Shown piece by piece: positions 1 through 64,000 of a stretch of DNA of 64,000 nucleotides. Position 1 is the stretch's first letter. Each line of letters begins with the position of its first letter. Made by a program: the position numbers and the translations under genes. Origin of the DNA: Paenibacillus sp. CC-CFT747 (GTDB lineage: Bacteria; Bacillota; Bacilli; Paenibacillales; NBRC-103111); assembly GCA_030323305.1 (NCBI GenBank), contig CP106741.1, positions 3,216,001 to 3,280,000 on the forward strand. Direction: 5' to 3'. The notes beneath the pieces are model-generated. The model worked only from the letters and a program-made list of their open reading frames with translations, was not told the origin of the DNA and searched no databases.

Positions 1-1
1 G

Positions 2-424
2 CCTTACACGGTGCTGCTTAAGAAATTTTTCTCCCAGGGGCAGATTCCGGACCGGATCCTCGATATCTTCGAGAAGGTCGACCTGAATTACAAGCTGAGC
101 GAGGAAGTCATCAACGTTCTGATTCATTACATTCATACGGAACGCCGTTCTTGGTCGAAGGCCTCCATTGAGTTCGTGGCGGCCGAGATGCTGGCCAACC
201 AGGTTACGACGTACGAGTCGGCAGTCGAGTACATACGGGCCCAGATCCGCTACAAGGAGCAGGCGGCCGCCAAAGCTTCGGGCCAAACCGGCTACAAGAG
301 CCGGACGAAGCCGAAGCCCCGCATCCCCATTGTGCGGCAGGATACGACGGAGGACGATCCCGTGTCGGCGGAGGAATTTGAAGAAATGAGAAGACTCGCC
401 CAGAAGCTGGACGGCAAGCTCTAG
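2..424 (+). CDS. dnaB: Replication initiation/membrane attachment protein DnaB, C-terminal part (5' truncated by window edge)
   Basis: This is the C-terminal 140 or so residues of the Bacillota DnaB helicase-loading protein, which acts with DnaD and DnaI to load the replicative helicase at oriC or stalled forks. The open frame runs in from the window edge. It contains the helical DnaD/DnaB-type domain (ILDIFEKVDLNYKLSEEVIN, then a YIHTERR segment) followed by a basic and then acidic tail ending EEFEEMRRLAQKLDGKL. The identification rests on this domain plus the dnaI gene 90 bp downstream, an arrangement conserved in Bacillota. The true start lies outside the window. Confidence 0.85.
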   Translation, partial: PYTVLLKKFFSQGQIPDRILDIFEKVDLNYKLSEEVINVLIHYIHTERRSWSKASIEFVAAEMLANQVTTYESAVEYIRAQIRYKEQAAAKASGQTGYKSRTKPKPRIPIVRQDTTEDDPVSAEEFEEMRRLAQKLDGKL

Positions 425-513
425 ACGGATGGCCCGGCCAAGACGGAGGAGAGTATAGGCAGGAAGGCCTCCCTGGAAGGCGATGACCGGGCACAAGGAA
501 AGGAGACGGACGA

Positions 514-1464
514 ATGGAGTCGTTGTCGGAGATTTTGAAATCGGTATTGGACCCTTCCCGTCTGCAGCAGGCGGAGGAGAAGAGCAGGCAGCTGCTGGCG
601 GATCCGCTTGTCGTCAAATGGCGCATGAAATATCCCCAGGTGACCGATTCGGAGCTGAAGCTGAACATGAACCGGGTCTATCAATACATCAAGGAATACA
701 ACAGCTGCTCCCGCTGCCCGGGGCTGGAGGACTGCCCGAACGATATGCAGGGGCATTACACGCTGCTTTCGGCCGAGACGGTCAACGGGGCTACCCATAT
801 TTACGACCAGAAGGTGTCCTGCAAGAAGTTCATGGCCAAGCAGGCCCAGGACGCCATCCGCAGCCGGATCCGCAGCTTCTATGTGGACGAGCGTTCCCTG
901 GAGCAGGGGTATTCGGCGGATGAAATTTTGACGATGGACCGCAAGCGGGTCAAGGCCGTCAACGCGCTGATGAAATACATCGACGAGACGAAAGAGAACG
1001 GCCTGCTGGCGAAGGGGCTGTATCTGTCGGGCAGCTTCGGCACGGGCAAAACGTTCCTGATGTGCTACATGCTTCACGAGCTCGCCAAAGCCGGCTACAC
1101 GGGGGCGATCGTGTACATGCCGGATTTTTCCGAGGACCTGAAGGCCATGTTCAACGAGCCGGCCCGGCTGAAGGATACGATCGACATGCTGAAAGACACG
1201 GACCTGCTGATCTTCGACGATATCGGGGCGGAGAACATGAACCCGTGGCTCCGCGATCATGTGCTGGGCACCATCCTCAACTACCGGATGAACCGCAAGC
1301 CGACCTTCTTCACCTCCAATTACGACCTGGACGGGCTTGAAAAGCATTTCAGCTTCACGAGCCGGGACGGGGAAGAGGAGTTCAAGGGGCAGCGCATCAT
1401 GGACCGCATCCGACATTTCGTGGATGTGATTGCGGTAACCGGGGCTAACAAGCGGGGAAGATAA
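514..1464 (+). CDS. dnaI: Primosomal helicase loader DnaI (AAA+ ATPase)
   Basis: DnaI is the AAA+ ATPase that delivers the replicative helicase to DNA with DnaB and DnaD. The 316-residue protein has the usual family length. An N-terminal domain carries a Cys cluster (CSRCPGLEDC, then a later SCKKF) expected to bind zinc. The C-terminal ATPase domain has Walker A GSFGTGKT (about residue 172) and Walker B LLIFDDIGAE. Start ATG 514 follows GGAAAGGAGACGG. An intrinsic terminator lies just after the stop, so dnaB-dnaI appear to end a transcription unit. Confidence 0.93.
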   Translation: MESLSEILKSVLDPSRLQQAEEKSRQLLADPLVVKWRMKYPQVTDSELKLNMNRVYQYIKEYNSCSRCPGLEDCPNDMQGHYTLLSAETVNGATHIYDQKVSCKKFMAKQAQDAIRSRIRSFYVDERSLEQGYSADEILTMDRKRVKAVNALMKYIDETKENGLLAKGLYLSGSFGTGKTFLMCYMLHELAKAGYTGAIVYMPDFSEDLKAMFNEPARLKDTIDMLKDTDLLIFDDIGAENMNPWLRDHVLGTILNYRMNRKPTFFTSNYDLDGLEKHFSFTSRDGEEEFKGQRIMDRIRHFVDVIAVTGANKRGR

Positions 1465-1488
1465 GGGAGCGCCGGAAATAAGGGAAGG

Positions 1489-1517
1489 GGCATCGGAGTT
1501 ATTCCGGTGCCTTTTTT
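1489..1517 (+). terminator. Intrinsic terminator after dnaI
   Basis: Arms 1489-1497 and 1503-1511 pair (one G-U allowed) and are followed by six T residues on the plus strand. Confidence 0.75.
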
Positions 1518-1555
1518 GGATGGACACGATGGGAAGGGAAGCTTTCGGCAGCAAG

Positions 1556-1588
1556 CAAAAACCCGGTGCGGGTGCACCGGGCTTTGTT
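1556..1588 (-). terminator. Intrinsic terminator for the yqzM-like gene
   Basis: A GC-rich hairpin (CCCGGTGC and its complement around 1562-1580), read on the minus strand, is followed by T residues near 1556-1560. It lies about 20 bp beyond the minus-strand stop codon. Confidence 0.6.
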
Positions 1589-1604
1589 TCCATGTGGGAT
1601 GGAT

Positions 1605-1745
1605 TTAGAACAGGGTGATGATGGTGGCGATGATCCCGATCAGAAACAGAAATCCGAACATAGCGCCAAATCCGATAGCCACGTCCATAAAGTCGTTGGT
1701 CGGTTCTTCAAGCACGTGCAGCTCCGGATGGTTCGGTTCGTTCAT
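1605..1745 (-). CDS. YqzM-family small membrane protein
   Basis: A 46-residue peptide has an acidic, Pro-rich N-terminus (MNEPNHPELHVLEEPTNDF) and one C-terminal membrane helix (FGAMFGFLFLIGIIATIITL). This is the layout of the YqzM family in Bacillota, whose function is unknown. The start is supported by a strong GGAGGG ribosome-binding site 6 nt upstream. Position and terminator fit a monocistronic gene convergent with dnaI. Assignment rests on size, topology and N-terminal motif. Confidence 0.7.
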   Translation of the reverse strand: MNEPNHPELHVLEEPTNDFMDVAIGFGAMFGFLFLIGIIATIITLF

Positions 1746-1918
1746 GACTTTCCCTCCTAAACCTAGTTCGCAAACGTTGCCTTATTGTAGTATACCCAAA
1801 TGCGCGCAAGCTTGTAAAGCGGGGAGCCGGAAGGGCTTGGCGGATCTTTTTGACAGATTTGTGAACCCGGTGATCCTTTATTTGTCTTGTATTAAACAGA
1901 CCGGAAGCTTGGCATACT

Positions 1919-1947
1919 TTGACTTGTCGACTTGAAAAAGGTAAGAT
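1919..1947 (+). promoter_or_regulatory. Putative sigma-A promoter of trxA
   Basis: TTGACT at 1919-1924, a 17-nt spacer and TAAGAT at 1942-1947 lie 50 bp upstream of trxA. The -10 box is imperfect, and GATAAT at 1945 is an alternative. Confidence 0.45.
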
Positions 1948-1996
1948 AATATAAGAAAAGCATTTCATTCATAACGTCTATAGAGGAGGATTTACC

Positions 1997-2314
1997 ATGG
2001 CTATCGTAAATGTTTCCGACCAAAGCTTCACGAGTGAAGTCGAAGGACAAGGAACGGTTCTGGTTGATTTCTGGGCACCATGGTGCGGTCCGTGCAAAAT
2101 GATTGCGCCGGTGCTGGAAGAATTGGATAAAGAGCTGGGCGACAGCGTCAAGATCGCCAAGGTCAACGTGGACGACAATCCGGAGTCCGCATCCCGCTTC
2201 GGTGTCATGAGCATCCCGACTTTGATTGTGTTCAAGGACGGCCAGCCGGTGGATAAAGTAGTAGGCTTCCAATCCAAGGATGCGCTGAAGAACGTGGTGA
2301 CCAAACACCAGTAA
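1997..2314 (+). CDS. trxA: Thioredoxin
   Basis: Cytosolic thioredoxin that reduces protein disulfides with electrons from thioredoxin reductase. The 105-residue length is typical. The active site FWAPWCGPCKM sits near residue 29, and the cis-proline loop MSIPTLIVFKDG and the GFQSK turn are present. The start follows AGAGGAGG 7 nt upstream. A strong terminator directly follows, so it is probably monocistronic although uvrC lies 130 bp downstream, as in other Bacillota. Confidence 0.97.
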   Translation: MAIVNVSDQSFTSEVEGQGTVLVDFWAPWCGPCKMIAPVLEELDKELGDSVKIAKVNVDDNPESASRFGVMSIPTLIVFKDGQPVDKVVGFQSKDALKNVVTKHQ

Positions 2315-2349
2315 GAACCCGATGTCGGGAATCCTCTTACCGTGTAAAG

Positions 2350-2389
2350 AAGGCTCTTTTCTGCTAGTTCCGGGAAGAGAGCCTTTTTG
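2350..2389 (+). terminator. Intrinsic terminator after trxA
   Basis: GGCTCTTTTC pairs with GGAAGAGAGCC across a loop, followed by TTTTT. Confidence 0.8.
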
Positions 2390-2443
2390 TTGTGGAGACG
2401 AAAGACGTGTTCTCTGGGGGTTAAGGGAGAGGGGAGAAGGACC

Positions 2444-4591
2444 ATGCCGGAAGCCGTATCGGAAGCGATCCGACGCAAGCTTGCCTTGCTGCCGGACCAG
2501 CCGGGCTGCTACCTGATGAAGAACGCCGATGACAAGATCATTTATGTCGGCAAAGCCAAGGTGCTGAAGAACCGCGTGCGCTCGTATTTTACAGGCAGCC
2601 ATAACGGCAAGACGCTGCGCCTGGTAAGCGAGATCCGCGATTTCGAATATATCGTGACGGGGAGCAACATGGAGGCCTTGATTCTGGAATGCAACTTGAT
2701 CAAGAAGCACTCCCCCGGTACAATGTCCTGCTGAAGGACGACAAGACCTATCCGTATATCAAAATAACGAATGAAGAGCACCCGCGTCTCGAGGTGACCC
2801 GCAAGGTGCACAAGGACAAGGCGAAGTACTACGGGCCGTTCCCGAACGCCTACGCGGCTCATGAGACGAAGAAGCTGCTCGACCGGCTGTACCCGCTGCG
2901 CAAATGCCGCACGCTGCCTCCGAAGGTATGCCTGTACTATCACATGGGGCAGTGCGTCGCTCCCTGCGAGTTCGACGTGCCCGAGGATACCTACGAGAAG
3001 ATGCTGCCGGACATCAACCGCTTCTTGAGCGGGGGCCAGCTGCAGATCCGCCAGGAGCTCGAGAAGAAGATGCACGAGGCGGCGGAGAGCCTGAATTTCG
3101 AGCGGGCGAAGGAGCTGCGCGACCAAATCGTCAACATCGACGCGGTCATCGAAAAGCAGAAGATCACGACGAGCGACATGACGGACCGGGACATTTTCGG
3201 CTATGCCGTCGACAAGGGCTGGATGTGTGTGCAGATCTTCTACATGCGCCAGGGCAAAATGATCGAGCGTCATGCGTCCGTCTTCCCGTATTACGGCGAG
3301 GAGTACGACGATTTCCTCAGCTTCGTGACGCAGTACTACAGCGACAACCCGGCGCTACCGAAGGAAGTCCTGCTGCCTTCGGGACCTGCGGAGGCGGCGG
3401 CTGGAGCCGGCGAGCCTGCGGCGGCCCCGGGCCGGGCGGCAGAGGCGGTGCTCGCGGGCCAGGCGGAAGAGGCCGGGGAGGCGGAAGGCGGCCTTGCCGC
3501 CGATTCCAAGCCGGGCCCCGCCGCGCCGGAGGCAGCCGGAGCCGTTCCCGAGATGCCGGCTGGCGATGGAACGGCGGACCGCCTCGAGGACTGGAACGGC
3601 GAGCTGGATGCGGAAGCGGACCCGGATGAGGCCGTCTTCGACGCATCCGGAGAGCAGCCGACGGCCGAGGATGAGGCTCCATCAGGCGCCGGCCCGGCCG
3701 GGGAGAAGGCGGACGTCAAGGAGACGCTGGAATCGTGGCTGAAGATCAAGGTGCATCTTCCGCAGCGCGGCTTGAAGAAGCAGATGGTCGACATGGCGGC
3801 GAAGAACGCCCGGGTTGCCCTGGACGAGAAGTTCCGCCTGATCGAGCGCGACGAAGAGCGGACGACGAAGGCGGTCGAGAACCTCGGCCGCTGGCTCGGG
3901 ACGGACATCGTCCGCCGCATCGAGGCGTTCGACAACTCGAACATTCAAGGGACGAACCCCGTATCCGCGATGGTCGTGTTCACGGACGGCAAGCCGGACC
4001 GGCGCGAATACCGCAAGTACAAGGTCCGCACCGTTCAAGGGCCGGACGATTACGAGACGATGAGGAGGTCATCCGCCGGCGCTACGAGCGCGTGCTGAAG
4101 GAGAACCTGCCGTTCCCCGATCTCATCGTAATCGACGGCGGCAAGGGGCAGATCTCGGCGGCGGTCGACGTCCTCGAGAATGAGCTGGGGCTGTTCGTGC
4201 CCGTATGCGGCCTCGTGAAGGACGCCAAGCACAAGACCGCTCAGCTCATGATGGGCGATCCGCCCGCCCCCGTGCCGATTCCCCGGGACAGCCAGGAATT
4301 CTACCTGCTGCAGCGCATCCAGGACGAGGTTCACCGCTTCGCCGTCACCTTCCACCGGGACACCCGCGCCAAGTCGATGGTCGCTTCCCAGCTCGATGCC
4401 ATTCCGGGCATTGGGGAGAAGCGGCGGAAGCAGCTCCTTAAGCATTTCGGCTCCATTAAAAAATCCGGGAGGCGGCAGTCGAAGACTTCCGGCCTCTCGG
4501 ACTCGGGGATAAGCTGGCGCGCACGATTATTGAGGCGCTCCAGGGGGAACCGGCGCCGGAGAGTAAGGAATCTCCGGAGGGTCTTTCCTGA
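2444..4591 (+). CDS. uvrC: Excinuclease ABC subunit C with long Ala/acidic linker (three frameshifts in the sequence)
   Basis: UvrC makes the dual incisions of nucleotide excision repair once UvrAB has found damage. The GIY-YIG nuclease domain is at the N-terminus ([19 protein letters not shown]). A UVR motif follows ([20 protein letters not shown]), then the RNase H-like endonuclease domain ([32 protein letters not shown]), and a helix-hairpin-helix end ([20 protein letters not shown]). Between the two halves lies an insertion of about 110 residues rich in Ala, Gly, Pro and acids (about 3364-3720), absent from typical UvrC. Single missing bases break the frame at a C run (2710-2714), at about 4063 (G) and in the A run at about 4460; restoring them gives one frame ending 4591. 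Start 2444 follows GGGGAGAAGG. The 3' end overlaps the convergent protease gene by 65 bp. Confidence 0.9.
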
Positions 4592-6161
4592 ACCGGCGGT
4601 GAAGGAGCAGAACCGCTGCGGCGGCGAGCGCCGGCAGGGCGATATAGAAGAGGCCTAGCAGGACGAAGCCGGCGGTCTTCTCTGTCGTCATGACAGAGAA
4701 GCTCATCATGAAGCTGTCCATGATGACATGGGCGAACATGACCGTATAGAAGCCGTACTTGAGAAAAGCATAGCCGAACAGCAGACCGAGCACCGCGACC
4801 TCGAACAGCCGGGTATAGCTAGGGTAGATCGTATAGCCGGTATGCCCGAGCGCCCACAGAAGGCTGGGCGCCAGGAGCGCCAGAAACTCGAAGCGGAGGA
4901 GCTTCTTGAACAGGGCGATGCCGAAGAACCGGTAGGTGACCTCCTCCGAGATGCCTGCCACCCAGGCGAGAAGGGGAGTAAGCCGGGCCAGAGCATATTG
5001 TACACCGACTGGGTCGGGTCGTTGACCCCGAAGGCATCGAAGGACTTCTCGGCGAAGAGGAGAAGAATCTGCTGGGATCCCATTAGGAAGAAGAACAGAA
5101 GATACCCGCGTCCCATGCTGTAATAGACATGCTCTCCGAAGCCCGGTTCGTTCCACCGGGGCCAGTGGTTCCGTCCCTCTCTCCGCCACAGCGCGTCTCC
5201 CGCCAGGAGGGAGAAATAGTTGGCTGCGGCAAGCAGCAGAGTGACGATCGCGGTGAAGACGAGGGTGACGATGGCGACCGCCATCAGATTCCCGCTTCCC
5301 GACTGGGCGGCGATCAGCGGAAGGGTATTAACGGAATGGATAACATAAATCCCCCGAACAGGAAGGTCAGCAGGATGCCCCGGGAGAAGGAGATTTCCTT
5401 GCGGCGGCGGATCGTGTAGACGATAGCGGCCACCCCAAGCACAAAGGTAAAAAGAGGGAGCCGCCGAGCATCCACTTCGTGCTCCGGCTCTGCTTATCCA
5501 TGTACCCCGTGAAAGCATCCGGCAGTTCGAACGAAGGAAGGAGGGAGAGCGCCTCGCTGCCTCCGACCTCTACATTCAGCACCAGCCGCGCTTCCCCCAC
5601 AGCCGTGTCCTTGCCCTGGTACACGAAGTTGCCGGGGGTTTTTTGTTTTTCCGGGACCGGGGTGAAGCGGGCGGGCTCGTAGCCGGCCGACGCCAACGCC
5701 TGGTCCGCCTGGGTGCGGTCAGAGGCCGCCGGGCCGGTTCTCGGGCCGGTCGTTTTCCAGCCGGTCACGACGGCTTGCTCCATGCCGACCCGGACGGACA
5801 GCTGCCGGCTTCCGTTCTGCTCGCGGATCTCCACTTGCCAGTAGTCGAGGGGGACCTTGCCGGACAGGGTCTTCTTGTACTCGGCGGTTAAGTCGTTCTT
5901 CTCCACGTAGGCGCTCATGGATTTGTCGTTCTGGTAGGTGACGCTGCTGTTTCCGGGCGTAAAGCCGGGGAACTGGCGGGCGGCCCAAGCAGACGCTGCG
6001 GCTTGGGCCGCTTCCTCGGTAACGGGCGGACGGCCCATTTCTTCGTCGACCCCGCCACCGCCGGCCAGAGCGTTCCAGGCCATGACCCCGAAGTACATCA
6101 GTACCCCGGCAAGAGCAAGCAGAAGCAGGTTCCGGTTCAGTCTGAATGGAAGCAATCTCAT
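4527..6161 (-). CDS. CPBP/CAAX-type intramembrane metalloprotease with N-terminal extracytoplasmic domain (three frameshifts)
   Basis: A membrane protein of about 545 residues after repair. The N-terminus has one transmembrane helix ([18 protein letters not shown]) and about 200 residues of predicted extracytoplasmic sequence. Several further helices and a CPBP/Abi domain follow, with motif 1 EEVTYR inside [16 protein letters not shown], motif 2 LWALGH and motif 3 HVIMDS. These are the metal-binding motifs of the family, which includes prenyl-protein proteases and bacterial immunity proteins. The frame is interrupted near 5456 (T run), 5352 (G run) and 4977 (C run), each repaired by adding one base. 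Substrate unknown. A GGGGAC ribosome-binding site precedes the ATG at 6161. Confidence 0.75.
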
Positions 6162-6371
6162 GTCCCCTTTTTATGGAAATGTTACAAATCATTATACCTG
6201 TTTGCTTGAGGGCGGTACAACCGGCCGCGCTTGACCCGGGCGAGAGGCGGGGAAAAGCAGTGCGCAAGGGCAAGAGCGGGCAAAGAAGATCAAATGAAAG
6301 CTAGCTCCCCGCCTTATGAAAGATTAAGACCAATTTTCATGAAAACCCGTTCTTTTCCGTTAATATTGACT

Positions 6372-6400
6372 TTGTGAATCGGAGGGAAGCAGGCTATAAT
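6372..6400 (+). promoter_or_regulatory. Sigma-A promoter of the ktrBA-nhaP unit
   Basis: TTGTGA at 6372-6377, a 17-nt spacer and a consensus TATAAT at 6395-6400 place transcription start near 6407, just before the riboswitch. Confidence 0.75.
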
Positions 6401-6407
6401 CGTAATC

Positions 6408-6540
6408 AATTGAATAAAGCCGAATTTCTTGAAGAAAACGGGGGAACCATTGTACCATGGGGTGAATTTCGCTAGTTATGCGAATAGGGGGCCTGTCGAC
6501 CCGAATCCGTCAGCTAACCTCGTAGGCTGTATGTCAGGAG
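6408..6540 (+). ncRNA. c-di-AMP riboswitch (ydaO/yuaA class)
   Basis: The leader carries the conserved blocks of the ydaO/yuaA riboswitch in order: GCCGAATTTCTTG, CGGGGGAACC, GGGGTGAAT, then GACCCGAATCCGTCAGCTAA and CCTCGTAGGC. In this class c-di-AMP binding promotes termination and lowers expression of potassium uptake and osmolyte genes. The gene immediately downstream is a Ktr-type potassium channel, a textbook target (yuaA is ktrA in Bacillus subtilis). The block order, promoter upstream and terminator downstream make this assignment strong. Exact ends are approximate. Confidence 0.93.
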
Positions 6541-6553
6541 CCATACCATTTTG

Positions 6554-6580
6554 GGCATTGGTTTTCCAGTGTCTTTTTTT
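6554..6580 (+). terminator. Riboswitch expression-platform terminator
   Basis: A hairpin (GGCATTGG, TTTT loop, CCAGTGTC, with G-U pairs) is followed by seven to eight T residues, between the c-di-AMP aptamer and ktrB. Confidence 0.8.
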
Positions 6581-6610
6581 GTTGCCTAATTCCATGTAAG
6601 CAAGAGGAGA

Positions 6611-7970
6611 ATGAACGTGTCCAAACGAAAATTCAGTCTGTTCCGGCTGACCCCGCCGCAAATTCTGGTGATCGGGTTCGCCATTATCATCCTGACCGGA
6701 GCGGCGCTGCTGACCTTGCCGGTTGCCTCGACGGACGGCATCCACACCCCTTTCCTGGACGCCCTGTTCACCGCCACCTCCGCTACCTGCGTAACCGGTC
6801 TCGTCGTGGTGGATACCGGCACCCACTGGACCCTGTTCGGGCAGGTGGTCATCATTCTTCTCATTCAGATCGGCGGCTTGGGCTTCATGACCATGGGAAC
6901 CCTGATTGCCTTGGTCATCCGCAAAAAGATTTCTTTACGGGAGCGGCTTATCCTGCAGGAGGCGATGAACCAAGGAAGCATGGAGGGCATCGTCCGGCTG
7001 ATCCGCCGGGTCCTTCTTTATGCCTTAACGATCGAAGCGGCGGGAGCGGCGCTTCTGACGATCCGCTGGTCGTTCGATATGCCGTTCGGCAAGGCCCTTT
7101 ATTATGGAGTCTGGCATGGCATCTCCATGTTCAACAATGCCGGCTTCGACTTGTTTGGCGGAATCACCGGCAAGTTCAGCTCGCTGACCGGCTATGTGGA
7201 CGATCCCATTGTGAACTTCACGGTTATGGCATTGATCGTTCTGGGGGATTGGGCTTTATCGTTATCGCCGACGTTCACGAATTCCGCAAAACGCGGAAGC
7301 TCTCCCTGCATTCGAAGGTCGTGCTGTCCGCCACCGCTTTCCTGATCGTCTTCGGGGCGATGGTCATCTGCGCCTTCGAATTCACGAATCCCGCTACGCT
7401 CGGGCCGCTGAGCCCGGCGGGCAAGATCTGGGCATCTCTGTTCGCCTCGGTAACCCCGCGGACGGCGGGAGCCAATACGATCGATGTGGCGGGCATGAGG
7501 CAGGCGACCCAGTTTTTTACGGTCATTCTTATGTTTATCGGGGCCTCACCCGGATCAACGGGGGCGGGGTGAAGACGACGACCTTTACCATTCTTATCGG
7601 AGCCATGATTGCCATGATTCGAGGGAAGGAAGACATCGTCCTGTTCCGCAACCGGCTGGCGAAGGACCGCATCTACAAAGCCATTACCCTTACCTTTTTC
7701 GCCTTGTTCCTGGTGGTCTTCGTCACCATGCTGCTTTCGACAACGGAGGATTACTTCTTCCTTAAAATATTGTTCGAGGTCACGTCGGCGTTCGGTACGG
7801 TGGGGCTCTCCATGGGGCTTACCCCCGATCTCAGCACCATCGGCAAAATCCTCATTGCCCTGATGATGTTCATCGGCCGCCTCGGCCCGCTGACGCTGGC
7901 CTATGCATTAGGGCCTAGACCGGAGAAGGAATTATACCGATACCCGGAAGGTAAAGTAACGATAGGATAA
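6611..7970 (+). CDS. ktrB: Potassium uptake channel subunit KtrB (TrkH/KtrB family; two frameshifts)
   Basis: KtrB is the membrane subunit of the Ktr K+ uptake system, gated by KtrA. The roughly 453-residue product has four pore-loop repeats with selectivity-filter glycines visible in ATCVTGLVVVDTG, FNNAGFDLFGG, TPRTAGANTID and FGTVGLSMG. The frame is broken in a G run at about 7245 and again at about 7558; one extra G at each restores LGGLGFIVIAD and GSTGGGVKTTTF, the expected family sequence. Start ATG follows AAGAGGAG. It is the first gene behind the c-di-AMP riboswitch and is followed by ktrA 30 bp downstream. Confidence 0.93.
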
Positions 7971-8000
7971 TGTCCCGCAGGGAGAAGGAGAAGACAACGT

Positions 8001-8663
8001 ATGAAACCAAGTCAGTATGCTGTCATCGGGCTGGGCCGTTTCGGCTCCAGTCTTGCTAAGGAACTGGTCGAGCTGGGCTATGAGGTTCTCGGCATCGACA
8101 AAAATGAAGAGATCGTAGACGAAATGGATGCTTACCTGACCCATACCGTGGTAGCCGATTCCAATGATGAAGAGGTGCTGCGCTCACTCGGCATCCGCAA
8201 CTTCGACTGCGCGGTGGTGGCGATCGGAGACGACATTCAAGCAAGTATCCTGACCGCCATTATTCTAAAGGACCTCGGGGTTAAGAAGGTGGTGGGCAAA
8301 GCTCTTTCCGCCCTTCACGGCAAAGTGCTCGAAAGAGTGGGCGTGGACCGGGTCATCTACCCGGAACGGGATATGGGGGTCCGGGTGGCCCATCAGCTTG
8401 TCTCCCCGAACCTGCTGGATTACATCGAGCTGTCCAAGGAATATACGATCGCCGAGCTTTCGGCCACCCGCAAACTATCCGGCAAATCGCTCAAGGAGCT
8501 GGACACCCGGGCCCGTTTCGGCTGCAGCGTCGTGGCCATCAACAAGAAGGACGGGGTCATCATCGCCCCGACCGCCGAGGATGTCGTGCAGGAGAATGAC
8601 ATCATGGTCGTTATCGGCACCAACGAGCAGATCGAAACGTTCGAGAATGCGGTAAACGCATAA
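8001..8663 (+). CDS. ktrA: Ktr potassium channel regulatory subunit KtrA (RCK domain)
   Basis: Cytoplasmic ring-forming RCK protein that gates KtrB in response to ATP/ADP and c-di-AMP. The 220-residue protein starts with a Rossmann nucleotide-binding motif (VIGLGRFGSSLAKELVELGY), with the acidic residue at the end of strand two (LGIDKN), then a TrkA-C domain from about residue 135 (the family site for c-di-AMP). An AGGGAGAAGGAG ribosome-binding site lies upstream. Same operon as ktrB. Confidence 0.95.
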   Translation: MKPSQYAVIGLGRFGSSLAKELVELGYEVLGIDKNEEIVDEMDAYLTHTVVADSNDEEVLRSLGIRNFDCAVVAIGDDIQASILTAIILKDLGVKKVVGKALSALHGKVLERVGVDRVIYPERDMGVRVAHQLVSPNLLDYIELSKEYTIAELSATRKLSGKSLKELDTRARFGCSVVAINKKDGVIIAPTAEDVVQENDIMVVIGTNEQIETFENAVNA

Positions 8664-8685
8664 AACCAGAAAAGAGGCGCCCGGC

Positions 8686-9920
8686 ATGGAAAGCCAGACT
8701 ACGGTCATGATTCATCATATTCTTCTGCTGTTCATCTCCATCTGCCTTTTGGGCATGACCGCCGGCAAACTCGCCAGCAAGCTTAAGCTGCCTGACGTGG
8801 CGCTTTTTCTTTTGCCGGCATGCTGGTCGGTCAAGGGCTGCACTGGATTAACGAGTCGAGCAGCTCGCTTACGAATCAGTTTATTCTAACGGCGGGTTCC
8901 GCCCTCATCCTGTTTGACGGGGGACGAAACATCCGGCTCGGAGGACTTCGCCGGGTCTGGCTGACGGTCTCCCTGCTCAGTGTGCCGGGGGTGCTGATCA
9001 CCTGCGCGGTTACCGCGGCGGCGGTCCACTTCCTTCTCGGGCTGGATTGGACTTACTCGTTTCTCTTGGGAGCGATTATTTCCTCCACCGACCCGGCCAC
9101 GCTCATCCCGGTGTTCAAGCAGGTGAGAATCCGGCCGAAGGTCAGGGAGACCGTGGAGAGCGAATCTGCCTTCAATGACGCGACGGGCTCCATCCTCACC
9201 TTCTCGATTCTTGCTGTCGTAACCGGAACCAAGCAGGTCACCCTGGCCTCCGGAGTGGCCGATTTCCTTACGACGGCCGTCGGCGGGATTCTGGTGGGCT
9301 GCCTGATCGGCTTTCTGGCTTCGTTCCTGGTGGCGCACATCAACCTAGGGGTTCTGCGGGACTATACGACCATCGCCATGATCGTGACGGCGCTCGCCGC
9401 TTTCCTGCTGGGCGAGTCCCTGCATGTGAGCGGCTTTATGGCCACCTTCACGGCGGGTCTTCTTTGGGGCAACGCTTCCTTGTTCCGGCTCGATATGGAG
9501 GACAAACAGAAGGAGATGGAGCATTTCTCCGAGAATGTCACCATTATCATGAGAATGCTGATCTTCGTTCTGCTCGGAAGCCAGGTCAACTTCGCGGTGA
9601 TCGGGCAGTACCTGTGGCCGAGTCTTGCGGTGCTCGCGGTTTTCCTGCTGATCGCCCGGCCTTTGACCGTTCTCGCCTCCACGCTTCCGGACCGTCGGGC
9701 GGGCTGGACGTGGAAAGAGATCGCGTTCATGTTCTGGGTGCGGGAAACCGGGGTAATCCCGGCAGCACTCTCGGGCATGATCGCCGCCACGGGAATCGCA
9801 CATGCCGACGTGATCGCCTCGGTTACGTTCCTGGCCGTTCTTATTACCATTCTGCTTCAGGCGAGCACCACCGGCTATGCCGCCCGCCGGCTTGGTCTGG
9901 AAGAGGGTGCCGAACGCTGA
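8686..9920 (+). CDS. NhaP-type (CPA1) K+ or Na+/H+ antiporter (one frameshift)
   Basis: A polytopic antiporter of about 411 residues with the CPA1 hallmarks: ISSTDPATLIPVF on helix 5 and ESAFNDATGSIL on helix 6 (ND ion-binding pair). No C-terminal TrkA-C domain follows helix 12, so it is shorter than NhaP2/CvrA. A missing T in the run at about 8806-8814 splits the frame; adding it restores VALFLFAGMLVGQGLHWI. The gene lies 22 bp after ktrA, so import (KtrAB) and probable export of K+ or Na+ would both be under the c-di-AMP riboswitch. Substrate ion is inferred from context only. Confidence 0.85.
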
Positions 9921-9960
9921 AACCTTCCGGATTACCCGGCTCCAGGACACCCTGTTTAAA

Positions 9961-10010
9961 AGAAAGGACGAGAATCCCTTGTACGACTGGGGAAACTCGT
10001 CCTTTCTTCT
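9961..10010. terminator. Bidirectional intrinsic terminator between nhaP and the LysR gene
   Basis: Perfect 12-bp arms (AGAAAGGACGAG at 9961-9972, complement at 9996-10007), with T-rich flanks on the plus-strand side. Confidence 0.75.
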
Positions 10011-10181
10011 ATAGAAGGGGAGGGATCTCTCTGACCGAAGGACGGCTGACCCGGAACGATAGACTTCCCACTCCAGCACATCCGGCCCTCCAAAATGGTC
10101 AAAACATCAGGCTTTCATGTATATCCCATCCTCTCCGTGGAATTATAGGGGCTATTGGGTCTTTTTTCGCTCCCGGGTCCA

Positions 10182-11084
10182 TCAGCCTGCATCCGTTCGG
10201 GCAAAGTATTCCTTCGCCTTCTCCACGAAGAAACGGATGGCACCGTCGCGGGCGGCTTCGTCGGTATAGACGAGCGAGGTCGTCCGCTTGGTCTGGATCA
10301 GCTCCGGCAGCTGGCGGATGCACAGGTCGTTGTTCTCCAGCAGACGGCTGCGGAGGTAGGACATGGGCAGCAGGGTGGCCGTGCCCATCGTCGAGACCAG
10401 CCGGAGAATCGCCTCGAAGGAGTCGATTTCCATTTTGACATTGGGAAATACGTTGTGGCGGTGAAAAATCTCATCCATCATGATGCGGTACCACGTCCCT
10501 TTGGAGAATAGGATCATCGGGAGGTGATCCAATTCCCTCATCCCTACGGAGGCAGCCGAGCTCAGCTCGTGCAGGGCGGGGAGCACCAGGCAGAGGTGGT
10601 CGTCAAAAAGAGAGTCGCAATGAAGCCCCGGCTGCTCGATATGGGAAGCCACGAGGCCTATATCGACCTTATGGTCTTTGACCAGGGAGACAATCTCATG
10701 CGTCTTGCCTGTGAGCGCCTTGATGTCGGTGTTGGGACTGCCGCCCGTGTAGAAGGAGATGAGATCGGGCAGCGTGGACTGGAGCGTAGTGAGACTAGCC
10801 CCGATGGTCAGGCTGGCGGGTAGCTCCCCGATCTTAAAGCGGTTCATGGCCTGGATGAACTCCCGGTTGAGCTGGCGCATCTGGATCGCGTACTCGTAGC
10901 AGATTTGGCCTGCCCGGGTCAATTCGAGCCGCTTGCCCTTCCGTTCAAAGAGCCGGACGCCGAGCGACTCCTCCAGGTTCATAATTTTGCGAGACAGCGC
11001 CGGCTGGGAAATGTTCAGAAGCTGAGCGGCCCGATTCAGGCTCTGCTGCTCCACGACATCCGCGAATACGTCCATATTTTCCAT
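10182..11084 (-). CDS. LysR-family transcriptional regulator
   Basis: A 300-residue LysR protein. The N-terminal winged helix is clear (FADVVEQQSLNRAAQLLNIS, QPALSRKIMNLEESLG, RLFERKGKRLELT), followed by a two-lobed effector domain starting near residue 90. It is divergent from sdhCAB, with 255 bp between, an arrangement that often means control of the divergent operon; TCA-cycle LysR regulators such as CcpC/CcpE are known in Bacillota. I cannot assign it to either from sequence alone. An AGGAGGA ribosome-binding site precedes the start. Confidence 0.9.
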   Translation of the reverse strand: MENMDVFADVVEQQSLNRAAQLLNISQPALSRKIMNLEESLGVRLFERKGKRLELTRAGQICYEYAIQMRQLNREFIQAMNRFKIGELPASLTIGASLTTLQSTLPDLISFYTGGSPNTDIKALTGKTHEIVSLVKDHKVDIGLVASHIEQPGLHCDSLFDDHLCLVLPALHELSSAASVGMRELDHLPMILFSKGTWYRIMMDEIFHRHNVFPNVKMEIDSFEAILRLVSTMGTATLLPMSYLRSRLLENNDLCIRQLPELIQTKRTTSLVYTDEAARDGAIRFFVEKAKEYFARTDAG

Positions 11085-11252
11085 GCAAGGACATCCTCCT
11101 GCTTATGTTTTCTTGTTATAAGTAATTATAAGAAAATAGTATTTCCATTATAAGCTTGGGAGGAGTACTATTAAAGTATGTCACAATCCGTTCACAAGAA
11201 TGAACGCTGCACTTGACCCGGTTGTTAGGTTTCGATAAAATTTGACATTTTA

Positions 11253-11281
11253 TTGACGCTTGTACCCGGCGGGAGTACAAT
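11253..11281 (+). promoter_or_regulatory. Sigma-A promoter of sdhCAB
   Basis: TTGACG at 11253-11258, a 17-nt spacer and TACAAT at 11276-11281 lie about 60 bp upstream of sdhC. Confidence 0.75.
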
Positions 11282-11339
11282 GTTAGATGGTTTTGCTTCT
11301 AAAGCCGCTTCACCATTTAAGGGAGGGAACATGTAAACG

Positions 11340-11996
11340 ATGAGGGCCAATTCTTATCATTACCGCAAAATTCATTCTTTGCTCGGGGTCATTCCGATCG
11401 GGTTTTTCCTGATTGAGCACCTGCTGACCAACTATACCGCGTTCAAAGAAGGGCATCAGGGCTTTGTCGACCAGATCAACTGGCTGAACAGCCTGCCGCT
11501 CGTACTCGCTCTGGAGATCTTCGGCATTTACCTGCCGCTGCTTTACCATGGCGTTTATGGCCTGTACGTTGCCTATACCGCACGCAACAACGTGACGAAC
11601 TACGGATATTTCCGCAACCTGATGTTTACGCTGCAGCGGATAACCGGGGTTATTACGTTTCTGTTTATTGCCTGGCATATCTTCGAAACGCGCATTCAGG
11701 TAGCCCTCGGCAATGTGGCGCATGAAGATCTGGGCGTCCGGATGCACGAAATCGCCACCCAGCCTATCGTGTTCGCTCTGTATGTAATCGGAATCGTAGC
11801 GGCTTCCTTCCACTTTGCGAACGGAATGTGGTCTTTCCTGGTGGCCTGGGGGATTACGATCGGCCCGCGTGCGCAGCGCGTTTCCAGCTACGTGTGGATG
11901 GGCGTATTCGTGGTGATGGCCGTTATGTTCGTGCTGTCCCTGAGCGCCTTCACCGGAACGGAATTCCAAGACACAGCATCCATTAAGCACGGCTAA
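11340..11996 (+). CDS. sdhC: Succinate dehydrogenase cytochrome b558 subunit
   Basis: Membrane anchor of complex II that binds two hemes b and reduces menaquinone. The 218-residue protein has five predicted transmembrane helices and His residues in the helices (HYRKIHSLLG, IEHLLTNY, LYHGVYGLY, FIAWHIFETR, SFHFANGMW) that serve as axial heme ligands in the B. subtilis-type family. A GGGAGGG ribosome-binding site lies upstream. First gene of the sdhCAB operon, 15 bp from sdhA. Confidence 0.96.
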   Translation: MRANSYHYRKIHSLLGVIPIGFFLIEHLLTNYTAFKEGHQGFVDQINWLNSLPLVLALEIFGIYLPLLYHGVYGLYVAYTARNNVTNYGYFRNLMFTLQRITGVITFLFIAWHIFETRIQVALGNVAHEDLGVRMHEIATQPIVFALYVIGIVAASFHFANGMWSFLVAWGITIGPRAQRVSSYVWMGVFVVMAVMFVLSLSAFTGTEFQDTASIKHG

Positions 11997-12011
11997 GGAG
12001 GAACCGAAATC

Positions 12012-13769
12012 ATGGCTAATTCTAAAGTAATCGTAGTCGGCGGCGGTCTGGCCGGCCTGATGGCAACCACCAAAGCGGCCGAGGCGGGCGTGCAGGTCGA
12101 CCTGTTCTCCCTAGTGCCGGTTAAACGGTCGCACTCCGTATGCGCCCAAGGGGGCATCAACGGGGCGGTCAATACAAAAGGGAGGGCGACTCTCCGTGGG
12201 AACACTTCGACGATACCGTATACGGCGGCGACTTCCTGGCTAACCAGCCTCCCGTCAAAGCGATGTGCGAAGCGGCTCCCGGCATCATTCACCTGATGGA
12301 CCGGATGGGCGTTATGTTCAACCGGACTCCGGAAGGTCTGCTTGATTTCCGCCGGTTCGGGGAACGAAGCATCACCGGACGGCTTTTGCCGGCGCTACTA
12401 CGGGGCAGCAGCTTCTGTACGCTCTTGACGAGCAGGTACGCCGTTGGGAAACGGCCGGTCTCGTGACGAAGCACGAGCACTGGGAGTTCACGGGGATCGT
12501 CCTCGACGAAACCGGAGCCTGCCGCGGGATCAGCGCCCAGGACCTCCGCACGATGGAAATTCATACGTTCCGTGCCGACGCCGTTATCATGGCGACAGGC
12601 GGTCCCGGAATCATCTTCGGGAAGACGACGAACTCCGTCATTAACACCGGTACGGCGGCCAGTGCGGTTTACCAGCAGGGCGTTTACTATGCCAACGGAG
12701 AATTTATCCAGATTCACCCGACAGCCATTCCGGGGGACGACAAGCTCCGGCTCATGTCCGAATCCGCGCGCGGTGAAGGCGGACGGGTCTGGACTTACAA
12801 GGATGGCAAGCCTTGGTACTTCCTGGAAGAGAAATATCCGGCTTACGGAAACCTCGTTCCGCGGGATATTGCGACGCGGGAAATTTTTGACGTGTGCGTT
12901 AACCAGAAGCTCGGTATCAACGGCGAGAACATGGTTTACCTTGACCTTTCGCATAAAGACCCTAAAGAGCTCGACATCAAGCTCGGCGGGATCATCGAGA
13001 TCTACGAGAAGTTCATGGGCGACGACCCGCGCAAGGTTCCGATGAAGATCTATCCGGCCGTTCACTATTCCATGGGCGGACTCTGGGTTGATTACAACCA
13101 AATGACGAACATCCCGGGCCTCTTCGCTGCGGGTGAGTGCGATTATTCCATTCACGGGGCGAACCGTCTCGGCGCGAACTCCCTCGTTTCCGCCATTTTC
13201 GGCGGGATGGTGGCCGGTCCGAAAGCGATCGAGTACATCAAAGGGCTCGACAAGCATGCGGAAGATCTCTCCTCAAGCGTCTATGATAGCGAGAAGAAGA
13301 GACAGACCGAGAAATACGAAGGCCTGCTTAAGATGGACGGCAGCGAGAACGCCTATGTCATCCACCAGGAGCTTGGCGAGTGGATGAACAACAACATGAC
13401 GGTCGTCCGCTACAACAGCAAGCTGCAGGAGACGCTGGACAAGATCCAGGAGCTGAAGCAGCGTTACAAGAAGATCAACATCACCGATACGTCCCGCTGG
13501 AACAACCAAGGGGTGGCGTTCACCCGTCAGCTCGGCAACATGCTGGAGCTTGCCCAAGCGATGACGCTTGGCGCCCTTATGCGCGACGAAAGCCGCGGGG
13601 CTCACTATAAGCCGGAATTCCCGGAGCGCGACGACGAGAACTTCCTGAAGACGACCAAGGCCAAGTTCACGGCGAACGGCCCTCAAATCGAATACGAAGA
13701 CGTGGACGTGTCCTTGATTCCGCCTCGTAAGCGTGACTACACCACGGATAAGAAAAAGGAGGACATTGA
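12012..13769 (+). CDS. sdhA: Succinate dehydrogenase flavoprotein subunit (three frameshifts)
   Basis: FAD-containing catalytic subunit of complex II that oxidises succinate to fumarate. The N-terminal dinucleotide-binding motif VVGGGLAGLMATTKAAEAG, the FAD-attachment region SVCAQGGINGAVNTKG and the active-site stretches FIQIHPTAIPGDDKL and HYSMGGLWVD are visible. Missing bases at about 12180 (G), about 12363 (G run) and near the 3' end at about 13753 (A run) break the frame. Repair gives a protein of about 586 residues, the family's usual size, stopping at TGA 13767-13769, 2 bp before sdhB. The apparent read-through to 14052 is an artefact of the last missing base. Confidence 0.93.
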
Positions 13770-13771
13770 TC

Positions 13772-14536
13772 ATGGCGCAAGCAGCAGCCGACAAAAAAAT
13801 GGTCAAGTTTATTGTCACCCGACAGGACAGTGCGGATGCGAAGCCTTACACCGAGGAATTCGAAATCCCGTACCGCCCGAACATGAACGTCATCAGCGCC
13901 TTCATGGAAATCCAGCGCAATCCCGTGAACTCGAACGGGCAGAAGACCACTCCCGTATGCTGGGAGTCCAACTGCCTCGAAGAAGTATGCGGCGCGTGCT
14001 CCATGGTGATCAACGGCAAGCCGCGTCAGGCTTGTACGGCGCTCGTCGATAAGCTGGAGCAGCCGATCCGCATTGCTCCGATGAGCACGTTCCCGGTTGT
14101 GCGCGACCTCGTTATCGACCGCGGCCGCATGTTCGCCGCGCTGAAGAAGGTCAAAGCGTGGATTCCGATCGACGGAACGTACGATCTCGGTCCGGGACCG
14201 CGGATGGCCGAATCCAAGCGCCAATGGGCTTACGAGCTGTCGAAGTGCATGACCTGCGGGGTCTGCCTCGAGGCGTGCCCGAACGTGAACGAGAAGACGG
14301 ACTTCATCGGTCCGGCGGCCATTTCCCAGGTGCGTCTGTTTAACTCCCACCCGACAGGGGAGATGAACAAGGACGAGCGTCTGGAAGCATTGATGGACGA
14401 CGGCGGCATCGAAGGCTGCGGGAACTCGCAGAACTGCGTCCGCTCCTGTCCGAAAGGCATTCCGCTGACGACATCGATCGCGGCCATGAACAAAGATACG
14501 ACCAAGCACCTGTTCAAGCAGTGGCTGGGCATGTAA
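13772..14536 (+). CDS. sdhB: Succinate dehydrogenase iron-sulfur subunit
   Basis: A 254-residue iron-sulfur protein that carries electrons from SdhA FAD to the membrane quinone site. The plant-ferredoxin-type [2Fe-2S] cysteines lie in CWESNCLEEVCGACSM plus a distal QAC. The [4Fe-4S]/[3Fe-4S] ligands are in CMTCGVCLEACPN and CGNSQNCVRSCPKGIPL. The start ATG follows AAAAAGGAGGACATTGATC, which decides against the upstream in-frame codon at 13733. Last gene of the operon. Confidence 0.96.
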   Translation: MAQAAADKKMVKFIVTRQDSADAKPYTEEFEIPYRPNMNVISAFMEIQRNPVNSNGQKTTPVCWESNCLEEVCGACSMVINGKPRQACTALVDKLEQPIRIAPMSTFPVVRDLVIDRGRMFAALKKVKAWIPIDGTYDLGPGPRMAESKRQWAYELSKCMTCGVCLEACPNVNEKTDFIGPAAISQVRLFNSHPTGEMNKDERLEALMDDGGIEGCGNSQNCVRSCPKGIPLTTSIAAMNKDTTKHLFKQWLGM

Positions 14537-14550
14537 GAGGTTTACGTTCC

Positions 14551-14595
14551 AAAAGCTTCCGTTTCTCCTTCCGGAGAGACGGAGGCTTTTTTGGT
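14551..14595 (+). terminator. Intrinsic terminator after sdhB
   Basis: Long near-perfect stem (AAGCTTCCGTTTCTCC against GGAGAGACGGAGGCTT) followed by TTTTTT. Confidence 0.9.
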
Positions 14596-14701
14596 TATAG
14601 GAATGATGGAAGGGAAGGGCTGACAGAGGCTGAAGTCGTATGGATAGGAGGGGAGCGCGGGAAAGGGAGAGCGGGGAGAACGGACCAAGAGAGCAGAGAA
14701 A

Positions 14702-14736
14702 GAAAGCCCGCTCTACGGCGCCGAGCGGGCTTTTCC
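14702..14736. terminator. Hairpin terminator at the 3' side of the glycosidase gene
   Basis: AAAGCCCGCTC and GAGCGGGCTTTT form a strong stem. Its A and T flanks allow function in either direction; on the minus strand it follows the glycosidase stop at 14769. Confidence 0.75.
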
Positions 14737-14768
14737 CGGGAAATAATGAGGATTCCTGTCGGATGGGC

Positions 14769-16736
14769 TTAATAATCAAGGACGATCATTTGATGGTTCT
14801 CCAGCTTCGGTACCCGGAGGCGGACTGAGCCGAGCTCTTCGGTGTAGGCAAGGGGCTGGCGCTGGGGAGCCAGATAGGCTCCCTAACCCGCTGAGGAAGC
14901 CGCAGGGTCACCTCCACGTCATAAACCGGAAGAATATCCTCAATGACTTCGATGCCCGTTCCCCGTTTAACGGGAGAAGCATAAAGAAGGTGGGCCACAT
15001 AACGGCTTTGGTCCTTCTGGTGCTGAACGGTCGCGACCCCTTGGGCAGGGAGGCTGGTGCGTAAGGTATGCCGTCCGGCAAGAAGACGGTCGAGCGCATA
15101 GCGAACCATTTCCTTCAGAACCAGGCTGCCTTTCTCGGCGTAGTCGGTAAATACGTTCCATGCGATATAGATCCCCTGCTCGCTTTCGACCATGCCGGGA
15201 CCACCGGAACGGCCGCTGCTCGGCGTATGCTGATGGGAGCAGAAGGTGAACACGTCGCGGTTAAAATAAGGGTCTTCTCGGCGCCCCAGCTCTCTGCCTC
15301 CTCGAGAAGCTCAATGCGCTGGCCCGGCCCATACATAATGAAGGCGGCGTCCTTGAACGGTCCGGTTCCTCCTTCCAGTGGACGGTAATAATCGGGCCGG
15401 TAAGGATTCTCGCCGAGCCACCGGATGCCCAATGGCAGGACGTATGTCCCGTTCGCGGAATCGATTCCCGATTGTCCGGTAGCGAGAAGCTTCCCACCTT
15501 GGGAGAGGAAGGCTTCCAGCTTGGCACGCAGAGGCTCCTCGACAACCACCGCGTCAGGCAGGATAAGGACCTTGTAGCGGCTGAAATCGGATTCCTTGTC
15601 CAGCACGTCGAACAGGTACTTTCCTTCCAGCAGGATACGAACGCCCCCGCATCCGCTTGGGCGGTGCGGGTCTCCTTCTCTTCGGGACCGGCGGCTTCCA
15701 CCGACAGAAGGCCGATATCCGCTACGTTCTCCGCGCCGCGGGCCCATTCCTCCTTCGCTTTCACTTCCTCATACGCCGAGCCAATTAAGGCGTACGTCGC
15801 TTCGTCCATGAGCCCCTCGGGATGGAGCTGATCCCCGATGGAGCAGCGGGCTCCGTTCGCCAGGCTGAGGGCGGTCTCGTAGCGGAGGGCGTTCGGATGC
15901 TTATAGCCGCCGAACTCTCCCCAGCTCGTGTGAAATTTCCCGGTCATGCCCAGGAACTCCATGCCTAGAGGCTGGGCATAGCGGGCGGATAACGGGAAAT
16001 GGTCGTAGCCCCAGCCTCCGGTCGGAAGGGACTCCAGTTCCAGATGAGTATTCATCCGAGCGAGATCCCGCCTTCCTCTTCGGATGTGCCCGCCGTTGTG
16101 GAAGATCTTCATCCCGGGCTTGAGCGCGTGGACCGTTTCCGCCACCCGTTTCGTGTAGTTCGCATACGTCCGCTCCCATAAGAGCTTCCTATCCGAAGGA
16201 TTGCGCGGGTCTCCGCCTTCCTTGCGTATGGAAGCCACACAGGAATGGCAGTAGCATTCCCGAACCCCGACAATGTCAAGGAAAATGCCGTCCGCGTCAT
16301 AGTTGGCGGTAACCTCTTCAATCTGGGGGAGGAGGACGTCGAGATAGGGGGAATTCATACAAAATTGATGATAGCCGGGCTTCAGGAAGCCCTTCACCCA
16401 GTTCGTTTCATCCTGGGCGTTGCGGATCAGCCACTCGGGATGCACGCGAGCGAGCTTCTCATCCAGGCCGGCGGACAGGTAAACGGGGGTCAACACGCCG
16501 ATTTCATGCGCAGCTTCGATCATGGCCCCAAGCAGGTCAAACGTAAGGCCGGGATGAATGGTGTTGGCCTGGGAAGGGTGATACGCCCAACCGTGATGGC
16601 ATTTGGAGAACACCGTGACCGAGTCCACATGTCCCTTCTGAAGCATTCTTTGAAACTGGGATTTGTCAAAATGCTTACCGATTCCGTTAATGGCCTCCGA
16701 GGTATGGAAATCGAGATGAACCTGCCGGAAACGCAT
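14769..16736 (-). CDS. Glycoside-hydrolase-like protein (GHL6 TIM barrel plus beta-galactosidase trimerisation-like domain; three frameshifts)
   Basis: A protein of about 655 residues after repair. The N-terminal half resembles the GHL6 family of predicted glycosidases: QVHLDFHTSEAINGIGKHFD, SVTVFSKCHHGWAYHP, then DGIFLDIVG and HNGGHIRR. The C-terminal half resembles the glutamine-amidotransferase-like trimerisation domain of beta-galactosidases (ILPDAVVVEEPL, FLSQGGKLLATG). One base is missing near 15643, 15265 and 14878; the repaired frame ends LENHQMIVLDY. No signal peptide, so probably cytosolic action on an imported oligosaccharide. It is divergent from an AraC-type regulator, the usual sugar-utilisation arrangement. 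The exact sugar cannot be deduced. Confidence 0.65.
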
Positions 16737-16979
16737 GCTTCTTCAACTCCTTGATGGGGTGATCCTCTTCTTAAGGAAGGGCTTGACTCGCCTGCTTGCT
16801 TTCTAATGTAACCGCTCTTAGAGAAGGCGTACAGAGCCGATTCCGGATGGATATAGCACATTTTCGACTTGTTGAGAGCCGCGACTTACCGTAATATGGC
16901 GTTAAGAAAGAAGGAAACCGAAGAATCTCTTCTTATTCTCGACTTCCCTCGAGAAACGATCTAAGAACCGGAGGTTGTT

Positions 16980-17849
16980 ATGGACTGCTTGGAGCTTGCC
17001 ATCCCGCCCCTGCCCCAATTTCTGACCGTCGGCCATGCGTATTGGCCGGTAGGCATGAAGCATGCTTGCCGCATATTCCGTGTGTACGACCTGCTGATTG
17101 TAGCCGGAGGTTGTCTGTATATGACAGAGGAGGGGAAGGAGTACGAACTGAGGGAAGGGGACATGCTTCTTCTGGAGCCGGGTCGGCGGCACTGGGGTCA
17201 TAGGCCGGCAGACGAAATAACGGAAATCTATTGGGTTCATTTTCTTCATTCGGATCCGGTGAGAAGGCTGCCGGCCGGTGACGTTCCCTGGTCCCGCCTG
17301 CTGCCGCAGGACACGGACCGGGACTTGACGCCGACTCCCCAGTATCTCTACCTTCCGAAGCATGGAAAGGTCCAGCTGGCCGTTCTCCGTCCTCTGCTAG
17401 AACGGATGGTCGAGCTTCACCGGGCCTTCTCCCTTGGCAGCGCGGTGTCTCTTCACGCTCATCTCGCCGAATTCTTTGTCCGGCTGCAGGGGGCGGCAAG
17501 AGGAGGACAGGGCTCCCGTTCCCAGCTGATCGCGGAGAAGGCCGTGGACTACCTCCGCCGTCATGCCGGAGAGCCATTTCAGGCGAAACGGATGGAGGAG
17601 GAGCTTCATTTTCAGTTTGATTATCTCTCCCGCTGCCTGAAGAAGCATACCGGGCTAAGCCCGCTGCAGTACTTGAACCGGCTCCGAATCGGACGGGCGA
17701 ATGAGCTTCTGGAGAATACGGATCTGACGATTCAGGAGATCGGGGACCGGGTAGGGGTGGGGAACGGCAATTATTTCATCCGGCTTTACCGCAGACTGAC
17801 CGGCATGACACCCGGAGAGTTCCGCCAGTCTAGGCAGGGACGGGTATGA
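16980..17849 (+). CDS. AraC/XylS-family transcriptional regulator
   Basis: A 289-residue regulator with an N-terminal cupin-like sensor (EYELREGDMLLLEPGRRHWG) and a C-terminal double helix-turn-helix (QAKRMEEELHFQFDYLSRCL, HTGLSPLQYLNRLRI, TIQEIGDRVGVGNGNYFIRL, RLTGMTPGEFR). It is transcribed away from the GHL6-like glycosidase with about 240 bp between, so it very likely controls that gene in response to a sugar. The ATG at 16980 has only a weak GGAGG-like site upstream. Confidence 0.88.
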   Translation: MDCLELAIPPLPQFLTVGHAYWPVGMKHACRIFRVYDLLIVAGGCLYMTEEGKEYELREGDMLLLEPGRRHWGHRPADEITEIYWVHFLHSDPVRRLPAGDVPWSRLLPQDTDRDLTPTPQYLYLPKHGKVQLAVLRPLLERMVELHRAFSLGSAVSLHAHLAEFFVRLQGAARGGQGSRSQLIAEKAVDYLRRHAGEPFQAKRMEEELHFQFDYLSRCLKKHTGLSPLQYLNRLRIGRANELLENTDLTIQEIGDRVGVGNGNYFIRLYRRLTGMTPGEFRQSRQGRV

Positions 17850-17851
17850 CC

Positions 17852-17908
17852 AAGAAAAAGCGGAAGCGAAGGCTCCAGGCCTTACGCTTCCGCTTTTTCT
17901 TCTTCTTC
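17852..17908. terminator. Bidirectional terminator between araC-type and cation efflux genes
   Basis: Arms of 15 nt (GAAAAAGCGGAAGCG and its complement CGCTTCCGCTTTTTC) flank a short loop. The right arm overlaps the end of the minus-strand gene. Confidence 0.75.
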
Positions 17909-18832
17909 CTTATGCCGCAGGAATTCCTTCCCGTACTCCCCGTGGGGATGAATCTTGGCATGCTCCATCTGGATGGTGGAGTGCTCGATGCCGTACTTGT
18001 TTTTCAACGTTTCGTTAATGGCCAGGATGATGCAGAACGGCTGAATCTTCTCGTCGATGAAGACGTGGGCGGTGAGCGAGTAATGATCCGTAGATACGGC
18101 CCACAGGTGCATTTCGTGAACATCCTCTACGCCTTCCACTAGCCCGATGTCGCGGCGGATCTCCTCGAGGTCGAATTGCTCCGGTACCGACTCCATTAGA
18201 ATGAGGTACGACTCCCGGATAATTTTGGCCCCGCCGACAAAAATAATACCGCCGATGACGATACTGATAACCGGGTCCACGATCGTCCAACCCGTAAAGT
18301 AGATAATAATGGCGGAAACGATTACCCCAACCGAGCTCAGCAGATCCCCGATAAAATGCCACAAGGCGCTCTGCACGTTGAGGTTCTCTTCTTCCTTCAT
18401 GCTGCGGCTCAGCACAATGGTCAGCACGATGTTGACGATTAGCCCGATGACCGCGATCGTGAGCATCGTCCCGAGCTTCACCTCTTCCGGATGGATCATC
18501 CGGTTGATGCCCTCGACGAAGATTCCGACGGCGATCACCGCCAACGCAAGCCCATTCAGGAACGAGGCGATAATTTCGAACCTCAGGTAACCGAATGTAT
18601 ATTTGGAAGTCGGCGGCCGGGTAGCCATATAGATGGCGACCATGCTAAGCCCGAGGGCGAGCACGTCGGATATCATGTGAGCCGAGTCGGAGAGAAGCGC
18701 CAAGGAATTGGAGACCAGGCCTCCGATAATTTCCACGATGGTAAAGAACGCGGTGAGCAGCAGGGTGGTCCACAGCGTGCGTTTGGACTTGCTTTGCTCT
18801 TTGACATGGTGAAGATGGTGGTAATCGGACAT
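17882..18832 (-). CDS. Cation diffusion facilitator (CzcD-like metal/H+ antiporter)
   Basis: A 316-residue CDF transporter exporting Zn2+, Co2+ or Cd2+ across the membrane. Six transmembrane helices, with the metal site in helix 2 (LLSDSAHMISDVLALG, the HxxxD pattern) and helix 5 (LWHFIGDLLSSVGV), and a C-terminal cytoplasmic domain (GVEDVHEMHLWAV). The N-terminus is His-rich (DYHHLHHVKE), as in metal-loading leaders of this family. Start ATG 18832 follows GGGAGG; the open frame upstream of it lacks a ribosome-binding site. Confidence 0.9.
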   Translation of the reverse strand: MSDYHHLHHVKEQSKSKRTLWTTLLLTAFFTIVEIIGGLVSNSLALLSDSAHMISDVLALGLSMVAIYMATRPPTSKYTFGYLRFEIIASFLNGLALAVIAVGIFVEGINRMIHPEEVKLGTMLTIAVIGLIVNIVLTIVLSRSMKEEENLNVQSALWHFIGDLLSSVGVIVSAIIIYFTGWTIVDPVISIVIGGIIFVGGAKIIRESYLILMESVPEQFDLEEIRRDIGLVEGVEDVHEMHLWAVSTDHYSLTAHVFIDEKIQPFCIILAINETLKNKYGIEHSTIQMEHAKIHPHGEYGKEFLRHKEEEEKAEA

Positions 18833-18996
18833 GAAAAGCCTCCCTGCTTGAAATAAGTGGTTCGTATCCGCATTATACGCTACCCCGTCGGAGCATGCAA
18901 TCCACCTTCCTCCATAGACAAAATGCCCTATTTTTCGAGTTTTCCCCTGGAAAAGATGGGTAATATAACAATACAACACGAGTGGAGGGGAAGCTG

Positions 18997-19962
18997 ATGA
19001 AAAAACAGTGGATTGCGGCTGTTCTGCTATGCGGACTATGCGGATTTACGGTGAGGGCGGGGGCGGCTCCGGAGGATCCTATCCTATCCTTCCCCGTCCT
19101 GAGCGACATTCATGTGCAGAGTGGGGACGCCAAATCGCAGCGGAAGTTCAAAGCGGCTTTAGAGGATCTCGCCGAGATCAATCCGGGAGCTAATACGATG
19201 GTCATCAACGGGGACCTGGGGAACGGCAGGCCTTCCGACTACGGCGTCCTGAGCGAGATTTTGGAATCGACCGACCATCCGCCCATTCATTTTACCATCG
19301 GAAATCATGAATTTTATAAGGCTTACTTGAGGGGAGACAGCTGGAATCCGGACGGGTTCCCGAACGGCGAGACCGAGCAGGCTTCCATCAACCGTTTCTT
19401 GACGTTTACCGGAATGGACAAGCTGTATCACGACGCCTGGATCAAAGACTACCATTTCATCTTCCTGGGATCCGAACAGTTCCGCCAGTCGAATCCGGAT
19501 AATGGCGATGATGCGTATCTTTCGGAAACCCAGCTTTCCTGGCTGAAGGAGAAGCTGCAGGAAGGGGCGGAGCTTAACAAGCCGATCTTCGTGTTCCTTC
19601 ATCAGCCGCTGCCTTTCACCGTAACGGGAAGCAACGAAGCCCGCGGAGTGGTGCAGCATAAGGAGCTGAAGCAGATTCTGGACGCCTATCCCCAGGTCAT
19701 CATGTTCAACAGCCATACGCACTACCTGCTCGGCAGCCCGAACAGCGTGTACCGCGACCGTTTTCTTATGGTCAACACCTCCTCCGCTTCGGAGCCTTGG
19801 AGTGTGAAAGCAGGACCGCTGGATGGCGATGAAAGCGAGGGCCTGGTGGTTCAGGTTTTTCCGAATGCCGTGGTCCTAAAAGGCCGGGATTTTGCCTCCA
19901 AACAGTGGATTTCTTACGCCCAGTACGTGATTCCGACAGGAAACGCCGGCAGCGGAGGGTGA
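18997..19962 (+). CDS. Secreted calcineurin-like metallophosphoesterase
   Basis: A 321-residue exported phosphoesterase with signal peptide MKKQWIAAVLLCGLCGFTVR ending AGA near residue 23. Metallophosphoesterase motifs are in order: LSDIH, NGDLGNG, IGNHEF, LHQPLP and NSHTHYL (the usual GHxH with Ser in place of Gly). Two active-site metals are expected. Substrate unknown. The start follows GGAGGGG. Followed by a terminator about 100 bp downstream. Confidence 0.88.
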   Translation: MKKQWIAAVLLCGLCGFTVRAGAAPEDPILSFPVLSDIHVQSGDAKSQRKFKAALEDLAEINPGANTMVINGDLGNGRPSDYGVLSEILESTDHPPIHFTIGNHEFYKAYLRGDSWNPDGFPNGETEQASINRFLTFTGMDKLYHDAWIKDYHFIFLGSEQFRQSNPDNGDDAYLSETQLSWLKEKLQEGAELNKPIFVFLHQPLPFTVTGSNEARGVVQHKELKQILDAYPQVIMFNSHTHYLLGSPNSVYRDRFLMVNTSSASEPWSVKAGPLDGDESEGLVVQVFPNAVVLKGRDFASKQWISYAQYVIPTGNAGSGG

Positions 19963-20058
19963 AATTTGTAACACAAATGAAATATTTCTGTTACGCTTCC
20001 TTAATGTGTAAAGGCTATGATAATAAACAAGACCCCCTTTTTTAATAATATATAACTT

Positions 20059-20090
20059 GGACCCGCCCCGTTGGCGTGGTCCTCTTTTTT
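20059..20090 (+). terminator. Intrinsic terminator after the metallophosphoesterase
   Basis: GGACCCGCC pairs imperfectly with GGCGTGGTCC, followed by TCTTTTTT. Confidence 0.75.
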
Positions 20091-20146
20091 GTGGTTGCCG
20101 ATGGACTCAACATGGCCATAATAAAAGCATTACCAAGCGTGCCAAA

Positions 20147-20839
20147 TCATTCAAAAAGAACAGGTAATGACTTAGATAAGCCTGACCAATTGATCGGTAC
20201 CTCTTCAGGATTGTCACTATAAACGCCCTTCAAAAAACGACTAAGGAAACATGCTTGGTTTTCAATTAGGATTTCTTTGATTTCTGAGGGTATTACGGGA
20301 ATGGAGTAATCGTTCTTGCGGCCAAAATCGGCAAGAGGCAAAAACATTTCAAGGCTCTTTCTGTACTTGCAGTTCTTTGGAAATCGGGGCGAACTGCCGG
20401 AGTCGTACTTGGACAAACGGACAGACTTCCAGTGGGCCAGCAGCAGCGGACTCGCTTCCAGTTCCAGCACGGCAAAAAGTTCGGAAGGCTCTCTTCGTTG
20501 ATAAGTAGTCAACATTTTGAAACAATCTTGTCGGGTGGGCCAAAAGAAAACATGTCTGTTAAGGTAAGATCGGAATTGTTCCACGGTGCAGTCTCTCTCC
20601 ATTAAATTTGCAGGAATACGAAGATTCGGATTAACCGTTATTTCAAAACCTTCATGATAGGCCTCGTTAGTTGTCAAGCGACGTTCGCCTTCGGAGTGCG
20701 GCAAAATACGATGGCTTGACCATAAAGAATCAAAATGTGCGATGGCAGTTAAATTTTTCGCTCTCGTAAAATGATAAACAGATTTCCTTCCGGGAGACTT
20801 TGTTATTCGGTCGATAATAGTGGCGATACTCGTGACCAT
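20147..20839 (-). CDS. Uncharacterised protein with ADP-ribosyltransferase-like N-terminal motif
   Basis: A 230-residue protein more AT-rich than its neighbours. The N-terminal phrase SVYHFTRAKNLTAIAHFDSL is reminiscent of the H-x-T...NL..I pattern at the NAD-binding entrance of DarT- or DUF7002-like ADP-ribosyltransferase folds, but I cannot find a confident catalytic glutamate. No signal peptide or membrane helix. It stands alone between two terminated units. A cognate antitoxin (macrodomain) is not adjacent, which weakens a toxin reading. Treat the family link as a suggestion. Confidence 0.5.
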   Translation of the reverse strand: MVTSIATIIDRITKSPGRKSVYHFTRAKNLTAIAHFDSLWSSHRILPHSEGERRLTTNEAYHEGFEITVNPNLRIPANLMERDCTVEQFRSYLNRHVFFWPTRQDCFKMLTTYQRREPSELFAVLELEASPLLLAHWKSVRLSKYDSGSSPRFPKNCKYRKSLEMFLPLADFGRKNDYSIPVIPSEIKEILIENQACFLSRFLKGVYSDNPEEVPINWSGLSKSLPVLFE

Positions 20840-21249
20840 GTCATGAATGTTCTCCTTTGCTTAAATTATCAGCGGTCTTCTTGCCATTGCTATTCCTTAC
20901 AGAAGGATGGACGCCTAACCCTCACTCCTATAGATAAGCTTTAGGCTCAACTGACCTGTTTATCCCTACAAAACGTTCCCCCCGTTTTGAGGATGGGCTG
21001 AAGGTTTTTTTGACAGTTAAACAAGTTTATAAACGATCGGGAAGCCGCCATTTGCCATGTCTGGTAGGTGACGGTTTTCTTTTTGACCATGAATCTACCG
21101 TTCCGGAAGGCAGCTTGTGGTTCCTTTCGCGAAGATTCCCTTCCCGTTCGCTCCAAGGTGGTTCTTAAGAACTAAACGATTGACAACATTCGACAAAAAT
21201 TCTACAATGTATGTACCAAATACTGACAACAAACAAGAAGGGGATAGCC
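20840..21249. other. Intergenic region without a convincing gene
   Basis: Contains a 69-codon minus-strand open frame (20947-21156) with no ribosome-binding site or recognisable content, and a T-run at 21006. The upstream region of the chemoreceptor is AT-rich, but I see no clear sigma-A or sigma-D promoter. Confidence 0.4.
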
Positions 21250-23271
21250 TTGGCCACTAAAGTAAAGCATTCATCGTCCGTCCGCAGCCGATTTCGCCTC
21301 CGCAGCATCAAGCTGAAGCTGCAGCTGTTCACCTGCCTGGTGCTCCTGGCCGCTCTCGTTTCGGCTTCATTCATTGCTCTGTCCAAAGCCTCCCAGGCTT
21401 TAGAAGAAGAAATTAACGGCAACGCGGAAGCGACGGCCGGCATGATTGCCTCGAAGCTCGACAGCAACCTGTCCCATTACCTGACCGTTCTGCAAACCTT
21501 GGCCCAAACGGGGGCGGCATACATAGGCAGCGACTCCAAGCAGCTGGAGTTCGTCCGGCAGGCACAGGCGCAGAATCCGGCTCTTACCGCTATCATTTAT
21601 GCCCACGATCTGACCGGAACCAAGGCGGTGACCCACAAAGGAGATGCGGTCGACATTTCCTCCCGTCCTTTTATGAAGGAACTGGCGGAAGGCCGGACCA
21701 CGGTTTCCGATCCGGTCACTTCCAAGGTGGACGGATCATTATCCGTCATTCTGGGCGTTCCGTTGTTGAACGGGCAGAAGGTCGTCGGATCCTATACGGC
21801 TTCCCTGCCGCTTGCGGAGGTCACCAAGCCCATATCGGAGTCGACTTTCGGAGACTCTGGTTATGCCGTCCTGTTCGATTCCCAGGGCCAGGTTATCCAG
21901 CACCCGGACAAGGACCGCATGATGAAGGCCAAGGCCGCCGACTACGCCCCGGAAGTCCTCCAGGCCCTGGATGCGGCAAAGAAAGGGGAGGTTACGCATT
22001 TCCTCTTCCAAGAAAATGGGGAAACCCGATTTGGGTTGGCCCACAGGACTTCGGGGAATTGGGTCGTTATGCTTAGCGCTCCTGCAAGCGAGCTGGGCAA
22101 GCCGGTTCAGGATATGGCGGTCCATTCCATCGTCTTGATCCTCCTCGTGCTTATCGGCGGGCTGGTTCTTTCCTATTTCTTTGCCCACGGGCTGACCAAG
22201 CCGATTAACCGGCTTAAGGGCGCCATTGAAGCGGTGGAAGCCGGAGACTTGACGGGGAAGGTGACGGTCACCAGCCGGGATGAAATCGGCCGGGCTTCGG
22301 AGAGCTTTAACCGGATGACGGAAACGCTGAACGAAATCCTCGGCGGGGTACATGGGGCTTCTCTCCAGCTCGCGGCTTCTTCTCAGCAGCTGACGGCGGG
22401 TGCCGAGCAAAGCTCCGTCGTGACCGGGCAGATCGCCTCCTCGGTTCAGGTCGTCGCGGAAGGAGCGGAATACCAGGTCGGCAACATCAAGCTGAGCACC
22501 CGAATGATTGAGAACGTAACGGATAAAATCACCCACATTACAGAGCATGCGAAACAGGCCTCCGCCGCGGTCACCGAAGCGGCAAGCCGGGCGGAGAAGG
22601 GCGACGCCGCGGTACGGGGAGCCGTAACCCAGATGGACAACATCGAGAGGCTGATTCAAGAGCTGGCCGCTACGATTAGCGGGCTGTCCCAGCGCTCCCA
22701 GGAGATCGGCCACATCATCGGCATGATCTCCTCCATTGCCCAGCAGACGAACCTGCTTTCGCTGAATGCGGCCATCGAGGCAGCGCGCTCCGGCGAGGCG
22801 GGACGGGGGTTTGCGGTCGTGGCGTCCGAAATACGCAAATTAGCGGATCAGACGGATCAGTCCGCCCGCCAAATCAGCGGCCTCATTACGACTGTTCAGA
22901 CGGAGACGGGACAGGCGGACGAGGCCATGAATGCGGCTATCCTTGAAGTGGAAACGGGCCTTCAGGCCGTTCACGCGGCGGGTGTCCTGTTCGATGAAAT
23001 CCACAGCCAGATTTCGTCGGTGGAAGGGCTTGTCCGGCAGGTGTCGGATTATTCGGAGCAAATTTCCATGGTAACGGAAAATATGGTCGCTTCGATCCGG
23101 TCCATAGCCGATATCGCTTCGACGAACTCCGACGAAAGCCAGAATGTAGCGGCTTCCGCGGAGGAACAGCTGGCGTCCATGGAGGAAATTACCCATTCGG
23201 CGGCGTCGCTTTCCCAAATGGCGGAAGATCTGAGGGCGCTTGTGTCCCGCTTTCGGATAAAGCAAGAGTAA
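21250..23271 (+). CDS. Methyl-accepting chemotaxis protein with dCache sensor
   Basis: Transmembrane chemoreceptor of about 673 residues. An N-terminal helix ([20 protein letters not shown]) leads into a double-Cache extracellular domain (about residues 45-285: [28 protein letters not shown]), a second helix ([19 protein letters not shown]), a HAMP domain ([20 protein letters not shown]) and the signalling hairpin with tip sequence [20 protein letters not shown]. The frame opens at ATG 21211, but TTG 21250 has the better ribosome-binding site (GAAGGGG). Ligand unknown. An independent gene, followed by a terminator. Confidence 0.92.
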
Positions 23272-23281
23272 CCAAGAAGAC

Positions 23282-23328
23282 AAGGACTGGACGGAAAGCG
23301 GAAAGGAGCTTGCCGTTCAGTCCTTTTT
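23282..23328 (+). terminator. Terminator shared by chemoreceptor and beta-helix genes
   Basis: AAGGACTG (23282-23289) pairs with CAGTCCTT (23318-23325), followed by TTT, with additional internal pairing. Confidence 0.65.
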
Positions 23329-23329
23329 C

Positions 23330-25660
23330 CTATAGCTTCTTAACGATCACTTTTACAAGAAGGGCCGTCGCAGAGGTAATCAGAATCCTGTTGGGATCAA
23401 GAATCTTGACGGCGGGCTGGATGACTTGATTGTCGGGAGTCAGGATAAGGATATAAGGAGCGTTAGTATTCAGGTTATGAACGACAGTGGCGGAGAAAGC
23501 CGGCCCGTCCGGCGCAAGCGAAACGGTGGTCTGGTAAGTCTTTTCTGGATCATAGTCCACATAGAGGGCGGGGGCGGGGGGAGCAGGATTACATTATCCA
23601 GGCCGGTGTTGACGGAAATAACCCGAATCATCGGATTGGCGGTGTCGTAATAAGCCACGCTTAATGGAGCGGAACCGGTATAGCGGATGGTGGAGTCCTT
23701 AAGAAACAGGGTGAAGACGGAACGGACGCCTGGCTTTGTATGGTCGACGAGATAGGCGAAGCTGGAATTGTTGAGGAGTACCGTGGAGCGGGTAAGGCGG
23801 ATAGTGCCGCCCGGCTGGTTGAAATCGGTTTCTATCAGAGCGGTCAGCTTGTTCGAAGTAAGCTCGGAATCTACCACAATGGTAACGGCCTGGGAACCGG
23901 GGGTATTGATATTGCCGGCTTTCAGAACGGTATCGGTGAAGGAGGAGCGTACGATGGTGACCTCCCGGCTTTTGGTCCCGAAGATGTGGTTATTGACCGC
24001 GCTGTCGAGGAAGGTGCAGAATTCCATGTAGATTTTTTCGCTGGCCGCCATTCCGTTAACTGTCTGGAGATTGACCCGGACATTGTTGAAGGTGCTGGCG
24101 AGCACACGATAGGTTTTCAGGGTGATGTCCCGCGGAACGGAGGAGTCCAAGACACAGCCTTCCAGCTTGTTGATGGTGATCACGGGAGCAGTGACCAGGG
24201 AAGAATAACGGATCCGGTTGCCGCGGAAGACAGTAAGCTCAGACGCCCCCATATTCAAGTTAGGGATATCCGTTAGATGATTGTCCGTTACATGGACCTG
24301 ATAGGTGGAGTTTCCGAAAAACGAGAGATTTCCGCCGGTAAGGGAATTGCCGGTAATCTCCACGTACGCGTCTGCAAAGTTCGAATTCATCAGCCCGAGG
24401 GTCGTTCCGCAGTTGTAGATAACATTGCCCTTCAGAACGGCGAACCGGAGACTGTACAGGTTGATGCCGACGGAATCCATGTTATAGATGTGATTGTTCT
24501 CCACATGTAGGGAATAGCAGCCGGCGAGAATGCCGTGGTTGCTGCCGTACATCAGGTTGTGGCGGATGACGCAGTTGTCTCCGTAGGAGTCCTCCTGGTT
24601 GACGGCATAGCGGGTGGAGTCGGGGAAGATAGGCTTCCCGTCGAGAAAGCGGCCGCTTCCTTTTCCATTGTCCCGGATAACATTGTGCTGGAGCACGTTA
24701 TAGCTGCCCCCAAGCGTAATGCCGCCCCGGTGTCCGTTGAAGAGCTCGTTGTATTCCACTGTGTTGTGATGGGGAATGGAACCGAACTTCAGCGTAAGCT
24801 GCATGTTTTTGGCCGGTGAGGTCTCATTAAAGAACACCAGGCGCATCTTGGCGGCCCCGTCGGGGATTGTGATGTCGGTGTAGATTTTTTCGGCGCAGGG
24901 AGCCCAGGAAGCTGTTGTCGGCCCGGTAATAGAAGACGTCGATTTCTCTTGTGGTCAATGCGGTCAGGCGGGCGTAACCGGCACCGGCCACGAGAAAGGA
25001 AGAGTAAGACGGATTCGCAGGAAGGGAGAGAAAGCCGGAGGTCAGCGTATTGCTGGAAGGGACAGGCTGTCCTGTAGTATAATCCAAGGCACCGAGCGTC
25101 AGATTTAAGTTGAATTCCGCTATTTCCCGGGAGGCAGTGCTGGCAAAGGTGACATTGTCCCCCATATAATCCCGGACGGTGCAGTGGCTGATTGAGCTAA
25201 AGCGTGTGCTTCTCTGAAAAGAGACGCCGTAGGTGCCTTCCATTCGGGCCTCATTCGGGTTCAGGAAGCTGCGGTCGTCCCGGTCCCCGATTATCGTACC
25301 GCCTGTTAGATGAGCATCCGTTACGTTATCGAACACGATGCTTTTGCCGCCGAAGTTGTAGTAGTCCGTCGTGGTGCGGGGGTCGAAGGGAGATTTGGTG
25401 TCCGAGTCGTAGATCACCTTCAGCGTGGAGCCGTTCAGATGGAACGTCAGATGGCTCTGCATTTCAATGGCACGCGGGTAGCATAGGGCGTAAGAGCCTT
25501 CCGGCAGCACCGCCTCCGGGTACCCGTTCTCCCTGGCGTAACGAAGCGCGCGGTTGATTCCCTGAATGTTCGCATCCGCCATGGCATAGTCTGCAGGCGT
25601 GTAGGGCTTGGCGGGCAGCCCTTGATTAATGCCCCACCGGCTCAATTCAATAAGATACAT
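23330..25660 (-). CDS. Right-handed parallel beta-helix (pectate-lyase-like) protein, first copy (two frameshifts)
   Basis: A protein of about 777 residues. The N-terminal Pectate_lyase_3-type start (YLIELSRWGINQGLPAKPY, then INRALRYARENGYPEAVLPEG) resembles tail-spike and polysaccharide-lyase folds. It continues as many short beta-helix coils (ENNHIYNMDSVGINLY, LKGNVIYNCG) and ends in a small beta domain. No signal peptide at this start. One A is missing in the run at 24885-24890 and one base in the run at 23577-23582. Its N-terminus is similar to the secreted beta-helix protein at 55884-58061 (shared LSRWGI and the helix after it), so they are paralogs placed at either side of the matrix locus. 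Predicted role: binding or cleavage of a polysaccharide. Confidence 0.7.
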
Positions 25661-25846
25661 AGCCTCACCCCTTTTGGATCCCGTATAGGAGAGAAGTCCT
25701 ATTTACCGGAAGTAAATTATAGTATGAAGCACGGCGTAAACCGCATGGACGAGTATGGAGCGGCGCGAGCCTTTTCTCCCCTTAATATCCCGTTTGAGAC
25801 GCCAACGGCACGGCGGGAATTCCCCGACAGGAAGGAGGTATCCGAT

Positions 25847-26710
25847 ATGGCCGATTCACGGTTAACCCGAAGAACGTTTCTAAGAAAAAGCCTGTTCGCG
25901 GCGGGAGCTCTGCCTATGCTGCTCGGAGCAGGAGGTCTGTACGGAGTATTCGGCGAACGCTACTGGATCCAGATTCAGAAAATCAAGCTGGCTCCCGGAC
26001 GCCTCCCGGCCGCTTTTCACGGCATGCGGGTGGTTCAGTTCAGCGATACCCATCTCGGCAAATATTATAGTGTGAACCGGCTCGCGCATATGGCCGAGCT
26101 TGTCCAGCGGCAGAAGCCCGACCTCATCTGTTTTACAGGCGATCTGTTCGATTCCCAGTACGGCCGCGTCAATCCGGGCATCATCCCCATCCTATCGCGG
26201 CTGAAAGCGGAGCTCGGCAAATTCGCCGTGCTGGGCAACCATGACATGAGGCTCGGAGCGGACAGCGTTAGGGATGTCCTGGAGAAGGCCGATTTCACGG
26301 TGCTTGTGAACGGGAACCGGCCCGTGGGCAAAGGGGGCGAGCGGTTCCGAGTGGCCGGAGTGGACGAAATGATCTACGGGCAGCCCGATCTGAAGAAAGC
26401 GCTGATTGGAGCAAAGCAGGAGGAGTTCGTTCTTCTGCTCTGCCATGAACCCGATTTTGCCGATACCGCGATGAAATTCTCTGTAGATCTCCAGCTTTCG
26501 GGGCACAGCCACGGCGGCCAGATCCGGATTCCCGGCATAGGCAGCCTGTTCACGCCCGAGCTCGGGCAGAAGTATTCCATCGGCTTGTATTCCTTCGAGG
26601 AGAAGGGATTTCACGTCTATACGAACCGGGGCATCGGGACGACGCTCTTTCCCATCCGGCTGCACTGCCGGCCGGAAATCACGGTTTTTGAATGGGGAGA
26701 AGTACGGTAG
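25847..26710 (+). CDS. Tat-exported YkuE-type metallophosphoesterase
   Basis: A 287-residue phosphoesterase with a twin-arginine leader (TRRTFLRKSLFAAGALPML). Motifs are in order: FSDTHLG, FTGDLFDS, LGNHD, LCHEPD and SGHSHGGQ. The YkuE family hydrolyses phosphodiester bonds at the cell surface. The start was chosen at ATG 25847 because GAAGGAGG lies 8 nt upstream; the open frame begins earlier at 25622 but lacks signals and overlaps the divergent gene. Cell-wall location inferred from the Tat signal. Confidence 0.88.
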   Translation: MADSRLTRRTFLRKSLFAAGALPMLLGAGGLYGVFGERYWIQIQKIKLAPGRLPAAFHGMRVVQFSDTHLGKYYSVNRLAHMAELVQRQKPDLICFTGDLFDSQYGRVNPGIIPILSRLKAELGKFAVLGNHDMRLGADSVRDVLEKADFTVLVNGNRPVGKGGERFRVAGVDEMIYGQPDLKKALIGAKQEEFVLLLCHEPDFADTAMKFSVDLQLSGHSHGGQIRIPGIGSLFTPELGQKYSIGLYSFEEKGFHVYTNRGIGTTLFPIRLHCRPEITVFEWGEVR

Positions 26711-26732
26711 TCTCACACCTTGCGAGACACGT

Positions 26733-26758
26733 GAGAAGGACCTAATTTAGTCCTTCTC
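26733..26758. terminator. Hairpin after the YkuE-type gene
   Basis: Perfect 9-bp arms GAGAAGGAC/GTCCTTCTC with an 8-nt loop, but only a poor T tract. Confidence 0.5.
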
Positions 26759-26779
26759 AAAAGCTTGTGCTTGTTGTAT

Positions 26780-26795
26780 ATTCTTTATAAAGAAC
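26780..26795. promoter_or_regulatory. SinR-type palindromic operator (site 1)
   Basis: ATTCTTTATAAAGAAC, one base off the 16-bp palindrome GTTCTTTATAAAGAAC. A degraded second half-site GTTCGTTA follows at 26803. Lies 36 bp upstream of the small secreted protein start. Confidence 0.75.
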
Positions 26796-26830
26796 AATAT
26801 TTGTTCGTTATTTCTGAAGGGGAATGTCCA

Positions 26831-27109
26831 TTGGGGAGACTTCAAAGATGGGCAGCGGCTGTCGTGCTGGTTTGCTTCCTGCTGAGTCCCGTAAGCGCTT
26901 ATGCTTCATCCGGCGGGCTGGAGGTCACCGACGCGAAATACGGTTTTTTCAGCAAGTGGCTCGGGTCCTTGTTCTCGCATGACGACAGCTGGGAATTCCA
27001 CATCAATTGGCCAAATGGAGAAGACGCCAAAGACTGGTGCGAGAAGAACGATCGCTTATGCCAGCTGGACGAGTCTTACGAGATTTGGAAGAAGTGGTTC
27101 TGCTACTAA
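26831..27109 (+). CDS. Small secreted Cys-containing protein of unknown function
   Basis: A 92-residue protein with a signal peptide (GRLQRWAAAVVLVCFLLSPV, cleavage expected near AYA-SS) and a mature part of about 65 residues rich in Trp and acids, with two internal Cys (DWCEKNDRLCQ) and a C-terminal FCY. The start TTG 26831 is chosen because GAAGGGGAA lies just upstream and the signal peptide then begins cleanly; the frame opens at 26765, but that would translate the operator. Operator site 1 and the SinI-like gene 105 bp downstream suggest a matrix-regulon exoprotein. No family recognised. Confidence 0.75.
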   Translation: MGRLQRWAAAVVLVCFLLSPVSAYASSGGLEVTDAKYGFFSKWLGSLFSHDDSWEFHINWPNGEDAKDWCEKNDRLCQLDESYEIWKKWFCY

Positions 27110-27116
27110 TACATAA

Positions 27117-27140
27117 GGCCTGCCGGACGGCCGGCAGGCC
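27117..27140. terminator. GC-rich hairpin between secreted protein and sinI-like gene
   Basis: Perfect arms GGCCTGCCGG/CCGGCAGGCC with a 4-nt loop and no T tract. It could act as a weak terminator or a processing/stability hairpin that sets relative levels of the two genes. Confidence 0.5.
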
Positions 27141-27213
27141 ATTCTCGAAACCACATAGAAAAGGACGGTTGGACGCACTGCTTTTAGCCCCTAAGACAAA
27201 GGAGGGAATGATT

Positions 27214-27360
27214 ATGTCCGCGGAGACCTGGGAATCAATCGAGATCGACGAGGAATGGATGGAGCTTATTTCGAAAGCGCGTGGTATGGGTCTTACGGTT
27301 GAAGAAATCCGGCAGTTTTTTCAGGAAACGCTTAGCGGTTCGGGACCGGTAAAGCGTTAG
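27214..27360 (+). CDS. sinI: SinI-like antirepressor
   Basis: A 48-residue protein whose central part, DEEWMELISKARGMGLTVEE followed by IRQFF, matches the Sin antirepressor dimerisation hook of B. subtilis SinI (same ...EW.EL...A....S.EEIR.. pattern). SinI binds the SinR repressor and frees matrix promoters. Start ATG 27214 has the strong ribosome-binding site AAAGGAGGGA. It lies immediately before the epsAB-like genes, whose promoter carries SinR-type operators. A SinR gene is not in the window. The match is by pattern only, but length and motif order fit. Confidence 0.85.
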   Translation: MSAETWESIEIDEEWMELISKARGMGLTVEEIRQFFQETLSGSGPVKR

Positions 27361-27413
27361 AGTTCCCCGAAAGCGATGATTTACGGCTGAGCTGCAAAAT
27401 TTGCAAGATTATG

Positions 27414-27442
27414 TTGACATGTTCGCTATAAAGAACTAGTAT
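27414..27442 (+). promoter_or_regulatory. Promoter of the epsAB-like operon with operator filling the spacer (site 2)
   Basis: TTGACA 27414-27419 and TAGTAT 27437-27442 are separated by exactly 17 nt, and 16 of those are the operator GTTCGCTATAAAGAAC (27421-27436). A repressor bound here would block RNA polymerase. Confidence 0.85.
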
Positions 27443-27512
27443 GGAATGGGTAAGGAATTTCTGTTATCTTCATGCAGCGGTGATGAGAAAGGCCTTTATT
27501 TTTTGAGAACCT

Positions 27513-27528
27513 GTTCTTTATAGAGAAT
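27513..27528. promoter_or_regulatory. SinR-type operator (site 3), downstream partner of site 2
   Basis: GTTCTTTATAGAGAAT, 92 bp after site 2 and 35 bp before the epsA-like start. A T-run (ATTTTTT) ends exactly 8 nt before it. Confidence 0.75.
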
Positions 27529-27562
27529 ATGAGGCGCAGCCGGAATGTCGAAGGGAGAAGAA

Positions 27563-28330
27563 ATGAAGGTGGACATCAACATTAAAGAGTATCTGTTTAT
27601 TCTGAAGAAGCGTCTCTGGATTCTTGTTCTGTTCATTGCCGGAGGGACCGTGCTGGCTTCGCTCTACAGCTCGACCAACTACCGTCCGGTTTATTTGGCA
27701 TCGACGAAGCTGATCGTGAACAAAACGGTCACCGAAGAGCAGCTCGGCCGGCAGGAAATCGATTACGGAGCCATCGGGGTCAACATCGGCCTGATCAGCA
27801 CCTACAAGGAGATCATTAAAACACCGGCCATTATGGACAAGGTTGTCCAGCGGTACCCGGACCTCAACCTTACCTCGGAACAGCTGATCGGTATGATCAA
27901 TGTTTCGAGCCTGAACGATACCCAGATCATGACCATTGCGGCGCAGTATTACTCCTACGATAAGGCGGCTACGATCGTCAACGCCGTTTCGGAGGTATTC
28001 CGTGCGGAGATCCCCAAGATCATGAAGGTCGACAACGTCACCATTCTTAACCCGGCCAAATCCAAGGAGCATCCGGTTCCCATCAACAAGAAATCCAATC
28101 AGATCATCCTCCTCGGCTTCGTCGGTTCGTTCGTGGCGGCGGTGGGACTCATTCTCTTTCTGGAAGCCATGGACGATACGTTGAAAACGGACGAGGACGT
28201 CCGTACCATTTTCCGGCAGCCCGCCCTTGCCGTCATTCCGCGAATGAAAGCGAAGGAACGGCGGCCGGCAAGCCGGGTCCAATCTCGGGAAAAGGCAGGG
28301 GAAACGACATATGCCGCAACCATCCGCTGA
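27563..28330 (+). CDS. epsA: EpsA/TkmA-like chain-length determinant and tyrosine-kinase modulator
   Basis: A Wzz-family membrane protein of 255 residues that controls exopolysaccharide chain length and activates the partner BY-kinase. Two transmembrane helices bracket an extracellular domain: IKEYLFILKKRLWILVLFIAGG near the N-terminus and ILLGFVGSFVAAVGLILFLE near residue 190, with the Pro-rich family motif PAKSKEHPVPINKK just before it. ATG 27563 follows AAGGGAGAAG; an upstream ATG (27545) lacks such a site. The 3' end overlaps the kinase gene by 20 bp. Confidence 0.88.
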   Translation: MKVDINIKEYLFILKKRLWILVLFIAGGTVLASLYSSTNYRPVYLASTKLIVNKTVTEEQLGRQEIDYGAIGVNIGLISTYKEIIKTPAIMDKVVQRYPDLNLTSEQLIGMINVSSLNDTQIMTIAAQYYSYDKAATIVNAVSEVFRAEIPKIMKVDNVTILNPAKSKEHPVPINKKSNQIILLGFVGSFVAAVGLILFLEAMDDTLKTDEDVRTIFRQPALAVIPRMKAKERRPASRVQSREKAGETTYAATIR

Positions 28331-28979
28331 AACCTCCGTTGTCATGCAGAACCACCCGGCCTCTATCACTTCAGAAGCCTATCGGTCGCTTAGGTTCAAT
28401 CTGGACCGTTCCCTGGAGCAGGGGCTGAAGAGCATTGTCGTTACCTCCCCGGGAAGAAAGGAAGGGAGGACCACCACCGCCGTGAACCTGGCGGCCGCCT
28501 ACGCCCAGCTGGGCCGTAAGGTGGTCCTGGTGGATGCCGATCTCCGCCATCCTTCCCTCCATGCCGTATTCGGCCAAACCGGCCGGAAGGGGCTTGCCGA
28601 CTTCCTGAGCCGTCCCTGTGAGGTTTCGGATATCGTTATAGAATCTCCGGTAGAGAATCTGTCGGTTGTCTATGCCGGCGCCCCTCCGCTCCATCCGACG
28701 GAGCTGCTTGCTTCCGGACGAATGAAGGAGCTGCTGGCCGAGCTCGGGAAGAACTACGATCTGATTATTGCGGATACGTCCTCCGTCCTGCCCTCCACCG
28801 ACTCCCGGGTCGTGGCGGCCCAATGCGACGGGGTGCTGCTCGTTATTGAATTCGGCAAGGTGAAGAGGAGCGCGGCCAAACGGATCGCTTCCGAACTGGA
28901 GCACGCCAAAGTGAACCTGCTGGGAATCGTATGGAACAAAATTCGTAAGCAGGAAGCGAAGGCGTACCTGTATACCTAG
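28311..28979 (+). CDS. epsB: EpsB-like bacterial tyrosine kinase with altered Walker A
   Basis: A 222-residue cytoplasmic BY-kinase partner of the preceding modulator; such kinases cycle phosphorylation to drive EPS assembly. The Walker A' motif VVLVDADLRHPSL is canonical. The Walker A loop reads SPGRKEGRTTTAVN, with Arg at the invariant Lys position. The Walker B segment LIIADTSSVLPSTD lacks the usual DTPP. The C-terminal Tyr cluster is reduced to AYLYT. No missing-base signature explains this, so activity may be reduced or the protein may be a regulatory pseudokinase. Ends the upstream half of the eps cluster. Confidence 0.82.
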   Translation: MPQPSAETSVVMQNHPASITSEAYRSLRFNLDRSLEQGLKSIVVTSPGRKEGRTTTAVNLAAAYAQLGRKVVLVDADLRHPSLHAVFGQTGRKGLADFLSRPCEVSDIVIESPVENLSVVYAGAPPLHPTELLASGRMKELLAELGKNYDLIIADTSSVLPSTDSRVVAAQCDGVLLVIEFGKVKRSAAKRIASELEHAKVNLLGIVWNKIRKQEAKAYLYT

Positions 28980-29058
28980 CCTGATGAAAGCAGAAGATCA
29001 TTTACGGATAAGGCACTAGGCAGCCGGGCCGGCTGCAGAAAGAAGGGATTAAACCGTC

Positions 29059-30343
29059 ATGAGGCAGAAAAGATGTAAGCCATACCGCATCCAAGCCGGC
29101 GGGAGAGCAGCCGGTATCCTGATTCTCAGCTTCGCCTTCCTGGCCGGCTGCTCGGGGACGACGCCAAGCGCCGAGTCCGTCGCCTCCGCCGAGCAGGTCA
29201 CGGTCAAGACCGTGAAGGTCATCAAAGCCTCCCGCCAGAAGCTGGGAGATCCCGTCCAGCGGCCGGCGGATGCCGTGGCTTCGGCCGAATTCGAAATCAT
29301 CAGCCGTGCCGGCGGAACGATAAGCCAGCTGACGAAGAAGCGGGGGACCGGGCCGTGCAGGGTGAAGTCATCGCTCTCTTGACCTCGGGTGACTCCGAAG
29401 CCCAGAGGGACCGGGCGAAGCTTGCGGTCAAGACCGCCCAGGACGCGATCAGCCGGGCCAAGGATAATGCCAAGAAGCAGTGGGAAGCCCAGAAGCTCGA
29501 GATGAGCAATTCGGTGGTTAAGCTGGAGCAGACGATCGCCGAGCTCACCCGTACCTATAACAAGACCCGGAACGATTATGATGTGGGAGCGGCCACGAAG
29601 GAGCAGCTGTACCAGCTGGAGCTGCGTCTCTTGAATACCCGGACGGATCTGGAACAGCTTAAGCAGAAGCAGCAGGCTTTGGCCGAACCGGCTTCCTCCT
29701 TCTCGGAGCTGGAGACGGCTCTGGTGAACGCCCAGCTGACTTATCAGCAGGTGGAGAAGGGAATGGAGGATTACAAGGTTAAGGCTCCCGTAACGGGAAT
29801 CATCTCCGATTTGACCACCCTCGAGCCGGGAATGCCGGTACCGCAGGGGCCAAGCTGGGGCATCTTCAGAAGGTCGATCCCATCAAGATCAAGGCCCAGC
29901 TGTCGGAGAAAGATGTTAAGCTGATCGGCAGCAAAACGGAATTGACCTATACCGTTCCGGGCCAGACGGAAAGCAAGAAGGGAAAGATCAGCTTCCTCTC
30001 CAAAATCATGGATCCGGAAACTAGAACCTACGAGCTTAACCTGGAAGTTCCGAATCCGGATATGAGCCTTAATCCCGGCATGAAGCTGGCGGTTCAACTG
30101 ACGGAGGAACAGGAGCAGATCGGTCTTGCGGTTCCGTCCTATGCCGTCGTAAACGAAGGAGATAATCATTATCTCTTCGTCGTGGCCGGCGAAGCGGTGG
30201 AGAAGCGCAAGGTGGAGCTTGGAAGGGTCAGCGAGGACAACCAGGAAATCGTAGCCGGGCTGAAGGAAGGGGACGCCGTTGTGGTCTCCAATCCCGGTCA
30301 GCTGAAGGACAAGGAGAAAGTTCAAGCCGCTGCTGCGGAATAG
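29059..30343 (+). CDS. HlyD/RND-adaptor-like lipoprotein (two frameshifts)
   Basis: A membrane-fusion-type protein of about 428 residues. A lipobox (ILILSFAFLAGC) anchors it to the membrane outer face. Then come a lipoyl-like half, a long coiled coil (about 29400-29760), the second lipoyl half (YKVKAPVTGIISDLTTLEPG) and beta-barrel domains. A missing G at about 29347 and another at about 29850 split it; repair restores KKRGDRAVQGEVIALL and PQGAKLGHLQ. No cognate permease or ABC gene is adjacent, so it may serve the ABC exporters further on, or export of the secreted protein that follows. Confidence 0.78.
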
Positions 30344-30367
30344 CCCATAAAATGGAGTGACGGCAAA

Positions 30368-32075
30368 GTGAAGAGAAAAGGTACCAAAACTGTCGCGGTG
30401 ATGATTCTGTCGGGGGCCCTGATGCTGCCCGGCGCGCCATATCTGGCGATTGCCCAGGAGAGTCCTCCCGCCTCCATGCAGGCGGCCGGCTATTATCTTC
30501 CGAACTCGGTTCGCGCCGTTGTCAAAACTGTCCTGAACGAAAAAACGGCCGAAGGCACCCGCATCGGAGCCGTGGTGAAATTATACAACGAGGGGACGAG
30601 GGTGACCCGTGTTCCCGACTTGGAATTGAAGGCCAAGACGACGGACGGGGTTTCCTATACTTTGAGCCCGAGCGCCTCCAATCCTAGGTCCATTCAGCCC
30701 CGAACGTCAGTCGAAGTAAGCTATATGATGGCGGTTGACCGGGAAGACGAGTTTTCGTTGGAGGAGCTGTCTTGGGTAGAGGTGGATGAGTATGTCTATC
30801 CGAAGAAAGAGACCTACATCCAGTCTGTTCCCGTGGGAGGAATGGAATGGAGGGGGAGGGAACGGTATGGAACAAGCCCTCCGCTTCTGTTAAATGGGGG
30901 ATTCCTTCTCCCTGCCGGATCTGACGACCGCCCTGGAATTCAAGGCGGACGGACTCGATGAGCAGATCACCCCGCAAGGAAATACGACCGTCGTCCGGTT
31001 GCTGGTGACGAACAAGAGCAAAGAGAAGCGTTCGATCCCGGATTTCCGGCTGAACGCTTTATCCGATAAAGCCTACACCGGACAAAGACTCGAGCAGGGG
31101 AATGTTACCCTGGAGCCCGGAGAGCAGCGTTATGTTCATTTTACTTTCCCTATCGAGAATCGGCTCGACCTTCACAGCTTGATGGTGCTGACGCCGGAAA
31201 CCTTTACCGCTGACGACAAAACGACCGTCACCTATTATGTGGGCCGCCTGGCGGTCACTCTTCCCGAGGACAGCAACGCCCAGCCCTTTATCCGTAAGCC
31301 CGTCGCCTATGACTGGAACAGCCGGATCCCCTTTGATTCGCTTAACCGGCTTATCCATCCGAAACTGGAGGTAGCCTTGGCCGACCTTCACCTGAATGAA
31401 AGCGAAGGAGGAGGCTTTAAGTCCGGAATCGCCAAATTCAAGCTCATCAACCGGAGTGACCGGCCCCTTCCCCTGCCGAATTTTCAGACGCAGTGGGTAA
31501 GCGCCGACGGCAGCAAATATGCCGGAACCCGCCAAAGCACCAAAGTCGATTCTCTCATGCCCAATGTCGGGTATGTGCTTTACTATTCCTTCGTTCTCCC
31601 GGCATCGGAGAAAGGCGACCGGGTAGGAATGGAGCTGCTGGACGGAGTGACGGCTGCCCCTTATAAGGCAACCATTGCTTCTCTTCAGACCGGGATTAAG
31701 CCGTCCGTCAAAGGACTCGATTTCTACCCGTTCCAGGTGAAGCTTAATGATTGGACGGTTACTCCGGAGCAGGCCCAGCCGCAGGCTACTACCTTCACGT
31801 ACAAGGTAAACCTTGATCTATCCGTCACCCGTCAGGACGAGGTCGTGGTGGATCAGACGTTTACCCGGATGAAGGTCGAGCTGCTGGACAGCCAAGGAAA
31901 TACGCTTGGGGCCAAGCTGCTTCCGCTCACGGGAGAGGGCAGAGTCGAAAGCGGAATCCAAACGATAGACATCCGTTCCATCCGGTCCGTGAGGGATTTC
32001 TCCTTGCGTGTCTATGAAACGGTCGAGACTCCGTTCGGGGAAGCCGAAAGGCTGCTCGGTACCTTCGCTCCGTAG
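30368..32075 (+). CDS. Secreted protein of unknown function with repeated beta domains (one frameshift)
   Basis: A protein of about 569 residues with signal peptide (KTVAVMILSGALMLPGAPYL, then AIAQ). The mature part appears to consist of three or four immunoglobulin-like beta domains, each with a phrase of the type VVKLYNEGTRVTRVPDLELK, RLLVTNKSKEKRSIPDFRLN or IAKFKLINRSDRPLPLPNFQ. These resemble DUF4352/telomeric-repeat-like adhesive domains, but I recognise no family. A missing G at about 30897 breaks the frame. It follows the lipoprotein by 24 bp, suggesting one unit, perhaps a matrix surface protein. Confidence 0.7.
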
Positions 32076-32093
32076 AGGAATAGCAGAGTGATC

Positions 32094-32127
32094 TTTACAA
32101 GGAACGCCATTGTTCGCTATAATGAAC
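32094..32127 (+). promoter_or_regulatory. Promoter with overlapping SinR-type operator (site 4) before the candidate RiPP precursor
   Basis: TTTACA 32094-32099, an 18-nt spacer and TATAAT 32118-32123. The operator GTTCGCTATAATGAAC (32112-32127) overlaps the -10 box. Confidence 0.75.
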
Positions 32128-32164
32128 ATGGACGTAAAAGTCCAGTCGAATGGAGGGGTTAGCC

Positions 32165-32356
32165 TTGAAAGAGTACCAGCGACCGCTTGTTCTGGAGCAT
32201 CGGCCTATCCGCTTTGAGACCGCTCAAAGCTGGAACAAGGGCCGAGGAAACCTGAATCACCCCGGGACGGGAAACGGCGGGATCCAGTATCCCAATCCCC
32301 CTTATACCGGGCCGCATAACGGCGGCGGGAACAACGGGAATGGAAAAGGCAAGTAA
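32165..32356 (+). CDS. Candidate RiPP precursor peptide (Gly/Asn-rich core)
   Basis: A 63-residue peptide starting at TTG 32165 with GGAGGGG 6 nt upstream. The N-terminal part KEYQRPLVLEHRPIRFETAQ has the YxxP-x-L leader pattern that PqqD-type recognition elements bind in lasso precursors (compare EWKKPALEV in the lasso peptide at 38983). The C-terminal part, from about SWNKGRGNL onward, is rich in Gly, Asn, Pro and Tyr. It lies 67 bp before kinase, PqqD, peptidase and exporter genes and is followed by a terminator hairpin, as is usual for precursors that need high expression. No Asp or Glu lies in the putative core, so a lasso isopeptide ring is impossible; the modification, if any, is unknown. 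Confidence 0.65.
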   Translation: MKEYQRPLVLEHRPIRFETAQSWNKGRGNLNHPGTGNGGIQYPNPPYTGPHNGGGNNGNGKGK

Positions 32357-32365
32357 GCAAAGCAT

Positions 32366-32402
32366 GAGGCCAACCGCCGTTAGTTGGCCTCCATCTTTCC
32401 TT
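32366..32402 (+). terminator. Hairpin after the candidate precursor (partial terminator/attenuator)
   Basis: GAGGCCAAC and GTTGGCCTC pair across an 8-nt loop, followed by a T-rich CATCTTTCCTTTT. Confidence 0.7.
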
Positions 32403-32422
32403 TTGGAGATCCGGGGGATGTT

Positions 32423-33204
32423 ATGATACCCATGTATACGACGATCGGCGAGCATTGTGTAGAGCTTGTCTGCCGGTCAGAGAGACTGCTGGCCGGTCTG
32501 AAGAAGAGCTTCCGCTTCAGCTTCTCGAGCAGCCGGAGGCCCGACCTGTTCGTTCAAGTGAACGAAGGGTATGGGGTTCCTTTTGTGGACGATCATGTTG
32601 AAATCACCAAGCAGGGGGAGTGATCTCCTATGCTCGTGCGGATTACCTGCTTGAGACGGAGAGCGACTACATTCACTCCGAAATCTCGGCTTATAATGAG
32701 CTTGCCTTAAAACACGCTTTGATGAACCTGTACAGCGCTTATCTGATTCATCACGAATGGGGGCTGCTGCTTCATTCCTCCTGTGTGGTGGACCGCGGGC
32801 GGGCCGTAGTGTTCGCGGGACCTTCCGGAGCCGGCAAATCGACCGCCGCCCAGTTGTCCCAGCCGAGGGAGCTTCTCTCCGACGAGGCCACGCTGGTCCG
32901 GATTACGCCAAGAAAGATAACGGTATACGATTCCCCCTTCCGGAGCGAGCTTCACGGATCGCCGGATCAGCCCGTCTGCCCGCTTTCGAGCATCCAGCTT
33001 TTGAAGCAGTCTCCGATTAATCTCCGCAATCCGATCTCTAAGCCCAGCGCGCTTCTTCAAATGACGGATAAGGTCTTCTACTGGGCCCATGATCCGGAAG
33101 AGACGCGTAAAGCCTTCAGCCTTCTGGTTACGCTTACAGAAGCGGTTCCCGTTTACGAGCTGTTTTTTCAGAAGAACGACACCTTTTGGGAGCTGATTTC
33201 ATGA
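32423..33204 (+). CDS. HPr-kinase-like protein of the first RiPP operon (one frameshift)
   Basis: An HprK-related kinase of about 261 residues after repair. P-loop GPSGAGKST lies near the middle, preceded by LLLHSSCVVDRGRAVVFA and followed by LLSDEATLVRI (family motif with catalytic Asp). Relatives in paeninodin-type clusters (PadeK) phosphorylate the C-terminal Ser of the precursor; here the precursor ends in Lys, so another target residue would be needed. A missing G at about 32615 breaks the frame. The stop overlaps the start of the PqqD gene (ATGA). Confidence 0.8.
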
Positions 33205-33473
33205 CCATCCGTTATGTCCGGAGCAAGGACTATGACACCGTTCATATGGAAGGGGAATGGGTCATTCTAGATGCCGATCAGTTCACGGTTACCAAGCTGA
33301 ACGAAACCGGCGGCTTCTATTGGTCACTGCTTGCCGAACCGCGAAGCGCAGAAGAGCTTCTGGAGAAGCTGGGCAGACACTATACGGTACCGGCCGGCTC
33401 GGCCCGCGAAGAGCTGGAGGAGTTCCTCCTTCATCTTGTGCGCTGCGGACTCGTTGAGCATGAAGCGGCTTGA
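33201..33473 (+). CDS. PqqD-family RiPP recognition protein (first RiPP operon)
   Basis: A 90-residue PqqD/B1-type protein, the RiPP recognition element that binds precursor leaders and presents them to modifying enzymes. The winged-helix pattern is seen as VILDADQFTVTKLNETGGFY, WSLLAEPRSAEELLEKLG and FLLHLVRCGLVE. It overlaps the upstream kinase by 4 bp and the downstream peptidase by 14 bp, so translation is coupled. It is diverged from the lasso B1 at 40144. Confidence 0.85.
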   Translation: MTIRYVRSKDYDTVHMEGEWVILDADQFTVTKLNETGGFYWSLLAEPRSAEELLEKLGRHYTVPAGSAREELEEFLLHLVRCGLVEHEAA

Positions 33474-33915
33474 GACGGAGCTTGCTCTGATCCGACATCG
33501 GCTTCACAGCCAGGGTTACATGGATTTACCGGCGGTGGGATCCAGCATGTTCCCCTACATCCGGCAAGGCATGATCTGCCGGTTTGTTCCCGTTAAAGCT
33601 CCGGATATAAGTCCGGGGGATATTCTGTTGTTTCACGACCAAGCCGGCCGCCTCGTAGCCCATCGATGCCTACGCCTGCCGAAGGATAACGGAGAAACCG
33701 GATATGTCTGCAAGGGGGATGCGAATGTGGGTTATGATCAGCCGATCGAAGCCGGATGCATCGTGGGGAAGCTTGCCTATGTTCATCGAAGACGAGCAGG
33801 GGAAAGGCTGGAGCCGATGGCGGCTTCCGTATGGCGGTTCGCCGCTATGAACCTGCCGTTCACTTCTCCGATCGTGAGAAGATATTTGGATTGGAAGGAA
33901 CGTTTATTATCTTGA
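33460..33915 (+). CDS. S24/S26-type (signal-peptidase-like) protease of the first RiPP operon
   Basis: A 151-residue predicted peptidase with the type I signal peptidase Ser motif (VGSSMFPYIRQGM), the GDILLFH strand, and a His in VAHRCL plus KGDANVGYD, as in ER-type (Ser-His) signal peptidases such as SipW. It lacks an N-terminal membrane anchor, unlike Sip proteins, so it may be cytosolic or peripheral. It occupies the slot that the B2 leader protease takes in the lasso operon, which suggests it removes the leader of the candidate precursor at 32165. Overlaps PqqD at its start and the exporter at its stop (TGATG). Confidence 0.78.
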   Translation: MKRLETELALIRHRLHSQGYMDLPAVGSSMFPYIRQGMICRFVPVKAPDISPGDILLFHDQAGRLVAHRCLRLPKDNGETGYVCKGDANVGYDQPIEAGCIVGKLAYVHRRRAGERLEPMAASVWRFAAMNLPFTSPIVRRYLDWKERLLS

Positions 33916-35712
33916 TGAGCACGGTCGCAACTCGGATTCAACGAATAGGCGGAGAGCTGAGGCGGACCATAGTTCTGGTTCGTCCCTATCTCTGGACGCA
34001 CCGCATGGCTTATGCCGCTTTGGCGGTGCTGTACGGCTTGGAGCTTGCCCAGACGCTCGTCTACGCCTGGTACTACGGGGCTTTAACCGATGCGGCGATT
34101 CATACGCAAATGGATCGCTTGAAAAGCCTGCTGCTGCTTGGGGCCGGTCTTCTGGCGGCGAGCGCCGCCATCGCTTACCTGCATGCGTTAGCCGAAACCG
34201 CCGCCACTACCGGTGTAAAGCGGGATATGGAAAAAGCTCTTTACAAAAGACTGCTTCTCCTCCCCGCCTCCGAGCTGTCCGGGCACCGTTCGGGAGACCT
34301 CGTCTCGAGGTTCGCCAACGACCTTCACAGCATCGGTGGGGTATTGGGCGGCGGCTTGATGGAGATCCTCCGCCTCCCTGTGGTTTATGCCGCCGTCTTC
34401 GTGTACCTCTATCAGCTTAACGGCACCATCGCCTTGGTCAGCCTGTGCGCGGCTCCGGCAGCCCTTGCCGCCGGGGCGGCGTCGGGCTGGCTCCTTCGAC
34501 GCAACGGACGTGAGGTCCAGCGGCTGCTCGGCACCATGAGCAGCTTGCTGAATGAGACGATTCGCGGCCATGGAGTGGTGCGGGCCTATGCTCTGGAGAG
34601 GATGCTCTACCGTAAGTATGCCGGCTTCAACCGGGAGCTGTACCGCTTGGAACGGCAGAACGCGAAGCTGAGCGGAGCCTTTCAGGCGGGGGCTTCGCGG
34701 TTAGCTCGGTCGTTTTTATGACCAGTCTCGGACTGGGCGCTTACTTTCTTTCCCTTCAGATGATGACGGTAGGCAGCCTGCTCACCTTTCTCAACCTGGT
34801 CAATCACCTCGTCTACCCGCTGACGGGGCTCGCCGGGCAGTGGGCTTCCTTCCAGAGGTCGCTCGCGGCCCTTGACCGGATCGCCCCCTGCTTTCCGCCC
34901 CGGTACCGGCAACCGGTCTGCCGGAATACATACCGCCGGCCCCGCTTAAGAAGGCCATCCGCTTCGAAGGCCTTTGCTTCCGGTATAAGGGACAAACACG
35001 GCTGTTCGAAGACTTCCGGCTTACGGTTCCGGCTGGAAGAACGGTGGCCGTCGTCGGGCCAAGCGGAGCGGGGAAATCGACCCTTTTGCAGCTGCTGGCC
35101 GGTTTTCAGCAGCCTGAGGCAGGAGAGATTTGGCTGGACGACAGGAGGGGAAGCTCTATGGATTTGGCGGAACGCCGCTCCTATTTCTCGCTTGTTTCCC
35201 AGGAAACCTTCCTTTTCGACGGGACGGTCCGGGAGAATCTGTTAGGCGCAAGACCCGGTGTGACCGAAGCGGAACTGAGGGAGGCGGCCCGGAATGCCTG
35301 CCTCCATGAAGAGATTATGGCGCTTCCCGATGGTTATGATACTCCGATAGGGGAGTTGGGGGCGAAGCTGTCGGGCGGCCAGAGGCAGCGGCTGGCCATC
35401 GCCCGGGCCCTGCTTCGGAATGCTCCGGTGCTGCTGCTCGACGAGGCAACCTCTGCACTGGATACGGAAACCGAGCGGGACGTGAAGACGGCTCTGGAGA
35501 GGCTGATGAAGGGAAGAACCACTATTGTGATCGCCCACAGGCTGAGCACTGTACGGGATGCGGACCGGATCGTCGTCCTGGACAAAGGCCGGATGGTGCA
35601 GGAAGGCACCCACGAGGAGCTGGTGAAAGCGGAAGGGCTGTACCGCCGTCTTCATCATCGGAAGGAGACCAAGGATAAGGAGCCGATGCCGGTTGATGTA
35701 TACCCTGCTTAG
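33915..35712 (+). CDS. ABC exporter, fused membrane and ATPase domains (first RiPP operon; two frameshifts)
   Basis: An exporter half-transporter of about 600 residues. Six-helix membrane domain, then an ATPase with Walker A GPSGAGKST, Q-loop SLVSQETFLFDGTVRENL, signature KLSGGQRQRLAIARALL and Walker B VLLLDEATSALD with H-loop IVIAHRLSTV. No C39 peptidase domain, so leader removal must be done by another protein. Missing G at about 34690 and C at about 34900. Probably exports the mature RiPP. Operon position: directly after the S26-type peptidase. Confidence 0.87.
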
Positions 35713-36818
35713 ATCGCTGTATGACCCTTCGGGCAAGCTTCCCCGGCTTCGGAGACCCCTCAGTACCAGGAGGCGCTTCGGCAAATAGAAGAATCCGGTA
35801 TTTGCTGCCAGGTGTACTATCTTCTGCACAGCCGGAACCGGCTGGAGGAGGTCCCGGCATTCTTTCGTAATCGGCTGCAGCAGGTCCGGTCGGATTCTTT
35901 GTACTTGAATCTCTATCTCGGCCGTTCCCTGCAGAAGCTGCTGCAGAGCCTGGAGGAAAGAGGGATTCCGGCCATTCCGCTGAAGGGAGTGCCTTTTGCC
36001 GAGCGTTATTTCAGCGGGGCGAGTGCGCGTCCGACTTCGGATATCGATTTGCTCATCCATCCCGTTCACCTGGAGGCAGCGGAGGAATGCGTCCGTTCCC
36101 TCGGATATGACGAGGAAGAAGAGCGGATTCCCGCCCACTTTCACCGGAGCTTCAGCCGCAGGCTGCCGCATACTCCGGTCCCGCTGACAGTGGAGCTTCA
36201 TTGGGGTCTGCTGAAGGAGAACACTTCCGCGCTCACAATGGATGCCTTCTGGGCTGCTTCCGAGCCGTACGGAAAGTTCCGCTATATCCGCAGGCTGTCC
36301 GATTATCATGAGTTCTATATGATCGCCCTTCACGGCTGGAAGCATAACCTGAATTCGGCCAAATATTTGCTTGATCTGGTTCAGCTCGTTCATGTGCTGG
36401 GGGACCGTCTGGACTATTCCAGGCTCCTACGGGATGCGGCTGTCGATCGAACCTCGCGCAGGCTGAAATGGACCCTTTCCGTCCTTTACCGTCAATTTCC
36501 GCATCTTCACGCCATTCAGCCGCTTCTCTGGAAGCTGCCCGAACGGCTGTATTGGGAGCCGGAACACGGACAGCATCCCCCGGGGCCATTGGCCGTTACC
36601 GGAATTTGCTGGTCACGCAGCATATGCTCTTTGACTCCTTCCTTCATGCCCTGCCGGGAGCCGCCCGGTGGCTGTTTCCTTCCCGCGTGGAGGCCGGCTT
36701 CGAGCTGGAGAAGGGACTGACGGACAGCCGCCACGGGTCCTTGATTCCCCTCTATCTACAGAGAGGGCGGCACTTGATCCGGGCCTTGAGCCAGGGAACA
36801 AAAAAAGTCGAAAAATAA
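35696..36818 (+). CDS. NTP_transf_5-type nucleotidyltransferase (first RiPP operon; two frameshifts)
   Basis: A predicted nucleotidyltransferase of about 375 residues of the group found in paeninodin-type lasso clusters. Nucleotidyltransferase core: LKGVPFAERYFSGASARPTS then DIDLLI (G...DxD metal site) and VELHW as third acidic strand. Target in RiPP pathways is not established; addition of a nucleotide or phosphosugar to peptide or immunity functions are possibilities. Missing C at about 35737 and G at about 36580. The start overlaps the end of the exporter gene. Confidence 0.75.
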
Positions 36819-36831
36819 AAAAGAAAAGCGA

Positions 36832-36882
36832 TTGACAACGAATAGGCAAGATGGTATTCTAACCTTGTTCTTTATAAAGAAC
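36832..36882 (+). promoter_or_regulatory. Promoter of the lasso operon with SinR-type operator at the start site (site 5)
   Basis: TTGACA 36832-36837, a 17-nt spacer and TATTCT 36855-36860. The perfect palindrome GTTCTTTATAAAGAAC occupies 36867-36882, covering the predicted +1. Confidence 0.85.
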
Positions 36883-36981
36883 AACAACGTAGGCCCTACA
36901 GAACGCAAAGGCCGGGAAAAGCCGTGCTGAAGAACAGCCGGTCCGCCGATGCGCCTGGACGGGAATTAGTCATCCCTTGTC

Positions 36982-36997
36982 GTTCTTTAAAAAGAAC
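36982..36997. promoter_or_regulatory. SinR-type operator (site 6), downstream partner of site 5
   Basis: GTTCTTTAAAAAGAAC, 115 bp after site 5 and 34 bp before the lasso cyclase start. Confidence 0.8.
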
Positions 36998-37030
36998 GAC
37001 ACTACCATAGAAGAAAGCGGGGAGGAAACC

Positions 37031-38966
37031 ATGAGCGCCATTGCCGGGATCTACAACTTCTCAGAAGACTCGCTATCCGGTGAATGGGCCAAGGCTATGA
37101 TGGATGCGATGGCCCATCATCCGGCAGACGATTGCCAGGCCTGGCATCATGGTCCCCTATTTCTCGGCTGCCTGTCCCAATGGATCACACCCGAATCCGT
37201 CGGAGAAACGCTTCCCTATTATGATTCAGTCAACCGGATCGCCGTCACGGCTGATGCCATTCTGGACAACCGGCAGGAGCTGTTCGACCGGCTTCAGGTC
37301 AAGCGGGAGGACCGCAGCGGAATGCCGGACAGCCGCCTCATCGGACTCGCCTATGCCCGGTGGGGAGAGCGGGCGCCGAAGTACCTGATCGGGGATTTTG
37401 CTTTCATGATCTGGGATGAAGGCAAACGCCGGTTGTTCGGAGCAAGGGATTTCTCGGGAGGGCGAACACTTTACTTTACCAGGGCCGGAGGCAGGTTCGC
37501 CTTCTGTACGCTGATCCGGCCGCTGCTGAAGCTGCCGGGAACCGACCGGAGCATCAATGAGCAGTGGATGGCCGAATATCTCGCAGTAAGCGGGATGATC
37601 GACGTACTGGATGTCACCGCCACGGTCTACCGGGAGATCGAACAGGTTCCTCCCTGCCACAGCATTACGGTGGAAGGGGAGCGAGTTACCCTTCGGAAGT
37701 ATGACGCCTGGTCTCCGGAGAAGGAGCTGAAGATCTCTTCCGACGGGGAATATGTCGAGGCCTTCCGTGAGGTATTCCAGCAAGCGGTGGATTCCCGGCT
37801 GCGAACCCATCATAAAGTGGCAGCACAGCTAAGCGGGGGCTCGATTCCGGGTCTATCGTAAGCTTCGCCGCCAGAACACTCCGCAGCCGGAACAAAACGC
37901 TTCATACGTTCAGCTACATACCGGGTCCGGATTTTAAGGATTTTACGTCCCGGAGCTTACTGGCGGATGAGACGCCGTTCATCAAGTCGACCGTGGATCA
38001 CGTCGGAGGCATCCATGACCACTATCTCCACTTTCCCGGCAGGACCCCCTTCAATGAAATGGATGACTTTCTCGGAGCCATGGAATCACCGTATAAATTT
38101 TTCGAAAATTCCTTTTGGCTGAAGGGAATGTTCGAGAAGGCAGCCGAGGAACGGGCGGGGATCCTGCTGAATGGAGGCAGGGGAAACCTCACCATCTCAT
38201 GGGGTTCGGCCGTCGACTACTACGGTCTTCTCCTCAAGAAACTGAAGTGGGTGCGTCTGGCACGGGAGCTTAACCTCTACAGCCGCAATGCAGGGGAAGC
38301 CGGTTCCGGAGACTTCCCGAAATCGCACAGGCGGCTTTCCCGATGGCCGGCAAGCTTTTCTCCCGGGAGGGGTACCGCCTTCCCGCTCTCATCCATCCGG
38401 AATTCGCCCGCCGGACTCAGGTTTACAGTCGGTTAAGGCAGCACGGAATGGACGAATCGGGATGGTTCGGCGCCATCAATGTTTTTGACCAGAGGCATCG
38501 GCATTTCGAGGACGGGTCTCACTGGAACGCGAGCAACTCGCTCGCCGCCAAGCTGTCTCTCCGCTACAAGGTATGGAAGCGGGATCCGACGAATGACATT
38601 CGGGTCGTGCGGTTCTGCCTCTCTGTTCCAGAAGAGCAGTATGTCCGGGACGGGATGGACCGGGCGCTGATCCGCCGGTCGACCGAAGGGGAGCTGCCCG
38701 ATATGGTGCGCTTGAATCACACCGTTCGGGGAGTGCAGGGTGCCGATTGGGTACACCGGATGATCCCGGAATGGTCCGCTTTTGTAGCCGAAGCCCAGCA
38801 GATGAGCCGGGACCCCCTTATGGGGGAATGGCTCAACATGGAAGCCATAAAGGCGGCCGCAGGAAAAGCGGAGAAAGGCGTCCGCCCGGAGGATGTACTG
38901 GATCCCGGATTGCGCATTCTGATGCGCAGCCTCATCGTCTATCGCTTCATGACCAAACATGCTTGA
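37031..38966 (+). CDS. Lasso cyclase (asparagine-synthetase-like C protein; two frameshifts)
   Basis: Macrolactam synthetase that activates the side-chain carboxylate in the lasso core with ATP and joins it to the core N-terminus. About 646 residues. The N-terminal glutaminase-like domain begins MSAIAGIYNF and lacks the Cys2 nucleophile of true AsnB, as expected for lasso C proteins. The ATP-pyrophosphatase loop is SGGLDSG once the missing G at about 37842 is restored; a second missing base (T) is at about 38302. The start follows GGAGGAAACC. First gene of the lasso operon, 16 bp before the precursor gene. Confidence 0.9.
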
Positions 38967-38982
38967 AAGGAGGTGAACCCAA

Positions 38983-39120
38983 ATGAAAAAAGAATGGAAG
39001 AAGCCTGCTCTGGAAGTTCTGGAAGTTCAAGCAACGGCAGCATCCACGACTAACGGCCCTTTCACGGACGAAGCTTACATCCCTGGTCAGTGGAGCAGCA
39101 GCCCTCGTTTCACGAGCTAA
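38983..39120 (+). CDS. Lasso peptide precursor, paeninodin-type
   Basis: A 45-residue precursor with a very strong ribosome-binding site (AAAGGAGGTGA). The leader MKKEWKKPALEVLEVQATA matches the paeninodin leader pattern (aromatic-xx-P-x-LEVL-V, Thr near the junction). By alignment the core starts at Ala20 after Thr18-Ala19 and reads ASTTNGPFTDEAYIPG, then a C-terminal part ending PRFTS. The ring acceptor would be Asp29 or Glu30. From Ala20 these are positions 10 and 11, outside the usual 7-9; starts at Ser21, Thr22 or Asn24 give conventional ring sizes. The C-terminal Ser suits phosphorylation by the adjacent kinase. Confidence 0.9.
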   Translation: MKKEWKKPALEVLEVQATAASTTNGPFTDEAYIPGQWSSSPRFTS

Positions 39121-39148
39121 TCAATCATGCTAATTAAGGCATGTATAG

Positions 39149-39175
39149 GCCCTTATGCACTACGGGCATAAGGGC
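39149..39175 (+). terminator. Hairpin attenuator between lasso precursor and kinase
   Basis: Perfect arms GCCCTTATGC/GCATAAGGGC with a 7-nt loop and no strong T tract. This is the usual precursor-stabilising or attenuating hairpin in lasso operons. Confidence 0.75.
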
Positions 39176-39213
39176 TTCATACATAGCCTGATCAACGGCT
39201 GGGGTGAACAGAC

Positions 39214-40142
39214 ATGCCCGTAATCGGGAAAGACCTTACCTATCAGGCATTTGGATTCCGCATAGAAAGTGAAGTTCCCTTGCCCGAGCTTGCTCCTTGG
39301 AGCGGGCCGGAAACGAACCTGGATATTGAAATCAAGTTTGGCCCGGTGCCGGACGAGGAGGAGCTGATGGCTCAGCCTTACCACCACCTGGTCCATGATC
39401 ATATAGTACGTTTTTACATCCCGGAACACGCATCTTTTGCCGTTGAGAAGGGACGAACGATAACCGTTTCACCTGTTCCCGGTGCGGACCCGGCATTGCT
39501 TCGTTTGTATATTCTCGGAACCTGCATGGGCTCGATTCTTATGCAGAGAAAGATATTCCCTCTTCACGGAAGCGCCCTTTCCATTGATGGCCGGGCCTAT
39601 GCCATCGTAGGGGATTCGGGGGCAGGCAAGTCCACGCTCGCCTCTGCTCTCATGAGCCAGGGATACCGGCTGCTTAGTGACGATGTGATAGCGGTAACGC
39701 TCGATGGAGAGGACAGGGTCCCGGTTGTGACCCCTCTTATCCTCAGCAGAAACTGTGGCAGGAGAGCCTCGACCATTTTGGAATGGAATCCGGAGGCTTC
39801 GAATCCATCTACGGTCGCGAGACCAAGTACAGCGTACCGGTTTCCTCTCAATTCTGCACGGAACCCCAGCCGCTCGCCGGCCTATTCGAACTGACGAAGA
39901 CCGCCGAACGGGAAGTGGAGATGGCTCCCGTCCCGAAACTGCAAAGCCTTCCTCTTCTGTTACAGCACACCTACCGGCACTTCCTGATTCCCAGACTCGG
40001 CCTGACGGATTGGCATTTCAGCACCTCGGCGGCTATTACGCAGCATGCCGGATGTTTCCGGCTGAACCGCCCATCGACCGGCTTTTCCGTACCTCAGTTA
40101 GTCTCATGCATTCTCGATACGATCCGGAAAGGGGACCAATGA
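39214..40142 (+). CDS. HPr-kinase-like lasso peptide kinase (one frameshift)
   Basis: A kinase of about 310 residues related to paeninodin PadeK, which phosphorylates the C-terminal Ser side chain of the precursor. P-loop GDSGAGKST with LLSDDVIAV after it, and LHGSALSIDGRAYAIV before it. A missing T at about 39735 breaks the frame; repair gives VVTPSYPQQKLWQESLDHFG, typical of the family. It lies between the precursor and B1 genes, and the precursor ends in Ser, so both sides of the proposed reaction are present. Confidence 0.85.
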
Positions 40143-40143
40143 C

Positions 40144-40434
40144 ATGACGAACCAGACGATAGCTCGTACCGACCGCATTATCCCGGTCCAAGGCAACATT
40201 GTCAGCAATATGGGTGGGGAAAAGGTGATGCTCAGCATCCATAACAGCAAGTACTACAACCTGGGGGAAATTGGAGGGAAAATTTGGGAACTGCTGGAGA
40301 AGGGCTCGAACGTAGAGGAACTGGTGACGGCACTGACAGAGGAATATGCCGTTGAACCGGCCGAATGCGAAGAGCACGTCGCTTCCTTTCTTCAAATGCT
40401 TCACAGGGAAGGCCTGATCCAGATTCAAGGCTAA
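40144..40434 (+). CDS. Lasso B1 (PqqD-type leader-binding) protein
   Basis: A 96-residue RiPP recognition element. The pattern GNIVSNMGGEKVMLSIHNSK, YYNLGEIGGKIWELLE and a C-terminal helix pair is typical of lasso PqqD proteins. It binds the leader (the YxxP-like EWKKP region) and delivers the precursor to B2 and C. One base separates it from the kinase stop. Confidence 0.93.
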   Translation: MTNQTIARTDRIIPVQGNIVSNMGGEKVMLSIHNSKYYNLGEIGGKIWELLEKGSNVEELVTALTEEYAVEPAECEEHVASFLQMLHREGLIQIQG

Positions 40435-40468
40435 GCACGTTATTTCTTAAGGGAGAGGGAGGTTCCTT

Positions 40469-40924
40469 ATGGGAACGGCAGAAAAGATAAGGAAGTTCCT
40501 TTCCCTCGATCTGGCGTCGATGCTATTGCTGGCGGAAGCCTATATTCTGATGGGCTGGGGGCGGATTCAAGTCTCGCGTTCTTTTGCGAAGGTAGCGCCG
40601 TCGCTTGGGGAGAGTATGGAGGAGACCACCCAGGACGAGATTCCGGCCGATCACCGCTCGCTAGTGCTCGTTCACGATGCGGTGGAAGTCATGAGCCGGC
40701 ATACCCCTTGGGAGAGCAAATGCCTCGTCCGAGCCATTGCCGCCCAAATCATGCTGAAGCGCAGGAGAATTGCCAGTACCCTTTATTTGGGGACCGGAAG
40801 GGATGAGGCCGGTCAGCTGATCGCCCATGCCTGGCTGCGCAGCGGGCCTTACTTCATAACCGGAGCGGAAGGCAGGGAAAAGTTTGCCGTTGTCGGCAAA
40901 TTTGCCAAGAACCCGGGCCGGTAA
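40469..40924 (+). CDS. Lasso B2 leader peptidase (transglutaminase-like)
   Basis: A 151-residue cysteine protease that cleaves the leader from the core in an ATP-assisted way with B1 and C. Catalytic Cys in WESKCLVRAIAAQIML, His in LIAHAWLRSG and Asp region after it; LYLGTGRDEAG is the typical intervening strand. An AGGGAGAGGGAGG ribosome-binding site lies upstream. Full family length. Confidence 0.93.
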   Translation: MGTAEKIRKFLSLDLASMLLLAEAYILMGWGRIQVSRSFAKVAPSLGESMEETTQDEIPADHRSLVLVHDAVEVMSRHTPWESKCLVRAIAAQIMLKRRRIASTLYLGTGRDEAGQLIAHAWLRSGPYFITGAEGREKFAVVGKFAKNPGR

Positions 40925-40947
40925 GATTACGAAGAAAGGGGAACAGG

Positions 40948-42137
40948 ATGGACACATTCCGATTGGACACAACCGAATTCTCCAGGGAGCTTGCCGTGCT
41001 CCTTCAGCTATTAAGGGAGGAGGCAGGGGCTCCGGGAAGAGGAACCGTTCAAGCCGCGGAGGAGCTCCGCGGCTTGAACGGGGAGCTACTGGTGCAGCTG
41101 GCCCGCCATCATCGGGTCTATCCCCAGCTTTATTCTAAGCTGCGCGCGCATGGGAAGGAGGTTCTTCTCGCTCCTGTCATGAAGTCCCTCCAGCGGGATT
41201 ATCAGGCCAACACCTTTGAAATGCTTCGTCTCGGAGCGGAAATGAACAGCCTGTGCCGGCAGCTCGAAGAGGAAGATATTCGCACCATCGTTCTTAAAGG
41301 ACCGGTTCTTGCGGCCGATCTCTACGGCGATCTGTCCCAGCGCACCTGCGGAGATCTGGATATTCTCGTGCCTCTGGATAACCTGGAGCAAGCGGAAGCA
41401 CTCTTAAGCCGGCTGGGCTATGAGAAGGACGAATACATCGAAACGATTCTGAATGATTGGAAATGGCGGCATCACCATGTCACCTTCCTCCACCATACCA
41501 AAGGCTTCAAGGTGGAGGTCCATTGGCGGCTGGGTCCCGGACCGGGGACGGAGCCGGCGTTTGAAGACCTGTGGGCAAACAGGAGAATAAGCAAGGCTTC
41601 CGGGTATCCTGTCTATTATTTGGGGAGAGAGGATTTATTTCTGTTTCTCGTCACCCACGGAGCCCGGCACGGCTGGTCCCGGCTCCGCTGGCTGACGGAT
41701 ATCGACCGGCTCTCCGTCCAGAGCCTGGAGGAAGACCGTCTAGTAAGCTTGCTGCGCCAGTTCAAGCAGACTCACGTCGCCGGCCAGGCGTTGGTGCTGG
41801 CATCCGCCCTGCTCGGGACCCCTCTTTCCCCGGGCTTGCCAAGCTCGCCGGAACGAAGCGGGCCCGCCGTCACGCGGAAGGAGCGCTGTATTACGTCAGC
41901 CGGATGATCAACCTTCATTCCGAGCCGCTTCCCGATGAGGTGTCCCGCTACCATAAACGTCACTTGTTTACACTGATGTCGCCCTATCATAAAGCCTTGT
42001 TCGTGATGAGCTTCCTCTATCCGTATCCCGAGGATGCCGAAACCTTGCTTCTGCCGAAGCCGCTGCATTTTCTGTACTTCCCCCTTCGTCCCTTCCTGTG
42101 GATGTGGAGGAAAACCAAGAAGCTAGCCTTATCGTAG
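40948..42137 (+). CDS. NTP_transf_5-type nucleotidyltransferase (lasso operon; one frameshift)
   Basis: A protein of about 397 residues, paralogous to the nucleotidyltransferase at 35696. Core LKGPVLAADLYGDLSQRTCG then DLDILV and VEVHWRLG carries the family's acidic residues. A missing C at about 41823 breaks the frame. It is a common but unexplained member of paeninodin-type clusters. Positions 41045-41081 of the coding sequence form a perfect 17-bp hairpin, described under findings. Confidence 0.78.
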
Positions 42138-42149
42138 GGAGAGAAAGCC

Positions 42150-43965
42150 ATGGAGCCCATTCTGTATTTCACGCGCAAACTGCATAGGTACGCCGGCAAA
42201 ATTCTCTACCTGAATCTGCTCGGCATGGCTCTGATCAGCCTACTTGACGGAGCGGGAATGCTGCTGCTGCTTCCTCTGCTAAGCCTAAGCGGGATTGTGG
42301 ACCAAGCAGCCGGTCTGCCGTCATTTCTGAAGGGACTTTCGTTTGTGGCCGATCTTCCGCGCTCGACCGGTCTGCTGCTCATTCTGGGGCTTTACCTGGC
42401 CTTGATGGCCGGGCAAAGCCTCATCCAACGGAGCTTGAGTCTCCGGGATACCCGGCTGCACACGGGATTTATCAATCACATCCGACTGGAAACCTACCGG
42501 TCTCTGCTCGGGGCGAACTGGAGCTTCTTCATCCGCCGGAGGAAAACCGATCTTATCAATTCCATGACGGAAGAGCTGGGGGCCGTAACGAACGGAACCT
42601 ATACCTTCCTTCAATTTCTAACCTCGCTGGTCTTTACGGTTATCCAGATCGCCATTGCCTTCTGGCTATCCGCCAAGCTGACGCTGTTCGTGCTCGGCTG
42701 CGGCCTCGTGCTCGCCTTCTTCTCCCGTACCTTCATCCGCAAATCCCGCCAGCTGGGAGGCCGCATGAATGGGCTCGCACGGAATTACCTGGGGGCATCA
42801 CAGATCATTTCAACGGAATTAAGGACATCAAGAGCAACCGGTTGGAGGGCGCCCGCGAAAGCTGGATGGAAGCCTGGTGTGAAGAGGCCGGCCGGGAACG
42901 GCAGGCACAGGCCCGCGTCCGCCTGAATTCCCAGCTGTATTACAAGCTGTCGTCCGCCGTGGTGCTGGCCTTGTTTCTGTATGGTTCGGTCATGCTCTTC
43001 CAGACGGAAGGTCAATCCCTCCTGATCGTCATGCTTATCTTCTCCCGTCTGTGGCCCCGGTTTACCGGTATTCAATCAAGCCTGGAGCAGATCGCTTCTT
43101 CCGTACCGGCTTTGAAATCTCTGCAAGCCCTCCAGAGGGACTGCCAAGCCGCAGAGGAAATCCAGGGGCTTCGACCATAGACCCCCTGCCGAAGCCGATC
43201 CGCATCCAGGAAGGATTGGAATGCCGGGACGTCTCCTTCCGGTATAACCGCGAGGACGGCGGCTATGCTCTCAAGGACATTCAGGTCCGTGTCCGGCCGA
43301 ATGAAATGACGGCGATCGTCGGCCGGTCGGGAGCGGGCAAGAGCACGCTGGTCGACCTGCTGATGGGGATGCTCGAGCCGGAAAGCGGAGAAGTCACCGT
43401 CGATGGCCAAAGGCTGGCAGGAGAGCGGATTCTCTCGCTCCGCCGGTCGATGAGCTATGTGCCCCAGGATCCGTTCCTATTTAATGGGACGATTAGAGAG
43501 AACCTGAACATGATGGTTCCGGAGGCGGACGAGGAGCAGATGTGGGAAGCACTTGGACAATCGGCCGCGGCCGACTTCGTGAGGAGGCTTCCCCAAGGAT
43601 TGGATACCGTTATCGGAGACCGGGGAATCCGGCTTTCCGGAGGAGAAAGACAGAGATTGGTTCTCGCCCGAGCCCTTCTTCGCCAACCGTCGATCCTTGT
43701 GCTGGACGAAGCGACGAGCGCGCTCGATACGGAGAACGAAGCGAAGATCCAGCAGGTGCTGGAAAGCTTGAAGGGCCGGTTGACACTGATCGTGATCGCT
43801 CACCGCCTCTCCACCATCCGCAGCGCGGACCAGGTCATTGTATTGGACCAGGGGAGGGTCGTCCAGCAGGGCGGCTATCTTCAACTGGCGGAGGAGCCGG
43901 CGGGTCTGTTCTCCCGGATGCTTGGCAAGCAGGCCAAGGATACGCCGGTTGCTGCGATTGGATAG
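42150..43965 (+). CDS. Lasso peptide ABC exporter (D protein; two frameshifts)
   Basis: An exporter of about 606 residues with fused membrane and ATPase domains, expected to export and give immunity to the lasso peptide. Walker A GRSGAGKST, Q-loop YVPQDPFLFNGTIRENL, signature RLSGGERQRLVLARALL, Walker B LVLDEATSALD and IVIAHRLSTI are visible. Missing G at about 42792 and about 43167. No peptidase domain. Last gene of the lasso operon; a new operator-promoter follows 40 bp later. Confidence 0.9.
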
Positions 43966-44003
43966 CCGATGACCGGGCGAGCGGAGGATCGACATTTTTC
44001 GAG

Positions 44004-44032
44004 TTGACATGTTCACTATAAAGAACTACTAT
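44004..44032 (+). promoter_or_regulatory. Promoter of the glycosyltransferase block with operator filling the spacer (site 7)
   Basis: TTGACA 44004-44009 and TACTAT 44027-44032 with exactly 17 nt between; GTTCACTATAAAGAAC (44011-44026) fills the spacer, the same design as at 27414. Confidence 0.85.
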
Positions 44033-44083
44033 GGTAAATAGATACAGGAAATGAAGGACAATTCCTTGTTCTTTTTAGCTTTT

Positions 44084-44103
44084 AGGCAGTGCCTCTTTTT
44101 TTT
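44084..44103 (+). terminator. Small leader terminator between operator pair
   Basis: AGGCAGTGCCT followed by eight T residues (after one C). The stem is short (4-5 bp), so it may be an attenuator or only a T-rich spacer. Confidence 0.45.
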
Positions 44104-44111
44104 GAATGGCT

Positions 44112-44127
44112 GTTCTTTATAAAGAAT
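44112..44127. promoter_or_regulatory. SinR-type operator (site 8), downstream partner of site 7
   Basis: GTTCTTTATAAAGAAT, 101 bp after site 7, 8 nt after the end of a T-run. Confidence 0.8.
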
Positions 44128-44195
44128 TAATTGGGGTTGTAAATGAATGCGGACCGAAGTTCGCCGACCCGACTTTCCTGCAGGAGGAATGCCCA

Positions 44196-44941
44196 ATGTC
44201 CACCGGTACCGGGGCTGAGATCCGGATCCCGAAGCTTATTCATTACTGCTGGTTCGGAAGAGGGGAGATGCCGGATATTGTTCGGGAATGCATGGAGAGC
44301 TGGAAAGCTCATCTGCCCGGCTACACCTTCATGGAATGGAATGAATCCAATACCGATCTGGAGAGCAATACCTATGTCAAGGAAGCTTATGCAGCCGGGA
44401 AATACGCGTTTGTGAGCGATTACGCCCGTGTCTACGCCCTCTATCATTACGGGGGATCTACCTGGATACCGATGTGGAGGTTTTTCGTCCATTTGATGAT
44501 TTACTGCATCACGACTCCTTCTGGGGGTTCGAGCAGGAGAATTATATCGCCACCAGTACAATAGGGAGCGCCCCAGGCAACCGGCTGATTCAAGTATTCC
44601 TGGATGCCTACGCCACCAAGCCCTTCCTCAAGGAGGACGGAAGCTTCGACAGCGGCACGAATGTCGGCTTGATCACCCGTATTCTAGGGGAATACGGCAT
44701 CCGGGCGAACGGCGAATACCAGGAGATCGAAGGACTGGGTGCCTTTTACCCGCAGACGTACTTCTCCCCTTACGATTACATCAACTGCCGGACCTTCCGG
44801 ACGGACCGTACGTACGCCATGCACCATTTCTACAAAAGCTGGCTGCCTCCTTCCACGCGGTGGAAGGGAAGGATCAAGAAGATAATAGCTAAAGTCATAG
44901 GTGGCCACAACATAGCAAAGCTTAGGGAAATTATTAAATAA
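44196..44941 (+). CDS. GT32-type glycosyltransferase (DXD sugar-binding; one frameshift)
   Basis: A transferase of about 249 residues related to Och1/capsular GT32 enzymes that add a sugar from a nucleotide donor to a growing polysaccharide unit. Motifs IPKLIHYCWFGRGEMP at the start and FVSDYARVYALYHYGGIYLD then TDVE (DxD metal site, once the missing G at about 44455 is restored). ATG 44196 has AGGAGGAA upstream. First gene after operator sites 7 and 8. Confidence 0.85.
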
Positions 44942-44957
44942 CTTCGGGAGAAAAACT

Positions 44958-45593
44958 ATGATAATAAAAATCATTAATACTCTTCAAAATGAGATCCGAA
45001 GCCGGGGGCTATACATAACAATAATCATGCTGTTGACACAATGTGTCGGACTGTTCAGAGGGTATATTTACAAAATCATGTACTTTAGAAATATTAGTTC
45101 TACCTATCTAACCCTGCAAGCCAACAGTAAAATTGAAATATTTGACAAAGAGTCTAAGGTCACTTTTGGCAAGAATGTATTTATTAGAAAGAATGCAAGT
45201 ATTCGTATGGATCACGGAGGGCAGCTTATACTCGGTGATAAAGTCTTTATTAACGACAACTGCAACATAAATTGCGTCAATAAAATAATGATTGGGAATA
45301 ACTCAAAGATAGCTCCGAATGTTTCTATCAATGATCATGATCATAATTATAAAGATTATAATGGTGAGCACCTTATCAAGGGCAATATAATCATTGGAGA
45401 AAATGTATGGGTGGGTTCAAATGTCGTGATACTGAGGGATACTAGTATCGGCGACAATACGGTCATTGCGGCAGGAAGCGTAGTGAAAGGTGATGTCCCA
45501 GCCAACAGTATTTTTTATAACAAGCGCGAAAAGACAATAACTCCTTATGGAATGGCACCGAGTAACATAATGCAGATGGAGAGGTACAAATGA
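44958..45593 (+). CDS. Hexapeptide-repeat acetyltransferase
   Basis: A 211-residue left-handed beta-helix acyltransferase, probably O-acetylating an EPS sugar. Repeats such as IEIFDKESKVTFGKNVFIRK, DKVFINDNCNI and the catalytic-His region PNVSINDHDHNYKDY are clear; ENVWVGSNVVILRDTSIGDN and VIAAGSVVKGDVP complete the coil. One predicted N-terminal hydrophobic stretch. From here codons are strongly AT-rich compared with the lasso operon, which suggests transfer. The stop overlaps the next start (ATGA). Confidence 0.88.
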   Translation: MIIKIINTLQNEIRSRGLYITIIMLLTQCVGLFRGYIYKIMYFRNISSTYLTLQANSKIEIFDKESKVTFGKNVFIRKNASIRMDHGGQLILGDKVFINDNCNINCVNKIMIGNNSKIAPNVSINDHDHNYKDYNGEHLIKGNIIIGENVWVGSNVVILRDTSIGDNTVIAAGSVVKGDVPANSIFYNKREKTITPYGMAPSNIMQMERYK

Positions 45594-46782
45594 AGAAGTC
45601 TATATTAATTTCCGTGTTTGATATGGAAATTGGTGGGATTGAAAGAAGTTTAATAAATATGTTAGAAGCAATGGATTACGAAAAATACAATGTAGATCTA
45701 TTTATCTGCAATCATACAGGGGATTTTCTGAATTTAATTCCAGATAAGGTAAATGTTCTGCCGCAAATAGGGGATTATTCAGTAATTCGCAAATCCATTG
45801 TCCAATCATTGAAAGAAGGATATTTGACCTTATCCACCGTACGTGTTATTAGCAAATTGCTGGCGGAGTTTAAGGGAAAACGCCTTAAATATACGGAAGG
45901 CTCAGCCTATATCCAGATGCAGCTAGCGGTTAAGTATGCATCGTGGATATTGCCTAAATTGGATAAGGCGTATAATCTTGCTATCAGTTACGCTTGGCCA
46001 CATGATCTTGTCGCTAATAATGTAACGGCAGCAAAGAAGATAGCTTGGATACATACTGACTATAGTACTCTAGAAATTGATAATGGAATTGATCTGTCCA
46101 TGTGGAGCAAGTTTGATTATATTGCTTCCATTTCTGAAGCTTGTACTGCTGCATTTTTAAAGAAATATCCTTTATTGGAAGAAAAGATTGTCCAAATTGA
46201 AAATATTACTTCGCCATTAATCGTTAATAGACTTGCTGAGCAATCGTCCCAAAATACATTTGATAATAATTTCTTTAATCTGCTGTCAGTTGGTAGGTTG
46301 TCTTATGTAAAAGGATTTGATTTAGCTGTAACGGCGCTGAAGATCTTACATGATAAAGGCCTCAACCATATTAAATGGCATATTGTTGGTTATGGCGGTT
46401 ATGAGAGTGAGTTGCGGGAAATGATTGCAGCAAATAACTTGCAAGAAAGCTTTATCCTCTGGGGAAGCAAACCAATCCTTATCCTTTCATTAAAGCATGT
46501 GATCTTTACATTCAACCCTCTCGTTATGAAGGGAAGGCCGTTACGGTAACCGAAGCACAAATTTTGGGAAAGCCTGTTCTGGTTACAGCCTATCCAACCT
46601 CCTTTAGCCAAGTGGATAATGGAAAAGATGGCTTGATATGTGAACCAAATGCTATTGGTATTGCTAATGGAATAGAGGAACTTTACTTTAATCCAGAATT
46701 CAGGAACACATTAACAACGAATTTGATGAAGAGGGATTTTAATAACCGATATGAACTTGATAAGCTCGATCTGTTGGTATGA
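45590..46782 (+). CDS. GT4-family glycosyltransferase (one frameshift)
   Basis: A retaining glycosyltransferase of about 398 residues. The N-terminal acceptor domain (FDMEIGGIERSLINMLEAMD) leads to the C-terminal donor domain (LSVGRLSYVKGFDLAVTALK, PSRYEGKAVTVTEAQILGKP with the family E-x7-E). A missing A at about 46470 splits the frame. AT-rich. Related in its N-terminal half to the two GT4 genes at 49017 and 50217. Confidence 0.87.
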
Positions 46783-46796
46783 GGAGGCGGTAGGCT

Positions 46797-47828
46797 GTGG
46801 AAATTAAAGTAAGCGTCATTATACCTGTCTTTAATGCCCAAAGATATATAAGGAGTTGTATTGAGTCACTTCTTACCCAATCTTTGCATGAGAGCGAGTT
46901 CATCTTTGTAAATGATGGATCAAAGGATAACGGTGAACGAATTATTAAGGAATATCAAGAGGAAGATAATCGCATTATCCTCATAAACCAGGCTAATCAA
47001 GGAGTAAGTGCAGCAAGAAATGCTGGCATTAAGGTAGCACGAGGGAAATATTTAGGTTTTGTTGATGCCGATGATTCGGTGGATTTGGACTTTTTAGAGA
47101 CTTTATATAGCGAAGCAGAGAATGACCAGTGTGACATTGTTGTCTCAGCCTTAGAGATTGAGCTGGAAGGGCGTAGAGTGGTGACGGAGTCTCCTTTTCC
47201 TGCCGGTTTGGTAATGGGAACGAAGGAGATTGAGGAGGAGGTTCTCCCCTATTTTATAAAAACAGACCAACTCAATACAGCCTGTACAAAACTGTACCGG
47301 AGAACCGTCATCCAGGACAACGGGGTAGAGTTCCCTCTAAAGGTGGCGCTGGGGGAAGACGGGATATTTAACATGAGGGCCTTTCAACGGGCTAAACGAA
47401 TCAAGTTTATTCGGTACACCGGGTATCATTACCGGGAAACAGCAGGGAGCGCTACCCGCAACCTTCGGGACAAGGATTATTTCCAGCGAGCTTTGGAAGT
47501 CCATACGATGGATTACTCCGAGCTTCTGCCGAATTATAAGGATAAGAATAAGATCCGGCGTCTCCTGTCGATCCGGTTGATCCATAATGTTATGTCGTTC
47601 GCATATGTGTACTTGAAAGCAGCCGATGAGTGGAGCTTAAGGAAGCGTTTAGGTTATGTCCGCCAGATGATCCGTCATCCCCTCGTCCAAGAGGCTCTCC
47701 CGGATTATTACGGGGAAGTATACAAAACATTAGGAAGGTACGAGAGATTTATCGCGGAAATGATTCGAAGGCAATCAACATTAGGTTTATTTGCTGCCAC
47801 ATTCTATAGCCGGATGAGAAATAAATAA
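46797..47828 (+). CDS. GT2-family glycosyltransferase
   Basis: A 343-residue inverting transferase of GT-A fold. KVSVIIPVFNAQRYIRSCIE, FVNDGSKDNG, and the DxD site LGFVDADDS, followed by catalytic ALGEDGIFN. Starts at GTG 46797 with GGAGGCGG just upstream. Adds a sugar to the EPS repeat unit; donor unknown. Confidence 0.9.
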   Translation: MEIKVSVIIPVFNAQRYIRSCIESLLTQSLHESEFIFVNDGSKDNGERIIKEYQEEDNRIILINQANQGVSAARNAGIKVARGKYLGFVDADDSVDLDFLETLYSEAENDQCDIVVSALEIELEGRRVVTESPFPAGLVMGTKEIEEEVLPYFIKTDQLNTACTKLYRRTVIQDNGVEFPLKVALGEDGIFNMRAFQRAKRIKFIRYTGYHYRETAGSATRNLRDKDYFQRALEVHTMDYSELLPNYKDKNKIRRLLSIRLIHNVMSFAYVYLKAADEWSLRKRLGYVRQMIRHPLVQEALPDYYGEVYKTLGRYERFIAEMIRRQSTLGLFAATFYSRMRNK

Positions 47829-47845
47829 ACAGGAGGAGTTTGGGA

Positions 47846-49005
47846 ATGAAGATTATGATGTTTGCCCATGGAGGCAGTTTGAATAGAGGATGTGAAGCAA
47901 TAGTCCGATCGTCTACAGAAATTATTAAAGAACGCATACATAATGCAGAAATTTATTTAGCCTCAGAGAAACCGGAGACGGATAGAATCATTACTAAGCT
48001 GGATGGGATTTATGACGGGGCCAGCCTACCAATTAAAAAGTTTTCGTATGATTGGTTTCTTTCCTCTGTCAAAGTGAAGCTATTCAAGGACGAATCTTAC
48101 GCACTCGGCCGTATTCACAACAACATCGTGAAACACATTCCAGAGATGGACGTCTGCCTGTCGATTGGTGGAGACAACTACTGCTATGGCGAACAACCGG
48201 GTTGGTATGAGATTAACCGTAGAGTTAAGGCTCAAGGCAAGAAACTCGTCCTCTGGGGATGCTCCATCGGCGAAGAAGACATGTCTTCTCGTAAGCTGGA
48301 GGATTTGAAGCAATTCGACTTAATTCTTGCACGCGAATCATTGACCTACAACATGCTACACAGTAAGGGCCTCCAAAATGTCAAACTGTGTGCGGATGCG
48401 GCTTTCACGATGCAGAAGCAGGAGTTGGAATACCCCCAGGCTGGCAGCAGGGAAACACAGTAGGTTTTAACTTTTCTCCACTCGTTTGGAAGAAAAACAA
48501 GTCATCTCAAGCAAGTATCGATAATCTGATTCGGCACATTTTGGAAACAACTGATATGACGATTGCCCTTACACCACATGTTATTGAGGCCGGTAATGAT
48601 GATTACGAAATATTACATTCTTACTACGATAAGTATAAGGACACCGGTCGTGTTCTTTTATTGCCAAATAACCTCAATGCTATTCAGTACAAAGGCTATA
48701 TCGCTCGTATGAGGTTCTTTGTCGGGGCTCGTACTCACGCTACTATAGCCGCTTACTCCAATTGCGTTCCCACCATGGTACTTGGCTACAGTGTGAAGTC
48801 AAAAGGTATTGCTAAAGATCTCTTTGGTGAAGAGAAGCTTGTACTTTCTTTGAATGAAATCTCAGATAGTACCAGACTAATCGAAAAATTTGATGAAATG
48901 CTATCAGAAGAGAAAGAAATTCGTCAACGCTTAGGCTCATCTATCCCGCAAATTAAATCCATGTCCTACAAAGCGGTTGATTATTTAAATGCATTGGTTC
49001 AATAA
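47846..49005 (+). CDS. Polysaccharide pyruvyl transferase family protein (one frameshift)
   Basis: A protein of about 387 residues of the CsaB/EpsO-type family that adds ketal-linked pyruvate to surface sugars, giving acidic polysaccharide. Motifs HGGSLNRGCEAIVRSS at the N-terminus, LSIGGDNYCYGE in the middle and FFVGARTHATIAAYSNCVPT near the C-terminus (conserved G-x-R-x-H). A missing C in the run 48433-48437 breaks it. AGGAGGAG lies upstream of ATG 47846. AT-rich block. Confidence 0.85.
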
Positions 49006-49016
49006 GGGGTGTCAAG

Positions 49017-50211
49017 ATGAAGAAGAATCTACTGTTCATCATACCAAGCCTGACAGCCGGCGGTGGTGAAAAGAGCTTGGTTAACCTTTTGAACAATATG
49101 GATTACACGTTATACAACGTAGACCTATATCTTTTAGATCACACTGGATTATTTATGGAATTCATTCCTAAAGAAGTAAATCTTATTCCCTAACAAAAAC
49201 TTATGATGAATTTACTTTGCCCTTGGTAAAGTCAATGGGCAGATTTCTGGCGAAAGGTCACACTGCTCTGGCTTACAGTCGTATGATGTACTCCATAAAA
49301 AACAGAGCCCAAAAGAACGTTTCTAGAAGAGAACAATATAATTGGAAATATATCTCTAAGGCGATTGATCAGTTGGATAAGAAATACGATGTGGCCATTG
49401 GATTTCTTGAAAAGACAGCAACCTATTTATGTGTAGACAAAATAAAGGCGTCCAAGAAGATCGGTTGGGTTCATATTGACTATGATAAATTGGGCATGGA
49501 TCCTGAGTTTGATAATGAATACTTCAACAAGCTAGATCATATCATAACAGTCTCCGAAGAATGTGCTAATGTCCTTATTAATAGGTTTCCCGACAAAAAA
49601 GAGAAGGTAGATGTACTTTACAATATCGTGTCCCCCCGGTTGATTAGTAAAATGTGCTTGCAGACTAAAAAAAATGTGTATAACAAAAAAAAGACCAAAT
49701 GGTGATCCTTTCCATAGGCCGGCTGCATTATCAAAAAGGGTTTGAGCTTGCTATTGAAAGTTGCAGAATGTTAATCGATCGAGGTTATAATATCCAGTGG
49801 AATATTATAGGGGATGGGGAGGAAAGGGGAAAATTAATTCAGTTAATAGAAAATTATGGGTTAAGTGATCACTTTAAACTACTAGGTCTTAAATCAAATC
49901 CCTATCCTTATATTCAGCAAGCAGATATTTATGCCCAGACCTCTAGGTTTGAAGGAAAGTCAATTGCCATTGATGAGGCTAAGATATTGAATAAGCCCAT
50001 AATTATCACTGATTTCAGTACAGCAAAAGACCAGATAAAAGATGGGATTGATGGTTTAATTGTTGAAAGATCGGCTGAAGCTCTCACCAATGGATTAGAG
50101 ATATTGATAAATAACGAAACAGTTAGAAAGAATCTATCCCTTAATTTATCTAAGATGAAATTAGGAACGGAAGACGAGATCGGTAAGTTTTATCAAATAA
50201 TTAACGGGTGA
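49017..50211 (+). CDS. GT4-family glycosyltransferase, tandem copy 1 (two frameshifts)
   Basis: About 399 residues after repair. N-terminal domain IPSLTAGGGEKSLVNLLNNM; donor domain LSIGRLHYQKGFELAIESCR and TSRFEGKSIAIDEAKILNKP. One base is missing near 49188 (C) and one in the A run near 49685. It is strongly similar along its length to the next gene, so the two are tandem paralogs. AT-rich throughout. Confidence 0.85.
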
Positions 50212-50216
50212 AGCCT

Positions 50217-51404
50217 ATGAAACAAAAGCTGTTGTTTGTGATGAACAGTTTGAATTGCGGAGGAGCGGAGAAGGCTTTAGTTTCTCTGTTAGAGGTTATT
50301 GATTATTCCAAATATGAAGTGGACTTGTATCTCTTTAAGCACGAAGGGGTCTTTCTCAAAAAGCTCCCAAGTGAAATAAGGATTTTAGAAGAACCGACAG
50401 AATACAAATATTTTGATATGCCCGCTAAGCAGGCGGTGATTAATAGTTTAAGTTCAGGAAAGGTGAGCTTAACGATTTCGAGAATACAGGCTGGGTTCGT
50501 ATTCAAGCGGGAAAGCAATAGCGCTCGTTGTGAACAGCGAGTTTGGAAATATGTATCAAAATCTTTAAAACCATTAGATCAGAATTATGATGTTGCTATA
50601 GGCTATCTTGAAAAAAATCCAATTTACTTTTGTATCGATAAAGTGAAAGCTAAAAAGGTAATTGGGTTTATTCATAGCGATTATGAAAAAATGGGAATGG
50701 ACTCGAGTCTGGATCAAAGTTACTTCAAGAAACTTAATTATCTGGTTACAGTATCTGAAAGATGCAAAGAAATCCTGTGTGAGAATTTCCCGGAACTTCA
50801 GGACAAAATTCAATTGATGTATAACATAGTATCGCCTAGAGCGATCATGAAGTTGTCCTTTGAGAATGCTTCAGGATTTAACAAAACTCATGGTAAATCA
50901 ATTGTCTCAGTGGGACGATTAAGCTATGAAAAAGGCTTCGAGCTTGCCATTGAGGCGTGCCGTGAACTCGTGCAGGGCGGGTACCCCGTCCAATGGTCCG
51001 TCATTGGGGAAGGGGAAGACCGGGCCAAGCTGCAGAGAAAAATCGACGAATACGGACTGCAGAATCATTTTTATCTCCTGGGGCTTAAGGAAAATCCTTA
51101 CCCGTACATTAAGGAAGCGGACATTTATGTACAGCCCTCCCGTTTCGAAGGAAAATCCATAGCCATCGATGAAGCCAAGATCCTGCAGAAGCCGATTGTC
51201 GTCACGAACTTCCCCACCGCCAAGGATCAAATTACCCATGGAGTCAATGGATGGATAGCGGAAATGAACCCGAAAGCCCTTAGCCTGGCCATTCGGACGT
51301 TACTGGACGATGAAGAACTCCGCAGAAGGCTTCAGCAGAAGCTGGCGGACGAACCGCTCGGTACGGAGGCGGAAATCAACAAATTATATGCCATGTTTAA
51401 CTAG
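50217..51404 (+). CDS. GT4-family glycosyltransferase, tandem copy 2, mosaic base composition
   Basis: A 395-residue paralog of the previous gene. FVMNSLNCGGAEKALVSLLE, VSVGRLSYEKGFELAIEACR and PSRFEGKSIAIDEAKILQKP. The first 700 bp or so are AT-rich like the preceding block; from about 50930 codon usage becomes GC-rich like the chromosome. This points to a recombination junction inside the gene. ATG 50217 is preferred; GTG 50208 overlapping the previous stop is possible. Confidence 0.88.
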   Translation: MKQKLLFVMNSLNCGGAEKALVSLLEVIDYSKYEVDLYLFKHEGVFLKKLPSEIRILEEPTEYKYFDMPAKQAVINSLSSGKVSLTISRIQAGFVFKRESNSARCEQRVWKYVSKSLKPLDQNYDVAIGYLEKNPIYFCIDKVKAKKVIGFIHSDYEKMGMDSSLDQSYFKKLNYLVTVSERCKEILCENFPELQDKIQLMYNIVSPRAIMKLSFENASGFNKTHGKSIVSVGRLSYEKGFELAIEACRELVQGGYPVQWSVIGEGEDRAKLQRKIDEYGLQNHFYLLGLKENPYPYIKEADIYVQPSRFEGKSIAIDEAKILQKPIVVTNFPTAKDQITHGVNGWIAEMNPKALSLAIRTLLDDEELRRRLQQKLADEPLGTEAEINKLYAMFN

Positions 51405-51425
51405 CCCGAAAGGTAGGAATTCTTC

Positions 51426-52603
51426 ATGCTGCAAGCCGTAACGATCATCAGTCTGGTGCTGCTTCTGGGGTGGCCCTTCTCTTCTTGATTGATCTGGTGC
51501 CTCTATTCAAGGATTGGGTGAGCCGAATTCACATCGGAAGGTATGCGGACCAAGAAGGCTGGAATGCCGCCATCACCGCCCGTGGAGTCAAATGGCTGAA
51601 TGCCACGCCCAAGATCAAAGTAACCGACAATACCCGGCTGATAGCCATTGATATGTGGAAGGGCAACTATACCAAAAGCGCCATCCAGCACTGGCAAGAG
51701 GCTGCCCTGCTGCTTGGCCTTGCGGAGCAGATGAAGAGAAAGGAGGATCCTGCCACCCGGACGGAGATCAGCAAGTACCTTCAAGCCAAATTAGACGACA
51801 ATGGCCAATGGAGAGAGCTTCCGCAGCTGGTGGATGGGGCTATTCTCGCCTACGCCTTGATGAAGGTGGAGGGGATAGTACCCGGAGACTACCGAAGAGC
51901 CCTGGATGCCACCTGGGAGATGATAAGAGAGCATATCGGAGGGGATGGTACCGTTCAATACCGCAAGTTTATGAAGAACTACCGGTATGTCGATACGATC
52001 GGATTTATATGCCCTTTTCTGATTTCCTACGGAATCCGCTACGGCCACAAGGAATGCGTAGATCTTGCTGTACGGCAAATACTCGCCTACGAGGAGCACG
52101 GCATGCTTGAGGAGCGTTCGATCCCCTGCCATGCCTACCATACGGAGAGTAAGGTACCTCTTGGCTTGTTCGGATGGGGCCGAGGGCTGGGATGGTTCGC
52201 CATCGGGCTCATCGATGCCTGGGGAGAACTGCCGGCGAATCATCTCTACAAGCCGCTTCTCGATGCGAGTGTGAAGCGGTTTGCCAAAGCGGCGATCGCT
52301 TTCCAGCAGGAGGACGGCCGATGGAACTGGACGGTCACCCGTCAGGAATGTTCGGCCGATTCCTCCGCTACCGCTACCCTTGGCTGGTACATGCGTAAGG
52401 CGTCAGCCATGGAGGAGATTTCGGAGCCGTGCCGGGCCAGCGCGGAGAAGGCTATCGCCTTCTTAATGAAGAACACACGAAGAGACGGTGCGGTGGATTT
52501 CTCACAAGGGGATACGAAGGACATTGGGGTTTACTCCATGAACTTCAACATTCTTCCTTTCACTCAAGGATTCTGCATCCGGTTGATGAATTCTGATAAT
52601 TAA
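51426..52603 (+). CDS. Membrane-anchored GH88/GH105-like glycoside hydrolase (one frameshift)
   Basis: A protein of about 393 residues with an N-terminal hydrophobic anchor (VTIISLVLLLGVALLFLIDL) and an (alpha/alpha)6-type domain resembling unsaturated uronyl hydrolases: LVDGAILAYALMKVEG, VDTIGFICPFLISYG, HAYHTESKVPLGLFGWGRGL and SSATATLGWYM. Such enzymes remove unsaturated uronic acids left by polysaccharide lyases. Location in the EPS block and next to two lyase-like beta-helix genes suggests trimming or turnover of the polysaccharide. A missing G at about 51470 breaks the frame. GC-rich. Confidence 0.7.
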
Positions 52604-52619
52604 TTGGGGGCTACAGTGA

Positions 52620-53165
52620 ATGTTAAAGAGGATAGTTACTTCCATAAAAGTAAGAGTGAAGAACAAACTAAATCCCAAATCGGAACTCGAAATTTTAAGA
52701 GAGAGAGGATTAACTTACGGCAGGAATTTCCATATGTTTAACAGTTATATAGACTATGGCCATTGTTGGCTGGTAGAGATTGGGGATGATGTCACGATCA
52801 CCAATAGTGCCATACTTGCACACGATGCAAGCACTAAATTACATTTTGGGAAGTCGAAGATAGGAAAAGTCATCATTGGAGATCGAGTATTTATCGGTTA
52901 TAAGAGTGTGATTCTCTGTAATGTTAGGATTGGAAACGATGTTATTGTTGCAGCAGGATCAATTGTCACAAAAAGTATTCCAGACAATTGCATAGTTGCA
53001 GGAAATCCTGCGAGAGTTATCGGAAAAACAAGTGATTATCTGGAGAAACATAAGCAACTGTTAAAAGAAAAGCCCGTTTATGAGACTTACTGGCCTTACA
53101 AGACTCAACAGCAAAAAAATAAAATAAAGGAAGAATTGGAGAATGGTTTTGGGTACGATGAATAA
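52620..53165 (+). CDS. Hexapeptide-repeat acetyltransferase
   Basis: A 181-residue left-handed beta-helix enzyme: YIDYGHCWLVEIGDDVTITN, then a run of hexapeptide coils IGDRVFIGYKSVILCNVRIG and VIVAAGSIVTKSIPDNCIVA followed by GNPARVIG, the typical end. Likely O-acetyl modification of the EPS. AT-rich, unlike the genes on either side. Confidence 0.9.
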   Translation: MLKRIVTSIKVRVKNKLNPKSELEILRERGLTYGRNFHMFNSYIDYGHCWLVEIGDDVTITNSAILAHDASTKLHFGKSKIGKVIIGDRVFIGYKSVILCNVRIGNDVIVAAGSIVTKSIPDNCIVAGNPARVIGKTSDYLEKHKQLLKEKPVYETYWPYKTQQQKNKIKEELENGFGYDE

Positions 53166-53191
53166 ATAATTAAGGAAATGCGGCGATAAAG

Positions 53192-54739
53192 ATGAGGACC
53201 AAGAACTCTCTAATAAATATTACTGCAGGCTTAGGAAACCAACTGGTTATTACTGTTCTTAGTTTTCTTACCCGGACGTTATTTATCAATATACTTGGGA
53301 TAGAATACCTTGGAGTAAATGGGCTTTTCACCAACATCCTTGCCATGCTTTCACTTGCGGAAGCGGGGATCGGGTCCAGCATTATCTATAGCCTGTATAA
53401 ACCAGTAGCCGAGAATGACCGGCCTCGCATTCAATCCTTGATGAACCTCTACAGGAAGGCTTATTTAGTGATTGCGTCCGTCGTCTTTCTGTTGGGTGTC
53501 TCTGTCATGCCGTTCCTCTCTTTTTTCGTCAAGGATGCTCAGGTTGATCATATTCACCTTATTTTTCTCATTTTCCTATTTAACACTTGTTTGCCTTACC
53601 TGTTTCAGCATAAATGCTCGTTCTTAAACGTCAACCAGAAAAGCTATATTATTACCATAGTGTTCTCGGTATCTTCTATTGTTTCGATGGGCCTTAAGAT
53701 TGCGGTGCTGTATTGGACCAAGAACTTTATTTACTACCTTGTTGTGGAATGCATCGTCACTTTGATAAGCAGTGCGTTCCTATATTGCGTAGTCGACCGG
53801 ATGTATCCATATTTGAAGGAGAAGTTTACAGGCAAACTGGATTGGGAAACGAGGAATAGCATTATACGGAACATAAGAGCAATCGTTCTCCAGAACGCGG
53901 GAACTTATCTGATCTTCGGGACCGATAATATTATCATATCCTCCTTTGTCAGCGTGGCGGCGGTGGGGCTGTATTCCAACTATAATATGCTGATCGAGAT
54001 CTGCCGGACCTTTATCAATCAAATCTTCAATAACCTCTATCACAGTATTGGCAACCTGGTGGCAAAAGAAACCAAAGACAAGATTTACAGCGTATATAAG
54101 GTCTACTGGCTAGTTAATTTCTGGCTGTATTCCTTCTTTGCTATATTCCTTTATGTCATTCTGGAACCATTTGTCCGTCTATGGATAGGTTCATCCTACC
54201 TCATGAGCAACGTGGTTCTTATCGTACTAATGGTCACTTTTTATGAACGAGGAATGAGAAATGCGATAACCACCATGAAAAATACAGCAGGAATTTTTCA
54301 TGAAGACCGGTATGTCCCTCTGGTGCAGGCCGTTATTAATCTTGGGTTCTCCATCTGGCTTGTTCAGGAGATTGGTATAGCGGGTGTGTTTCTGGGAACA
54401 TTGATCAGCGCTATGGCCGTGCCATTCTGGACGACTCCGTTCTTCGTTTACCGTAAAGTATTCAATTGTCCGCTGCGTTCGTACTTCTTGACTTACTTTC
54501 TCTATGCGGCGATTGGGGTGGCCACGTGCCTGTTTACCATTTGGATTTGCGGATGGCTTTCCTCTGTGACGTGGCCTATGCTTCTGGTGCGAGCTTTCGC
54601 TGCTGCGTTGATTCCAAATCTAGTGTATGTACTCCTCTTTAGGAGAACAAAGGAGTTTCGCTATCTCTGGGGGATCGCAACTCGCTTACTTTCCACCATG
54701 GTCAAAAAAATCAAGCCCAACCTGGCGGAAGCCCGCTAG
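53192..54739 (+). CDS. Wzx-type polysaccharide flippase
   Basis: A 515-residue membrane protein of the polysaccharide transporter group with 12-14 predicted helices. It starts SLINITAGLGNQLVITVLSF; GVNGLFTNILAMLSLAEAGI is typical of Wzx proteins, which flip undecaprenyl-linked repeat units to the outer face. An RBS AAGGAAATG lies upstream. No Wzy polymerase is found in the window. Confidence 0.88.
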   Translation: MRTKNSLINITAGLGNQLVITVLSFLTRTLFINILGIEYLGVNGLFTNILAMLSLAEAGIGSSIIYSLYKPVAENDRPRIQSLMNLYRKAYLVIASVVFLLGVSVMPFLSFFVKDAQVDHIHLIFLIFLFNTCLPYLFQHKCSFLNVNQKSYIITIVFSVSSIVSMGLKIAVLYWTKNFIYYLVVECIVTLISSAFLYCVVDRMYPYLKEKFTGKLDWETRNSIIRNIRAIVLQNAGTYLIFGTDNIIISSFVSVAAVGLYSNYNMLIEICRTFINQIFNNLYHSIGNLVAKETKDKIYSVYKVYWLVNFWLYSFFAIFLYVILEPFVRLWIGSSYLMSNVVLIVLMVTFYERGMRNAITTMKNTAGIFHEDRYVPLVQAVINLGFSIWLVQEIGIAGVFLGTLISAMAVPFWTTPFFVYRKVFNCPLRSYFLTYFLYAAIGVATCLFTIWICGWLSSVTWPMLLVRAFAAALIPNLVYVLLFRRTKEFRYLWGIATRLLSTMVKKIKPNLAEAR

Positions 54740-54774
54740 GTAGATTCGGTACCCTAGCCAAGGAGTGAACCCCA

Positions 54775-55818
54775 ATGGACAGTGTCAGTGTTGTAGTTCC
54801 CGTCTATAATGCTGCCCGAAAGCTTGAGAAATGCATCCAGTCCATTCTAAATCAATCCTTTCGAAGTTTGGAACTTATTCTGGTTAATGACGGGTCGACC
54901 GACAGGAGCTTGGCAATCTGTGAGAAATACCGCGCGAGGGATGATCGGATTGTTGTTATTAGTCAGCCGAACGCGGGAAGCATTGCCAGCAGAAGAGTAG
55001 GTGTAGAAACGGCCCGCTCGGATTACGTGGTTTTTGTGGATGCGGATGATTGGATCGATCGGGATATGATTCGCATTTTGTACGAGGAAACTGTAAAGAA
55101 TGATTTAGATCTTGTTGTCTGCAACACCTATAAGGTGTTGGGTTGGGCAAAGGAAAGTAACAAAAGCTGGTACTTTAAAGAAGATAAGTTCTTTTTCAAA
55201 GAAGAAATTCGTAAGAAGCTTGCCGTTGCTTACTTATGGGGACATCCTTTTCCAGCTACCCTTCATGGGAAATTGTATAAGAGAAGGATGCTTCTGGATA
55301 ACGATAATTTTTTGAATAAGGTAAAATTTCTTGGAGACGATCTATTCTATAATCTTGAATTGCTTCTCCATACGGAACGACTCAAGATAATATGCAAGCC
55401 TTTATACTACTACCGGGCGGGTGGACTAACCAGCCGTTACATGCCTTATTTCTTTGAGGATATGATAACCGGCTATGAGATCCAGAAAACGGTTGTGGAG
55501 AGATATTACCCCGATACCAAGGAAAAGGAATACGATGGCATTTGCATCATGCTGCTAAATTTGCTAAGAAGTTCTCTGTATAACTTGTTTGTGGGAAGGT
55601 TGGATAAAGTCCAGATTAATCAGCTTATCCACCGTTACCTTACCCACGAGAAAGTAAGAGAATGCCTGAACAATAAAGGATGCCTCAAGCATTTCCCTAA
55701 GGATTTTCTAGAGGCGATTTACAAGAAGGATACGGAATATATGTATCGGCTGGGTAAGAAGCTGTACCTGCGAAGACTTCCCCAAAAACTTGTAATAGAA
55801 CTGTGTTCTTTTCTCTGA
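54775..55818 (+). CDS. GT2-family glycosyltransferase
   Basis: A 347-residue GT-A transferase with VSVVVPVYNAARKLEKCIQS, LVNDGSTDRSLAIC, DxD site VVFVDADDW and FLGDDLFYNLEL (catalytic acidic pair). Start ATG follows AAGGAGTG. Last gene of the plus-strand block that starts at 44196. A bidirectional terminator follows. Confidence 0.9.
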   Translation: MDSVSVVVPVYNAARKLEKCIQSILNQSFRSLELILVNDGSTDRSLAICEKYRARDDRIVVISQPNAGSIASRRVGVETARSDYVVFVDADDWIDRDMIRILYEETVKNDLDLVVCNTYKVLGWAKESNKSWYFKEDKFFFKEEIRKKLAVAYLWGHPFPATLHGKLYKRRMLLDNDNFLNKVKFLGDDLFYNLELLLHTERLKIICKPLYYYRAGGLTSRYMPYFFEDMITGYEIQKTVVERYYPDTKEKEYDGICIMLLNLLRSSLYNLFVGRLDKVQINQLIHRYLTHEKVRECLNNKGCLKHFPKDFLEAIYKKDTEYMYRLGKKLYLRRLPQKLVIELCSFL

Positions 55819-55843
55819 AGGATACTTCCCAACGTCTTTAAAA

Positions 55844-55881
55844 AAAGAGGAACCGTTCCCTAATGGAAGGTTCCTCTTTCT
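55844..55881. terminator. Bidirectional terminator
   Basis: Perfect 11-bp arms AAAGAGGAACC/GGTTCCTCTTT with a 14-nt loop, A and T flanks; serves the converging GT2 and beta-helix genes. Confidence 0.85.
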
Positions 55882-55883
55882 TA

Positions 55884-58061
55884 TCACTTAAGGAGGGTTC
55901 CTGTGATCCGATCGTTCCCTTTAAACTTTCCAATGGACCCGATCAAAGTGTTGTTCTCCAAAGTAAACGCTGGGGCTCCGGTCCCCGCATAAATGGTCGA
56001 GAGTCCCACTGCCTTGCTCTTGGTCTGAATCGTGTTTCCTTTAATCGTCAGCTGTCCTATTTTGTTGGGCTTCGTCCGGTCCCAATAGCCGTTCACTTGG
56101 ACAGCAGCAAGGGTCTCGTACGGATAGTTGCCTGCATTGACCCGATTGTTTTCAATCAGAATCTTATGACCGGCCTGAAGGGAGAGCGCCATGCTGTTAT
56201 CGCCAGTAACATTGAGGGTGGATCCTTTCACAGTAACGGAATCCGGTATTCCATGGATGTTGTTAATTTCCAGAGGGTTCTTGACAGCAGTGAACGTACA
56301 TCCATTAAATTCATAGTTTCCTGTGTTATTGACGGAAACTCCAGGCTGCCCTGTGGCTGCTTCGAACAAGCAATTATTATAGGTTCCACGAGGAATTTGC
56401 GTTCGATTGAAGCCAACTACCTTTAAATTATTAAAGACACTTCCATCTGGAGCATTTCCGCCGAAGCTGTCAGTTCCTGCCTGGCCTATAATCGTAAGAT
56501 TAGAGATACGTAATGGGTTCTTGTTGATATTAAAAGCTGTGTCTTTCTTCTTAGTGTTAGTGGCCGTAATATTTGAGACCTGAATTCCGTACGGCATCGT
56601 GCTTGCGAGATTAACGAGCGAGTCCGTAAACTGCATTCCGTCGATCGTTAGGTTCTTACCGATGAATGAGGCCGTTCCGTCATTCATGCGATTATCCTTG
56701 AATAGGGAACGATTGTATGCCACAATTCGCGAACCATCAAAGTGGTTGTTTATAATTAAGGCGTCTTGGAAAGGTTCAGAAATTGCTAACCCGATTGACG
56801 TGGAAGCAAAATGATTTCCTTCTACTATAGCATTCTGGCCATCATAAAGGACAAGATCATAAGCCTGATTCTTATAGAACTCATTGCTTTTGATTTTAAT
56901 CTTGTCATTGAGATGATAGCCTGCTTCCAGATCAATCCCGGACTGCGGGGCCGTGCCCTTCATATCGTGAATACGGTTGTTCTCGATTAGAACATTCTGG
57001 GCGCCTCCTACGGTAATGCCCTGCCGGCGGTTATAGGCGAACTCCGAATTCTTCACTACTACGTTGCGGGAAACGCCCTGCATCCAGAACTCCAGGTATA
57101 CCTTAGGGTCTACTTTGGCAACAGGGAAGACGACATTCATATAGGCCGCACCCGTAGGAATGTCGTTCACTCCCCAGCCCATCGGCCGGTTAACGGCTTT
57201 CGCATCTAGGCTGCTAATGAAAGTTCCATCCGCTTTGTAGAAGTAGGTAATATAATTTACGGCTTCTTTAGTCAGATTCTGCTGGTTCAAGAATTGAAAG
57301 GTCCTCTGAATCTGGAAATAAGGATGGTTGAGCGGAATTTTCTCCAGTCGGGTCTTGCTGGAATCCGGAATGAGCTTGCCTTGGGCATCAACGGAACCGG
57401 ATTTGAATTCCCCTGCATAATATTCATCCACCAGGCTTCCCATGGATCCGACGGACAGCCCGTCACCGGTAAAGTTTATCGCCTTGATCCCATCAATGGT
57501 TACCTTCTCGGCGCCGCTCGTGATGATTCCGTAGCCGCCCTCATGAGTACCTTTGGTGGAATAGTTATGAGTATCCTTGTCTCCCTGGTATGTCCCGCCC
57601 TTAAGGGTAACGTTCTTAACCCCTGGGCCGATCTTGAAGAGAGTATAGCTTGGATATCCGTTGGTTTCCTTCTGGAGAACAGCCTTATCGTCCATGAGGA
57701 AGGTCATGTTGGAAACCATGTTAATCCGAGCTTTGGGATCATCGAAAGTTTTACCGTCCTCCTTGCGGATCAGGTAGGTCCCCGCCGGCACCTTAAATAC
57801 GGTATATCCTTGCTCGGACGCCCACTTCAACGCCTTATTCAGGCCCTCGGTCGTCTCGACCGGGTGGGTATTGTTGTTGTAGATTCCCCAGCGCGACAGC
57901 TCAAGCTCATAAACCTTCTGGGGCAGAACGTCGGCCCCGGTAGCTGTTACCGAAGCACTTGCAATGAGACTAGTGCTCGGGGGTTCAGCGGAAACATTAG
58001 CGGCAGGAAGCAAACCAAGGACCAAGAGCGACGACAGCATTGCCTTTGAAATTGTTTTCAT
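55884..58061 (-). CDS. Secreted right-handed beta-helix (pectate-lyase-like) protein, second copy
   Basis: A 725-residue protein with a clear signal peptide (AMLSSLLVLGLLPAANVSA). The N-terminal Pectate_lyase_3-like part (VYELELSRWGIYNNNTHPVE, LNKALKWASEQGYTVFKVPA) is paralogous to the copy at 23330-25660. Many beta-helix coils follow (VVVKNSEFAYNRRQGITVGG, VLIENNRIHDMKG, IKSNEFYKNQAYDLVLYDGQ). Predicted to bind or cleave extracellular polysaccharide, perhaps the matrix made by this locus. No frameshift. Lies on the strand opposite the eps genes. Confidence 0.8.
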   Translation of the reverse strand: MKTISKAMLSSLLVLGLLPAANVSAEPPSTSLIASASVTATGADVLPQKVYELELSRWGIYNNNTHPVETTEGLNKALKWASEQGYTVFKVPAGTYLIRKEDGKTFDDPKARINMVSNMTFLMDDKAVLQKETNGYPSYTLFKIGPGVKNVTLKGGTYQGDKDTHNYSTKGTHEGGYGIITSGAEKVTIDGIKAINFTGDGLSVGSMGSLVDEYYAGEFKSGSVDAQGKLIPDSSKTRLEKIPLNHPYFQIQRTFQFLNQQNLTKEAVNYITYFYKADGTFISSLDAKAVNRPMGWGVNDIPTGAAYMNVVFPVAKVDPKVYLEFWMQGVSRNVVVKNSEFAYNRRQGITVGGAQNVLIENNRIHDMKGTAPQSGIDLEAGYHLNDKIKIKSNEFYKNQAYDLVLYDGQNAIVEGNHFASTSIGLAISEPFQDALIINNHFDGSRIVAYNRSLFKDNRMNDGTASFIGKNLTIDGMQFTDSLVNLASTMPYGIQVSNITATNTKKKDTAFNINKNPLRISNLTIIGQAGTDSFGGNAPDGSVFNNLKVVGFNRTQIPRGTYNNCLFEAATGQPGVSVNNTGNYEFNGCTFTAVKNPLEINNIHGIPDSVTVKGSTLNVTGDNSMALSLQAGHKILIENNRVNAGNYPYETLAAVQVNGYWDRTKPNKIGQLTIKGNTIQTKSKAVGLSTIYAGTGAPAFTLENNTLIGSIGKFKGNDRITGTLLK

Positions 58062-58201
58062 ATCTTACCTCCCGTTGCTTACTTTATCGGCAATTGGGAC
58101 AAATTTCAATATTTTTTTCCTTTTTTTGTCGATTTCTTGCTGGGATTGTCAATTTCTTCACAATAATTGAAGGAGAATGCAGAAGAAAAGGAAAATAAAG
58201 A

Positions 58202-58257
58202 TTGCAAAATAGGGGAGAATGAAATATTCTTTATAAAGAACGTTCTTTTTAATGAAC
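58202..58257 (+). promoter_or_regulatory. Promoter with two tandem SinR-type operators (sites 9 and 10)
   Basis: TTGCAA 58202-58207, 17 nt, TATTCT 58225-58230. Operator ATTCTTTATAAAGAAC (58226-58241) overlaps the -10 box and abuts GTTCTTTTTAATGAAC (58242-58257). Confidence 0.8.
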
Positions 58258-58285
58258 GAAAATTTTCCAGAGGGGGACTATTCCC

Positions 58286-58450
58286 ATGGCACTTATTAAG
58301 GCAGGACAATATACCTATCGCTCGGAAGCTCGCATTATTGTGACGGACAAGCAAGCTCCGGTCAGCAATGTCCAAGCCACAAGCGGAAAAATAACACCAG
58401 GTCAGCTGGTCGAGCTGCCCCGTCATGCTGCTGCTCAAGAGAAACGATAA
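58286..58450 (+). CDS. Small protein of unknown function under tandem operators
   Basis: A 54-residue protein with an AGAGGGGG ribosome-binding site. It begins ALIKAGQYTYRSEARIIVTD and ends AAAQEKR; basic and without Cys, signal peptide or membrane helix. No family recognised. It has its own operator-controlled promoter and is followed within 10 bp by the promoter module for the epsC-like unit, so it is probably a separate short transcript or a leader gene. Could be a regulator, a matrix component or a precursor; nothing decides. Confidence 0.6.
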   Translation: MALIKAGQYTYRSEARIIVTDKQAPVSNVQATSGKITPGQLVELPRHAAAQEKR

Positions 58451-58455
58451 GCATA

Positions 58456-58484
58456 TTGACATGTTCATTATAAAGAACTAAACT
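58456..58484 (+). promoter_or_regulatory. Promoter of the epsC-like operon with operator filling the spacer (site 11)
   Basis: TTGACA 58456-58461 and TAAACT 58479-58484 with exactly 17 nt between; GTTCATTATAAAGAAC (58463-58478) fills the spacer. Third instance of the same promoter design. Confidence 0.8.
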
Positions 58485-58576
58485 AATGATTAAGAGTTTC
58501 GGGAAATGCCTATGTTTTTGACGAAAAAGCCGAATTGATCGGCAGATAAGTGTGTTGTCATTTTTTTTGCCCAGTT

Positions 58577-58592
58577 GTTCTGTATAAAGAAC
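58577..58592. promoter_or_regulatory. SinR-type operator (site 12), downstream partner of site 11
   Basis: GTTCTGTATAAAGAAC, 114 bp after site 11, and again exactly 8 nt after a run of T residues. Confidence 0.8.
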
Positions 58593-58610
58593 ACAATCCA
58601 GCATACCAAA

Positions 58611-58733
58611 TCTTTCGGTGATGTCTCCTAGCCGTTATCCAAGGAGTCACTCGGCCATGCTGTGGGCTTTCGGGCCTTAGACGCGAGTCGTCGGTAGTGT
58701 GGTGTGAGGATGGGTTCAATGCCCTTGTTCTAT
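58611..58733 (+). ncRNA. Candidate EAR (epsC RNA) processive antitermination element
   Basis: A GC-rich, non-coding, strongly structured leader of about 120 nt lies directly upstream of the epsC-like gene, where B. subtilis has the EAR element (between epsB and epsC). GTGA..CTCCT (58618-58629) pairs with AGGAG-TCAC (58642-58650), and the loop sequence GCCG (58631-58634) can pair with CGGC (58652-58655) to make a pseudoknot; further short hairpins follow (GACG/CGTC at 58680-58692, GGG/CCC at 58712-58723). I judge by location and fold potential, not by a covariance model. Confidence 0.5.
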
Positions 58734-58784
58734 AAAGTTCTTGATTATGGGTTTTGCCATGGGAAACCCATAATCAAGAACTTT
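58734..58784. repeat. Perfect 21-bp inverted repeat before the epsC-like gene
   Basis: Arms 58734-58754 and 58764-58784 are exact reverse complements around a 9-nt loop (TGCCATGGG). The arms contain GTTCTT and AAGAAC half-sites. No proper T tract follows. Confidence 0.8.
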
Positions 58785-58819
58785 AATGATTATTTTCACT
58801 AGATGAAAGGGTGAGCTTC

Positions 58820-60651
58820 TTGACTTACCGCCAACGATTCTCGCTGTTGATCCTGCTCGATTCAACCATTGTCCTGACTGCCATTTTCTTCAGCCGTTTC
58901 CTCGTCAATGCTACGTTTAACGTCATCACGCTGCCGGTCGTCGTCAGTTCTATCGTTCTTTTGCTCAGTCATCATTATTTTTCCTTTATTTACAAGCTGT
59001 ACAAAAAAGCCTGGGAATATGCAAGCGTCGGAGAACTTCTGACGATTTTCAAGGCCGTCACGTTCTCCATTCTGATCACCGCTACCGTTCAGCTGCTCGT
59101 GGTGCATGAAGCGTTCTTCCGGCTGCTTGCGGTCACTTGGATGATCCACATGCTGTTGATTGGGGGCTCCCGGTTCTGCTGGAGGGTGATCCGCGACACG
59201 TACACGAAGCAAGACCCGCACATGAAACGGACGATGATCATCGGGGCGGGCGCGGCCGGCACCATGGTGGCCCGCCATCTGGTCCGCAACCAAGATTCAA
59301 GGCTGCTTCCCGTGGCCTTCATCGATGATAATGCCAAGAAGCACAATCTCGATATTATGGGGATTCCTGTTATCGGGGAGTGGAGTGCATTGAGAAGGCG
59401 GTCGAGGAATGGAACATCGATCATATCGTGATCGCCATTCCGTCGCTGAGCCGCAAAGACTTATCCGCGATTTCCCAGGAGTGCGCCAAGACGGCCGCCA
59501 AAACGCAAATCCTTCCCATGCTCGAGGATCTCATGACGGGTAAGATTTCCGTCAACCAGTTCCGGGACGTTCAGGTTGAAGATCTTCTTGGTCGCGAGCC
59601 GGTGGAACTCGATATTAACGGAATTTCGGAGTCGATAACTGGCAAGGTGGTTCTCGTTACGGGAGCCGGCGGTTCGATCGGGTCGGAAATTTGCCGGCAG
59701 GTGGCCAAGTTCAAGCCTGAGAAGATGATTCTGCTGGGTCACGGCGAGAACAGTATTTACTCCATCGAGATGGAGCTGAAAGACCTGTACGCCGGAACCC
59801 GGATTGAATTCATTACCGAGATCGCCGATATCCAGGATGCCAAGCGGATGATGGGGGTTATGAGTGCGCACCGTCCCCATGTCGTCTATCATGCCGCAGC
59901 TCACAAGCATGTACCGCTTATGGAACGGAATCCGGATGAAGCTATCCGCAACAATGTAATGGGAACGATGAACGTAGCCCAGGCGGCCAGCCGATGCGGT
60001 GTCACGACCTTCGTCATGATCTCTACCGACAAGGCCGTTAACCCGACGAGCGTCATGGGGGCGACCAAACGTCTCGCCGAGATGATGATCCAGCATATGG
60101 ACAAGGTAAGCGCGACCCGGTTCGTCGCCGTGCGCTTCGGCAATGTGCTGGGAAGCCGGGGCAGCGTCATCCCCCGCTTCAAGCAGCAGATTGAGCGGGG
60201 AGGTCCTGTATCGGTCACGCACCCGGACATGGTCCGGTATTTCATGACCATCCCGGAAGCCTCCCGGCTTGTCATCCAGGCTGGCTCGCTGGCTCGTGGA
60301 GGGGAGATTTTTGTCCTGGACATGGGAGAGCCCGTCAAGATCGTCGATCTGGCTAAGAACCTTATCCTGCTCTCCGGAAACTCGGTGGAGGAAATTGGAA
60401 TTGAGTTTACCGGGATCCGCCCCGGCGAGAAGCTGTTCGAGGAGCTGCTGAAGGCGGACGAGGTACATGACAAGCAGGTTTACCCCAAAATTTACATCGG
60501 CAAAACCGCCAAGCTGTACATAGACGAGATTGAGGAGATTCTCTCGACCTACCCGTCGCTCGATAAAGCTGCGCTGAGAACCCGGCTGCTCGACCTGGCG
60601 AACAACCGCGTGAAGCCGGCCCCCAACCGAAACCGATGCCTATCGGCCTAG
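58820..60651 (+). CDS. epsC: EpsC-like membrane UDP-sugar 4,6-dehydratase (one frameshift)
   Basis: A FlaA1/CapD-family nucleotide-sugar dehydratase of about 611 residues with four N-terminal membrane helices, a first Rossmann domain ([20 protein letters not shown]) and the catalytic SDR domain ([56 protein letters not shown] with Met in place of the usual Tyr, as in the EpsC/PglF group). Makes a 4-keto-6-deoxy sugar precursor for the EPS. A missing G at about 59377 breaks it. TTG 58820 is chosen over GTG 58811 because AAAGGGTGAG then sits at correct spacing. Confidence 0.87.
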
Positions 60652-60667
60652 AAGGAGTGTTGACCGT

Positions 60668-61546
60668 ATGAAAGTGAGAAAAGCCATTATTCCGGCGGCC
60701 GGGCTCGGTACCCGTTTCCTTCCGGCCACGAAAGCGATGCCTAAGGAAATGCTGCCGATCGTTGACAAGCCGACCATTCAGTACATTGTGGAAGAAGCCA
60801 TTGAATCGGGAATAGAAGACATTATCATCGTGACGGGGAAAGGCAAGCGGGCGATTGAGGATCATTTCGACAGCTCCTTCGAGCTCGAGCATAATCTGCT
60901 CGAGAAAGGCAAGCTAGACCTGCTGAATGCCGTCCAGGAGTCCTCCACCATGGCGGATATCCATTATATCCGACAAAAGGAACCTAGAGGGCTAGGGCAT
61001 GCGATCTGGTGCGCCCGCAAATTCATCGGCAATGAGCCGTTCGCCATTCTGCTTGGAGACGACATCGTTCATGCCGAGAAGCCCTGCCTGAAGCAGATGA
61101 TCGAGCAGTTCGACCGCTTCGAGTCCTCCGTCGTGGGTGTTCAGCCTGTTTCCGATGAAGAGGTTTCCCGTTACGGGATTGTCGATGGAACGGAGATCGA
61201 GAAAGGGCTGCACAGCATTCGTCATTTGGTGGAGAAGCCGGCCAAAGGCGAAGCTCCTTCTAACCTGGCCATTCTCGGCCGATATATTCTGACCCCGGCT
61301 ATCTTCGATATTCTCGGCAGCCAGAAACCTGGCGCGGGTGGAGAAATTCAGCTGACCGACGGCATTGCTGAGCTGAACCGGCACGAAGCGGTCTATGCGT
61401 ATGAGTTCCAAGGAACCCGGTACGATGTAGGGGAGAAGATGGGCTTTATCCAGACGACTCTGGAATATGCGTTAAGGCGCGAGGATTTGCGGTACGGCCT
61501 GCTGGACTATTTGTCCAAGGTTGTAGAGAAGGAATTGATCCGCTAG
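60668..61546 (+). CDS. galU: UTP-glucose-1-phosphate uridylyltransferase
   Basis: A 292-residue enzyme forming UDP-glucose from UTP and glucose-1-phosphate, a donor for EPS glucosyl and derived sugars. The N-terminal nucleotide-binding region [20 protein letters not shown] and [19 protein letters not shown] are diagnostic; ILLGDDIVH and [11 protein letters not shown] complete the site. Ribosome-binding site AAGGAGTG. Runs directly into the next gene. Confidence 0.95.
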
Positions 61547-62719
61547 ATGGCCGGCATGCGCAGAAAGGTTTTGTTTTGTGCGACGGTGGATTATCATTTT
61601 GAGGCCTTCCATCTCCCGTATTTGCAGTGGTTCCGGCAGCAGGGCTGGGAGGTTCACGTGGCCGCCAGCGGTTCCCGGGAGCTTCCCTATGTCGACCGCA
61701 AGTTCGAGCTTCCCGTTCAACGTTCGCCTTTCCGCCGGGAGAACCTCCAGGCCTATACCATGCTGAAAACCATCATAGAGGAGAACGGATACGACCTCGT
61801 TCATGGCCATACGCCGATGGGAGGAGTCCTCGCCCGCTTGGCGGCGCGCGGGGAACGGAAGAAAGGAACCCGCGTGCTGTACACGGCTCACGGGTTCCAC
61901 TTCTGCAAAGGGGCTCCGCTTCTGAATTGGCTCGTCTATTACCCGATCGAGAAATTCCTCTCCTCGTATACCGACTGCCTGATCACCATCAATGAAGAGG
62001 ATCACGCTCTTGCCCGGAGACGGCTCCATGCCGGCCGACTGGAGCATGTCCACGGAGTTGGCGTGGATACGGGGCGCTTCCGCCCGCAGAACGATGTTCA
62101 GAAGCGAGAAGGAAGAAAGCCCTTTGGCTTCCGGCCGGAGGAATTCCTGCTGTTCTATGCAGCCGAATTCAATGGGAACAAAAACCAGGAGCTTCTGATC
62201 CGGGCCATGGCCGCCCTTCATAAGGAAGCACCACAAGCCCGTCTGTTACTGGCAGGAGACGGTCCCTTGAAGGAAGCCTGCCGGGCCACGGCCATCCGCC
62301 TTGGGGTAGCCGACCGGGTGGATTTCCTGGGACACCGCAAGGATATTGACGTGCTGCTTCCCTTGTGTGATGCTGCCGTCGCCTCCAGCCGGCGGGAAGG
62401 GCTGCCGGTCAATATTATGGAGGCGATGGCCTGCGGGCTTCCTCTTGTGGCCAGCGTTAACCGGGGCCATTCCGAACTCGTCGAGGACGGGGTGAACGGC
62501 TTTCTCATTCCGGATGAGGAGGAGCAGCGGTTTGCCTCACGGCTGCTGGAACTGATCCGCTCTCCGGAGCTGTGCCGGCGCATGGGGGAAGAGAATACCA
62601 AAAGAGTTCGACTCTATTCGCTCCGTCAGGTTAAGGAAGAGCTGACCGGTATATACAAGCGTTATTCTTTGGAGGATAAGCATGAAGCCGAAGGTAAGTA
62701 TAGTGGTGCCTATCTATAA
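61547..62719 (+). CDS. epsD: EpsD-like GT4 glycosyltransferase
   Basis: A 390-residue GT4 enzyme whose N-terminus KVLFCATVDYHFEAFHLPYL, then QWFRQQGWEVHVAASG, follows the EpsD pattern of Bacillus eps operons. Donor domain: FYAAEFNGNKNQELLIRAMA and SRREGLPVNIMEAMACGLP. Abuts galU with no gap. The last 38 bp overlap the next gene. Order epsC-galU-epsD-epsE-epsF mirrors the eps operon except for galU. Confidence 0.85.
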   Translation: MAGMRRKVLFCATVDYHFEAFHLPYLQWFRQQGWEVHVAASGSRELPYVDRKFELPVQRSPFRRENLQAYTMLKTIIEENGYDLVHGHTPMGGVLARLAARGERKKGTRVLYTAHGFHFCKGAPLLNWLVYYPIEKFLSSYTDCLITINEEDHALARRRLHAGRLEHVHGVGVDTGRFRPQNDVQKREGRKPFGFRPEEFLLFYAAEFNGNKNQELLIRAMAALHKEAPQARLLLAGDGPLKEACRATAIRLGVADRVDFLGHRKDIDVLLPLCDAAVASSRREGLPVNIMEAMACGLPLVASVNRGHSELVEDGVNGFLIPDEEEQRFASRLLELIRSPELCRRMGEENTKRVRLYSLRQVKEELTGIYKRYSLEDKHEAEGKYSGAYL

Positions 62720-63749
62720 CATGGAGCCTTATCTGGCCCGGTGTCTGGACAGCCTGCTTGCCCAAACGCTGCAGCCGATTGAGATCCTTGCCGTAAACGA
62801 CGGGTCGACGGATTCGACAGGAGCCCTTCTCCGGGAGTATGCCGAAAAGGATCCGCGGATCGTCGTCCTCGAACAGGAGAACGCCGGCGTGTCGTCGGCC
62901 CGAAACCGCGGCATAGAAGCAGCCCAGGGGGACTACATTGGGTTTGTAGACCCGGATGATTGGGTCGATCCCGGTATGTATGCCGAGATGCTTGGGGCTG
63001 CGGTGGGGGAGGCGGCGGATATTGTCATGTGCACCTATACCCGGGAGTTCGGTACCCACAGCAAGGAGAAGATATTCGATCTGCCGGCGAAGGTAACTTA
63101 TGACCGGGAGGAGCTGAGGGAAACGGTAATGAGAAGGCTCGTGGGCCCGCTCAAGGAAGAACTCGCCCAACCCGATTATCTCGATGCTTGGGGGACCGTC
63201 TGGTCGAAGCTATACCGGAGCGATCTTCTTAAGGATAATGGGCTCGCGTTTGTGGATCTCCACTTGGTGGGAACGAACGAGGATTCGCTTTTTAACATCC
63301 ACGCTTTCTATCATGCAGAGAAGTTCGTCATGCTGAACAGGCCGTTCTACCATTATTGGCGGGCCAATGCCTCTTCCGTCACCTCCGGTTATAAGCCGGA
63401 CTTGAAGGAGCAATGGTTCCGTCTGTACGGGATGATCGAAGGCTTCTTGAACGAAAACGGACTTCCCGCTTCCTATTATGAGGCGCTTAACAACCGAATC
63501 TGTCTCAATACGCTCGGACTGGGATTGAATACAGTGGGAGCTGGTAATACAGCAGCCGCCGTGGCCAAAGTCCGCAAGCTGAACGATATTCTGAACGACG
63601 AACGGATCCGGGAGTCTTTCCGGGCGTTCGAAATGGCGTACTGTCCGGCGGTATGGAGAACGTTCTATCTATGTGCAAAGCTCCGGTTCGCGGCTGGCTT
63701 CTACGTCATGCTGGTGACCATGGAAAGGTTACGAAAGATTGTCAAATAG
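62682..63749 (+). CDS. EpsE-position GT2 glycosyltransferase
   Basis: A 355-residue GT2 enzyme with KVSIVVPIYNMEPYLARCLD, AVNDGSTDSTGALL, GFVDPDDW (DxDD metal site) and LVGTNEDSLFNIHAF. It overlaps the previous gene by 38 bp, suggesting translational coupling. In B. subtilis the gene at this position is epsE, whose product is also a flagellar clutch, but this protein is longer and may equal EpsH/EpsJ instead; no symbol given. Confidence 0.85.
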   Translation: MKPKVSIVVPIYNMEPYLARCLDSLLAQTLQPIEILAVNDGSTDSTGALLREYAEKDPRIVVLEQENAGVSSARNRGIEAAQGDYIGFVDPDDWVDPGMYAEMLGAAVGEAADIVMCTYTREFGTHSKEKIFDLPAKVTYDREELRETVMRRLVGPLKEELAQPDYLDAWGTVWSKLYRSDLLKDNGLAFVDLHLVGTNEDSLFNIHAFYHAEKFVMLNRPFYHYWRANASSVTSGYKPDLKEQWFRLYGMIEGFLNENGLPASYYEALNNRICLNTLGLGLNTVGAGNTAAAVAKVRKLNDILNDERIRESFRAFEMAYCPAVWRTFYLCAKLRFAAGFYVMLVTMERLRKIVK

Positions 63750-63761
63750 GAGTGACTTCTT

Positions 63762-64000
63762 CTGAAAACGATACGTGTGCTTCAAGTCGTGACCGTGATG
63801 AACCGGGGCGGTCTGGAAACGATGCTAATGAACTATTACCGTCAGATGGACCGCAGCCGAATCCAATTCGACTTTATGGTTCACCGGGAAGAAAAGGGTC
63901 ATTATGATGACGAGATTATCAGCCTGGGCGGCCGCATCTTCCGAATGCCGGCCATTCGGCCGGGCAGCTACCGGCTATACTTCCAAAAGCTGGATTTGTT
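63762..64000 (+). CDS. epsF: EpsF-like GT4 glycosyltransferase, N-terminal part (cut by window end)
   Basis: Open at the window end. It begins with probable CTG 63762 (AGGAGTGA 6 nt upstream) and reads IRVLQVVTVMNRGGLETMLM, NYYRQMDRSRIQFDFMVHRE, the EpsF pattern of GT4 enzymes. A CTG start is unusual; a sequencing error at the start codon or the GTG at 63774 are alternatives. Follows the GT2 gene by 12 bp. Confidence 0.8.
   Translation, partial: MKTIRVLQVVTVMNRGGLETMLMNYYRQMDRSRIQFDFMVHREEKGHYDDEIISLGGRIFRMPAIRPGSYRLYFQKLDL

Follow-up and report, generated by a model that had tools for sequence, protein, structure and literature searches.

What a reading frame of 63 codons with a TTG start encodes in Paenibacillus sp. 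CC-CFT747, and whether it encodes anything at all, is the question raised by a stretch of 64,000 nucleotides of contig CP106741.1, which as a whole is called the window here. The frame runs on the forward strand from the TTG at 32165 to the stop codon ending at 32356 (63 aa, MKEYQRPLVLEHRPIRFETAQSWNKGRGNLNHPGTGNGGIQYPNPPYTGPHNGGGNNGNGKGK), is preceded by a Shine-Dalgarno sequence GGAGGGG at 32152–32158 and is itself unbroken in the assembly of the window. We found it to be a real, conserved gene and not a chance ORF. The copy in a conspecific genome (G063) is 94% identical, and a clear relative is present in about 30 of 104 family genomes. The gene was also found on 47 named contigs from Paenibacillus, Bacillus, Neobacillus, Metabacillus, Domibacillus, Priestia, Fictibacillus, Rossellomorea and other genera, almost always with the same genes downstream. 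Since the scan of these 47 contigs used the pattern FETAQSWN, its hits share those eight residues by construction; whole-genome searches free of this constraint recovered the same block. Searches with Pfam and NCBIfam showed no model matching the peptide, and the string FETAQSW was not found in the literature searched.

The peptide gene, here called lppA, is the first gene of an operon in nearly all loci. The usual order is peptide, HprK-like kinase, PqqD-like RRE, SipW-like peptidase, MsbA-like ABC exporter and PF14907 nucleotidyltransferase. In the window all of these lie on the forward strand: lppK (HprK-like kinase, 32423–33204), lppB (discrete PqqD-like RRE, 33201–33473), lppS (SipW/archaeal-type signal-peptidase-like leader peptidase, 33460–33915), lppD (MsbA-like exporter, 33915–35712) and lppN (nucleotidyltransferase, 35696–36818). 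The positions corresponding to S29, F42, H68 and D93 of LppS are all present in the window and kept in every locus having LppS, and N33 of LppB is likewise kept in every locus having LppB. At the D70 position the LppB of the window carries Glu, a conservative change shared with several relatives, which counts against the match to the family discussed below. A hairpin resembling a terminator, located between lppA and lppK, was considered as a family feature and dropped, as it occurs in only 5 of 47 loci against a background of 2.4%.

Operon and peptide match the linear polyphosphorylated peptides (LPPs) first described by Popov et al. (Nat Commun 2026, PMC13381572), and the window gene is very probably the precursor of such a peptide, which would be cleaved, phosphorylated and exported with no ring, and whose promoter carries a predicted SinR-type operator. 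In the system of P. alginolyticus DSM 5050 (L073) LppB binds the YxxP leader, LppK places several phosphates on core Ser3, and LppS together with LppB cuts after T-1, for which S29, H68 and D93 are required (PMC13381572). Crystal structures of the RRE-leader pair have already been published. For this reference peptide we computed a mass of 7807.5, and of 4515.7 for its core of 45 residues, compared to reported values of 7808 and 4516; for the window core the computed [M+H]+ is 4443.7. The precursor motif YxxPxVLxHQxIxFETxxS is found in the window peptide as Y4QRP7LVLEHRPIRFETAQS22, with HR for HQ as the sole difference. Alignment to the P. alginolyticus LppA with its published boundary predicts a leader of 19 aa (MKEYQRPLVLEHRPIRFET, 32165–32221) with the YxxPxVL RRE-binding motif and the FET end, a core of 44 aa beginning AQSWNKGRGN (32222–32353) and, as the candidate phosphorylation site, Ser22, the third residue of the core (codon 32228–32230). 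That binding, phosphorylation and cleavage also run in the window system is what we infer by homology.

Among the relatives the leader pattern Y-x-x-P-x-[VI]-L-x-H-x-x-[IV]-x-F-E-T and the core start A-Q-S-W-N are near-invariant, and the remaining core is a variable tail rich in Gly, Asn, Pro and His. The leader Tyr of YxxP is missing in eleven relatives, all non-Paenibacillus (L077, L078, L082, L099, L100, L103, L105, L109, L110, L113, L114), where N, S, H, D, E or V takes its place. Judged from these sequences the Tyr rule is not universal, although this residue is reported as the main recognition factor.

A preliminary description of the frame had read it as a precursor with leader and core, on which the kinase, PqqD/RRE and S26-type peptidase encoded nearby would act, a view borne out by the operon and by the published family. 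Homologs next to S26-peptidase/PqqD genes, which it had proposed to look for, were found, and the leader boundary is nearly invariant among them. Its placing of the cleavage site in FETAQSW also holds, not so the rule of small residues at -1/-3 invoked for it: in P. alginolyticus the cut falls between FET and AQS and is fixed by F-3, E-2, T-1 and the RRE (PMC13381572). A cut between AQS and W, following the A-x-S rule of signal peptidases, was favoured at first and given up in view of the published cut after FET. The acceptors listed at that stage, Tyr, His, Lys and Asn, omit Ser22, whereas the acceptor in P. alginolyticus is core Ser3. That the peptide is no lasso precursor was correctly seen. 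It has no Asp or Glu after residue 18, so that the lasso feature of an acidic residue at core position 7–9 is missing. The missing acid is a true property of the window peptide and no rule of the family, since an acidic core residue is present in 33 of 48 relatives; nor is it the reason for excluding a ring, as the operon is simply devoid of a cyclase.

Loci from which parts of the operon were lost offer a natural test of how residues and enzymes belong together. Three genomes (G085, G073, G087) no longer have the lpp genes for kinase, peptidase, exporter and transferase, and searches of these genomes at E 1e-5 gave no relative of LppS, while LppB is kept at 75–82% identity. Their peptides retain the RRE-binding part of the leader and have lost FET and the core Ser. 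In two others (G078, G075) LppB, LppS and FET are all kept and the core has decayed. Cleavage site and peptidase are thus kept or lost together, and the RRE motif stays where the RRE stays. This is what the published mechanism would lead one to expect, and we take it as supporting evidence and not as proof, the comparison covering few and related genomes. Stepwise erosion is also visible in L134, L135, L136, L137 and L138, which hold lppA and lppB only, or lppA, lppB and lppS only; in eroded loci a well-kept RRE stands beside a precursor devoid of cleavage site and Ser. Other unusual arrangements were noticed as well. For L081 (Paenibacillus piri) and L140, a FETAQSWN precursor is an orphan, lacking an operon within 10 kb, and a further lpp operon of the same genome has a precursor of the FETLLSC type. 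Three cysteine-containing precursors of a FETxxS(C/S) subfamily occur within one 20-kb stretch in L067 (9980–10147, 6303–6620 and, on the reverse strand, 17786–17983).

The promoter of lppA, TTTACA-18-TATAAT at 32094–32123, agrees with the consensus at 11 of 12 positions. Its TATAAT -10 element lies inside a palindrome of 16 bp, GTTCGCTATAATGAAC, at 32112–32127. B. subtilis SinR binds GTTCTYT half-sites, best as the inverted pair GTTCTCTAAAGAGAAC, with a Kd of 300 nM (PMC3163267), and the palindrome in the window has the 7+2+7 geometry of the bound duplex. Spacing and palindrome fit at 32112, the half-sites being diverged (GTTCGCT / ATGAAC side), and other copies at the locus are exact; overall the half-sites of the window, lasso and polysaccharide boxes vary and are not all strict GTTCTYT. 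Further boxes are located in the wzz promoter (27421–27436, between the -35 TTGACA at 27414 and the -10 TAGTAT), before the lasso operon (GTTCTTTATAAAGAAC at 36867–36882 and a second box at 36982–36997), before glycosyltransferase genes (44011–44026) and, as a pair starting at 58463 and 58577 (58463–58592), before polysaccharide genes starting at 58811. A pattern search of the 6.2-Mb genome with GTTCNNTATANNGAAC gave seven copies, six of them within 31 kb (27421–58592), and none with a control pattern; the genes behind the six clustered boxes are wzz, lppA, those of the lasso operon and those for polysaccharide. The only copy of this genome (G000) outside the locus is at 2812110 (L123). In 31 of 48 loci, which are related and do not represent 31 independent events, a box is found within 250 nt of lppA, at a density about 34-fold higher than elsewhere in those loci, where "elsewhere" includes the boxes before lasso and wzz genes. 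The P. alginolyticus clade has no box before lppA and one before its lasso operon. Part of this clade (L069, L072, L073, L088) shows a different palindrome, [AC]TTCGTATATACGAAA, at -112 from lppA.

Genes for the switch itself are also at hand. A SinI-like anti-repressor gene is encoded at 27214–27360 on the forward strand (PF08671, 47.1 bits, cut-off 31.4). It is followed by wzz, cpsD, a HlyD-like gene and a gene for a conserved protein of unknown function (27545–32075, forward strand), which also lie upstream of the operon in most of the loci from Paenibacillus. A tandem pair of SinR-like genes is located 8 kb beyond the end of the window, at genome positions 3287923 and 3288453. The B. subtilis SinR and SinI sequences were used as search queries only. 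Of 20 genomes searched, 18 have a SinR homolog no more than about 45 kb from lppA; in the two exceptions it is on another contig (G135) or unlinked (G123). This arrangement of boxes and switch genes is seen again across the Bacillales. Two long, repetitive, secreted-looking proteins flank the locus on the reverse strand (55884–58061 and 23470–25660); judged by eye from the translations they resemble parallel beta-helix polysaccharide lyases.

How well does the reading as an LPP precursor stand against other explanations? The TTG start and the low complexity of the C-terminus could speak for a chance or untranslated ORF. This reading has a negligible probability, being refuted by the existence of homologs, with strong conservation over the Bacillales, a fixed gene order and a good ribosome-binding site before lppA. 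Alternatively, the lasso machinery next door, with its AsnB-like cyclase and B2, could take the peptide as a second substrate, which would make it an odd lasso precursor or one cyclised through Asn. In favour of this, a paeninodin-type cluster with AsnB-like cyclase, kinase, B1, B2 and nucleotidyltransferase (37031–41907, forward strand; PF13471, PF05402) and its own PadeA-type precursor (38983–39120, forward strand; NF033524 above cut-off) lies 5 kb downstream and has kinase, RRE and nucleotidyltransferase families in common with the lpp operon. The two are nevertheless separate systems. Cyclase and B2 peptidase are absent from the lpp operon, and the only cyclase in the window belongs to the lasso operon. 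Roughly half of the lpp loci, or more, have a lasso cluster within 10 kb, while many genomes hold the lpp operon with none at that distance. The neighbouring lasso leaders carry W (WxxP) and the LPP leader Y (YxxP), matching the published rule that paeninodin RREs discriminate against a Y leader (PMC13381572), and the core in the window is free of acid. In view of lasso-free loci and leader difference we rejected cross-processing of LppA by the lasso machinery, and we regard the second-substrate reading as very improbable. In a nucleotide search against the conspecific genome the lpp operon region is about 96% identical and the alignment breaks off in the lasso block, 37661–42050; this cluster has apparently been exchanged or evolves rapidly.

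A relic, with the operon broken in this strain and the peptide no longer made, would explain why lppK (near 32614), lppD (near 34688 and 34885), lppN (near 35741 and 36577) and two upstream genes, the HlyD-like one and the unknown one, are frameshifted in the window, and stepwise loss in relatives would fit. However, the losses relative to G063, at 29342, 29846, 30852, 32614, 34688, 34885, 35741 and 36577, are of one base each and almost all of them fall in G/C runs, G063 has these genes open, and genome completeness is lower here (90.65 vs 99), as assembly error would give. The frameshifts are probably sequencing or assembly errors and a relic is improbable, if somewhat less so than a second lasso substrate. 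The regulatory link invites a different doubt, namely that the palindromes belong to another regulator and that matrix genes cluster with SinR genes by coincidence. SinR binding is predicted here from geometry and half-site, the half-sites deviate in part from GTTCTYT, and the tandem SinR-like proteins could differ in specificity. Against this stand the 7+2+7 spacing of a duplex that SinR binds at 300 nM and the position of sinI and/or sinR directly upstream of lppA in seven loci (L077, L085, L089, L099, L100, L109, L113) with no polysaccharide genes within 10 kb. We consider another regulator unlikely, though it is the most serious of these alternatives.

For the LPP reading, the following course of events is predicted. 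A sigma-A promoter with its -10 element within the SinR-type operator would drive lppA, and the SinR/SinI switch is therefore predicted to control the operon and would turn it on with the neighbouring polysaccharide and lasso operons during matrix building. LppB would bind the leader motif YQRPLVL, LppK would phosphorylate Ser22, and LppB would present the leader's FET end to LppS, a Ser/His peptidase. Cleavage after Thr19 would free the 44-residue core AQSWNKG..., to be exported by LppD with no ring formed; LppN would probably add a further group to the phosphate, a step unproven in any member. Since the family is already published, the addition made here is the predicted regulatory link. The main text of PMC13381572 makes no mention of SinR or an operator. 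It reports that lppB, pbaB1 and a polysaccharide gene are induced together in stationary phase, which fits a shared switch. The biological role of LPPs was left open by their discoverers, who called a role in biofilms a tempting speculation (PMC13381572). The shared SinR-type operator and the sinI/sinR genes at the locus make this speculation directly testable in these strains. We tentatively suggest, with somewhat less than even confidence, that LPP, paeninodin lasso and polysaccharide locus form one SinR/SinI matrix regulon, in which the phosphate-bearing, Gly/Asn/Pro-rich LPP would be a secreted matrix component or modifier and not an antibiotic.

In comparison to known systems, the window shares with the LPP system of P. 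alginolyticus DSM 5050 the leader motif, the FET end, core Ser3, the catalytic and RRE residues, the six core genes in the same order and the lasso and polysaccharide neighbours. It differs by its shorter leader (19 vs 27 aa), its TTG start, the Glu of LppB at the D70 position and the SinR-type box overlapping the -10 of lppA, which P. alginolyticus lacks before this gene. Paeninodin-type lasso systems have an HprK-like kinase, a discrete RRE, a PF14907 nucleotidyltransferase and an ABC exporter in common with LPP; they alone possess a macrolactam cyclase, a leader peptidase of the cysteine type (B2), a leader with WxxP and an acidic ring residue, and the LPP operon has a SipW-like peptidase in place of the cysteine B2. 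With the SinR/SinI switch of B. subtilis the locus shares a SinI-domain gene, a SinR homolog of 62% identity, inverted GTTCTYT-type boxes with the same spacing and polysaccharide operons among the targets, whereas the regulon predicted here adds the LPP and lasso operons and has two tandem SinR-like genes by the locus.
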